DNA from: a virus
Strand: one strand, 5' to 3'
Length of the DNA stretch: 35,560 nucleotides
Virus record (IMG/VR): IMGVR_UViG_3300050821_000901
Span: 1-35,560 of that record
The notes under the pieces were generated by a model. The model made no database searches. It was not told the origin of the DNA and worked only from the letters and a program-made list of their open reading frames with translations. The translations under genes were made by a program, and so were the position numbers. Numbering within the stretch: position 1 is the first letter of the stretch; every line of letters begins with the position of its first letter. Shown here in pieces: positions 1 through 35,560 of the stretch.

Positions 1-80
1 GTGACGGCGAGTGCGGGGGGACACTACGTACTCGCTTTTTTTGACGGACTTGACTTTACTTTCGGGAATTCGAGGCGCTC

Positions 81-773
81 GTGAAAACTGAGAAGAAAAA
101 AATCACGGAGATCGCGGTCGCGAAACTTTCCGGCTCGCTTCGCAATCGCGAGGACGGTCACGGCCTCGAGGACCCGGAGAAAATTCTCGCGAATCCGAAA
201 AACTGGCGCACGCATTCTCCCGATCAGGAGTCGGCGGTCGAGGGATTGCTCGAAGAGATCGGATGGGTGAACTCCGTCGTCATCAATCGAACGACGGGAC
301 GGCTGATCGACGGACATCTCCGCGTCGAGATAGCGAAGAAACGGCACGAGGCGGAGATCCCCGTCGTGTACGTGAAGCTCAGCGAGAAGGAAGAGGAACT
401 CGTCCTCGCGATGCTCGATCCGGTCGGCGATCTCGCGGGCATGGATCCGAAGAAACTCGAACAACTATTGAATTCGCTCGAACCGGAATCGATGGCGCTG
501 CAAAAACTGATCGCTGATCTCGAAGAGGAACTCGGCGTCGGCAAGGAAGAACAGGAAGTCGAGACGTTGCTCGATCAGGCGGTGCAGCTCGAACCCGGGC
601 GGGAGTTCGTCCTGATCGTGTGCGAGGCGGACGAGGAGTGGACGAAGCTCCGGGAGTCGCTCGGACTTCGCGCGGTCCGGCGCGGCGGCTATAAGCCCGG
701 CTCGGCGTTCGACGCGACGGGGACGGAGCGCGTCGTCAAAGCGCGGCGCGTTCTGAAGCTCCTCGCGGACTGA
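81..773 (+). CDS. ParB-like nuclease-domain (ParB/sulfiredoxin fold) protein
   Basis: A 230-aa protein starting at GTG with a GAGG ribosome binding site five bases upstream. Residues about 34-118 match the ParB N-terminal fold: a segment ILANPKNWRTH, then a helix, then the signature IDGHLR (residues 76-81), then IPVVYVKLSEKEE. This DGHxR motif corresponds to the ParB/Srx nucleotide-binding GxxRxxA/DGHxR box. The remaining 110 residues are charged and unassigned; no methylase or HTH domain is seen. Stand-alone ParB-like proteins are common in phages next to small terminase genes and may act as nucleases, CTP-binding DNA clamps or modification partners; which of these applies here is not visible. 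It precedes a glycosyltransferase of the DNA-hypermodification type, so a shared role on phage DNA is an inference. The fold assignment is fairly secure, the function is not. Confidence 0.8.
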   Translation: MKTEKKKITEIAVAKLSGSLRNREDGHGLEDPEKILANPKNWRTHSPDQESAVEGLLEEIGWVNSVVINRTTGRLIDGHLRVEIAKKRHEAEIPVVYVKLSEKEEELVLAMLDPVGDLAGMDPKKLEQLLNSLEPESMALQKLIADLEEELGVGKEEQEVETLLDQAVQLEPGREFVLIVCEADEEWTKLRESLGLRAVRRGGYKPGSAFDATGTERVVKARRVLKLLAD

Positions 774-801
774 TTTACGATTGTAAATTTTAATATACAA
801 A
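774..801 (+). promoter_or_regulatory. AT-rich spacer with inverted repeat and -10-like box
   Basis: Between the ParB-like gene and the glycosyltransferase. TTTAC (774-778) and GTAAA (783-787) form a small inverted repeat with loop GATT, followed by TAATAT (791-796), a good -10-like hexamer. The next ATG lies five bases further and no Shine-Dalgarno is present, so a leaderless transcript starting at or next to the ATG is possible. No convincing -35 is visible. Confidence 0.3.
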
Positions 802-1518
802 ATGCTGATCGCGATTCCATCACGAGGGCGTCCGACGACGGTCACGTCGACGAAGATCCTGAAGTCGGCGACTCTCTTCGTCCCGGCGAACGAAGAGGAC
901 GACTATCGGCGCGCGGGACACTCGAACGTCGTCGCGGTCCCGAAGGCGATCAAAGGGATCACGGCGACGCGGAACTTCATCCTCAAGTCGACGAGCGATC
1001 CGTGGATCGTGATGGTCGACGATGATCTGAAGTCTCAGGGTTTCGTGAAGCTCCTCCCGGCGAAAACGAAACACATCAAGCTCGAAGAGAAAGACTGGAT
1101 CCGCGAGATCGTGAAACTCTTCGAGCTGACGGAGCAACTCCACTTTCATCTATTCGGCGTGGCGACGCAGTCGGCGGCGCGGAGCGTGTATCCGTGGAAA
1201 CCGATCCTCACGCGGTCCTACGTGACGGGATCGTTCATGGGGATCGTCAACGACGGGAAGATCCGTTTCGACGAGCGCTATCAGGTCAAAGAGGACTACG
1301 AGCTGACGCTCCGATGCATCCGGCAGGACGGCGGCGTCGTCGCGGCGCGCTATCTCTATTGGGAAAATTCCCACTGGAAAGATCCGGGCGGATGCTCCGG
1401 GTATCGGACTCAGCTCATGGAGCTACGCTGCATCAAAATGCTCGCGAATTCCTATCCGGGGATGATCCGGCGGATCGAGCGCGGCGGCTCGACGTATAGC
1501 ATCGATCTCGATTTTTGA
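802..1518 (+). CDS. TET-associated-type glycosyltransferase (GT-A fold, DNA-hypermodification family)
   Basis: A 238-aa protein. It opens with LIAIPSRGRP, the nucleotide-sugar-binding start of GT-A enzymes, followed by a helix and FVPANEEDDYRRAG. The metal-binding acidic motif is MVDDDL (residues 71-76). A second acidic motif FDERYQVKEDYELTL (156-170) and the tail GGCSGYR (196-202) follow the pattern of TAGT family proteins. Members of this family are encoded in phage genomes beside TET/JBP dioxygenases and are predicted, and in some phages shown, to glycosylate hydroxymethylated bases in DNA. No TET dioxygenase or DNA methyltransferase lies in this window; they could be outside it, or the enzyme may use another acceptor. 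The start is fixed by the conserved N-terminus although it lacks a Shine-Dalgarno. A cell-wall or protein glycosyltransferase is the main alternative. Confidence 0.75.
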   Translation: MLIAIPSRGRPTTVTSTKILKSATLFVPANEEDDYRRAGHSNVVAVPKAIKGITATRNFILKSTSDPWIVMVDDDLKSQGFVKLLPAKTKHIKLEEKDWIREIVKLFELTEQLHFHLFGVATQSAARSVYPWKPILTRSYVTGSFMGIVNDGKIRFDERYQVKEDYELTLRCIRQDGGVVAARYLYWENSHWKDPGGCSGYRTQLMELRCIKMLANSYPGMIRRIERGGSTYSIDLDF

Positions 1519-1529
1519 TCGGAGGGAAC

Positions 1530-1733
1530 ATGAAGGTCAGACTCGCAACTCGCGAAGGCGCGGAAGTGGCGAACGTGGAGATCCCGGAGTTCGTCTCGCT
1601 CCCGGAAGTCGTCGTATGGGGATCCCGCGCGTTTCTTTTCCATCACAACGAAAAACGCGACGGCGACGACGTAGAGAACGAGTTCCGGGAGATCTGTCTC
1701 TACTGGATTCGGATGTTCGAGTCTCCACTGTGA
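1530..1733 (+). CDS. Small hypothetical phage protein
   Basis: A 67-aa protein with a strong ribosome binding site GGAGGG (1521-1526) four bases before the ATG. A TTG upstream overlaps the stop of the previous gene but has no site, so the ATG is preferred. The sequence is acidic and predicted mainly beta at the start (VRLATREGAEVANVEI) with WGSRAFLFHH in the middle. No family is recognised. It overlaps the next gene by GTGA, so the two are probably translated together just upstream of the terminase. Confidence 0.7.
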   Translation: MKVRLATREGAEVANVEIPEFVSLPEVVVWGSRAFLFHHNEKRDGDDVENEFREICLYWIRMFESPL

Positions 1734-2017
1734 AAACCTTCAGGCTTGGCGGCGAGGAGCGCGGCTATCGCGTCCTCACGATCAAAGTGTTCAACATCGA
1801 GAACGACGGATTCACGGTGCGGAAGTTCCGGGCGGCGCGGGGACAGCTATTCGGAGAGGCGTCGATCACGCGGCTCCTCGACGCGGCGGCTCAGGATCTC
1901 GAAACGCGCTTCCCGGCTGACGAATGGGGACTCGTCGAAGTGGGTCCGGCGGCTTTCAACGTGGTCTGGCGAGGCAAGAGGCAGGCGTCGACGGGTCAAA
2001 CGACGGTCGAGGCATAG
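1730..2017 (+). CDS. Hypothetical protein, translationally coupled
   Basis: A 95-aa protein starting at the GTG that overlaps the preceding stop (GTGA at 1730-1733). The open frame continues upstream, but that extension is a run of arginines typical of a shadow frame, so the GTG is chosen. The sequence alternates beta strands (YRVLTIKVFNIENDGFTVRK) with a helix (ITRLLDAAAQDLETRF) and ends in a beta segment (FNVVWRGKR). No known domain is recognised. Its place directly before the small terminase suggests it belongs to the late or packaging operon. Confidence 0.6.
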   Translation: MKTFRLGGEERGYRVLTIKVFNIENDGFTVRKFRAARGQLFGEASITRLLDAAAQDLETRFPADEWGLVEVGPAAFNVVWRGKRQASTGQTTVEA

Positions 2018-2025
2018 GCTCTGGC

Positions 2026-2499
2026 ATGGCGCAAACGTCCGCAAAGATCCTCGCGAACTTGTTCGGGATCACGACTTCGAGGATCCATCAGCTCGTCAAA
2101 GAGGGACTCCCGAAAGAGAGTCGCGGTCAGTACGATCTCCTGAAATGTGTTCGCTGGTATGTGCGTTTCCTTCACGCGGCAATCGAGAAGAAAGTCGTCC
2201 CGATGGGCGATTCCTACGTCGGCGAGCGCGAGGAACGGATCCGCTCGATCCGCGCGGACGCTGATCTGAAGGAAATCGAACTCGCTCAGAAGCGATCTCA
2301 GCTCGTCTCGATTCAGGATGTCGAGCGTTCGATGACGGATCTCGTCCTCACGACGAAAGCTCGCGTGATGGCGGTCGCTCCCCGGCTCGCTCCCGATCTC
2401 GTCGGCGAGGATTCGCGCGTGATGGCGCACGCGAAGATCGAGAAGGCTCTGAAGGAAGCGCTACTCGGACTCTCGAAATATGGGGCAAAGAAAGCGTGA
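2026..2499 (+). CDS. Terminase small subunit, Nu1-like
   Basis: A 157-aa protein. The N-terminus (ILANLFGITTSRIHQLVKEG, residues about 7-26) is a winged helix-turn-helix of the Nu1/DNA-packaging type, followed by the wing PKESRGQYDLLKCVRWYV. A long charged helix follows (EREERIRSIRADADLKEIELAQKR), as in Nu1 proteins where this part leads to the large-subunit-binding tail. It recognises the packaging site and recruits the large subunit. It overlaps the large subunit by GTGA at 2496-2499, the usual order. The ATG at 2026 is chosen because the conserved HTH begins right after it; residues upstream in frame are low-complexity Gly/Arg and look non-coding. Confidence 0.88.
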   Translation: MAQTSAKILANLFGITTSRIHQLVKEGLPKESRGQYDLLKCVRWYVRFLHAAIEKKVVPMGDSYVGEREERIRSIRADADLKEIELAQKRSQLVSIQDVERSMTDLVLTTKARVMAVAPRLAPDLVGEDSRVMAHAKIEKALKEALLGLSKYGAKKA

Positions 2500-4421
2500 C
2501 GGTTGAGACGCACTCGTCGGCGCGCAAGAACTTCGTCGAGATGCTCGCGCGCGTCCGGCGTCACTATGAACCTCCTCCCGATCTGACGGTGTCCGAATGG
2601 GCGACGCGGAATCGCGTGCTCCCGAAGGGAACGACATCGCGTCCCGGTCCTTTTCGCGCGGAAGCGTTTCAGATCGAGATGATGAACGTCATCCTCGAAC
2701 CGCTCGTTCACGAAGTCGTGATTATGAAATCGACTCAGGTCGGATACAGCGACGCGGTCCTGAACAACGTGTGCGGCTACTACATCGACGCGGATCCGCG
2801 TCCGATCATGCTCGTGCAACCGACAATCGACAACGCGAAGGACTACGGAAAGAAGCGGATCACTCCGATGATCGAGGCGTGTCCGGCGTTGCGGGAAAAG
2901 ATAAAACCGCCGGCCTCGAGAAGATCCGGGAACACGCTCGCTCTGAAGGAATTCCCCGGCGGCTTCCTGAAGCTCACGGGCGCGAACTCCGGCGCGGGAC
3001 TTCGTTCGGATCCGGTCCCTGTCGTTCTGTTCGATGAAGTCGACGGCTATCCGGTCGACGTGGAAGGCGAGGGAGATCCGGTCGCAATCGGGACGCGGCG
3101 CACGGATGGATACGCGGACTGGAAAATCGTGAAGGGATCGACTCCCGCGAAACCGAAAGGGATCTCTCCGATTGAGCGCGACTTTCTCCGGTCGGACATG
3201 CGGCGGTTTTTCGTTCCGTGTCCCTTCTGTTCCTTCCTGCAAGTCCTTTGGTGGAGAGATCCGGTCACGAAAGGCTATCGGCTGTTCTATTCCGTGAACT
3301 CCGACGGGCAAGTCGACGCGGCGAGCGTCGCGTTCGTGTGCGCGAATCCGGCGTGCGCGAAGAAAATTCCCGAACGCTACAAACAGCAGATGCTCAACGC
3401 GGGGAAGTGGATCGCGGAGTTCCCGGATCGTCCGACGGTCGGCTTTCATCTCAACGCGCTCTATTCTCCGTGGCGCGAGAATTGGTTCGCGCTCGCGCAA
3501 GAGTGGCACGAGGCGAATCACGAACAGAACCCGGAGAAACTGAAGGCGTTCATCAATCTCCGGCTCGGCGAAACGTGGGAGGAGCAAGGCGACGCGGTCG
3601 AGGCGCTCGCGCTCGGCGCGCGGCGCGAAGCGTATGAGGCGGAAGTCCCGGACGGCGTCGGGATCCTCACGGCGGCGGTCGACGTTCAGAATGATCGTCT
3701 CGAAATTGTCGTGAAGGGATGGGGCGAGAAAGAGGAGAGCTGGCTCATCGCGTTTCAGCAACTCTTCGGAGATCCGGGACAGGATCAAGTCTGGACGGAA
3801 CTCGACGAGTTCCTTCTGACGACATGGGCGACGAAGCTCGGGCACAAGCTCAAGATCTCCGTCGCGATGATCGACTCCGGCGGATCGCACACGGACTCCG
3901 CGTATCGCTTCTCGAAGGCGAGGCAACATCGGCGCGTGTTCGTCCTGAAGGGATCGAGCGAGTCCGGGAAAGAGATCCTCGGCAAGTTCAGCACGAACAA
4001 TCAGTACAGGGTGAAGCTCTGGATCATCGGCGTCGACACGGCGAAGGATCGGATCTTCGCGAGGATGAAGATCCCGGCTCCGGGTCCCGGCTACATGCAT
4101 CTCCCGGACTGGACGGAGGACGAATACGTCGCTCAGCTCACGTCCGAGAAGGCGATCCGGCGCTATCGGCGCGGTAAGGGCACGATCCGGGAATACGTCA
4201 AGACGCGGGCGCGCAACGAGGCGCTCGATCTCGAAGTCTATGCTCTGGCGGCGCTCTACGTTCTCGGACAGCAAACGATCCGCAAGCTCGGCGAGCTTGC
4301 GGCGGCGTTCAAGATCCCTCCGGGCGACGGCGGCGGCTCAGCTCCTCCGTCCGGCGGATCAGGGGGACACGGCGGCTCCGGCGGGCGGCGCGGCTCCTCG
4401 TGGGTGGAAGGATGGAGATGA
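2496..4421 (+). CDS. Terminase large subunit, lambda GpA family
   Basis: A 641-aa ATPase-nuclease that cuts concatemers and pumps DNA into the prohead through the portal. Visible parts: a deviant Walker A KSTQVGYSDA (residues 78-87), Walker B VVLFDEVD (176-183), a zinc-knuckle pair CPFC (242-245) and CANPAC (282-287) typical of GpA-type terminases, and nuclease acidic residues in AAVDVQNDRLE (Asp396) and AMIDSGG (Asp460). The last 35 residues are a Gly/Ser-rich tail, unusual in composition and perhaps a portal-contacting linker. GpA-type enzymes with Nu1-type small subunits usually cut at cos sites; no cos site could be picked out by eye. It starts at GTG overlapping the small-subunit stop. 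Confidence 0.97.
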   Translation: MTVETHSSARKNFVEMLARVRRHYEPPPDLTVSEWATRNRVLPKGTTSRPGPFRAEAFQIEMMNVILEPLVHEVVIMKSTQVGYSDAVLNNVCGYYIDADPRPIMLVQPTIDNAKDYGKKRITPMIEACPALREKIKPPASRRSGNTLALKEFPGGFLKLTGANSGAGLRSDPVPVVLFDEVDGYPVDVEGEGDPVAIGTRRTDGYADWKIVKGSTPAKPKGISPIERDFLRSDMRRFFVPCPFCSFLQVLWWRDPVTKGYRLFYSVNSDGQVDAASVAFVCANPACAKKIPERYKQQMLNAGKWIAEFPDRPTVGFHLNALYSPWRENWFALAQEWHEANHEQNPEKLKAFINLRLGETWEEQGDAVEALALGARREAYEAEVPDGVGILTAAVDVQNDRLEIVVKGWGEKEESWLIAFQQLFGDPGQDQVWTELDEFLLTTWATKLGHKLKISVAMIDSGGSHTDSAYRFSKARQHRRVFVLKGSSESGKEILGKFSTNNQYRVKLWIIGVDTAKDRIFARMKIPAPGPGYMHLPDWTEDEYVAQLTSEKAIRRYRRGKGTIREYVKTRARNEALDLEVYALAALYVLGQQTIRKLGELAAAFKIPPGDGGGSAPPSGGSGGHGGSGGRRGSSWVEGWR

Positions 4422-4534
4422 ACTACCGTGTAAATCCTTCCTAGAACCTCTTCGGTACCGAAGTCCTATAGCTCGGCGTGAGCGCGAACGTCAGAATATC
4501 TATGTAAGCACTCACTTAGATATTCGGAGGGGCA
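4422..4534 (+). promoter_or_regulatory. Intergenic control region with two palindromes (start of the moron block)
   Basis: This gap interrupts the normally tight terminase-to-connector order. It holds a perfect 14-bp palindrome CTTCGGTACCGAAG (4450-4463) and a 32-bp imperfect palindrome at 4494-4525 with perfect 9-bp arms GAATATCTA and TAGATATTC. Inside the second is TAAGCACTCACTTA (TAAG-N6-CTTA), the shape of a TetR-family operator. The right arm ends one base before the ribosome binding site GGAGGGG of the next gene, so the element could act either as an operator or as an RNA hairpin controlling translation. A TATAG at about 4468 is -10-like, with no clear -35. Confidence 0.5.
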
Positions 4535-4678
4535 ATGAGCAAAGTCAAGGCGATCACAGCAATCGACGAACTCCTGAGGCACGACACTCCGTATATCGAA
4601 GGGAGTCCGGTGATCCTGTTCGAGCGCTCGCTGTGGCGGAAGCTCCTCGCGGCTGTAGCGAGAATGGCGGCGCTCTAA
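4535..4678 (+). CDS. Small protein of 47 aa, first gene of the moron block
   Basis: ATG preceded by an excellent GGAGGGG (4526-4532). The 47-aa product starts MSKVKAITAIDELLRHDTPY and ends in a basic amphipathic helix (LWRKLLAAVARMAAL). No family is recognised. It sits directly behind the 32-bp palindrome and overlaps the next gene (TAATG), so it is probably the first cistron of a small transcription unit. The C-terminal helix could be a membrane-binding or protein-binding element; this is inference from composition only. Confidence 0.6.
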   Translation: MSKVKAITAIDELLRHDTPYIEGSPVILFERSLWRKLLAAVARMAAL

Positions 4679-4953
4679 TGGTCCTAGCGACTCGCTGGCT
4701 GTTCACGCGCGCGGAGGATCTCAAGGCGGAGATTCACGCGAGGGGACTCGGACTCTCCTTGAGCTTCGAGGAAGTCACGGGATCAGGCTACTTGTGGCAA
4801 CGTCCGGCGGATCTGGCGTTCGTTTACGCATACGACGGAGAGGACGGGATTCACGTCCCGCTGATCGATGGCGAGGAGATCGTCGCGACGCTCGAAGAGG
4901 CGGAGGAGCTGATCCGCAAGTTCGTCCTCGACGAGTTCGGAGAGAAGCTATGA
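4678..4953 (+). CDS. Hypothetical protein, 91 aa
   Basis: The ATG overlaps the preceding stop by one base (TAATG). The product is acidic, with an N-terminal helix (LFTRAEDLKAEIHARG), a beta part with GSGYLWQRPADLAFVYAYDGED, and a C-terminal helix (TLEEAEELIRKFVLDEF). The layout resembles many small uncharacterised phage proteins; no function can be given. The longer open frame upstream reads antisense-like low-complexity sequence through the terminase tail and palindromes and is rejected as coding. Confidence 0.6.
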   Translation: MVLATRWLFTRAEDLKAEIHARGLGLSLSFEEVTGSGYLWQRPADLAFVYAYDGEDGIHVPLIDGEEIVATLEEAEELIRKFVLDEFGEKL

Positions 4954-5105
4954 CGCTCAGTGAATTCGTTTTCTTGTTCTCGTTTTGCTCGACGATCTAT
5001 TTCCTTCGCGCTTCGTGGCGCTTCGGTCGCTCTCCCGAATTCAAGCGCGATCTCGAACGGCTCCGCGAACAGCGGCGGAATCGCAAAGCGGCGCGGAGGG
5101 GATAA
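4950..5105 (+). CDS. Small single-pass membrane protein, 51 aa
   Basis: The ATG overlaps the previous stop (ATGA at 4950-4953). Residues about 3-20 (LSEFVFLFSFCSTIYFLRA) form one hydrophobic segment, followed by a strongly basic tail (RLREQRRNRKAARRG). This is the shape of a type I or N-in small membrane protein. No family is recognised. In the moron block it might anchor a host-modifying or exclusion function, but nothing in the sequence decides this. Confidence 0.55.
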   Translation: MTLSEFVFLFSFCSTIYFLRASWRFGRSPEFKRDLERLREQRRNRKAARRG

Positions 5106-5240
5106 ATGTCTATTCGCGAAATGAACGACGTTCTCGCGGCGGCTCAGGAGTGGAATGCGCGACGCGAACAGTTCCGTCGTGAGTGGCTCCATGATCTCGC
5201 TGTCGAAATGGCGAAGGCGTTCGAGGAAGTGATCCGATGA
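5106..5240 (+). CDS. Small helical protein, 44 aa
   Basis: Starts at the ATG directly after the previous stop (TAAATG). The 44-aa product MSIREMNDVLAAAQEWNARR... is predicted to be almost entirely helical, with two Trp and a mixed charge pattern (REWLHDLAVEMAKAFEEVI). It overlaps the next gene by ATGA. No family is recognised. Its support comes from tight coupling and codon usage like its neighbours. Confidence 0.5.
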   Translation: MSIREMNDVLAAAQEWNARREQFRREWLHDLAVEMAKAFEEVIR

Positions 5241-5458
5241 AATCGTTCACGGTGACGGCGTTCTTCCCGGAGGCGAAAGCGCATCTCGCTTATCAGAGCA
5301 TCACGATCAACGCGGGCGATCTGAACGTCGCGGTCGCGCGCGGGATCTCGCGGCTCCGTTCCCGTCCGGGTATTGCTGGAAAGCACATCACGGAAGTCCG
5401 GCTCACGATCAAGCTGGTAGGTGAAGAGTTAGACTGTAATTCAGGAGGCAAGGTATGA
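5237..5458 (+). CDS. Hypothetical protein, 73 aa
   Basis: Starts at the ATG overlapping the previous stop. The sequence reads as an alternating beta/helix domain: FTVTAFFPEAKAHLAYQS, then SITINAGDLNVAVARGISRL, then HITEVRLTIKLV. This resembles small single-domain phage proteins, but no specific family is recognised. It overlaps the exported protein gene by ATGA, and the ribosome binding site of that gene (AGGAGG at about 5443) lies in its last codons. Confidence 0.6.
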   Translation: MKSFTVTAFFPEAKAHLAYQSITINAGDLNVAVARGISRLRSRPGIAGKHITEVRLTIKLVGEELDCNSGGKV

Positions 5459-6090
5459 AATACAGAACACTCGCACTCATCGCGGCTCTCGTTTTTCTTT
5501 CGGTCGGCGCGTCAGCTCAGACGAAAACTGTCGACGCTACCGTGTTTGGCTTTCATCTCGGCGAGAAGCTCACAGTCCCGGAGTGTCCATTCGAGACGCG
5601 GAACATGCTCTACGTCGACGATTCATCTGTCGCGGCGTATTTGGGGATCCCTCTGTCAAAGTCGGTCTGTTTCGAGCATAGCGATCCGGCGCTCGTCGGA
5701 CATCCATTGCAAACGGAACACGACGTCCGGCTCCAGTTTCCCGACGGCGCTTCTCCCGCAATTTCGGGAAACGTCTACGCGACGGTCATCGATGGATCTC
5801 TCGAAGCGATGAAAATATGGACTCCCGGATATTCCGTTCAGGCTTCGGATCTGAACATCCTGAAGGCGAAATACGGAACTCCGTCGAGCATCTCCATCTC
5901 GCGGGAGCAAAACAGTTTCGCTGCTCAGTACGAGAACGTCCATGCTCGCTGGCATCGCGGCGACGTGTCGGTCGCGTTCGATGGAGTGGTCGGGAGAGTC
6001 GATCAGGGTTTGATCGTGATCGGGACGAAGAAAGGCTCCGCGTTCCTCGCGGCGCTCGCTGCACAATCTTCCGGCGGTCCGAAACTTTAA
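5455..6090 (+). CDS. Exported protein of unknown function (candidate lysogenic conversion protein)
   Basis: A 211-aa protein with a clear Sec signal peptide: a basic start (MKYR), a hydrophobic core (TLALIAALVFLSVG) and a cleavage site ASA before QT, giving a mature protein from about residue 22. The mature part is beta-rich with two conserved-looking cysteines (in VPECPFE and KSVCFEH) and a YGTP turn in LKAKYGTPSS. It ends the moron block and is followed at once by a strong terminator. Phage genes for exported proteins between packaging and head genes are usually not needed for growth and often change the host surface or block superinfection; this is inference. Some codons (GTT, TTT, ACC) differ from the surrounding virion genes, consistent with separate acquisition. 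Confidence 0.7.
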   Translation: MKYRTLALIAALVFLSVGASAQTKTVDATVFGFHLGEKLTVPECPFETRNMLYVDDSSVAAYLGIPLSKSVCFEHSDPALVGHPLQTEHDVRLQFPDGASPAISGNVYATVIDGSLEAMKIWTPGYSVQASDLNILKAKYGTPSSISISREQNSFAAQYENVHARWHRGDVSVAFDGVVGRVDQGLIVIGTKKGSAFLAALAAQSSGGPKL

Positions 6091-6125
6091 GATCCGGCTT
6101 CGCTTTTCCTTGCAGGGCACAGCGG

Positions 6126-6163
6126 ACGCTCCTCGAATTTCGGGGAGCGTTTTGCTTTCTGTT
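6126..6163 (+). terminator. Strong rho-independent terminator
   Basis: An 11-bp stem, left arm ACGCTCCTCGA (6126-6136), loop ATT, right arm TCGGGGAGCGT (6140-6150), with one G-T wobble, followed by TTTGCTTTCTGTT. It lies 35 bases after the exported-protein stop and closes the moron block. Confidence 0.85.
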
Positions 6164-6309
6164 GCGGTAAAATCCTCTCAGCTCCATCCCGATTCTTTTC
6201 CTTCATCGGCTCCCCGCTCTGGCGCGGGGAGCCGTCCTCGTTATAGGAATGTGCTACTGAGTAAGTCTCTTGTACCGCTCCCTCCGGCAAACAACGTACT
6301 TTTTGTTCC
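6164..6309 (+). promoter_or_regulatory. Intergenic region with GC hairpin and ACTGAGTAAG motif
   Basis: A second hairpin with an 11-bp perfect stem (6207-6217 with 6224-6234, loop TCTGGC) lacks a T tract, so it is not a standard terminator. It is followed by TTATAGG (-10-like) and by ACTGAGTAAG (6256-6265), a 10-mer found again upstream of the serine recombinase at 29027-29036. TACTTT (6297-6302) lies seven bases before the GTG of the next gene, which has no Shine-Dalgarno. The region therefore probably carries a promoter for the head genes, perhaps giving a leaderless message, but no full promoter can be assigned by eye. Confidence 0.4.
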
Positions 6310-7164
6310 GTGGCTCCCGTCGTCGACAACGTCGTCCCTAAGAACTTTCCGGCGGGGACGACGGTACGCTACACGCGGACGCTAGACGAGTTTCAGCCGT
6401 CGGATGGATGGGCGTACACGATCTATCTGAACGGTCTGACACAAAAGTTCAACAAAGCGGCGCTCGTCGTCGACGGCATTTTTCAGATCCAGTTCGATCC
6501 CTCCGACACTTCCTCTCTCGCTCCCGGTCCCTATCGCTACGCAGAACGGCTCACGAATCCCGGAACGGCGTTCGTTTTGACGGGCGTCACGGTCGACGGC
6601 GAGGGAAACGCGATCTATGCGTTCAGCTCGTTCTCGAATCTTCCTCCGTTCGATGGGATGAAAGTCACGATCACGGGTTTCTCGAACAGCGGGAACAACG
6701 TGGTCGCGGCGATCTCTTCGCTGTCTCTCGACGGCGAGGGAGCGGGATCCTTCGTCGTCGCGAACGGCGCGGCGGTCCCGGAGACGCACGCGGCATCCGG
6801 CGCGGGCGCGGCGGAGACTTTCGACATCACGGGCGACGAGCTTGTGATGAACATCGAACCGAACGTCTCCATCGCGGCGGCGGGCGCGTTCAATTCGTGG
6901 GAGGAACGGACGCTCGCGGTGATCGAAGCGGCGCTCTCCGGTCGGCTGACGGCGGATATTCAGTCGTATCAGATCGCGGGACGCGCGGTCACTAAGATCC
7001 CGGTCGGGGAACTACTACAGATTCGCGGGACGCTGCAAGCGAAGATCTGGCGACAGACGCATCCCGGACAGCTCGGCGTCCCGTATAAAGTCGAGTTCCC
7101 GGTCGAAGGCGACGGTCACGAATATCCTCCGACATGGCAGGACGTGACGGGACTCGGACGATGA
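6310..7164 (+). CDS. Head-tail connector protein: Ig-like domain with inserted module plus W-like C-terminus
   Basis: A 284-aa protein between terminase and portal, the slot of lambda gpW. Residues about 10-85 form an Ig-like head domain (FPAGTTVRYTRTLDEF, SDGWAYTIYL, APGPYRYAERLT). Residues about 95-165 are a separate beta module (GMKVTITGFSNSGNN ... VPETHAASG) that recurs in the tail protein at 24516. Residues about 171-187 (FDITGDELVMNIEPNV) look like the last strands of the first domain, so the module appears inserted in it. Residues about 195-265 resemble gpW: EERTLAVIEAALSGR, AGRAVTKIPVGELL and a GVPYKV end. gpW closes the portal and joins it to the neck. The start is GTG 6310 because no other start lies in frame after the upstream stop; no ribosome binding site is seen. 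Confidence 0.65.
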   Translation: MAPVVDNVVPKNFPAGTTVRYTRTLDEFQPSDGWAYTIYLNGLTQKFNKAALVVDGIFQIQFDPSDTSSLAPGPYRYAERLTNPGTAFVLTGVTVDGEGNAIYAFSSFSNLPPFDGMKVTITGFSNSGNNVVAAISSLSLDGEGAGSFVVANGAAVPETHAASGAGAAETFDITGDELVMNIEPNVSIAAAGAFNSWEERTLAVIEAALSGRLTADIQSYQIAGRAVTKIPVGELLQIRGTLQAKIWRQTHPGQLGVPYKVEFPVEGDGHEYPPTWQDVTGLGR

Positions 7165-8744
7165 ACAAGTCGTTCGCGTCCGAAGTCTTTGATCGCATCG
7201 TTTCGGAGTTCTCCCTCAAGGGCACACGATCCCTCACAGTTTTTCAGGGCGCGATGGGCGGTCGGCTCACGATGGACTGGATCGCGTCGATCCTCTCGGC
7301 GGATCAGGAAATCAAAGGGAACATGCGGCTCCTCCGCGCTCGTGCGCGCGAGCTGTCCCGAAACAATCCCGTCGCGAAGTCCTATCTCAAGCTCCTCGTC
7401 GCGAACGTGCTCGGCGAACTCGGCGTCGGCTATCAGGCTCAGGTCCGCAACAATGACGACACGCTGAACGAGGCGCTCAATAGAAAGATCGAAACGGCGT
7501 GGGGCGAATGGGTGAAGAAAGAGAATTGCACGGTCGAGGGGAAACTCTCGTTCCGGGCAGTTCAGAATCTCGTCCTCAAAAACGTCGCGACGGACGGCGA
7601 AGTGTTCATCCGGCTCGTCCCCGGCTTCACGGGGAATGCGTCCCGATTCGCGATTCAACTCTTCGACGCGGATCAGGTCGATCACTTGTTCTCCCGCTAC
7701 GCTTCGAAATCGGAGAACGAGATCCGCATGGGGATCGAAGTCGACGCGTGGGGAAAGCCGGTCGCGTATTACGTCAACATGAAGCATCCCTCCGATCTCG
7801 GCGGATCGCTCCTCCGCACGCGGATCCCGGCGACGGAGATGCTTCACTTGTACGATCCCGAACGCGTTGCTCAGACGCGCGGGATCACTTGGTTTCATCC
7901 GTGCATGGTCGAGATGAGGATGCTCGGCGGATATGTCGAGGCGGAACTTGTCGCGGCGCGAACGGGCGCGGCGAAAATGGGCTTCCTCAAAAACACGGAC
8001 GCATCGACGTATGAGACTCCGAATCCCGATGCGAAATACAGAATCGACGCGCAGCCGGGCGTGATCGAATCGCTTCCTCCGGGCTTCGATTTTCAGGCAT
8101 GGTCCCCAGATCATCCGGCGGGAGCTTTCCCGGCGTTCATCAAAGCGATGCTCCGTTTCATCGCTTCCTCGCTCGGCGTCTCCTACAACGCGCTCGCGTC
8201 GGACCTCGAGGGCGTGAATTATTCGTCCATGCGTTCGGGACTTCTGATCGAGCGCGATCAATGGCGGATGCTTCAGTCGTTCGTGAAAGAACAAATGCTG
8301 CAGCCGATCTTCGATCAGTGGATCGGGATGGCACTTCTCTCCGGCGCGCTCGTCCTCGATTCTCGCGATCCCGCGAAGTTCAAAGCGGGCAAGTGGGAAG
8401 CGCGCGGCTGGATGTGGGTCGATCCCCTGAAGGACGTTCAAGCGGGGATCCTCGCGATCAACGCCGGGCTGAAGTCCCGGACTCGTCTGATCTCGGACGA
8501 GGGCGGCGACTTCGAGGATGTCGCGGAGGAGCTTGCGCAAGAGGCGAAGATCGCGGACGAGTACGGACTCGACTTCACGGTCACTCAGACGGCGAAGGCT
8601 CCGACGGTGAACAAAGGTCCGAAGGACACGGTCGAGGCTGAAACGGATGACGACGACGCGAATCCGAAGGGCGACGACAAAGAGGAAAAATCGGCCGCAG
8701 CGGGCACGCGGCGGCGACTCATATCGGTCGGAGGAAGAAAATGA
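7161..8744 (+). CDS. Portal protein, lambda gpB family
   Basis: A 527-aa protein starting at the ATG overlapping the previous stop (ATGA). The sequence follows the lambda-type portal pattern: early RLLRARARELSRNNPVAKSYL, then LNRKIETAWGEWVKKENC, the central wing GEVFIRLVP, then LFDADQVDHL, IRMGIEVDAWGKPVAYYV and PATEMLHLYDPERVAQTRGI, and the C-terminal RFIASSLGVSYNALASDLEGVNYSSMRSG. It forms the dodecameric ring through which DNA enters and leaves and to which terminase docks. The last 50 residues are acidic (EAETDDDDANPKGDDKEEK) and probably face the capsid interior or are disordered. It is followed three bases before its stop by the next ATG, whose ribosome binding site lies inside this gene. 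Confidence 0.96.
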   Translation: MNKSFASEVFDRIVSEFSLKGTRSLTVFQGAMGGRLTMDWIASILSADQEIKGNMRLLRARARELSRNNPVAKSYLKLLVANVLGELGVGYQAQVRNNDDTLNEALNRKIETAWGEWVKKENCTVEGKLSFRAVQNLVLKNVATDGEVFIRLVPGFTGNASRFAIQLFDADQVDHLFSRYASKSENEIRMGIEVDAWGKPVAYYVNMKHPSDLGGSLLRTRIPATEMLHLYDPERVAQTRGITWFHPCMVEMRMLGGYVEAELVAARTGAAKMGFLKNTDASTYETPNPDAKYRIDAQPGVIESLPPGFDFQAWSPDHPAGAFPAFIKAMLRFIASSLGVSYNALASDLEGVNYSSMRSGLLIERDQWRMLQSFVKEQMLQPIFDQWIGMALLSGALVLDSRDPAKFKAGKWEARGWMWVDPLKDVQAGILAINAGLKSRTRLISDEGGDFEDVAEELAQEAKIADEYGLDFTVTQTAKAPTVNKGPKDTVEAETDDDDANPKGDDKEEKSAAAGTRRRLISVGGRK

Positions 8745-10891
8745 CGGCAACTCTCAAAACGCGGGAAAAAATCGGCGACTCTCTCCCGATGCTGACGCGC
8801 GAGTTCGAAGTGATCGAGATGACTCCGATCCCGAAACGCGAGAAGAAAGTCCTCACTCCCGAACAGGTCGCGGCGCGCGCGGCGCGGATCGCGGAGCGTA
8901 AGCGCAAGAAAGATGCGGGCGAGGCTCCCGATCCCGACGACGACGCGGACGACGACTCCGGTGAGAACTCGGACGACACGGGAAACGAGGGGAAAGAGGC
9001 TCAGGGAAAACGCGACGAGGATCGATTCGACATCTCGATCTCGTCGGAATATCCGGTCGAGCGATGGTTTGGAAAAGAGATCCTCGATCACTCCCCGGAC
9101 GCGGTCGATCTCTCCCGCGCGAAAAAGGGACTCAGTTTCCTCGATTCGCACGACGCGAAGTCGGTGATCGGGATCGTCGAGAACGCGAAAGTCGGCGATG
9201 ACAAAAAGCTCCGCGGACAGGTCCGTTTTTCTCGCTCAGCTCCGGCTCAGCAAGTCAAAACGGATATTCAGGACGGGATCCGGCGCTTCATCTCCGTCGG
9301 CTACATGGTCAACGAATACACGCTAGAAAAATCCTCGAAAGAGGAAGGCGATACGTTTCGTGCGACGAAATGGACTCCGATGGAGGCGTCGAGCGTCGGA
9401 GTTCCGGCGGATCCGACGGTCGGGCATGAACGCAAGGTCGGCGACAGGCTGTTCCCGGTTTTGGTACGTGGTGCAGTTGCTTCAGAAATAAATCCGGCTT
9501 CCGAGCCGAATTCTAGGGAGGTCAACGTGGAAACAGCAGAACAAGTAAAAAACTCACGGACCGCCGCCGCTGAAATCATTCGGCTCGGCAAGGTCCATGC
9601 GGTTGATTCAGCGATGGTCGAGACAGCGGTCGCGGAAGGGAAATCGGTCGAAGAGTTTTCGCGCATCGTTCTCGAAGAAGTCGCGAAGCGGTCGGCACGT
9701 CCGGGCAATGCTCCTCCGGCGGAGAATCAGGATCGGATCGAGCTGACGGACAAGGAACAGCGTCAGTACAACCTCGCTCGGGGAATTATGACGGCGATCT
9801 CGAACGACGAAGCGTCGAAGTCGGGATCCTCGAAGCGATTCAACTCTTTCGAGACGGAAGTCTCGCAAGAGATCGAGAAGAACTGGCGCGGCGCGCGTCA
9901 CGGCGGACTGTTCGTCCCGTGGAGCTTGCGTCACGCGTGGACTCCCGATCTGACAAAGCGTTTCGGCGAGCACGGCGGCGTGCAAAAACGCGCGGGGCTG
10001 GACTCCGGGACGGCGACGGCGGGGCAAGAGCTGAAGTTCACTGAACCCGGTGAATTCATTCAGTTCCTCTACAATCAGATGCGCGTGAAGGAACTCGGCG
10101 CGCGGACGATTGCGGGACTCCGCGACAACGTCTCCTATCCGAAACAGACGGGCAGGGCAACGGGATCATGGGTCGGGGAAAATCCCGGCTCGGATGTCGC
10201 TGACTCCGCGCTGACGCTCGGATCCATCGCAAGCTCCCCGAAAACGTATCAGTCCTCTTCGAGCTATTCGCGGCAGTTGCTCGCTCAGGCTGTCATCGAT
10301 GTCGACACGCTCGTCCGGGAAGATCTCGCGCGCGATCTCGCGCTCGCGATTGACTCCGTCGCAATCGTCGGCGGCGGATCGAATCAACCGACGGGCATCG
10401 TCCCCACATCCGGGGTCCAGTCCTACGTGATGCTCTCCGATGCTGGCAACGGCGGCGCTCCCGCGTGGGACGACATCGTCAAGATGTCGGAACTCCTCGA
10501 AGATGCGAACGCGGATCAGCTCGGCGGCGGCGCATGGCTGACGACTCCGGGCGTGAAGTCCTCGCTCAAGCGCACGGCGCGCTTGGGGAACACAATCGGA
10601 CTCCCGATCTGGGCGGACGACAGCACGGTCGACGGATACAAGGCGGCGTCCTCGAATCAGGTCACGAAGAACTCGACGAAAGGTTCGAGCGGCGCGACTC
10701 TCCACACTCTGATCCGTGGCATTTTCGAAACGATGGTGATCGGAATGTGGGGATCCGGCTTCGAACTCGTCGTCGATCCCTATCGGCTGAAGAAACAGGG
10801 AATGATCGAACTGACGACGTTCATGCTGACGGACGTTGTCCTGAAGTATCCGGTCGCGTTCGTCGTCGCGAAGTTCGTCGCCACAACGTAA
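8741..10891 (+). CDS. Prohead protease-major capsid protein fusion (HK97 type)
   Basis: A 716-aa polyprotein with ribosome binding site GGAGGAAG (8730-8737). Residues 1-60 are basic, 61-82 a poly-acidic linker. Residues about 95-235 match the HK97 (U35) prohead protease: LSFLDSHDAKSVIG with His137, RRFISVGYMV with Ser185, and WTPMEASSVGVPADP with Glu215, the expected triad. Residues about 263-400 are helical, like a scaffold or delta domain. Residues about 400-716 are an HK97-fold capsid protein: EFIQFLYNQMRVKELGARTI, KQTGRATGSWVGE, LVREDLARDLALAIDSVAIVG, GSNQPTGIV, FELVVDPY. The protease would free the capsid subunit and be lost. A strong ribosome binding site and in-frame GTG at 9527 allow separate capsid synthesis. 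No stop or frameshift breaks the fusion. Confidence 0.9.
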   Translation: MTATLKTREKIGDSLPMLTREFEVIEMTPIPKREKKVLTPEQVAARAARIAERKRKKDAGEAPDPDDDADDDSGENSDDTGNEGKEAQGKRDEDRFDISISSEYPVERWFGKEILDHSPDAVDLSRAKKGLSFLDSHDAKSVIGIVENAKVGDDKKLRGQVRFSRSAPAQQVKTDIQDGIRRFISVGYMVNEYTLEKSSKEEGDTFRATKWTPMEASSVGVPADPTVGHERKVGDRLFPVLVRGAVASEINPASEPNSREVNVETAEQVKNSRTAAAEIIRLGKVHAVDSAMVETAVAEGKSVEEFSRIVLEEVAKRSARPGNAPPAENQDRIELTDKEQRQYNLARGIMTAISNDEASKSGSSKRFNSFETEVSQEIEKNWRGARHGGLFVPWSLRHAWTPDLTKRFGEHGGVQKRAGLDSGTATAGQELKFTEPGEFIQFLYNQMRVKELGARTIAGLRDNVSYPKQTGRATGSWVGENPGSDVADSALTLGSIASSPKTYQSSSSYSRQLLAQAVIDVDTLVREDLARDLALAIDSVAIVGGGSNQPTGIVPTSGVQSYVMLSDAGNGGAPAWDDIVKMSELLEDANADQLGGGAWLTTPGVKSSLKRTARLGNTIGLPIWADDSTVDGYKAASSNQVTKNSTKGSSGATLHTLIRGIFETMVIGMWGSGFELVVDPYRLKKQGMIELTTFMLTDVVLKYPVAFVVAKFVATT
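9513..9529 (+). promoter_or_regulatory. Internal ribosome binding site and in-frame GTG start for capsid protein
   Basis: CTAGGGAGG (9513-9521), then TCAAC, then GTG (9527-9529), in frame with the fusion at codon 263. Spacing of five bases is ideal. It lies exactly between the protease domain and the scaffold/capsid part. Confidence 0.75.
9527..10891 (+). CDS. Major capsid protein with N-terminal scaffold domain (predicted internal-start product)
   Basis: Initiation at the internal GTG gives a 454-aa protein that starts VETAEQVKNSRTAAAEI and contains only the helical scaffold-like segment (about 130 residues) and the HK97-fold capsid domain. This size and layout match the stand-alone HK97 capsid precursor (delta domain plus capsid). 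Capsid is needed in hundreds of copies and protease in few, so a second start would solve the stoichiometry problem that a simple fusion creates. This is analogous in principle to lambda C/Nu3, where an internal start yields the scaffold. The product is predicted from sequence only. Confidence 0.6.
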   Translation: METAEQVKNSRTAAAEIIRLGKVHAVDSAMVETAVAEGKSVEEFSRIVLEEVAKRSARPGNAPPAENQDRIELTDKEQRQYNLARGIMTAISNDEASKSGSSKRFNSFETEVSQEIEKNWRGARHGGLFVPWSLRHAWTPDLTKRFGEHGGVQKRAGLDSGTATAGQELKFTEPGEFIQFLYNQMRVKELGARTIAGLRDNVSYPKQTGRATGSWVGENPGSDVADSALTLGSIASSPKTYQSSSSYSRQLLAQAVIDVDTLVREDLARDLALAIDSVAIVGGGSNQPTGIVPTSGVQSYVMLSDAGNGGAPAWDDIVKMSELLEDANADQLGGGAWLTTPGVKSSLKRTARLGNTIGLPIWADDSTVDGYKAASSNQVTKNSTKGSSGATLHTLIRGIFETMVIGMWGSGFELVVDPYRLKKQGMIELTTFMLTDVVLKYPVAFVVAKFVATT

Positions 10892-10930
10892 ACACCTTTC
10901 CCGTGCGCGAGCGCGGCGTCGTAAAAATCT

Positions 10931-10963
10931 CGACGGGGACGGGAGAGATCCCGTCCCTTGTCG
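10931..10963 (+). terminator. Stable hairpin after the capsid gene
   Basis: A 9-bp perfect stem GGGACGGGA (10936-10944) with TCCCGTCCC (10949-10957), loop GAGA, flanked by CGAC (10931-10934) and GTCG (10960-10963) which extend the pairing. It lacks a T tract. It may be a weak terminator or a 3'-end stabiliser that keeps capsid mRNA abundant relative to downstream tail genes. Confidence 0.5.
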
Positions 10964-10982
10964 GCAATCTGCGAGGGACAAA

Positions 10983-11243
10983 ATGTCAGACGCAACTGCA
11001 AAGACTCATAAGGGTGTCCGGCTCACGCGTTCAATCGTTCTCAACGGGGAACACGCGGAAAAGGGGTCGGAGCACGAAGTTCCGAACGCGCTCGCTCAGC
11101 GACTCGTCGGCGAAGGTTCGGCGGAGCACGTCGATCCGCAAGACGCTCCGACATCCGTGAATAGGATGGCGGCTCCCGATAACGCGGATCCCGTCACGAA
11201 GCAAGTCGCTCCGGCGGCTCCGAAGGTAAAGCACGGGAAATAG
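10983..11243 (+). CDS. Small head-region protein (post-capsid)
   Basis: An 86-aa protein with GAGGG about eight bases before the ATG. The pattern GVRLTRSIVLNGEHAEKGSEHEVPNALAQRLVGEGSAEHV (read in two parts: GVRLTRSIVLNGEHAEKG, then EVPNALAQRLVGEGSAEHV) matches small single-domain phage proteins that carry a short beta hairpin followed by a helix ending GxAE and lie between capsid and head-tail genes. The last 35 residues are Pro/Ala-rich and probably disordered. Role unknown; a head-completion helper is likely by position. The next ATG follows its stop directly. Confidence 0.65.
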   Translation: MSDATAKTHKGVRLTRSIVLNGEHAEKGSEHEVPNALAQRLVGEGSAEHVDPQDAPTSVNRMAAPDNADPVTKQVAPAAPKVKHGK

Positions 11244-11555
11244 ATGCCAACTCCCTCGACGGCTCCGGCTTTTGGCGACTCCGACATCCCGGCTCTCATG
11301 GCGGATATGGGGATCGCGATCACGGTCGGAGTCGTTCCGGGAGTGGGACTTCTCGACGAGATGGATCAGATCATCGTCGAGGATCTCACGCGTGGGCAAG
11401 TCGTGATGACGGCGACGACGCTCACGATTCAAACGTCGGCTTTCCCGGCGTGCAAGATCGGCGACGCGGTTGTCGCTAACGGAAAGAGCTTCACGATTCG
11501 CGAGCGGCTTCGTGAAGGCGACGGGGGTCTGACGAAGCTCTTGCTCGGGGCGTAG
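11244..11555 (+). CDS. Head-tail joining protein, gpFII-like
   Basis: A 103-aa protein, ATG directly after the previous stop. The C-terminal half (VVMTATTLTIQTSAF, KIGDAVVANGKSFTIRERL, REGDGGLTKLLLG) has the short beta-barrel pattern of lambda gpFII and related head-tail attachment proteins, where the phrase for a required value, then a gap, then DGxxTxLxL is conserved. These proteins bind the connector and accept the finished tail. Position after the capsid and before the tail terminator supports it. The N-terminal 35 residues are weakly conserved. A general head-completion protein is the alternative. Confidence 0.65.
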   Translation: MPTPSTAPAFGDSDIPALMADMGIAITVGVVPGVGLLDEMDQIIVEDLTRGQVVMTATTLTIQTSAFPACKIGDAVVANGKSFTIRERLREGDGGLTKLLLGA

Positions 11556-11575
11556 AAAATTCGAGGGAGGAAGCG

Positions 11576-12043
11576 ATGTCGAAAACAACGACGCTAGGAC
11601 TTGTGAAACCGACTCACGGGATCAATGAAGTCGAGGGCGAGACAGGCGGAGTTCCGAACGAAGCGGTCAATCTCGACGTTATCGACGCGGCGATCACAGC
11701 GCTTCAGGCGGGATCGCTCGAAACGGTCCCGGCGATCATCGCTGTGTCCGGCGCGATCACGCAAAAGCAAGGCGCGATCCGGCTCGGGAGTTCGGGCGCG
11801 CTCGCGATGACACTCGCGGATCCAGTCTCCGGCGGTCCGGGGACGGGCGACGATGGGAAGCGGCTCTCGATCTTCGCGGCGACAGCTCACGCTCACGTCG
11901 TCACGGTGACGGGAGGACTCGCGGGCGGGACGAATAACACGGTCACGCTCGGCGGCGCGGTCGGCGATATGTTCGAAGTCGAGGCGCTCGCGGGGAAGTG
12001 GTTTATCCGTCCCTCGATCAACGCGACTCAGTCGCACGTCTAG
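11576..12043 (+). CDS. Virion-surface beta protein (possible decoration or fibre-like protein)
   Basis: A 155-aa protein with GAGGAAG before the ATG. It starts MSKTTTLGLVKPTHGINEV and VNLDVIDAAITAL, the start seen in many phage fibre or fibre-like proteins. The C-terminal 90 residues (IRLGSSGALAMTLADPVSG, KRLSIFAATAHAHVVTVTGG, FEVEALAGKWFIRPSI) match a beta domain common in phage appendage and capsid-surface proteins, in which the strand-turn phrases for LTxA, xLTIxS, HTVT and GxWxV recur. Its place among head-tail genes favours a capsid or neck decoration role; this is inferred from position. No enzyme motif is present. Confidence 0.6.
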   Translation: MSKTTTLGLVKPTHGINEVEGETGGVPNEAVNLDVIDAAITALQAGSLETVPAIIAVSGAITQKQGAIRLGSSGALAMTLADPVSGGPGTGDDGKRLSIFAATAHAHVVTVTGGLAGGTNNTVTLGGAVGDMFEVEALAGKWFIRPSINATQSHV

Positions 12044-12055
12044 CAAGGGGGAATT

Positions 12056-12511
12056 TTGGCGTCATCGATTCGCGAGCAAATCATGGTCGCGCTCGTCGCG
12101 GCTATCAGCTCCGGCGGTCCCTCGGGGCTGACTGTTCATCGGGAGCGGACTCGTCCAATAGAGACGGACTCTCTCCCGGCGATCATGGTTTACGCGGACG
12201 ACGACGTTCCGAAAACTCTCGCTCAGCAAGTCTACGACGCTCCTCTCACGGAGCGTCAGTTCTCGCTGACGCTTGAGTGTCGCGCGGCGGGATCGTCCGG
12301 CGTCTCAATCGACGCGGCGCTCGATCCGATTCTCGTTTTCGCGGCTCAGACGGTACTCGCGAACGAGCGATTCGGCGGACTCGCGAGCGGAGTCGAGGAA
12401 GGGCGCACGGTTTGGGCGTCGAAGGAAGGCGACACTCCGGTCGCGGCGGCGAAGCTCAGTTTCACGATTAGGTACCGGACGAGCAGGCTCGATCCGACTT
12501 CGAAGAGTTAA
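12056..12511 (+). CDS. Tail terminator or tail completion protein (gpU-like)
   Basis: A 151-aa protein starting at TTG with AAGGGGGA upstream. The start IREQIMVALVAAI, the phrase DSLPAIMVYADDD, the strand RQFSLTLECRA and the end KLSFTIRYRTSRLDP follow the fold order of small phage tail terminators: a helix, then a strand with a conserved Pro, then a long beta meander. These proteins cap the growing tail tube and set its length together with the tape measure. It lies just before the tail tube gene, the usual slot. The alternative is a tail completion protein of the gpZ type. No in-frame ATG lies nearer than residue 10, which would remove the conserved helix start. Confidence 0.65.
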   Translation: MASSIREQIMVALVAAISSGGPSGLTVHRERTRPIETDSLPAIMVYADDDVPKTLAQQVYDAPLTERQFSLTLECRAAGSSGVSIDAALDPILVFAAQTVLANERFGGLASGVEEGRTVWASKEGDTPVAAAKLSFTIRYRTSRLDPTSKS

Positions 12512-12523
12512 GGGAGGAAAAAT

Positions 12524-13318
12524 ATGTCCGTAAAGTATCCGATTGCACACGTCCCGATGCTCGGCAAAGGGTCGATCATGCTTGATCGCTTCGATCTGAC
12601 GACGGGACTTCCGACGGGTTTCCAGCATCTCGGAAACTGCACGAAGTTCGAGCTGGATCTGAAGGACGACATCGCGGAGCTGTATCAGTCGCTCAACAAA
12701 AACGTCACTTTGATCGCGACGGCGGTGAAGAAACGGCAGCCGAAGATCTCGATCACGGGGACGGACTTCAGCTCCGATCACATCGCGCTCGTTCAGATGT
12801 CGGCGGGAAAAACGGCGCTCGCGACGACGGCGACGACGTTCACGGGGGAAACGCTCATCTCGGCGGCGCAAGCTCCGAACGCTATCGGGCGCTATTTCCG
12901 GCTCCTGCATAACAACGTCGACAACGTCACGACTCCTCCGGTGCTCACGTCGAACTCCGTCACTCTCGTCGCGGGGACGGACTACGTCGTCGCGGACGCG
13001 GCGTCCGGCTTGATCTATATCCCGGCGGGATCCTCAATCGCGACGCACGCGGTGACTTGCACGTACGGGACGCTCGTCGGCTCGAACGATCAGGTCGCGG
13101 GCGCGACGATCCCATTCGTTCAGGGACATCTCCTCTTCACTCCCGATCCGGTCGACGGTCAGAAGATCGGCTGCGATATTTGGCGGGTCAATCTGAATCC
13201 GAACGGACAGCTCGGCTTGATCGCTGACGACTACGGCAATTGGTCGCTCGACGGGAACATCCTCGACGACACGGCGAATCATCCGAACGCTCCGTTCTAT
13301 CAGTACACGTTCTTCTAG
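12524..13318 (+). CDS. Major tail tube protein
   Basis: A 264-aa protein with GGGAGG six to ten bases before the ATG. It sits between the tail terminator and the tail assembly chaperones, the position of lambda gpV. Features: an N-terminal segment with GKGSIMLDRFD, a helix-forming DLKDDIAELYQSL, the strand KKRQPKISITGTDF, and a beta C-terminus (TIPFVQGHLLFTPD, KIGCDIWRVNLNPNG, LIADDYGNWSLDGNILDD). The last part matches tail tube subunits, where the strand before the end contains D-WxL-G. It forms stacked hexamer rings through which DNA passes. The middle portion (about residues 140-190, VTLVAGTDYVVADAASGLIYIP) looks like an extra surface beta hairpin domain. Confidence 0.75.
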   Translation: MSVKYPIAHVPMLGKGSIMLDRFDLTTGLPTGFQHLGNCTKFELDLKDDIAELYQSLNKNVTLIATAVKKRQPKISITGTDFSSDHIALVQMSAGKTALATTATTFTGETLISAAQAPNAIGRYFRLLHNNVDNVTTPPVLTSNSVTLVAGTDYVVADAASGLIYIPAGSSIATHAVTCTYGTLVGSNDQVAGATIPFVQGHLLFTPDPVDGQKIGCDIWRVNLNPNGQLGLIADDYGNWSLDGNILDDTANHPNAPFYQYTFF

Positions 13319-13459
13319 GACGGGCGGGTAAGCGCTGGCGCGTAAGTTCCGGCGTGGGGGCCTTGTCCTAGTCGAGCGGGGGAGAGTCGCAGATGTAGCC
13401 ATCCCGGCTCTCCCCTGTCTTTAGAAGTCAGCGGGCGGCGATCCCGACCCGGAGGAAAA
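13319..13459 (+). terminator. Intergenic hairpin between tail tube and tail chaperone genes
   Basis: An 11-bp stem GGGGAGAGTCG (13379-13389) with CGGCTCTCCCC (13405-13415), one G-T wobble and a 15-base loop, followed by TGTCTTTA. It may partly terminate transcription after the highly needed tube protein. The rest of the gap holds no gene that I can support; the ribosome binding site GGAGG of the next gene ends it. Confidence 0.55.
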
Positions 13460-13930
13460 ATGCTCGAAGATCTCATCACTCTCGATGGCCGCAAGTTTCG
13501 CGGCGACGCTCAGTCTCTCTCCGCATCGCAAGACGACTACATCATCGCGCGGCTCCGGCAATGCGGCGCGATGGACATCCTCACGGATAACGACGGCGGC
13601 CCTTCCCGCACGAAAGAACAAAAAGCGGAGGATCTCCTCACGAGGATCCTTCTCTCCGGCAAGACGGCGGAGATCCTCGCGGGTTGTCTGACGGAGGAAG
13701 GAACGAAGTGGACGCGGTCCGAGGCGGATCGTAACGCGGCGATCTTCTCGGAGATCACGGACACGGCGGAAAAGCTCACGATGCGTCAGTCCGTCACGAT
13801 GTTCGTCGCGGGTTTTTTTACGTTCGGGGAACGTGCGTCGGAGAGTTCCCCGAAATCTTCGAACCCGACCGGAAAGGCCCACCGTTCAGGGAACGCGGCG
13901 GGCGCGACTTCGGGGACTTCGGCGCGCTGA
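13460..13930 (+). CDS. Tail assembly chaperone, gpG-like (zero-frame product)
   Basis: A 156-aa protein with CCGGAGG before the ATG. It is mainly helical: YIIARLRQCGAMDILTDNDG, KAEDLLTRILLSGKTAEILAG, SEADRNAAIFSEITDTAEKL. After residue 118 the zero frame enters Ser/Gly/Thr-rich sequence (ESSPKSSNPTGKAH) typical of a tail that is read by default but is not the essential part. It lies between the tail tube and the tape measure, like lambda G. These chaperones coat the tape measure during tail assembly. A slippery T run at codons 118-120 sends a fraction of ribosomes into the -1 frame to make the longer GT-type protein. Confidence 0.85.
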   Translation: MLEDLITLDGRKFRGDAQSLSASQDDYIIARLRQCGAMDILTDNDGGPSRTKEQKAEDLLTRILLSGKTAEILAGCLTEEGTKWTRSEADRNAAIFSEITDTAEKLTMRQSVTMFVAGFFTFGERASESSPKSSNPTGKAHRSGNAAGATSGTSAR

Positions 13931-14136
13931 TCCGCGAGGTCGCGCGAAGCGACGCGGATCGGATGGAGAAGGTTTTCGAGTGGCCGCTCCGGGATATTTT
14001 TCTCGCGTACATCGAAAGACTTCGCGAGTCGGCGCGGCGGAACTATGAGATCGAGCTGATCGTGTGGAGTTCACTGGCGCCACACCAGCGAAGGAAAACG
14101 GATCCTCCGGCGCTTCCCCGGATCCTCAGAGGGTAA
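13460..14136 (+). CDS. Tail assembly chaperone fusion, gpGT-like (-1 frameshift product)
   Basis: A -1 shift at 13813-13819 joins 120 zero-frame residues to 105 residues of the -1 frame (from codon TAC at 13819 to the TAA at 14134), about 225 aa in total. The -1 segment reads like a real protein: VGEFPEIFEPDRKGP, GALIREVARSDADRMEKV, FEWPLRDIFLAYIERLRE, NYEIELIVWSSLAP. The phrase with FEWPLRDIFLAYIE has no start codon of its own with a ribosome binding site. In lambda the T domain of gpGT recruits the tail tube protein to the tape measure. The -1 frame ends directly before the tape measure ATG, so all bases are accounted for. Confidence 0.85.
13811..13854 (+). promoter_or_regulatory. Programmed -1 frameshift signal
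   Basis: The zero frame reads GGT TTT TTT ACG with a run of seven T (13813-13819), on which both tRNA(Phe) can slip back one base. Three bases downstream starts a perfect 10-bp hairpin, TTCGGGGAAC (13823-13832) with GTTCCCCGAA (13845-13854), loop 12 bases. Confidence 0.9.
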
Positions 14137-16860
14137 ATGGCTGACGCTCCCGAAATCAAAGTCAAACTGACGGCGGAGGACACGGGCGTCTCGGCGGCGA
14201 TTAAGGAACTCGGCGCTCAGCTCAAAACTCTGAAGAAAAGTCAGGACGAGACGGCGGCGTCGGCGTTCAACCTGGCCGGGGCGTTCAAGGCTATCGTCGC
14301 GGGGGCGGCGGGACTCGGATTCCTCCGCATCGGACAAGAGGCGTTCCAGTCCGCGACGAACATCGGGAAGCTCTCTGACAAGACGGGCATCTCGACTCAG
14401 ACGCTCAGCGTTTTCAATAAGGTCGCGGAGAATGTCGGAGCGTCAACGGAGTCCGTCGACAAGTCCCTCATCAAAGCAGCGAAATCGATCACGGAATTCC
14501 AGCAAGGCAGCACGAAAGCGGCCGGCGGGTTCAAACTCCTCAATCTCACGGCTCAGGACTTCGCGGGACTCAACGCGGATCAGAAACTTCAGCTCGTCGT
14601 CGCGAAGCTCGGCGCGATGGAAAAGGGCTTCCAGAAAGCGACGGCGACATCACAGATCTTCGGGAAGGGCGCGAGCGATCTCACGCTCGTCGCGAACTCT
14701 CTCGCGGCTCAGGGATTCGACAAAGCGACGGAGTCGACGGCGAAGCTCGGACTCTTGCTCGATCAGACGACGACGGACGACTTCCGCGCGGCGGCGGCGT
14801 CCATGCAAGAACTTCAGGACGTGGGGAAAGGGATCGCGACTCAGTTCGAAGCAGGGATGCTCCCGGCGATCTCCGATGTCGGCGAGGCGCTCGTCGATTC
14901 GATGACGCAAGGCGGCGTGTCTTTCAAAACGCTCGGACAATACGCGGGGGATGTCATCCGCTCAATCGCGCTCGTGTTTATCGGATTCGGACAGACGGTC
15001 GGGACTGTCATCGAATCGATCTATGACGCGTTTTCTCAGCTCTGGAAAGAGATCAAAAACGAGGGGACGACGACCTTCAGGGCGCTCGGCGACGCTGTTC
15101 ACGGGAATTTCACGCAGGCAGTCAACGAGATGCTCGCTGGACAGAAGCGCTCGGCGGAGAACATCTCCGAAACGATCCAGCGTCAGAAGGCGATCTACGG
15201 CGCGCTCGCGGACTCGTTCAAGTCCGACTACAACAATCTGTTCCCATCGGCGGAGGAAGAGGAAAAACGGAGGAAAGCGCGGATCGCGAAGCTCCGTCCC
15301 GACAAACAGGTCGAGGCTCCTGAACCGGGACCGCCACCGGCACCGAATGACGCGGCGGCGAAGGCGCGGCTCGCGCTCTTAGAGAAACAGGTTCAGGACG
15401 AACTCGAACTCCATCGCGCTCAGGCGGCGCAGCAAGCGGAGATCGACAAAGAGCTGTACGACAAGGGCGAGATCACGCTGAAGGAATACTACGCGCGGCG
15501 TCGCGCGGAGATCACGGCGGCGTCGGCGGAAGAGACGGCGATCCTTCAGCGAGGACTCGCGGCGGCTCAGGAAGAAGTCGCGCGCACAACGGCGGCGGCG
15601 AGCGCGGAGGGTCAGTCTCCGAAGGAAAAGGACAGGAGCGAAGCGGCGCGGCTGAATTCGCTCGCGAAAGTCGACGAGCTTCAGACGAAGATCGCGACGA
15701 CGCAACTGAAGGCGACGACGGATCAGAAGAAACTCGACGACGAGGAGTTCAAGGCGAAGCAAACGAATAACGCGGCGCTCCTCGAATTCGAGAAAGAGAT
15801 CGACACGTCGGCGGCGAAACGGAAGGAAGCGGCGGCGGCGGAGATCGAGCTTGAGAAGCAAAAACTCTCCGTGATCCTCGCGCAATCCGGCGCGTCGAAG
15901 GAACAGATCGCGGCGGAGCTTCAGCGATTCGCGACGGCGAAGGCGAACGCGGCGGCGTTCGCGGACGAGCAGGCGGCGGGACAGGCGGCGCTCAAGGAAC
16001 TCGCGGACGAGAAGGCGGCGGTCGAACAGAAAGTTCAGTCCGGTCAACTCTTCTCGATTCAGGGACAGGAACAGATCCGTCAGATCGAGGCGGCGCGGCT
16101 CCCGGTCCTTCAGCAGATCGCGGCGGCGATGCTCGAACAGGCGAAGGCGACGGGAGACGAGTCGAAGATCGCTCAGGCGGAGGACTTCTCGAAACAGGTC
16201 GCGGCGATTCAGGTTCAAGCGAATCTCGCAGGACAGCAAGTCGCTCAGCTCAAACAGGGCCTCGAGTCCTCGCTCGTCGGCGGCTTCACTCAATTTTTCG
16301 ACACGGTTGGACGCGGGACGGAGTCCGTCGCTCAGTCGTTTAAGAATCTCGCGGGATCGATCATCGGATCGCTCGCGAAGATGACGGCTCAGATGCTCGC
16401 TCAGATCGTCGTCGCGAAGCTCCTCAAATTGGCTCTCGGCGGGACAGGATTCTCCGGCGGCGGGGCGGTCCCGGCGGGACAGGGACTCGCGGACGGCGGA
16501 CTCATTAAGGGCCCGGGCGGTCCGAAGGCGGACGCGATCCCGGCGCGGCTCTCGGCGGGCGAGTTCGTCGTGAAGGCGGACGCGGTCGCTTCGTTCGGCG
16601 CGCACAATCTCGAAGCGATCAACCGCGGATTGAAAGTCCCGTCGTTCGAGAATCTCGCGCTCCCGAAGTTCGCGGACGGCGGACTCGTGGGACAGGCGAC
16701 GGGCGCGGGAAGTAGCGGGAGCATCAATCTCGGGATCGGACTCGACGAGGGGCTGATCCTGAAGCATCTCTCCTCGAAGCAAGCGGGACGCATCGTCCTC
16801 GATCACATCACGAGCAATCCGAAAGCGGCGTCGAAGGCGCTCGGAAGGAGTCAAGGGTGA
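14137..16860 (+). CDS. Tail tape measure protein
   Basis: A 907-aa protein, the longest gene here, starting one codon after the GT frame ends. It begins IKVKLTAEDTGVSAAIKELGAQL, a typical tape-measure start. Hydrophobic segments lie near residues 48-66 (FKAIVAGAAGLGFLRIG) and 270-290 (RSIALVFIGFGQTVG). Residues about 380-720 are long coiled coils rich in Ala, Glu, Gln and Lys. The C-terminus has the usual Gly-rich phrases ADGGLIKGPGG, DAIPARLSAGEFVVKADAV and FADGGLVG. It fixes tail length and is ejected with DNA; 907 residues at the usual 1.5 angstrom per residue predicts a tail of roughly 130 nm (inference). It overlaps the next gene by GTGA. Confidence 0.95.
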   Translation: MADAPEIKVKLTAEDTGVSAAIKELGAQLKTLKKSQDETAASAFNLAGAFKAIVAGAAGLGFLRIGQEAFQSATNIGKLSDKTGISTQTLSVFNKVAENVGASTESVDKSLIKAAKSITEFQQGSTKAAGGFKLLNLTAQDFAGLNADQKLQLVVAKLGAMEKGFQKATATSQIFGKGASDLTLVANSLAAQGFDKATESTAKLGLLLDQTTTDDFRAAAASMQELQDVGKGIATQFEAGMLPAISDVGEALVDSMTQGGVSFKTLGQYAGDVIRSIALVFIGFGQTVGTVIESIYDAFSQLWKEIKNEGTTTFRALGDAVHGNFTQAVNEMLAGQKRSAENISETIQRQKAIYGALADSFKSDYNNLFPSAEEEEKRRKARIAKLRPDKQVEAPEPGPPPAPNDAAAKARLALLEKQVQDELELHRAQAAQQAEIDKELYDKGEITLKEYYARRRAEITAASAEETAILQRGLAAAQEEVARTTAAASAEGQSPKEKDRSEAARLNSLAKVDELQTKIATTQLKATTDQKKLDDEEFKAKQTNNAALLEFEKEIDTSAAKRKEAAAAEIELEKQKLSVILAQSGASKEQIAAELQRFATAKANAAAFADEQAAGQAALKELADEKAAVEQKVQSGQLFSIQGQEQIRQIEAARLPVLQQIAAAMLEQAKATGDESKIAQAEDFSKQVAAIQVQANLAGQQVAQLKQGLESSLVGGFTQFFDTVGRGTESVAQSFKNLAGSIIGSLAKMTAQMLAQIVVAKLLKLALGGTGFSGGGAVPAGQGLADGGLIKGPGGPKADAIPARLSAGEFVVKADAVASFGAHNLEAINRGLKVPSFENLALPKFADGGLVGQATGAGSSGSINLGIGLDEGLILKHLSSKQAGRIVLDHITSNPKAASKALGRSQG

Positions 16861-18056
16861 GCGTTCAAACTGGATCGGCTACGGACTACGCGGATCTCCT
16901 CAATCAGCTCGACACGTTTCTGACCAGTACGGGGATGGCGCTGACTCCCTCGTTCGTCGGCGTCGGCAACGGAACGATCTCCGCTCTCGGCGGATCCGCA
17001 TCCGTCGCGGAGACGATCACGGTCACTTTCACGTCCGCGACGGCGTTCGGCGTCGTCGGCTCCGTCTCGGGATCCCTCGGAACTGGCGTCGTCGGGACTC
17101 CGTTCACTTCGACAAAAACGAACTTCACGATCACGGCGGGCGGGACGGCGTTCGTCGCGACGGACGCGTTCACGTTCGCGGTCGCTCCTCCGTGGACTTC
17201 GAAACGGCGCACGAGCGGATCGGAGATGATCTGGCAGGCGAACGGAAACGGCGGACTCGACGCGATCCTCGTCGGCGCGAAGATCTTCTCGAACGTCACG
17301 GGCGACTATTACAATTGGCGGCTCGGCGGGTTTCAGGCGTTCGACTCCTCGCTCCTGTTCACTCAACAATCGGGCTACGTCGGCGGCATGGGCAATCCTC
17401 AGACGAAATGCTCTCCGATCCTTCCTCTCTGGAACTCGACGATCCCCTATTGGTTCATCGCGAACGGGAGACGTGTGATCGTCATCGCGAAAGTTTCGAC
17501 GGTCTACGCGGTCGCTTATCTCGGACTGATCTCTTCGTACATGGCTCCCGGCTCGTATCCGCTCCCTCTTTGCGTCGGCGGGTCGCTCGCGTTTCAGGGC
17601 GGCGGCGGCATTTTCGCGAGCGAACCTGCAGCCACGTCGACGAATTTCAGATGGAGCTATTCGGGAACGGAGATGCGCGCGTTCCCGATCTGCAATCCGT
17701 CGGCGATGTCGAATGACGCGGACTCCGTGTTGCGGCTTTTGCTCCCGACGGGGGTGTGGCGCGGATTCGACAACTCGGCGGCGGAGTCGGCGTTTGGAAA
17801 AGTGTGGCCGTACTCGGGACTCACGGCGGCGGCGTGGGACTGGCGTCCGAATCTCGACGGAGGCTATCCGCTCCTCCCCATCGTCCTTCACGACAACATC
17901 CCGAACGTGTACGGCGAACTCGAAGGCATCCGCGCGATCACTGGATTCTCGCAAGGCGCGGAGAACTTGATCGTCGTGAACGGGATCACATATCTCGTGA
18001 TGCAGAACGTTTTCCGAAACACAAAGTCCGACTTTTTTGCGGTCCGACTCACGTAG
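16857..18056 (+). CDS. Tail protein with GVGNGTI beta module (paralogue A)
   Basis: A 399-aa protein starting at the GTG overlapping the tape measure stop. It starts MSVQTGSATDYADLLNQLDTF, the same kind of start as the next gene (MSYQNGSATSTTDLLQQL), so the two are paralogues. Residues about 33-112 hold a beta module (FVGVGNGTISALGG, FGVVGSVSGSLGTG, NFTITAGGTAFVATDAF) that recurs inside the tail-tip protein at 21621. The rest is a beta-rich domain with many aromatic residues ending FFAVRLT. Position after the tape measure suggests a distal tail or side-fibre component. No enzyme motif is seen. Confidence 0.65.
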   Translation: MSVQTGSATDYADLLNQLDTFLTSTGMALTPSFVGVGNGTISALGGSASVAETITVTFTSATAFGVVGSVSGSLGTGVVGTPFTSTKTNFTITAGGTAFVATDAFTFAVAPPWTSKRRTSGSEMIWQANGNGGLDAILVGAKIFSNVTGDYYNWRLGGFQAFDSSLLFTQQSGYVGGMGNPQTKCSPILPLWNSTIPYWFIANGRRVIVIAKVSTVYAVAYLGLISSYMAPGSYPLPLCVGGSLAFQGGGGIFASEPAATSTNFRWSYSGTEMRAFPICNPSAMSNDADSVLRLLLPTGVWRGFDNSAAESAFGKVWPYSGLTAAAWDWRPNLDGGYPLLPIVLHDNIPNVYGELEGIRAITGFSQGAENLIVVNGITYLVMQNVFRNTKSDFFAVRLT

Positions 18057-18065
18057 AGAGGCGCT

Positions 18066-19070
18066 ATGAGCTATCAGAACGGAAGCGCGACGAGCACGAC
18101 GGACTTGCTTCAGCAGCTCGTCACGTTCCTCGTCGCGGCGGGATGGACTCTGGACATGAGCCAGATCGAGGGGACTGGCTGGCGCGCGCATCTTCACAAG
18201 TCGGGAAACTATGTGCATCTCCGCGCGGCGGAAGCGGAGGCGGTTTTTACGCAGCACACATCCGGGGTCGGCTACTCTCTCAATCTCTATACGGGGATCG
18301 GTTTCAATTCCGGGCAGCCGTGGAACAATCAGGGGAGCGGCGCTCCGGTCGGATTTTTGGGATTCAATCCAATCGGCGTGGCGGCGGTCACGAGCGCGGG
18401 TCCGTTCACGAACTACTATTTTATGACGGACAGCTCGGCGGACAACGTCGTCGTCATCATTGAAAAAACTCCCGGACTCTTCGTGCATGTCGGATGGGGA
18501 CTCTCCCTGAATCTGGCGGGATCCATCACGGGCGGCGCTTACTTCTTTGGATCTTCGGGCGGCAATCACGCGAACACAACGATAGGGGGCGTTCCGGCGA
18601 ACACTCCCGGATACACGTCGACGGCGCTCTGTCCGGGTGTGATGGCGGATTCGTTCGGACAGGACGACGTTTGTTTCGTCCGGGCGGACGTGGATGCGTT
18701 CACGGGGAATTGGATCGGCATAGGCGCGAACGTAACGGCGGCGACGGGCTACACGGGGAAAGTCGGCGCTTCCTCCGTGAAGGGGAAGAACATCAATCCG
18801 GCGGCTTCGATCCCCATGTACGCGCAATCGGACGGCGTGACGGAGTTTCAGGCGCTTCAGACTTCCGCGCTCGACGGGCGAGCGAATCTCCTCCCGGTTT
18901 ATCTGTGGGCGAATCGCGACGGAACTTCGACGGGTTATTCGCTTCTCGGCTCGCTCCCGATTGTGTTCGCTGCGAACGGCGTCGGGAACGGTTTCTCGAA
19001 CGCGAGCGAGTACACAATCGGCTCCGACACTTACAAGATGTTCCCGAATTTTGCGGTCCTCAAGGTCTAA
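18066..19070 (+). CDS. Tail protein (paralogue B)
   Basis: A 334-aa protein with AGAGAGG before the ATG. The N-terminal 25 residues match the previous gene in pattern, and the C-terminus (YTIGSDTYKMFPNFAVLKV) matches its end (GITYLVMQNVF, then FFAVRL). It lacks the GVGNGTI module, so the two genes probably share a core fold and differ by module insertion. The body is Gly/Ser/Thr-rich and beta-rich, as expected of a virion surface protein. It lies between the tape measure and the BR0599-type protein. Likely a distal tail or fibre subunit; the exact role is unknown. Confidence 0.65.
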   Translation: MSYQNGSATSTTDLLQQLVTFLVAAGWTLDMSQIEGTGWRAHLHKSGNYVHLRAAEAEAVFTQHTSGVGYSLNLYTGIGFNSGQPWNNQGSGAPVGFLGFNPIGVAAVTSAGPFTNYYFMTDSSADNVVVIIEKTPGLFVHVGWGLSLNLAGSITGGAYFFGSSGGNHANTTIGGVPANTPGYTSTALCPGVMADSFGQDDVCFVRADVDAFTGNWIGIGANVTAATGYTGKVGASSVKGKNINPAASIPMYAQSDGVTEFQALQTSALDGRANLLPVYLWANRDGTSTGYSLLGSLPIVFAANGVGNGFSNASEYTIGSDTYKMFPNFAVLKV

Positions 19071-19073
19071 CGG

Positions 19074-20795
19074 ATGACGACTTTCGCGGGAGAGTTTTTG
19101 CAGCTCGGACCGGGTCGGCTGACGCCGAAGAACCTTTCGTCGGACGTGACGGGAGCGACGGCGATCACGTCGCTGTCGGCGTCGCTCTCCTCGGCGTCCA
19201 AGAATGCATCGCGGGGAACTCCGCAACCGGCGATATCGATCTCCGCTCCCGCTCCGAACATCGGGCAGATCGAGGAAGCGTTCGGCGGGCGTCTTTTTTA
19301 TCGGATCATCACGGTCCCGACGACGGAGGCGCTTCAGTTTGTTTTGACGGCGACGCAATTCCCGGTCGAAGTCTGGAACACGTTTCAGGACTCCGACGAG
19401 ATCCTCGAAACGATCACGATCACGGGGTCCGGCGGACTTACGCTCTCGGATCCTTTCGGCGAGCCGCTCCTGTTCGCGGCTCAGGGATCGCGGATCTATC
19501 AAGCGCTCGTCCCTTCCTCCGGTCCGACTCAGATCGATCAGAGCGTGATCTTCGCGTTTCTCTCCGGGATCAATGGGCTGATCCTCGTCACGGGATCCCG
19601 GATCGCGCTGTTCAGCGTGCAACCGGACTGGTCGGAAGGAATCGCGGAGTCGATCTCCTATCTGACGGATGTCCTGAAGGCGTACAGCGACAACGAACAG
19701 CGGCGCGGACTCCGGCAATTTCCCCGGCGCGCGCTCAGGTATCGCGCGCTCGCGCTCAACGCGCGCGACGCGGCGGGAATGGAGTCGCTCGTGTGGGGCT
19801 GGCAGCATGAACCGTACGGCGTCCCGTGGTGGCCGGATGCGACTCCCGTGACGGCGGACACTCCGGCAGGATCCTTCTCGATCCCCTGCAATACGGTCGA
19901 CAGGCAGTTCGCGGCGGGCGGACTGTGCTGCATCTTTTCGAGCGAGTTCGTGTTCGAGGCGCTCACGGTCGAATCCGTCTCCCCGACGGGCGTCACGTTC
20001 ACGTCCCCGACGCAACTCGACTGGAAAGCGAATCCGAGTCAGATTGTGATGCCGGTCTTTCTGGCGCGGCTCGGATCCTCCGTGAACGTGTCGCGCTTCA
20101 GCTCGGAGATCGATCAGATCGATCTCGATTTTATCGGCGAGGCGCTTCAGGCGGCTCCGGCTCCGTCGACGACGCTCACTCAGTACAAAGGCTTCGACGT
20201 TCTCGAAATCGCTCCGAACTGGCGCGATGCTCCGCTCAAGCGGACGTACACGCGCTCCCTCGTGACGGTCGATCCGAAGATCGGTCCGATCACGGTGATC
20301 GACAAGGGCGGCTCGGCGATTGTGAAACAGCCGTTCCCGTGGTTTCTGACGAATCACGCGGCGGTCACTACTTTCCGCGCGTTCTTGCTCCGGCGCTTCG
20401 GACAGCTCAATCCCTTCTGGCTTCCGACGTGGGATCAGGATCTCATCCTCGCGTTCGACGTGGGATCCGGCGACACGGGGATCGTCATCAAATCGGAGTT
20501 TTATTCGCGCTTCTTTTTTCCGAATCCTGCTCGGCGCTTCATCGCGTTCATTCCGACGGACGGCTCCTCGAACGTCTATCGCAAGATCACTTCGACGAAC
20601 GACAACGGCGACGGAACGGAGTCGCTCGTCCTCGACACTCCGACGGGGAAGAACTTCCCGGCGGCGTCGACGATGATCTCGTTCCTCACACTCGCGCGAT
20701 GCGCGTCCGACGACAATCAAATCGAGTGGCTCACGGCGGATCTCGCTGAAGTGAATCTCGAAGTTCAGGAAGTCCCGAGGGAGCTTCCGGCATGA
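19074..20795 (+). CDS. Distal tail or baseplate protein, 573 aa
   Basis: Starts at the ATG just after the previous stop. Residues about 25-65 are a low-complexity linker (ATAITSLSASLSSASKNAS, then TPQPAISISAPAPN). The central and C-terminal parts form a beta-rich tail domain with phrases LRQFPRRALRYRALALNARD, MESLVWGWQHEPYGVPWWPD and FPWFLTNHAAVTTFRAFLLRR, then FWLPTWDQDLILAFDV. The pattern of Trp and Pro and the place before the BR0599 protein match a conserved distal-tail family in siphoviruses with gene-transfer-agent-like tips. It overlaps the next gene (ATGA at 20792-20795). It probably caps the tube and connects to the hub. Confidence 0.7.
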   Translation: MTTFAGEFLQLGPGRLTPKNLSSDVTGATAITSLSASLSSASKNASRGTPQPAISISAPAPNIGQIEEAFGGRLFYRIITVPTTEALQFVLTATQFPVEVWNTFQDSDEILETITITGSGGLTLSDPFGEPLLFAAQGSRIYQALVPSSGPTQIDQSVIFAFLSGINGLILVTGSRIALFSVQPDWSEGIAESISYLTDVLKAYSDNEQRRGLRQFPRRALRYRALALNARDAAGMESLVWGWQHEPYGVPWWPDATPVTADTPAGSFSIPCNTVDRQFAAGGLCCIFSSEFVFEALTVESVSPTGVTFTSPTQLDWKANPSQIVMPVFLARLGSSVNVSRFSSEIDQIDLDFIGEALQAAPAPSTTLTQYKGFDVLEIAPNWRDAPLKRTYTRSLVTVDPKIGPITVIDKGGSAIVKQPFPWFLTNHAAVTTFRAFLLRRFGQLNPFWLPTWDQDLILAFDVGSGDTGIVIKSEFYSRFFFPNPARRFIAFIPTDGSSNVYRKITSTNDNGDGTESLVLDTPTGKNFPAASTMISFLTLARCASDDNQIEWLTADLAEVNLEVQEVPRELPA

Positions 20796-21589
20796 GTTTC
20801 GACGCTCTCGAAAAACAAGGCTCCGGCGCTGAACCGTACGAGCTGTATCTGTTTCAGGGGACGGGGATCTTCTATGCGCTCACGGGCGCGGACGAGACGA
20901 TCACGTATCTCGGGAACGAATTCGTCCCGACGACGATCTCGCGGTCGGAGTCCGAACAGTCGAACGAAGTCGTCTCGGGACAGCTCAAGGTCTATCTCCC
21001 GACTTCGCATCCGCTCGCGAGGCTCTTGCTTCCGTATCTCCCGACATCACCGATCGCGGTGACGATCTACGGATCCCACTACTCGGACACGGAGACGGTC
21101 GTCCTCTTCACGGGGACGGTCGCGAGCGCGCGCTTCACGGATCAATGCGAGCTGATCTGTAACTCGGATCAGTATCTCTTGCAGAGAAAAATCCCTCAGA
21201 AGCTCTATCAGGCTCCGTGCTCCCATGTTTTCGGGGATGTGGGATGCACGGTCGATCTCTCGCTTCACACGTTCGCGGGGACGATTGCGTCGATTGATTC
21301 GACGGGGACGATCCTCACGATCACGGGTTTCGGCGCGCTCCCGGACCCGCTGACGGGCGGCTATCTTCAGCGAGGGAACGACGTGCGGATGATCGTCGCG
21401 AACTCCGGGTCGAGCGTCACGCTTCTGAGTCCGATCCCCGGCTTGCAGATCGGCGCTTCAGTTCTCGGCATTGCGGGCTGTCCGCTCACGTTCGCGGGAT
21501 GCGCCCACTATAAGAACACTTTCAATTTTCTCGGCTTCGATCTGATCCCGACGATCAATCCGTTCGACGGATCGGCGAGCATCGGATGA
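20792..21589 (+). CDS. Phage BR0599/DUF2163-type tail-tip protein
   Basis: A 265-aa protein. The N-terminal half is a beta barrel ([47 protein letters not shown]). The C-terminal half carries the family hallmark cysteines: [19 protein letters not shown], then [17 protein letters not shown], then [13 protein letters not shown]. In gene transfer agents and related siphophages this protein is a hub component of the tail tip between the distal tail protein and the peptidase or megatron. No NlpC/P60 peptidase gene follows here, unlike in gene transfer agents, because the next gene is already the large tip protein. The start overlaps the previous stop. Confidence 0.9.
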
Positions 21590-21620
21590 GGCGAAAGGCG
21601 GTGCGATCTTCTTCTGGCTA

Positions 21621-24512
21621 GTGCTCCTACTCTTCGTCGCGACTACAGTCGTCGGCGCTCTACTGTCTCCGCATCCTCAAGGACCGACTCCGTCGGCTCT
21701 CGGGGACTTCTCTATTCCGACGGCGGAGGAAGGGCGCGCGATCCCTGTCGTTTTTGGGACGGTGAAGATCGCGGGAGGAAATACGGTCTGGTGGGGAGAT
21801 CTGAAGGTCAAGGCGATCAATCCATCTCTCCTCTCTTCGATCCTCTCGTTCGGAGCGGCGAAGCCGCAGGGGTTCCAGTATTTTCTCGGATGTCAGTTCG
21901 CGCTGTGTCACGGTCCGGTCGACGCGCTGATCGCAATCGAGGCGGACAAGAAAGACATCGCCTACACGACGACGCTGATCCCCAATGGGAACGGGTCGGA
22001 GGATTATCTTCAGCTCAAGGCGAACTCCCCGCAACTGTTCGGCGGGATCACAGCGGGGGGAAGTGGCGGGATCTCCGGGACGATTGACTTCTATCGCGGC
22101 ATCCCGACGCAGCAACCGAACGACTATCTCTCGCTCGTTCAGGGACGCGTCGCGCTCGATCAGTCCGGGATCGGCTACACGTACTCGGGCGTCGGCAATG
22201 GAACGATCACGGGCGAGTCCGGCGGCGCTTCCTCGAAGAACGAAACGATTCTCATCACGGCGACGGGGATCGACACAAACTCGGGACATTCGACGTTTCT
22301 GAAAATGAAGTTCTCCGTCGTCGGCTCCGTCAGCGGGACGATCTCCGCGACGACTCCGAACTCCGACGGCTCGCATGGATGCTTCGCTGACAACGCGTTT
22401 TCCGCTCCTCAGATCAATTTCCTGATCGATACGGGATCGACGGCGTTCTCTGTCGGCGATCAGTTCGTCATCGTCACGGGTCACTCGGCGGTCGCGGCGG
22501 CGATTCCCGGAATCTGCTACGCGGTTTTCGAACAGCTCTACGTCGGAACGTCGAACTATGTGAAGCCGCTCGCGTTCATCCTCCGGCGCACTCCGAACGC
22601 GCTCGCGCTCACAGGATCGAACTACAACATCAGCGGCGACGCGAATCCGGCGGAGATGATCTATGACTTGCTGACGAACGTCTCCTATGGACTCGGCATC
22701 CCGTCGGCGAGGATCGATCTCGCGAACTTCCAGTCCGTCGGAAACACGCTCGCGGGCGAGGGACTCGGGCTGTCGATGCAGTTCGACACGCAAGCGAGCG
22801 CGGACAATCTGATCGGAGAGATCCTCCGTCACATCGACGGCGTTCTCTATACGGATCCCACAACGGGGCTGTGGGAGATCAAGCTCGCGCGAGGGGACTA
22901 CGATCCGTCGACGGTCCCGGTCCTCACGGTCGACAACGTCCTCGCGACTCCCGACTTCTCGCGCGGCTCATGGAGCGAGACGACGAATCACGTCGGGATC
23001 AAATTCACTTCGCGGGCGAACAATTTCAACGACAGGCTCGTCAGTTGCTACGATCCGGCGAACGTCGCGGTCACGCGCGAAGTCCGTCCTCAGATAATCG
23101 AGTTCAAGGGGATCTCGCAGGAAGCGGCGGCGAATCTGATCGCGACGAGGGTCCTCAAAACGTTCACGTATCCGCTCTCGAAGATCAAGATCATCGCGAA
23201 TCGAACGGCGTGGAACTTCCGTCCCGGCGGCGTTTTCAAGTTCACTTGGACTCCTCTCGGGATCAGCTCGCAGATCTTCCGCATCACGAAGATCGGATAC
23301 GGCGAACTCACGGACGGCAAGATCACAATCGACGCGGTCGAGGATATCTTCGGGATCAATGCGACAGCGTTCTCCGCTCCCCCGGTGACGGGATGGGTGA
23401 ATCCGCTCGGCGCTCCGGCGGCTCCCGACTATCAGCTCGCGATTGAGAGTCCTTTCGCGATGTCGCAATCGCTCGATCAGCGGATCTCCGTCGGATGCGT
23501 TCGCGGCGACGGGATCTCGAAGGGTTTCGAAATTTGGGCGGACGAGACGGGCGGATCGAGCTACTCGTCGTATGGAAAGATCGACGGATGGATGCCGTCC
23601 GGGTTGCTCACCGCGGACTATCCGGTGAACACGGCGGCGACGGACGCGACGGGTTTCATTCTATCCGCTACGGGCGGGCGGGATCTCGACGCGCTCATCT
23701 CGACGGACGCTTCGGGACTCGCGAACGGGAAGTTCCTGCTCTTTTTCGTCGACACGGGCGAGCTGTGCTCGTGGCAAACGGTCACAGCGAACTCGGACGG
23801 GACGTACACGATCTCGAATGTCATGCGCGGAATCTTCGACACGGTCCCGGCGGATCATCCGATGGGAACGCGCGTCGTGTTCCTCGTCGGAACGGGTTTC
23901 AATTTCCTCAAAGCTCCATCGATCCCGACGGCGGGGATGACGGGTCCGGCGGGTCCCACTGGTCCGACAGGGTCGACGGGTCCGACGGGATCGACTGGAC
24001 CGACGGGATCGGCGGGTCCCACTGGATCGACTGGTCCCACTGGCGCAACGGGGCCGGCGGGTCCTACGGGTCCGGCAGGTCCCACAGGTCCGGCGGGTCC
24101 TACGGGTCCGGGAGGAACAATCGCATCGCGCGGGAACGTGACGATCACGACATCGACGCTCGCGGATGGCGCGACGCAAAACGGCTCGATCACAATCGGG
24201 AAATCCTTCGCGATCACTCAGCTCTCGGCAAGCGTCGCATGTCGCATCCGGCTCTACTCGACGGCGGCGGCGCGGTCGGCGGATGCTTCGCGTCCTCCGG
24301 CGGTCGAACCGCCGCTAGGGAGGCCGCATGGGGTGATCTGCGACTTCGTGTTGAACGCTATCGTCGGACTGAGTTTCATCGCGTCCCCGGAAGTCTACGG
24401 CGCGAACTGCGAAGCGGTCGTGTCGTCGTCGATCTCTTACGCGGTTGAAAATCTCAGCGGATCTCCGGCGTCCGTCATCGTCACTCTGACGTGCAAGATC
24501 GAGGAGGCTTAG
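21621..24512 (+). CDS. J-like tail-tip host-specificity protein with collagen-like fibre region
   Basis: A 963-aa protein. It begins with a hydrophobic segment ([16 protein letters not shown]), then [29 protein letters not shown], given here as two motifs ([16 protein letters not shown] and NTVWWGDL), the standard start of tail-tip proteins. Residues about 190-290 hold a GVGNGTI-type beta module shared with the gene at 16857. Residues about 330-580 are the hub region ending [13 protein letters not shown] collagen-like tract of 19 Gly-X-Y triplets (23943-24113) follows, then a C-terminal domain ([36 protein letters not shown]) common in phage fibres. It should contact the host receptor. The start is uncertain: GTG 21621 has no ribosome binding site, and the frame stays open upstream without a better start. 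Confidence 0.85.
23943..24113 (+). repeat. Collagen-like Gly-X-Y repeat within the tail-tip gene
   Basis: Nineteen triplets dominated by GPT, GST and GPA. At the DNA level this is a degenerate 9-base repeat of the form GGTCCNACG, prone to length change. It probably makes a trimeric stalk. Confidence 0.9.
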
Positions 24513-24515
24513 AAA

Positions 24516-25643
24516 ATGTCGGTCCAAAATATCTCGACGTGTGTCGCGAACAACGCGGCGCTCGCGGACTTCAAATCGTGGGCGAAGGCGATCTCCGATT
24601 GGATGGCGTCTATCGGATGGGTGCAAACGAACGACACGGGGCAAGTCGTCTGGACAGCGACGGTCCTCACTTGCACGCAAGTCGCGATGTCCGGGACGAC
24701 GGCGACGATCTCCTATTCGAGTTTCACGGGTCCGGCGCCGCGCGTGGGGATGTCCGTGACGTTCAGCGGATTCACGAACGGCGGAAACAACGCGGCGCTC
24801 ACACTCACGGTTGTCTCCGGCGGATCCTCCGGCACAGTTCAGGCGGTCAATGCGTCCGGCGTCAACGAAACACACTCAGGCTCCGGGACGACGACGGCGC
24901 TCGCTTCTCCTCCGGGGACTTCGACGCTGACGGCTTATGAGCTGTGGGCGTCGGCGGACGCGCTCTCTTCGACTCTCCCGATCATCGTCAAATTCGAGTA
25001 CGGAACTTCGTCGACGACGGCGGCGGTGCAGTTCGCTTTCTCGGCGGGCACGGGATCGAACGGATCCGGGACGCTCACGGGAAACGTTTCGACGAGGTAC
25101 GTCACGGCGTCGAACGTGGCGGGCACGGCGGGACTCGGACTCACTTCGCTCTTTGCGGGGGATACGAGCCGCTTCGCGATCCTCATGTTTCTCAACGCGG
25201 GGAGCACGTCGAACGGGTTTTTCTGTGCGATTGAGAGATCTCACGACTCCTCCGGCGCGGACACGGATTCGTATTTCAACTTCGTCCACATGCAGAACAG
25301 CACGGGCGCTCACAACTGGATTCAGCAGATCGTCCAGAAACCGATTCTCGGAGGCACGCTGACGGCGGAGACGAACATCGTCACGGCGTTGACGACACTT
25401 TCGAGCGGCGTCGTCGGAACGAACATCGCGCTCGGTCCGATGTTCCCGGTCATCGGAAAACTCGACAATCCGTGCATGGCGGTCGCGTTTTCAAAGACGG
25501 GGGACATCGTCGAAGGCGCGACGGTCATCGTCCCCTACTACGGAACAAATCACACGATGTACTGCACGAAGTTCAACACTTGCTGGACTTCAGCTCCCGG
25601 AACGGCGTCGGCGGTCAACGGCTTTTTGTTTCGGTACGAGTGA
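24516..25643 (+). CDS. Tail fibre-like protein with GFTNGGNN beta module
   Basis: A 375-aa protein with GAGGAGG before the ATG. It begins MSVQNISTCVANNAALADF, then WAKAISDWMASIGW, recalling the starts of the two paralogues at 16857 and 18066. Residues about 55-125 (GMSVTFSGFTNGGNNAAL, then SGVNETHSGSG) are homologous to the module inserted in the W-like protein at 6310. The remaining part is beta-rich with phrases RFAILMFLNAGSTSNGFFC and YYGTNHTMYCTKFNTCW, including several cysteines. It is likely an adhesin or fibre part downstream of the tail tip. No chaperone or sialidase-type domain is seen. Confidence 0.65.
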   Translation: MSVQNISTCVANNAALADFKSWAKAISDWMASIGWVQTNDTGQVVWTATVLTCTQVAMSGTTATISYSSFTGPAPRVGMSVTFSGFTNGGNNAALTLTVVSGGSSGTVQAVNASGVNETHSGSGTTTALASPPGTSTLTAYELWASADALSSTLPIIVKFEYGTSSTTAAVQFAFSAGTGSNGSGTLTGNVSTRYVTASNVAGTAGLGLTSLFAGDTSRFAILMFLNAGSTSNGFFCAIERSHDSSGADTDSYFNFVHMQNSTGAHNWIQQIVQKPILGGTLTAETNIVTALTTLSSGVVGTNIALGPMFPVIGKLDNPCMAVAFSKTGDIVEGATVIVPYYGTNHTMYCTKFNTCWTSAPGTASAVNGFLFRYE

Positions 25644-25649
25644 GGCGCG

Positions 25650-25883
25650 ATGTCGACATTCAACGCGGACACGACGAAGCATCCTCCGACGGGCGGGGAG
25701 CTTTTCGGCTCGCTCGGATCGGGTCCGAGTAGATGCAACGTGGGAGTGTCGGCTCCTCCGTCCGGCGGCTTCGCACAGTATTTCAATCCGACGATCATCT
25801 ACTCGCTCGGATGCGTGAACAACGGTCCCGGAGGGAACGCGGGAACGGGACAGGGTCAGATCTTTCCGACGGGGAGGAGTTAG
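25650..25883 (+). CDS. Small Gly-rich structural-type protein, 77 aa
   Basis: ATG six bases after the previous stop. The product is rich in Gly, Pro, Ser and Asn (SAPPSGGFAQYFNPTIIYSL, then NNGPGGNAGTGQGQIFP) with two cysteines. It has no hydrophobic or helical segment. The composition matches virion surface peptides rather than regulators. It is followed directly by the next ATG. Function unknown. Confidence 0.55.
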   Translation: MSTFNADTTKHPPTGGELFGSLGSGPSRCNVGVSAPPSGGFAQYFNPTIIYSLGCVNNGPGGNAGTGQGQIFPTGRS

Positions 25884-26339
25884 ATGACGGCGACGAACAT
25901 CAAGCTCGCTCCCTACACGGCGTCGAGCGAATTCGCGATCAGCGGCGAATCTCCGGTCGCGGTGACGCTCGCGGGGCGCGCGTCGCTTCCCTATCCTCCG
26001 GGGAACGTCAAGATCAACGGCGCGGCGTTTCCCTCGACGACTTCCGGCGACGTGACAATGACGTGGAATCATCGCTATCGCGCGGGTCCGTTCATCGTCG
26101 CTCAGGACGCGGCGGACGTGTCCGGCGGTCCCGAGGGGACGTACACGGTGACGGTAAGCGTCAACGGCGTGCTGAAACATACGACGACGGGGATCACGGG
26201 AAAAACGTTCACATACACTTACGCGCAACGCGTGATCGACGACGCGAATTCGGCGCATGTCACGACTCTGACGATCACTCCGGTCAACGGGGCGCTCGTC
26301 GGAACTCCGCGCTCGCTGTCTTTTGTGATGGGGCCATAG
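25884..26339 (+). CDS. Tail-tip Ig-like domain protein
   Basis: A 151-aa protein directly after the previous stop. The sequence VTMTWNHRYRAGPFIVAQDA, then EGTYTVTVSVNGVLKHTTTG, then TYTYAQRVIDD matches the Ig-like/fibronectin-type domain that is usually the C-terminal part of large tail-tip proteins in related phages (pattern VTVTWxHRxR...GTxYxVxI). Here it is encoded separately, two genes after the tip protein. It may bind the tip complex or the receptor. No signal peptide is present, as expected for a virion protein. Confidence 0.65.
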   Translation: MTATNIKLAPYTASSEFAISGESPVAVTLAGRASLPYPPGNVKINGAAFPSTTSGDVTMTWNHRYRAGPFIVAQDAADVSGGPEGTYTVTVSVNGVLKHTTTGITGKTFTYTYAQRVIDDANSAHVTTLTITPVNGALVGTPRSLSFVMGP

Positions 26340-26355
26340 GGGAAAAGGGGAACGG

Positions 26356-26637
26356 GTGAACGGACGGATCAATGAACTTGCAACACCGGAGGAACGGATC
26401 GCGGCGGTTGCTCAGTCGCTCTGCGTTCAGATGCGCGACAAAGAGAAGCGCGAGCCGGACTACGCGGACTTCCGCGATGTTTTGCGGCCGTTCATTCAGA
26501 AAGAGATCCTCATAGCGCGGATCGCAGAGGCGAGGACAACGGCGGGGATTCAGCTCACGGAGAGGATGAGAGCGCTCGCGAACGAGATCCTCAATATCGT
26601 GTTCCCGGATCTTCACGATCTCCGGGGACGGCGATGA
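26356..26637 (+). CDS. Hypothetical helical protein, 93 aa
   Basis: Starts at GTG with AAGGGGAACGG upstream. The product is almost wholly helical (PEERIAAVAQSLCVQMRDKE, FRDVLRPFIQKEILIARIAEA, LTERMRALANEIL). It overlaps the next gene by ATGA. No family is recognised. It begins the group between tail and lysis genes. Confidence 0.55.
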   Translation: MNGRINELATPEERIAAVAQSLCVQMRDKEKREPDYADFRDVLRPFIQKEILIARIAEARTTAGIQLTERMRALANEILNIVFPDLHDLRGRR

Positions 26638-26867
26638 TGGACGCGAGCGATCTCCGGCTTCTCTTCACTTTGGCTTTTGGCGCGGGGGGAGCGTGGTTTT
26701 TCATAAAGCAATCGCGGAAGGACGTGAACGGACTCGGCGCGAAGGTCAACGCGGAAATCAAGACTTCCGCGCGTCGGCATATCAACATCGCGCTCGCTCT
26801 GATGCTCGTCGCTCCGACGGAGGAGATCCGAAAGAAGATCGCGGATCTCTTGAGGGAGGACTCTTGA
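26634..26867 (+). CDS. Small membrane protein next to the lysis genes, 77 aa
   Basis: Starts at the ATG overlapping the previous stop. Residues about 7-25 (LRLLFTLAFGAGGAWFFIK) form one membrane segment, followed by a basic region and a second, more amphipathic helix (INIALALMLVAPTEEIRKKI). This two-helix form is common in small phage proteins beside endolysins. A pinholin-like or accessory lysis role is possible but not shown. The next gene starts at TTG inside its stop. Confidence 0.6.
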   Translation: MMDASDLRLLFTLAFGAGGAWFFIKQSRKDVNGLGAKVNAEIKTSARRHINIALALMLVAPTEEIRKKIADLLREDS

Positions 26868-27448
26868 ACTTTCCGGTCGACGTGCGCGTGATCTCTCTGA
26901 TCTTGGGTCCCTACGGTCCTCTACAGAACGTGACGGCGAACTGGCCCCGCCTCGAGGCGGCGCTCGTCGCGCTCGGCATTTATTCGGATCTGTGCGCGGT
27001 CGCGACAATCGCGACAGTGTCGATTGAGACGGGAACGTTCTCCCCGATCAAAGAGCGCGGCGGTCCGGTCTATCTCACGAACTTGTACGAGAACAGAGTC
27101 GATCTCGGAAACGACGAAGTAGGCGACGGCGCGAAGTTTCGCGGGCGCGGCTTCGTTCAGATCACGGGGCGATGGGACTATCAACACTTCGGAGACGAGA
27201 TCGGCGTCGATCTCGTGGGGAATCCCGATCTCGCTCTCGATCCGGCGGTCGCGGCGAAGATCCTCGCGCTCTATTTCGAGGAGCGCAAGATCCGCGACTA
27301 CGCGGACGCTCAAAATTGGGAGATGGTACGGCGGCGAGTGAATGGCGGATTGACGGGATGGCCCCGTTTCATCGACTCCGTCACGAAGCTCGTCGCGGCT
27401 CTCAACAATCCGCTACAGGCGGAAATTCCTTCGGAGGTTCCACAATGA
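26864..27448 (+). CDS. Endolysin, glycoside hydrolase family 19 (chitinase/lysozyme-like)
   Basis: A 194-aa protein starting at TTG (TTGA overlap) with GAGGGAGGA just upstream. Family hallmarks: IATVSIETGTFSPIKERGG with the catalytic Glu in the ETGTF motif, GAKFRGRGFVQITGRWDYQH, NPDLALDPAVAAKIL and RRRVNGGLTGWPRF. GH19 phage enzymes cleave the beta-1,4 bonds of peptidoglycan. No signal peptide or wall-binding domain is present, so it needs a holin to reach the periplasm. This agrees with a Gram-negative host. Two small membrane proteins follow directly. The TTG start is preferred because the upstream frame reads Arg-rich shadow sequence. Confidence 0.92.
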   Translation: MNFPVDVRVISLILGPYGPLQNVTANWPRLEAALVALGIYSDLCAVATIATVSIETGTFSPIKERGGPVYLTNLYENRVDLGNDEVGDGAKFRGRGFVQITGRWDYQHFGDEIGVDLVGNPDLALDPAVAAKILALYFEERKIRDYADAQNWEMVRRRVNGGLTGWPRFIDSVTKLVAALNNPLQAEIPSEVPQ

Positions 27449-27702
27449 GTCTAGGCACACTCGAAACAAAACTGGCGAAGTACCATATCCTGCATCTAGT
27501 GATCGGCATGATCCTCGCGTGCATTTTGTTCGCTCTCCCGAAACTGATCGCGGTTTCGGTCGCTCTGTTCGTGTTCGCAATGGTTCTCCCGACGACTCTC
27601 CTCCCGATGGACTTCACGGGGAGCAAGTGGATCGACAGGGCGCTCGTCGTCATCGGCGCGTTTCTCGTCGGCGGCGTCTTTCACTTTTTGCACAAACTGT
27701 AG
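27445..27702 (+). CDS. Holin candidate, membrane protein of 85 aa
   Basis: Starts at the ATG overlapping the endolysin stop, with GGAGG upstream. Three hydrophobic stretches are visible: HLVIGMILACILFALPKLIA, VSVALFVFAMVLPTTLLPM and IDRALVVIGAFLVGGVFHFL. The N-terminus is short and slightly charged; the C-terminus ends HKL. Size, multiple membrane segments and place directly after the endolysin suit a holin. No specific holin family is recognised, and the neighbour at 27712 is an equal candidate; one may be the antiholin. Confidence 0.65.
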   Translation: MSLGTLETKLAKYHILHLVIGMILACILFALPKLIAVSVALFVFAMVLPTTLLPMDFTGSKWIDRALVVIGAFLVGGVFHFLHKL

Positions 27703-27711
27703 GGGGTTCGG

Positions 27712-27963
27712 ATGGGATGGCTCCGCGACGCAGTTCACAAGATCTTGCAGCTAACGCACGGGAGGACGACGGCGTTCTTCATCGCTTTTTTCATCTCCGG
27801 GCACGTCGTCGCGTTCCTGCATCTCCTCACTCCGACTTACGTCGGCTTCATGGGGACGCTCGGCGGACTCGTTCTCGGACACTCGCTCAAGGAAGATCTC
27901 GCGGAGAAGTGGAACGGTCCACGAACGGACGGGGGTCCCGATGCTGCTACGAACAAAACTTGA
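27712..27963 (+). CDS. Second holin or antiholin candidate, 83 aa
   Basis: ATG with AGGGGG upstream. Two membrane segments: TTAFFIAFFISGHVVAFLHLL and YVGFMGTLGGLVLGHSL. The N-terminus carries basic residues and the C-terminus is polar (EKWNGPRTDGGPDAAT). The phrase with HGRTTAFFIAFFISGHVVAF is typical of small phage membrane proteins in endolysin cassettes. The next gene starts inside this one, 23 bases before its end, in another frame, as is usual for spanin-type overlaps. Confidence 0.6.
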   Translation: MGWLRDAVHKILQLTHGRTTAFFIAFFISGHVVAFLHLLTPTYVGFMGTLGGLVLGHSLKEDLAEKWNGPRTDGGPDAATNKT

Positions 27964-28579
27964 GATCGCGGGCGCGCTCGCGGCGCTCGTCGTGATCGCG
28001 CTCGTCATCTCCTCGGCTCGCGAGGCTCGGCGAGACGCGGCAGCGCTCAAGGCAACGCTCGCTACTCAGGGAAAGGTCATCGCGACGGCGACGAAGGACG
28101 AGGCGGTCCGGGACAAAGCGGCGGAAAAGACGGTCGCGGCTCTCGAAACTACGCGCAAACGCGTCCAGACTCCCGCACAGGCGCTAAAGGCGCTTCCGAT
28201 GGCAATCCCTCTACCGCTCCCCTTGATCGTCGTTCCTCCCCGGCAGGAATCGCAAGGTCCTATATCGTCGAAGGCTCCCGGATCCCTTCCTGAGACTCCC
28301 GTCCCGGCTCCGGGCGACGCGATCATCCCGGCGAAGGATCTGAAACCGCTCTACGACTTCGGGGTCGCGTGTCAGGAGTGTCAGGTCAAGCTCGACGCGG
28401 CGACGAAGGATCGGGCGGACGATCAGAAGAAACTCACGGCGCTCGCGGAGGAACGGGACGCGGCGATCACGGCGTCGAAGGGCGGGCGGCTCTGGACGCG
28501 GATCAAGCGTAACGGGAAGTGGCTCCTCGTGGGGATCGGAGTCGGCGCGGCGGCGGGAGCGGTAGCGGCGCGGCGCTGA
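27941..28579 (+). CDS. Spanin-like membrane protein with two membrane segments
   Basis: A 212-aa protein whose ATG lies inside the previous gene. Visible order: N-terminal membrane helix (LEIAGALAALVVIALVIS, residues about 7-25), a helical coiled-coil-like region rich in Ala, Lys and Glu, a Pro-rich stretch (ALPMAIPLPLPLIVVPP, then PGSLPETPVPAPGD), a CQECQ motif, a second coiled-coil (LDAATKDRADDQKKLTALAEER), and a C-terminal membrane helix (WLLVGIGVGAAAGAVAARR). Rz-type inner spanins share the first helix, coiled coil and Pro-rich part. The second helix is unusual: it could place both ends in the inner membrane or one end in the outer membrane. No lipobox is seen, so it is not a standard one-gene spanin. 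Confidence 0.55.
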   Translation: MLLRTKLEIAGALAALVVIALVISSAREARRDAAALKATLATQGKVIATATKDEAVRDKAAEKTVAALETTRKRVQTPAQALKALPMAIPLPLPLIVVPPRQESQGPISSKAPGSLPETPVPAPGDAIIPAKDLKPLYDFGVACQECQVKLDAATKDRADDQKKLTALAEERDAAITASKGGRLWTRIKRNGKWLLVGIGVGAAAGAVAARR

Positions 28580-28586
28580 TTCGCGC

Positions 28587-28592
28587 TATACT
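28587..28592 (+). promoter_or_regulatory. -10-like box before the TetR-type gene
   Basis: TATACT lies 21 bases before the GTG start. A matching -35 would fall inside the preceding gene and is not obvious. It would give the regulator its own transcript. Confidence 0.3.
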
Positions 28593-28613
28593 GACGGGCA
28601 CAGTGACAAGATA

Positions 28614-28940
28614 GTGGCGTCAAAGATCCGCAAGACAATTCTCGACAACGCGATCAAGTGTTTCGCGCAGAGGGGCTACGCGGGATGCTCGACGGCGGAG
28701 ATCTGCGAAAAGGCGAACGTCTCGGAGCATTCTCTCTTCCGTCTCTTCGGATCGAAAGAGCAACTCTTCTCTGAGTGTCTGAGCGCGTCGCTCGCGGCTC
28801 CGCATCCCCGGCGCTCGCATCTCCGCATCGCGGCATTCGCGCTGCTCGAAGGACAGGGTCTTTCGGATGAGCATCGCGCGGCGTTCAGGAAACTTCGGAA
28901 AGTCTCCCCGCTCATTAAAGAACTTCTAAACATCTCCTAA
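28614..28940 (+). CDS. Short TetR/AcrR-type HTH protein (reduced ligand domain)
   Basis: A 108-aa protein starting at GTG. Residues 3-50 are a standard TetR N-terminal DNA-binding domain: RKTILDNAIKCFAQRGYAG, then STAEICEKANVSEHSLFRLF, then GSKEQLFSE. The usual TetR protein has 190-220 residues with a large ligand-binding and dimerisation domain; only about 55 residues follow here, rich in His and Arg, with KLRKVSPLIKELLNIS at the end. The frame ends in a normal stop with no sign of a continued domain downstream, so it is either a minimal regulator or a truncated one. It stands between lysis genes and the recombinase, where a lysogeny regulator would be expected. TAAG-N6-CTTA and CTTACTC-like elements near 4494, 6256, 28966 and 29027 are candidate targets. 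Confidence 0.75.
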   Translation: MASKIRKTILDNAIKCFAQRGYAGCSTAEICEKANVSEHSLFRLFGSKEQLFSECLSASLAAPHPRRSHLRIAAFALLEGQGLSDEHRAAFRKLRKVSPLIKELLNIS

Positions 28941-29119
28941 GAGTACACAAAAATAAGGGTGTCCGCTTACTCTGAATTCCTTCCATGCACGCACAGAGAA
29001 GTTTAATAATACTGTTGACACGTAGCACTGAGTAAGAGTAGAGTCCGCCTCCCCGGCTCAAAAATCATTCGCGCGATTGCTGGACGGCGCTCTCGCGCGC
29101 AGGTCAGAAGGTAGGCTAG
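28941..29119 (+). promoter_or_regulatory. Promoter and operator-like region, possible attP, upstream of the recombinase
   Basis: An AT-richer gap. It holds CTTACTC (28966-28972) and, inverted, GAGTAAG (29030-29036, in ACTGAGTAAG 29027-29036) about 57 bases apart. TTGACA (29015-29020), an 18-base spacer and TAGAGT (29039-29044) form a good sigma-70-type promoter; the GAGTAAG element lies in the spacer, a repressor position. Large serine recombinases usually have attP just upstream of their gene, and the inverted arms would fit such a site too. The two readings cannot be separated from one sequence. Confidence 0.5.
29015..29044 (+). promoter_or_regulatory. Putative sigma-70-type promoter for the recombinase operon
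   Basis: Consensus -35 TTGACA (29015-29020) and -10-like TAGAGT (29039-29044) with 18-base spacing. ACTGAGTAAG lies between them. Confidence 0.5.
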
Positions 29120-29293
29120 ATGCAAAACGCGAACGTCGTCGACGCTTTAATTGAGATCGGAAATGAACGGCGACGGATTCTAGCGAAGATCAAGGAAGCG
29201 GTGGAGAAACACGATCTCGATCTGACGTTCCGCTATGCGGAGTTGCTCGTCGGTATCCGCGAGAGGGAAGAGGCGAACGACAAAAAGCAATGA
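29120..29293 (+). CDS. Small charged protein coupled to the recombinase, 57 aa
   Basis: The ATG follows AGAAGGT at a suitable distance. The 57-aa product MQNANVVDALIEIGNERRR... is highly charged and helical (ILAKIKEAVEKHDLDLTFRYAELLVGIRE). It overlaps the recombinase start by ATGA, so both are made together. Small genes next to serine integrases sometimes encode recombination directionality factors; these share no common sequence, so this role is only a possibility. No HTH is obvious. Confidence 0.6.
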   Translation: MQNANVVDALIEIGNERRRILAKIKEAVEKHDLDLTFRYAELLVGIREREEANDKKQ

Positions 29294-30909
29294 AGCGCGT
29301 CATCGAACTGATCCGGGTTTCAACGGAAGGACAAGCGGACGAGGATCGCGCTTCGATCCCTTCGCAGCGTGCGATCAATCGGCGCACGGCGGCGGTTTAC
29401 GGACTCGAAATCGTCAAGTCCGTCGAACTCGTGAACGTCTCCGGCGCATCCATCCTCCGCACTCCCGAAATGCAAGCTCTCCTGAAGTCCATCGAAGATC
29501 CGAACATTCACGGCGTCGTCGTCCGCGAGTTCTCGCGCGTGATGCGTCCCGATTCGTTCGGCGACTACGTTCTCTTTCAAACGTTTCAGGAAACGGGGAC
29601 GATCCTCTATCTCCCGGACGGTCCGCTCGATCTGAACAGCAAGACGGGGAAACTCGTGGCGGGACTCCGCGCGATCATCGCGGGGAACGAACTGTCCGAG
29701 ATCCGCGAGCGTATATGGTCCGCGAAGGAAGAGAAGCGCAAGGCGGGCAAGCTCGGACAGAGTCAGCTCGTCCTCCCGTTCGGCGTGGGCTATGAGGAAC
29801 AGCGCGGATTTTTCTACGGTCCTCAAGCGGAGAAAGTTCGCGAAGCGTTCCGGCGATTCATGGCGGGAGAGCGTTCCTACGCGAAGCTCGCGGAGCTGGT
29901 CGGCGTCACTCCTCGCGGGATGCACGTCATCATGCGAAATCCGATCTGGAAAGGATGGCGGGTGATCGACAAAAAGCGCGATCTCTCGACATCGGGACGG
30001 CGCACGAGCGCTGACGGGAGACAGGGTGATCGTCCGAAGATCAAGCGGTCCCCGGACGAAGTGATCCGCGTCAAAGTGATCGACAATCCGATTCTGTCGG
30101 AGGAAGAGTTCCTCTCCGTTCAGAGGATCATGGACATGAAGTCCCGGATGCACTGGCGCTCGAATCCCCGCGCGGGTCACGCGTTCACGTATAGCGGCTT
30201 CCTGATCTGCGGGGAGTGCGGGTCCCTGATCTATGGGAAGTTCGCGAAGAAACACTACTACGTCTGCAAAACGCACGCGGCGCGTCCCGGCGCGGCTCCG
30301 AAAAAATGCGAAGCTCCAAACATGAAACGCGAACAGCTCGAACTGAAGCTCGACGAAGTGTTCGGGGTGAGGCTTACGAGCAAGGATTTTATAGCTACAC
30401 TCATCGGGGAACTGGAATCGGCGTATAATTCGGGCGCGATCAGGTCCAGAATTGCACGTCTCGAAGGCGAGGTCGGGAAGCTCCGCAAAAAACGCGAGCG
30501 CGTTCTCGACGCGTATTTCGAAGGCATTCTACAGAGGAACGAGCGGGATGCTCGGCTCGCTTCGCTCGACAAGGAAATGAAGTTCACGGAGGGGATGCTC
30601 ATGCGCGAAACTCCTAAACCGGCTTTGACGGTGCGGGAGATGGCGTCGGCGTTCTCCCCGCTTTTCGACTGGCAGTTTCTAGGAAGAGAAAGCAAACGGC
30701 GAATCCTTCAGGCGACGATCCCGGAGATCCACGTCCGGGACTACGCTGTCTCGGGGATCGCGGTGACTCCCTTCAGCGACAAAAATATCCACACGGCTAC
30801 GGCTTCTCTTGTCGCTGACGGCGTCAGCGACGACGGAATCCCTGAGCTTGCGGGTTTCGTTGTAGCTGACTCTCTCCCCGGTCGGATCTTCATTCCCTTG
30901 AATCTCTGA
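29290..30909 (+). CDS. Large serine recombinase (phage integrase)
   Basis: A 539-aa protein. The resolvase catalytic domain covers residues about 3-150: nucleophile Ser11 in LIRVSTEGQ, then RASIPSQR, then VVVREFSRVMR with the active-site arginines, then AIIAGNELSEIRERI. A recombinase domain follows (PFGVGYEEQRGFFYGPQA, VTPRGMHVIMRNPIWKGWR). The zinc ribbon has cysteines at about 307, 310, 326 and 340 (LICGECGSLIYGKF, YYVCKTHA, KKCEAP), followed by a coiled coil (RIARLEGEVGKLRKKRERVL), the part that controls direction of integration. All elements of a working integrase are present. It would integrate the phage by attP x attB exchange. A tyrosine integrase is also encoded at 32362. Confidence 0.93.
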   Translation: MKRVIELIRVSTEGQADEDRASIPSQRAINRRTAAVYGLEIVKSVELVNVSGASILRTPEMQALLKSIEDPNIHGVVVREFSRVMRPDSFGDYVLFQTFQETGTILYLPDGPLDLNSKTGKLVAGLRAIIAGNELSEIRERIWSAKEEKRKAGKLGQSQLVLPFGVGYEEQRGFFYGPQAEKVREAFRRFMAGERSYAKLAELVGVTPRGMHVIMRNPIWKGWRVIDKKRDLSTSGRRTSADGRQGDRPKIKRSPDEVIRVKVIDNPILSEEEFLSVQRIMDMKSRMHWRSNPRAGHAFTYSGFLICGECGSLIYGKFAKKHYYVCKTHAARPGAAPKKCEAPNMKREQLELKLDEVFGVRLTSKDFIATLIGELESAYNSGAIRSRIARLEGEVGKLRKKRERVLDAYFEGILQRNERDARLASLDKEMKFTEGMLMRETPKPALTVREMASAFSPLFDWQFLGRESKRRILQATIPEIHVRDYAVSGIAVTPFSDKNIHTATASLVADGVSDDGIPELAGFVVADSLPGRIFIPLNL

Positions 30910-30931
30910 AACAACGAAGAGGGAGAGGTCC

Positions 30932-31204
30932 GTGAAAAAGACAGATCCGACGAAGTTCGATTCATTCGTCCGCGAGTTCGGAGTCGAAGAACTCGCGAGG
31001 CGGCTCGCGATCAATCCATCGGCGGTTTATCACTGGCTCAGCGGATCAACGTCCCCGCATCCGGCAAACGCTCTGAAAATCCAAACGCTCGCGAAGCGAC
31101 GAGGGATTCTTCTGTCGCTCGACGAGATCTATCAACACTTCCGCGACGTTCAGTCGGAACGTTACACGGCGGAGTCACTAAAACCACAGCCCGCGCGTGT
31201 CTGA
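30932..31204 (+). CDS. Cro/CI-like HTH DNA-binding protein, 90 aa
   Basis: Starts at GTG with GAGAGG upstream. Residues about 17-50 form a helix-turn-helix of the Cro/YdaS type: EELARRLAINPSAVYHWLSG, then STSPHPANALKIQTLAKRRG. The phrase AVYHWLSGSTSPHPANA is the recognition helix and the following loop, typical of phage Cro-like proteins. The C-terminal tail (SLDEIYQHFRDVQSERYTAE) is short, with no cleavable LexA-type domain. It lies right after the recombinase in the same direction; no divergent repressor gene is present. It may control the lysogeny block or the early genes downstream. Confidence 0.75.
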   Translation: MKKTDPTKFDSFVREFGVEELARRLAINPSAVYHWLSGSTSPHPANALKIQTLAKRRGILLSLDEIYQHFRDVQSERYTAESLKPQPARV

Positions 31205-31230
31205 CGCGGCGTCCGAGAGGAGGAAAAACG

Positions 31231-31569
31231 ATGGAACGGGAACAGGTCAATCTCGGGAATCTTTGCGGCGGCGCAATCGAGGAAGTGTTTCAGCGCGAGT
31301 TCGCGGCGGTCCTCGCAAACATCGCGGACGTGAACACGAATCCCGAGGCGAAGCGGAAGATCTCGCTCGAATTCACGATCACTCCGTTCGAGGACAGATC
31401 CGGCGCGCAAGTCACGTTCGCTTGCAAGTCGAAAACGGTCACGGTCGAGGCGGTCAAAGGCACGGTGTTTCTCGAACGGAAGGGACTCAGTTTCGTCGCG
31501 GTCCCTCACGATCCGAAACAGATCCGCATGTTCGACGGAAAGGCGGCGGCGGCGAACGACGTTCAGTGA
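31231..31569 (+). CDS. Conserved phage protein of the 'replication terminator protein' type
   Basis: A 112-aa protein with GAGGAGG before the ATG. The phrases NLGNLCGGAIEEVFQREFAAV, VNTNPEAKRKISLEFTITPF and HDPKQIRMFDGK match a phage family often labelled replication terminator protein, mostly by inheritance of annotation. Experimental support for that label is lacking as far as I know. The core alternates helix and strands and ends with a DPKQ motif. It precedes a conserved partner (next gene) in many phages, and the pair occurs here as well. Confidence 0.6.
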   Translation: MEREQVNLGNLCGGAIEEVFQREFAAVLANIADVNTNPEAKRKISLEFTITPFEDRSGAQVTFACKSKTVTVEAVKGTVFLERKGLSFVAVPHDPKQIRMFDGKAAAANDVQ

Positions 31570-31612
31570 GGTTTTCAGGTTTTCATAAAATCTTGAAAAG
31601 GAAAGGTGACGC
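31570..31612 (+). promoter_or_regulatory. Short AT-rich gap with TTTTCA repeats
   Basis: GGTTTTCA occurs twice in tandem, followed by TAAAATC and TGAAAA, which can pair with TTTTCA. It could be a weak hairpin or operator. The ribosome binding site AAGGT of the next gene ends it. Confidence 0.25.
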
Positions 31613-32365
31613 ATGGAGCTAGGAAAAGAAACGATTGATCGGCTTCTCGCTCTCGCAGTCCCGAACGAGATCGATCTCGGAGACAGGAAGTACGTCGACA
31701 AAAATATGCATCTACTCGCTCCCCCGGTCGCGCTGACGTTTCCCTGTTCAACGCTTCAGGGACTCGTCGATCTTCTCGACGAGGAGTTCGAGGATGCGAA
31801 GGCGGGCGCGGATCTTCTCGTTCATATCGAATCCCCGACGGAAGTGTCGCTCGTCGCTCGGAAGTCCGACGAGTACGGTCGGCGCAACGTCATCGCGACG
31901 GCGACATATCCGAAGGGCTGCACTCCGTTCCCGTTCGGCGCGTTTCTGAATCCCGAGAACTTCATCATCGCGTGTCAGCAGGGATTCCAGCGCGTCAAGG
32001 TCGAGAACGACGACGGCACGTTCGCGAAGGATCTCGACTATGTCCTCGGGATCGCTTCGAAGATCACTTCCGATTCGACGGTCGATCACGATGACGACGG
32101 CGTGACGCAACGCATCGCGGTCAAGCAAGGCGTCACTCTCAAAACAGACGTTGCGCTGAATTCGCGCGTCACGCTCGCTCCGTGGCGGACGTTCGCGGAG
32201 ATCGATCAGGTGCTCTCGACGTTCATCCTTCGGTCGAGGGTTTACAACGAAGGTCCTCAGCTCGCTCTCTTCGAGGGCGACGGCGGGCGATGGCGGATCG
32301 ACGCGGTCGCGGCGATCAAGGCGTGGCTCGCGGAACAGATCACGGGGTCCCCGATCATCTCGTGA
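31613..32365 (+). CDS. Conserved phage protein, partner of the preceding gene (DUF2303-like)
   Basis: A 250-aa protein. Motifs: LLALAVPNEIDLGDRKYVDK, LQGLVDLLDEEFEDAKAG, KGCTPFPFGAFLNPENFI, and the C-terminal VTLAPWRTFAEIDQVLSTFI, RSRVYNEGPQLALFEGDGG, then WRIDAVAAIKAWL. This C-terminal pattern (LxPxRTFxEV ... ALFEADGGxW) is known in many temperate phages, near recombination or early genes, in YfdQ/DUF2303-like proteins. Function unknown. The stop overlaps the tyrosine integrase start by GTGA. Confidence 0.65.
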   Translation: MELGKETIDRLLALAVPNEIDLGDRKYVDKNMHLLAPPVALTFPCSTLQGLVDLLDEEFEDAKAGADLLVHIESPTEVSLVARKSDEYGRRNVIATATYPKGCTPFPFGAFLNPENFIIACQQGFQRVKVENDDGTFAKDLDYVLGIASKITSDSTVDHDDDGVTQRIAVKQGVTLKTDVALNSRVTLAPWRTFAEIDQVLSTFILRSRVYNEGPQLALFEGDGGRWRIDAVAAIKAWLAEQITGSPIIS

Positions 32366-33375
32366 AGAAAGTCCCCGGCATATTCGAGCGCGGCGGCGCG
32401 TTTTGGATCTCCTACTTCGATCCCTCCGGCAAGCGTCGGAGGGAACGGGCGGGAAAGTTCCCGGCTGCGCTCGAATTGCTCGCGGTCCGAAAGACTCAGA
32501 TCAGGAAGAACGAGTACGTCCCTCCCCGGCAGTCCCGCGCATGGACTTTCTCCCGGCTCGCGCGCGAAGCGATCAGCTCGAAGGCGCTCCGGCTCACGGC
32601 GTCGACGGTCGAGACGGATCAGTTCCGTCTCGTGCGGCTCCTCCCGATCATCGGTCACGTCCGGTTTGATCGGCTGACATCTCAGCGGATTGAGGCGGCG
32701 CTCGCGGTCCTCAAGGGCGAAGGACTCAGTCCCTCGACGCTCAATCGCTATCGTTCGTTCGTCTCTTCCGTTTTCAGCTACGCGGAGAAGAACGAACGCA
32801 TCGGCTCGAATCCTTGCAAGCGCGTCGGGCGATTCAAAGAGAACGAGTCCCGGCTCCGATGGCTCCGCGAGGACGAGGAGAAAAAACTCCGGGTCAATAT
32901 CGTCGAGGAGCGTCACGAGTGGGAGTTCGATGTCGCGCTCTACACGGGCATACGGCGCGGCGAGCTGTTCTCGCTGAAGTGGGCGGATTGCGATCTCGAC
33001 CGCGGCTTACTGACGGTCCGGGGAAAAACGGGAAGGCGTCACGTCGTCGCGAATCCGTCGGCTGTCGCGGCGCTCTGGAAACTCCGCGAGATCTCCGGCG
33101 AGAAAGAGTTCGTCGTCCCGGAACGGAACGGCGCGAAGGGACGGCGGGACGGCCGGCGGTGGCTCGAAGAGGCGGTCAAGCGCGCGAGGATCCGCGACTT
33201 CCGGTTTCACGACATCCGTCACACGTTCGCGTCGCGGCTCGCGATGAAGGGCGTCGACATCCGCACGATTCAGGAATTGCTCGGGCATAAGTCGATTGTG
33301 ATGACGATGCGCTACTCGCATCTCTCCTCGGATCACAGACAGCGCGCGGCGGCGAAGATCAAGGCGGCGAAATGA
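32362..33375 (+). CDS. Tyrosine recombinase / phage integrase
   Basis: A 337-aa protein starting at the GTG that overlaps the previous stop. The N-terminus (FERGGAFWISYFDPSGKRRR) is an arm-binding-type beta domain. The core-binding domain spans about residues 60-160, the catalytic domain about 165-330. All catalytic residues are seen: Arg198 in YTGIRRGELF, Lys222 in RGKTGRRH, His283 and Arg286 in FHDIRHTFASRL, His309 in LGHKS and Tyr318 in MRYSHLS. It should therefore be active. A second integrase in one phage suggests either replacement of an older attachment specificity or a separate role such as dimer resolution. The next gene overlaps by ATGA. Confidence 0.94.
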   Translation: MKKVPGIFERGGAFWISYFDPSGKRRRERAGKFPAALELLAVRKTQIRKNEYVPPRQSRAWTFSRLAREAISSKALRLTASTVETDQFRLVRLLPIIGHVRFDRLTSQRIEAALAVLKGEGLSPSTLNRYRSFVSSVFSYAEKNERIGSNPCKRVGRFKENESRLRWLREDEEKKLRVNIVEERHEWEFDVALYTGIRRGELFSLKWADCDLDRGLLTVRGKTGRRHVVANPSAVAALWKLREISGEKEFVVPERNGAKGRRDGRRWLEEAVKRARIRDFRFHDIRHTFASRLAMKGVDIRTIQELLGHKSIVMTMRYSHLSSDHRQRAAAKIKAAK

Positions 33376-33626
33376 AGGCGCGATGGTCCAGTTTTCAGAT
33401 CGAGGATCGGCGCAAGGGCGCGAAAACGGACGTGTGGCACGTATGGAGCTTGAAAGATCCTCCGGCGCATCTCGGCGTCGTGAAGTGGTTTTCCGCGTGG
33501 CGGCGGTACGCGTTCTTCCCGGCTCCCGAGACGCTCTACGAACAGGACTGTCTCAGGGATCTCGCGGAGTTCATCGAGGCTGAGACGGTGAAACAGCGGA
33601 AAGGGCGGCGAGCGTTCAGCGAATGA
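33372..33626 (+). CDS. Conserved small phage protein, 84 aa
   Basis: Starts at the ATG overlapping the integrase stop. The phrases VWHVWSLKDPPAHLGVVKWF, then AWRRYAFFPAPETLYEQDCL, then RDLAEFIEAET follow a small phage family in which LGxIKWxxxWRxYxFxP is the core. Function unknown. The aromatic residues and the central beta hairpin suggest a small nucleic-acid- or protein-binding fold. The next gene overlaps by ATGA. Confidence 0.7.
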   Translation: MKARWSSFQIEDRRKGAKTDVWHVWSLKDPPAHLGVVKWFSAWRRYAFFPAPETLYEQDCLRDLAEFIEAETVKQRKGRRAFSE

Positions 33627-33928
33627 GTCCTCAGCTCACACTCTTCGAGATCCCGGCGCACGGGCGCGCGCGGCGCGAGGATCCGGCAACGTCGAAGGCG
33701 GCGGCGGCTACGGCGCCTGCAGCCGACTTGTCGGAGCGGATCCTCCGGGCGCTCCGGCTCAGCAAAGCAGGGATGACGACGCGCGAGCTGGCTTGGCTTC
33801 TGAAGGCGGATCTCGTCAGCGTTTCTCCTCGGATGCGTCCGCTCGTCGAGGGCGGCAAGGTGCTGGACTCCGGGGAGAAACGCGTCGGGGACAACGGGCG
33901 CGCGAGCATCGTGTGGAGGGCGGCGTGA
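33623..33928 (+). CDS. Winged-helix DNA-binding protein, 101 aa
   Basis: Starts at the ATG overlapping the previous stop. Residues about 36-98 form a winged helix: SERILRALRLSKAGMTTREL, then WLLKADLVSVSPRMRPLVEG, then GKVLDSGEKRVGDNGRASIVW. The N-terminal part (LTLFEIPAHGRARREDPATS, then KAAAATAPAA) is the common phage lead-in seen in such proteins. It is likely a small regulator or a replication-associated DNA-binding protein. It ends by overlap with the next gene (GTGA). Confidence 0.7.
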   Translation: MSPQLTLFEIPAHGRARREDPATSKAAAATAPAADLSERILRALRLSKAGMTTRELAWLLKADLVSVSPRMRPLVEGGKVLDSGEKRVGDNGRASIVWRAA

Positions 33929-34050
33929 CGATCCCTCCATGGCTTCTGTGGGTGCTCGCGTTCTTCGTCGGACTCCCCGTTCTCGCGGTCGCAATCGTCG
34001 CGTGTCTCGGATGGTGGAGTCGGCGCGGGGGAAGGCCGGTAGAGTGGTAA
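33925..34050 (+). CDS. Small single-pass membrane protein, 41 aa
   Basis: Starts at the GTG overlapping the previous stop. It consists of one hydrophobic helix (PPWLLWVLAFFVGLPVLAVA, then IVACLGWW) and a short basic tail (SRRGGRPVEW). Very small membrane proteins in the early region of temperate phages are sometimes superinfection-exclusion or host-takeover factors; nothing specific is visible here. Coupling to the preceding gene supports its expression. Confidence 0.5.
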   Translation: MTIPPWLLWVLAFFVGLPVLAVAIVACLGWWSRRGGRPVEW

Positions 34051-34247
34051 TTGACGGTAGTGGTCAAAAAAATTTGACTTCGAAACATGGCACCAACACT
34101 GGCACTCGTTTCGAAGGCGATTTTCGGCGCGGCGTAGCGCGTTGATAGCAGGCGGCTTAGAGGCTCGCAGTTTGGCTCTACAGTTCTATCAGTCCTGTGT
34201 ATGTCCCCCGCGAATGAGGGAGCAAAACAGGAAGAAAGGCGGCGCAG
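34051..34247 (+). promoter_or_regulatory. Operator-rich early control region
   Basis: No gene is supported here. TTGAC (34051-34055) and GTCAA (34063-34067) face each other over 7 bases; GTCAAA (34063-34068) and TTTGAC (34073-34078) face each other over 4 bases. Directly after, CTTCGAAAC (34078-34086) and GTTTCGAAG (34108-34116) form perfect 9-bp arms over 21 bases. TGATAG (about 34143) and CTATCA (about 34186) form another weak pair. This density of inverted repeats before the early genes marks it as a regulatory hub, perhaps for the Cro-like or TetR-like protein. Confidence 0.5.
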
Positions 34248-35093
34248 ATGGATGAAAACAAAGAACTTTCCCGAGAAACGGCTCCTCCGGTCGAAGAGGC
34301 GCTCAAATCGGCTGGTAATGCGCGGAATGTGGCATCGGATGAGCTGTGCGGGGAATGCGGACTCCCGCGATCTCTTCACAAGTGGGTCCCGGACGGAACG
34401 TCGGAAGTCGTCGGCGCTCTTGTCTGTCCGGCTCCGGCGATCTCGCTTCCTCCGGTCGAAGTCGGTCCGCTCCCACATCTAGTCGAAGCGCTCTCGCAGG
34501 TTACATCCGACGGCGCGGCGCGCGTCCCGAAGGAACTGATCGGGGAAGCTGGTAACAGGGAGATCGCGGAGACGGCGGATCCGGGCGATCACAAGTTCGA
34601 TTCCGTCTCGCTGCTACAAGACTGCTCTTGCGGATGGCGAGCTTCCTCCCGTGTGGAGCGCCAAACAGTGGAGGGCGCGCGCGCGGCGTGGAAGCGTCAC
34701 GTCTCCGACATCGAGGCGCGCGCGGAAGTCGGACGGCTGACGAAGCTCATCAACACTCCCGAGATCGTCGACTTCGTGAAGGCGGTCCAGATCGAGGCGG
34801 TCCATCAGCGCGAGCGATGGGGACCCGATCACGACGACGGAAAGAGTCCGGCGGATTGGTTCTGGCTGCTCGGCTATCTCGCGGGAAAAGCGCTGAACTC
34901 TGCGATCCGGGGAGATCGCGACAAACTCCTCCATCACATCATCACGACGGCGGCGGCGTGCGCGAACTGGCACGCACAAGTTCTCGGAAAATGCGACATG
35001 CGTCCGGGGATCAAAACTCCGGTCGGATTCACGAATCACGACAGCGTTCAGGACGCGGCGGCGGGCGAGAACGCGGCGGGTGAGCATCGATGA
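34248..35093 (+). CDS. NTP pyrophosphohydrolase-like phage protein with Cys-rich N-terminus
   Basis: A 281-aa protein with AGGAAG/AAAGG upstream of the ATG. The N-terminal part has zinc-binding-type pairs: ELCGECGLPRSLHKW with LVCP, and QDCSCGWRASS. Residues about 180-255 carry the helical motif VQIEAVHQRERWGPDHDDGK, then DWFWLLGYLAGKALNSAIRG, then LHHIITTAAACANWHAQ. The pattern ExxxQxxxWGxxHDxxK resembles the all-alpha NTP-PPase/dATP-dGTP diphosphohydrolase-type domains of phages, which adjust nucleotide pools. The metal ligands are suggested by the Glu and Asp residues, but the exact set is not certain. The combination with two Cys clusters is unusual. The end overlaps the next gene by ATGA. 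Confidence 0.55.
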   Translation: MDENKELSRETAPPVEEALKSAGNARNVASDELCGECGLPRSLHKWVPDGTSEVVGALVCPAPAISLPPVEVGPLPHLVEALSQVTSDGAARVPKELIGEAGNREIAETADPGDHKFDSVSLLQDCSCGWRASSRVERQTVEGARAAWKRHVSDIEARAEVGRLTKLINTPEIVDFVKAVQIEAVHQRERWGPDHDDGKSPADWFWLLGYLAGKALNSAIRGDRDKLLHHIITTAAACANWHAQVLGKCDMRPGIKTPVGFTNHDSVQDAAAGENAAGEHR

Positions 35094-35347
35094 AAATTCT
35101 CTCGCTCGATCAACTCCGGGAAGAACACAAGCGGCTCACTCGGACGCTCGCGCGCGCTGTCGGGCGCAAGTATCCGGTCGGCGCGGCGGCATGGGTGAAG
35201 AGGGGGCGCGGGGAGATGCTCGCGCGGATCGCGTTTCCCCCGTGCGAATGGAGCGAACCGACTCGACTCCGCGTGATCTCTGCGAACGGACGGAAAGTTC
35301 ATTCGTGCGATTACACAGATGTTCGACTGATCGGCTGCGGGCGATGA
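35090..35347 (+). CDS. Hypothetical small basic protein, 85 aa
   Basis: Starts at the ATG overlapping the previous stop. The product has an N-terminal helix (LSLDQLREEHKRLTRTLARA), then a beta-rich part (AAAWVKRGRGEMLARIAF, then RLRVISANGRKVHSCDYTDV). The basic surface and two cysteines suggest a nucleic-acid-associated protein, without a recognised family. It overlaps the next gene by ATGA. Confidence 0.6.
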   Translation: MKILSLDQLREEHKRLTRTLARAVGRKYPVGAAAWVKRGRGEMLARIAFPPCEWSEPTRLRVISANGRKVHSCDYTDVRLIGCGR

Positions 35348-35560
35348 GTCCCTGTTCGACGATCAAGCTCCCCGGCGGCGGCGTTGCGTTCGTGAAGCAC
35401 GGAGCGACGCGTTTTCCGCGCTGTAAATGGTGCAACGGAGCGCGAGCGGCGACACAGCTATGTGACAAGGTGATCTCGAAAACGCTCGGCGGCGCAGAGA
35501 TCACTTGCGACGAGAAAGTTTGCGTTCAGTGCGCTCAGCGCGTCGACGGGAAGGACTTCT
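35344..35560 (+). CDS. Cys-rich phage protein, cut by the window end
   Basis: Starts at the ATG overlapping the previous stop and runs off the window after 72 codons. The visible part (RFPRCKWCNGARAATQLCDK, then GGAEITCDEKVCVQCAQRVD) has four Cys pairs arranged like small phage zinc-ribbon proteins (CxxC ... CD ... TCD ... CxxCA). Such proteins are common in early regions and have no settled role. The C-terminus is not visible. Confidence 0.6.
   Translation, partial: MSPCSTIKLPGGGVAFVKHGATRFPRCKWCNGARAATQLCDKVISKTLGGAEITCDEKVCVQCAQRVDGKDF

Follow-up and report, generated by a model that had tools for sequence, protein, structure and literature searches.

Nested in-frame starts within phage protease genes are already known. 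In lambda, an internal in-frame start in the protease gene C gives rise to a second protein, Nu3, that has the C-terminal part in common. The tripartite capsid gene of Gifsy-2 combines a ClpP-like protease with scaffold and capsid. In Mu-like phages, a nested in-frame start of the I/Z type has been noted in the protease gene, where the Shine-Dalgarno (SD) sequence and the start codon keep a constant relative position (PMC4378225). HK97 and D3 proheads contain ~60–90 proteases compared to at least 415 shell proteins (PMC12749128). A fused protease-capsid gene without a second start would instead supply one protease per subunit, and such genes thus pose a stoichiometry problem, with one protease for every shell protein as opposed to ~1 per 6–7 in phages with split genes.

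Fused genes of this kind form a described family, phrog_617, that includes the genes of Vibrio phage VP882, Halomonas phage phiHAP-1, Dinoroseobacter phage R4C, and Jilinvirus. The gene described here resides in a 35,560-nucleotide stretch of viral DNA (IMG/VR record IMGVR_UViG_3300050821_000901), referred to as the window, and like those of phrog_617 it is one gene, homologous to them over ~85% of its length. All 21 isolates examined carry an in-frame ATG in the same linker as the window. In the annotated phrog_617 records compared, the gene is a single CDS with the second start unannotated, and the SD is weaker than that of the window.

A conserved in-frame SD and start lie inside the protease gene of the window, an arrangement shared with lambda C/Nu3 and Mu I/Z. 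Those two systems make a scaffold in its own right as their short product, whereas the short product predicted here, and the part of the arrangement that would be new, is the shell protein with its scaffold attached; the short frame contains no free scaffold and runs through the capsid domain to 10891. This predicted 454-aa product matches the layout of gp5 in HK97/D3 (scaffold, then shell), although HK97 and D3 use two separate genes and the window one gene with two predicted starts. Gifsy-2 resembles the window in having protease, scaffold, and capsid in a single gene and differs in protease family. A literature search, with most subscription journals outside its coverage, turned up no publication describing an internal start for the capsid of fused protease-capsid genes, and the protease goes unmentioned in the paper on the R4C structure.

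Layout of the fused gene

The first-pass annotation of this DNA had described a 716-codon protease-capsid frame in which an in-frame GTG at 9527 would open a separate 454-aa scaffold-capsid, and ORF and domain analysis confirmed this arrangement. The 716-aa frame (8741–10891, + strand) joins an S78-type prohead protease through a linker to an HK97-type scaffold and capsid, with no stop codon between protease and capsid to interrupt it. The portal gene (7134–8744) ends in a stop codon that overlaps the ATG at 8741, and the SD of the full-length product (GGAGG, 8730–8734, + strand) is predicted to pair with the 16S tail at −9.5 kcal/mol. In Pfam, Peptidase_S78 matches residues 120–225 (9098–9415, + strand) and Phage_capsid (PF05065) matches residues 446–712, and the PHROGs match to phrog_617 (“major head protein”, E 6.8e-99) covers residues 92–712. 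The residues His137, Ser185, and Glu215, which the first-pass annotation had assigned as the catalytic triad, are unchanged in 42/42 aligned relatives.

The predicted second product (9527–10891, + strand; 454 aa) would consist of a scaffold at about residues 263–425 and a mature shell at about residues 426–716, the extent of the latter being taken from an alignment with the R4C shell chain of 268 residues. A structure prediction of low confidence (pLDDT 48.7) gives helices from residue 266 on and an unstructured linker. Two further features of the window lie outside this gene. A strong hairpin (GACGGGA-GAGA-TCCCGTC, window 10937–10960) follows the capsid gene, ahead of the neighbouring gene at 10983. 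On the minus strand at 16851–20720, forward genes are opposed by antisense open frames of great length (up to 1289 aa), a common outcome of codon bias where genes are G+C-rich.

A probable internal ribosome binding site and start

The internal SD, AGGGAGGT (9515–9522, + strand), ends 4 nt before GTG codon 263 (9527–9529, + strand), which is in frame. With a predicted duplex of −12.6 kcal/mol, it is the strongest SD among the 27 starts scored in the window, and none of 500 synonymous re-codings of the junction reached its strength. The canonical anti-SD is present in a Terriglobia metagenome-assembled genome (MAG) that carries a relative.

In order to follow the junction across relatives, a close clade of 49 sequences spanning it was collected from viral contig scans (48–100% identity, 44 clusters below 90% identity), together with wider sets of 79 VP882-related and 78 R4C-related viral contigs that overlap slightly. 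The internal start codon is GTG or ATG in 49/49 close relatives, and an in-frame start with an SD duplex of −7 kcal/mol or better is found at the junction column in 46 of the 49, compared to 8/49 at the next internal column and 34/49 at the gene’s own start. When the linker is left out of the tree, GTG and ATG are seen to have swapped five times or more, with the corresponding V/M exchange. The spacing shifts among relatives, two of them (L009 and L041) have indels, and the SD of L041 is read in another phase (TCT ACA GGA GGT CCA GTC ATG). In five others (L048, L052, L053, L059, and L068) the peptide is wholly different, and the SD and ATG/GTG are retained.

The same pattern extends to the wider sets. 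An SD motif accompanies 79% of linker start codons in the close set versus 8% of other in-frame ATG/GTG codons; the corresponding values are 70% versus 5% elsewhere in the 79 VP882-related contigs (14-fold), 39% versus 8% in the 78 R4C-related contigs (5-fold), and 52% versus 6% in the 21 isolates. An in-frame linker ATG is present in 156/157 sequences over the two wider sets, a weaker signal by itself, as the excess over expectation is moderate (78/79 observed versus 60 expected, and 78/78 versus 54). Fused relatives without a ribosome binding site, which the first-pass annotation had named as refuting its reading, were found in part, but these retain the linker ATG in frame: no SD is recognisable in the cyanophages S-LBS1, S-CBS1, and S-CBS3 or in about half of the R4C-related contigs. 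Synonymous p-values for the SD in single sequences are modest (median 0.078) because the peptide K-E-V largely forces the SD in many relatives, and the case for the internal start rests on the whole set. Taken over that set, these sequence comparisons show selection acting on the nucleotide sequence of the junction and not only on the peptide.

With this strong comparative evidence in support of the internal ribosome binding site and start first proposed from the window, we consider it very probable that the gene is translated from two in-frame starts on one mRNA region. The ATG at 8741 would give the protease-scaffold-capsid as the minor form, and the GTG at 9527, on its near-perfect SD, would give scaffold-capsid alone as the major form and direct counterpart of HK97 gp5. 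We infer that a few full-length subunits would co-assemble with the short form via their common scaffold and capsid parts, bringing a low-copy protease into the prohead, where it would then cut off the scaffold and protease parts. In R4C, the deposited shell chain (8gta) corresponds to residues 362–629 of the 629-aa fused ORF, and the linker ATG is codon 189; as the chain begins at 362, both protease and scaffold are absent from it. Of 42 relatives, 33 have a stronger SD at the internal start than at the upstream one. In the window, opening the internal start is predicted to cost more than opening the upstream one (8.0 versus 5.8 kcal/mol), which offsets part of this SD advantage, so that the product ratio is not firmly predictable.

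A conserved second start would be a simple solution to the stoichiometry problem, as one gene could supply much shell protein and little protease. It would also make head assembly in these phages testable, with the internal start providing the shell protein and the full frame delivering the protease. If it is true, the annotation of the major capsid protein would be in error across a widespread phage family, giving it excess length and the wrong N-terminus.

Hairpin, open flanks, and a downstream patch

Six nucleotides upstream of the internal SD lies a hairpin, CGGCT-TCCG-AGCCG (5 bp with a tetraloop; 9495–9508, + strand), of which the stem is kept and the loop is free to vary. A hairpin of at least 5 bp occurs at this place in 45/49 close-clade sequences versus 5.2 expected by synonymous shuffling, the next-best column of the gene reaching 23/49. 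The stem has been replaced with its pairs exchanged in four relatives, and compensatory change is seen at all five pairs. The stem codons are silently fixed as CCG, GCT, and CCG in 29/29 sequences, GCT making up only ~15% of Ala codons in this genome, and residues 248–261 are under the strongest synonymous constraint of the gene (z 4.8). The loop varies with the encoded amino acid (TCCG, TCCA, AACG, CTCG, TTCG, ACCG, CCCG, GCAG, and GAAA). The case for the hairpin is comparative, the fold energy of the window segment being unremarkable against shuffles (z −0.8 to −0.9). Conservation of the hairpin was not found in phrog_617 outside the close, acidobacterial clade, and Rfam gave no match at the junction. 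The hairpin-SD element represents a clear case of conserved RNA structure within a bacterial-virus coding sequence.

We examined 80 exact sites of the element pattern in viral contigs. Of these, 37 lie in this capsid gene, every one with a start codon after the SD (37/37); the other 43 are scattered and have a start codon in that position in only 8 cases, so the element was rejected as a general motif. The hairpin was likewise rejected as a general leader feature, since only 4/32 gene starts in the window have one.

The 5′ side of the hairpin is a rare-codon, A+T-rich linker stretch of low structure (9461–9493, + strand). Codon adaptation over the 30 codons from 9461 is 0.26, compared to a gene median of 0.69 and no value below 0.53 away from the junction, and GTA and ACC are 1% codons in this genome. 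Unusual codons at about 9470–9560 had been read in the first-pass annotation as the trace of an old gene boundary. They are real, but they are conserved in relatives and instead mark an initiation region that has been maintained open. On either side of the hairpin and SD, GC3 falls to ~0.38–0.40 versus ~0.7–0.78 elsewhere across the 49 sequences, and the energy required to open the SD and start is 7.45 kcal/mol versus 9.69 kcal/mol in recoded versions (p ~1e-10). The hairpin and A+T-rich flanks most likely hold the start region open within the G+C-rich coding sequence.

A second patch of synonymous constraint (CGG ACC GCC. GCT GAA .. CGG CTC GGC; 9554–9589, + strand; residues 272–283, z ~2.3–3.2) follows the start codon. 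Within it, 9578–9588 is the exact reverse complement of the 11 nt at 9501–9511, and the two segments flank the internal SD and start. Added to the two-start reading, this raises the prospect of a two-state RNA switch that regulates capsid output, with the local hairpin leaving the SD free and an 11-bp long-range helix looping around it. The two predicted structures are mutually exclusive, and the 11-nt complementarity is exact in many of the closest relatives. The long helix shows no covariation, however: loop variants are unmatched downstream, it is lost in the stem-replaced relatives, and its median predicted probability is 0.01. The long-range helix is thus unproven, and we regard such a switch as unlikely. 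As a broader and tentative suggestion, which we place somewhat below even, annotation may have missed the internal start of the main shell protein family-wide, and in the acidobacterial clade the hairpin-SD-start element, along with the downstream patch, may set or regulate the ratio of protease to capsid.

It has been proposed that SD-like sequences inside genes slow elongation, and the junction could accordingly be a programmed ribosome pause that aids folding of the protease before the scaffold is synthesized, with no initiation taking place. The site does lie exactly at the domain border, in the linker predicted to be unstructured. A pause would have no need of a start codon, yet ATG or GTG is found at start spacing in 46/49 sequences, with swaps between the two, and the flanks are selected for openness. 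This makes a pause improbable. It is still less probable that PASEPNLKEVTVE is kept as a peptide, for example as a maturation cleavage site, with the SD as a by-product. A similar peptide is present in the closest relatives, and K-E-V largely dictates AAGGAGGT; however, the hairpin loop encodes varying residues (S, N, L, T, P, A, F), whereas the synonymous stem positions are fixed, and the five relatives with a replaced peptide have kept the SD and start. Peptide-only conservation is largely refuted by the synonymous tests and the stem-replaced relatives.

Age of the fusion and probable hosts

All of the more than 200 relatives examined across the junction are fused, including isolates at ~30% identity (VP882, phiHAP-1, and R4C), and none of them has a stop codon in the linker. 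A tblastn search with the window protein matched 81 phage records, 53 of which had at least 80% coverage in one place. Among the full-length matches listed, identity is ~27–34%, and these include VP882, phiHAP-1, Synechococcus S-CBS1, Roseobacter CRP phages, Rhodobacter RcRhea, Jilinvirus, and Xanthomonas FoX phages. As the fusion is found in every relative down to ~30% identity, it is old.

The first-pass annotation had also proposed a recent fusion by loss of a stop and a search for relatives with split genes. No split was found among the relatives spanning the junction, but Faecalibacterium phage FP_Epona (L095 2995–5131) has the homologous protease in a separate gene, with the capsid gene starting 13 nt after it. 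There TAGGAGGT begins with the protease stop, and this boundary is the split counterpart of the window junction. Split genes with a boundary at this point do exist, then, but the notion that the ribosome binding site and odd codons are relics of a recent two-gene fusion is refuted by the age of the fusion, a described and universal trait in relatives spanning the junction, and by the constraint on the ribosome binding site, hairpin, and codon dip, leaving it with next to no probability.

One close relative (L076) is located in a Terriglobia MAG, which makes Acidobacteriota the probable hosts of the close clade, and the window virus likewise probably infects acidobacteria. In another contig (L018 1–360), the capsid frame begins almost at the hairpin and is preceded by unrelated DNA with no protease, at a contig edge; this is possibly a chimeric assembly or a defective copy. 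In phiHAP-1 (L080 1501–1525), the region homologous to the window protein extends upstream past the capsid CDS start given in the annotation (1525), so the true start probably lies further upstream. Starts in the fused protease-capsid family are annotated inconsistently.

Follow-up and report, generated by a model that had tools for sequence, protein, structure and literature searches.

The slippery heptamer of bacteriophage lambda is of the GGGAAAG type. It belongs to the tail assembly chaperone gene, which lies between the genes for the major tail protein and the tape measure protein and gives rise to a short protein, gpG, and a frameshifted one, gpGT, by a shift in the -1 direction (PMC5009743). 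A GGGAAAG heptamer has been named for another phage gene as well (PMC9965538), and sequence similarity between the tail chaperones of different phages is described as low (PMC5009743). Slip sites composed of T are also in print. The tail chaperone pair gp17.5/gp17.5* of phage SPP1 is attributed to a putative -1 shift at UUUUUUC, with a shared N-terminal part given as 112 aa (PMC6316719), and phage P2 is reported to make the tail protein pair E and E+E' (91 and 142 aa) by a -1 shift on TTTTTTG, a poly-T heptamer kept in P2-like phages at which the A-site tRNA re-pairs from UUG to UUU; the slip site of the P2-like phages is reported to lack a downstream hairpin (PMC3091744). In the Vandenendeviridae and Andersonviridae, represented by the myoviruses Adele and Moogle, the TAC-N/TAC-NC pair is described as having a poly-T motif, GTTTTT, at the end of TAC-N across divergent genera (PMC12846349).

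The DNA analysed here, called the window, comprises 35,560 bases and corresponds to one entire IMG/VR virus record. An earlier, sequence-only reading of it had proposed that a run of seven T signals a -1 frameshift to a GT-type tail chaperone. Gene order, frame-specific conservation and the recurrence of the heptamer in 74 out of 75 distinct slip regions support this proposal. In our view the locus is best explained as a tail assembly chaperone gene of the lambda G/GT type with a programmed -1 ribosomal frameshift, at a probability of about 0.94.

Reading frames and gene order

Table 1. Positions of the features at and around the putative G/GT gene in the window.
Feature	Position	Strand	Remarks
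Major tail protein gene	12524..13318	+	phrog_807, 'major tail protein with Ig-like domain', E 1.2e-33; directly upstream of G
Gene G, zero-frame tail assembly chaperone (putative)	13460..13930	+	ORF; 156 aa, 120 up to the slip and 36 after it
Slippery heptamer T_TTT_TTT	13813..13819	+	zero frame GGT TTT TTT; T_TTT_TT[T/C] in 74/75 distinct relatives
Candidate stimulatory hairpin	13823..13854	+	arms 13823-13832 and 13845-13854, 12-nt loop; -17.0 kcal/mol
T part, -1 frame	13819..14136	+	105 codons and TAA; with G residues 1-120, a predicted 225-aa GT protein
Tape measure protein gene	14137..16860	+	phrog_24, phrog_2854, phrog_9483 and others, 'tail length tape measure protein'

The frames around the T run are as the sequence-only reading had described them. 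GGT TTT TTT forms codons 118-120 (13811-13819) of the ORF that begins at 13460, and ACG comes next. Past this point the zero frame continues for 36 codons rich in S, A, G and T, the low-complexity tail noted earlier, whereas the -1 frame entered at 13819 closes with a TAA at 14134-14136, so that the ATG of the tape measure gene follows it immediately. The -1 frame is open from 13735, and its first ATG, GTG or TTG is T codon 48, inside the conserved domain; the claim that it lacks a start of its own thus holds for the window. Since no start codon occurs before the middle of the domain, the 105-codon T part would probably be missed by automatic annotation.

Profile matches of the flanking genes place G/GT between the major tail protein and the tape measure, the lambda position that had been proposed for it. 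The same order is found in the testable relatives: 65 of 72 have the major tail protein upstream and 61 of 70 the tape measure downstream. A search within the window detected no tRNA and no Rfam family. The expected number of T7 runs per dinucleotide shuffle of the window is 0.27; the window alone is only partly beyond chance, and the weight of the evidence therefore comes from its relatives.

Several other features of the record may be mentioned. Residues ~786-852 of the tape measure share 45-67% identity with tape measures of Mycobacterium, Gordonia, Streptomyces and other phages among the 20 matches listed, and the rest of the protein is unmatched in those same matches. A single ORF (8741-10891) combines a prohead protease (PF04586, a weak match) with an HK97-type capsid protein (PF05065). 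An ORF at 802-1518, adjoining the terminase genes, matches phrog_842, labelled glucosyltransferase. In the J-like tail protein (21621-24512), residues 1-66 match phrog_1180, which bears the label 'tail assembly chaperone', and a collagen-like stretch lies near residues 774-830. The record also encodes two unlike integrases, a large serine recombinase (PF00239, PF13408, PF07508) at 29290-30909 and a tyrosine integrase (PF00589) at 32182-33375.

Relatives of the locus

Scans of viral contigs and of genome contigs, together with the window's own, yielded 251 loci, many of which were the same contigs fetched repeatedly; these 251 loci and the window collapsed to 75 distinct scorable slip regions. 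Outside the 75 are L107, L250 and L251, which end inside G, and L177, for which no G match was found (its GGT TTT TTT was read by eye). A set of 51 sequences was derived from 107 loci and the window, which gave 53 distinct regions, by leaving out L091 (broken T) and L107 (contig end). The pN/pS analysis of the overlap used 50 of these (L062 was also left out) and that of the T-only block 43, after seven more without the WPxR[DE] motif had been set aside; a further analysis used 49 of the 51, without L057 and L062. The most distant relatives have a best identity to the query rows of ~28% in G and 39% in T. One relative, L063, comes from a Terriglobia MAG, on a contig of 159 kb; this points to Acidobacteriota as the hosts of some members of the family.

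Conservation of the slip heptamer

An in-phase heptamer is present in 74 of the 75 distinct slip regions, as T_TTT_TTT in 67 and as T_TTT_TTC in 7, and in all 74 the zero frame is G and the -1 frame is T, with the switch exactly at the heptamer. The codon that precedes the two Phe codons ends in T in every one of the 74, where codon usage would predict 7.8. This codon is GGT in 48 relatives and CTT, GTT, GCT, ACT, GAT, AAT, CAT, AGT or CCT in the other 26, so that ten different codons specifying ten amino acids occupy the position. Fitch counts on the GT protein tree give at least 15 amino-acid changes for this residue and 0 changes for its third-base T; the third base of the P-site Phe codon likewise changed 0 times and the last heptamer base 6 times, between T and C only, while in each of the eight preceding codons the third base changed 12-29 times. 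Elsewhere in the same genes Phe is encoded by TTT in just 87 of 364 codons. Judged by these counts, it is the bases and not the residues that are conserved at the slip site, and the 74 relatives show cleanly how the slip bases stay fixed while the encoded amino acid varies.

The single exception, L091 (contig IMGVR_UViG_3300050821_022284), has GGC TTT TTT and has lost the wobble T. Its G is intact, and its -1 T frame is broken by a stop soon after the site and by indels. Loss of the heptamer is what one would predict for a site that decays after T has been lost, although this is one case only. Relatives that lack the T run and keep two separate starts would have spoken for a different arrangement; L091 is the only one found without the heptamer, and its T is the broken one just described. 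(The start of the tape measure gene is still recognisable in L091.)

A run of T may also cause RNA polymerase to slip. By adding a U on the run, the polymerase would produce a fraction of mRNA that encodes GT in one frame. The 8-T (24) and 9-T (6) runs found in 30 of the 74 relatives would favour such transcriptional slippage, which is reported to be possible on shorter runs in some bacteria (PMC1088944), but the other 44 have only six or seven T, and the selection against A/T runs that is reported for a large share of genomes is seen at nine (PMC1088944). Furthermore, the last heptamer base is C in 7 of the 74. Restriction of this position to T and C, the two bases read by one tRNA-Phe, fits re-pairing of that tRNA, and coding for Phe demands the same. 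We infer that it is the ribosome rather than RNA polymerase that slips, and regard slippage during transcription as improbable overall, though it may occur on the longer runs.

Coding constraint in the -1 frame

Constraint on the protein sequence follows the frame that a ribosomal frameshift would use. In the overlap (50 sequences), the -1 frame has the lowest pN/pS, 0.34, against 1.47 for the 0 frame and 1.23 for the +1 frame, which contains 24 stops. In the T-only block (43 sequences) the -1 frame has a pN/pS of 0.44, and in the 20 codons that precede the slip the zero frame has 0.59. By this measure the -1 frame, which had been called protein-like from its appearance in the window, is a real protein.

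Such a protein might be the product of a separate T gene, overlapping G or coupled to it, with a start of its own, in which case the T run would be incidental. In 28 of the 51 sequences the open -1 frame does contain some ATG, GTG or TTG ahead of T codon 10, mostly at -37 or -45, inside G. No such start is present in the remaining 23, including the window, where the first available start falls within the conserved domain, and a slip heptamer that is invariant in all but one of the 75 regions argues against its being incidental; we hold a separate gene to be very unlikely. Homopolymer runs are prone to sequencing error, and an error of this kind, or decay to a pseudogene, might have broken one continuous GT gene. 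However, 74 of 75 distinct contigs (that of the Terriglobia MAG among them) share the -1 relation, coding constraint is in frame on both sides of the slip, and the zero-frame tail is 28-51 codons long in 51/51; these findings leave this explanation a negligible probability, and in our reading of the relatives it is already refuted.

Hairpin and other candidate stimulators

The window contains, as claimed, a perfect 10-bp hairpin three bases after the T run, in which TTCGGGGAAC and GTTCCCCGAA form ten perfect pairs. (An inverted-repeat listing with a 20-base distance limit missed this hairpin with its 12-nt loop; a scan with loops of 3-20 nt found it.) Perfect 10-bp hairpins with loops of 3-20 nt are expected 1.86 times per shuffled window and were seen at three places (four matches, two of which overlap at 6207-6208). 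A 10-bp hairpin alone is unremarkable; only its place after the T run is remarkable. In the window, the 71 nt downstream of the slip are no more stable than dinucleotide shuffles (z 0.15), and the -17.0 kcal/mol of the stem was reached by 0 of 150 synonymous recodings.

In the relatives the exact hairpin is not kept. Across 49 distinct rows the pairing of the window stem is that of shuffles (74.7% versus 74.3% of cells paired), and covariation supported neither the window hairpin nor an alternative stem located further 3'. Overall stability gave no evidence of a family-wide structure either: synonymous recoding yielded a mean z of -0.81 for 51 relatives, but control stretches of the same genes gave +0.68 to -0.91. 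When stems were required to begin 3-9 nt after the heptamer, z averaged -0.97 (n=51) or -0.99 (n=74), and such a stem was significantly better than synonymous recodings (5% level) in only 14 of 51 relatives, or 19 of 74. The stem begins 7 nt after the heptamer in 18 of the 51, 6 nt in 15 and 5 nt in 4. The 3-nt spacer of the window, which the sequence-only reading had called atypical, does differ from these prevailing distances of 5-7 nt; it is not a property of the family and goes with the long stem that only the window and a few relatives have. Comparison of the T run and the hairpin arms in related phages, proposed as a check at the outset, separated the two, since the run is kept and the arms are not. 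On this comparison, the 10-bp hairpin is not a family-wide feature; in the window it may stimulate the slip.

Upstream of the heptamer, SD-like 4-mers (GAGG, GGGG or GGAG, for example in L009, L025 and L066) are found in 29 of 74 relatives versus 8.7 expected from synonymous recoding, a comparison in which relatedness is ignored. All of them end 10-11 nt before the heptamer, and the window is without one. Compensation between an SD-like element and a hairpin was examined and discarded (Spearman 0.09, p 0.45). In our reading the heptamer is essential and the stimulators vary. A stronger version, which we offer tentatively and consider rather doubtful, is that GT production depends on one fixed element, the poly-U Phe-Phe heptamer, while the stimulators turn over freely: a strong downstream hairpin would serve in some lineages, such as that of the window, and an SD-like element ending 10-11 nt before the heptamer in others, and some would have little of either. 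If this were true, the family would be a natural series in which to see how the chaperone ratio holds while the stimulator changes.

Proposed mechanism

In the programmed ribosomal frameshift that we favour, most ribosomes would terminate at the end of G (13930). A minority would have tRNA-Phe in place on the two UUU codons and slip back by one base on U_UUU_UUU, after which both tRNAs could re-pair fully with UUU; these ribosomes would continue in the -1 frame to 14136 and make GT. If the roles are as in lambda, the tape measure would be coated by G, and the T part of GT would recruit the major tail protein. Assays in E. coli are reported to place U_UUU_UUY and H_HH.U_UU.Y among the more efficient -1 motifs, the efficiency of H_HH.U_UU.Y being ascribed to the A-site tRNA, which keeps its cognate pairing (PMC4066793). 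An older comparison in E. coli, cited in PMC5009743, counts against the proposal, A_AAA_AAG having been much more shift-prone than U_UUU_UUU.

The protein family and known systems

Searches of the sequences assign these proteins to no described family. Neither Pfam nor PHROGs yielded one for G, as 51 G sequences gave scattered single-member matches to no consistent family (best E 0.0071 and 0.014, respectively); PHROGs yielded none for T (49 T sequences, scattered single-member matches, again without a consistent family, best E 0.03), and the T part of the window matched no Pfam family. A G profile run against PDB sequences returned only an unrelated match at E 0.92. Against INPHARED phages, the T parts of the window and of the distant member L178 gave nothing at E 1 and that of L180 only an unrelated match at E 0.6, and megablast of window positions 8000-22000 against phages gave no match. 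Searches with predicted structures were little different. The AF2 model of G (pLDDT 89) matched nothing in BFVD under E 0.001; at rank 4 was a 'Tail assembly chaperone' of Arthrobacter phage Kitkat (E 0.034, prob 0.97, TMq 0.49). The same model found nothing in the PDB under E 0.8, a second look at the PDB was uninformative (best Z 3.6), and for the T part no structural match fell below E 0.6. The predicted fold of G thus bears a weak similarity to phage proteins, one of which is named a tail assembly chaperone. It appears that the protein family, in the sense of one without a Pfam or PHROG match here, is new; the mechanism is ordinary, and the comparison supports it strongly.

With respect to known systems, the locus resembles lambda in its layout, its predicted short and frameshifted products and the direction of the proposed shift, and differs in having an all-T heptamer where lambda has one of the GGGAAAG type. 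The site itself is less unusual than the sequence-only reading had suggested when it called poly-U slips less common, given the published cases of SPP1 (PMC6316719) and P2 (PMC3091744) and the reported efficiency of such motifs in E. coli (PMC4066793). The Adele-type phages share the poly-T character of the site, with a shorter T motif. P2 has the same kind of tail protein pair and -1 shift; its heptamer ends in G, so that its A-site tRNA leaves a UUG codon, and its proteins are shorter. The UUUUUUC of SPP1 is the very variant found here in 7 of 74 relatives, and the shared N-terminal part of its chaperone pair compares with 120 residues in the window. To these systems the present family would add GT-type frameshifting at an unusually rigid all-T heptamer in uncultured tailed phages, the window itself being from a soil phage.
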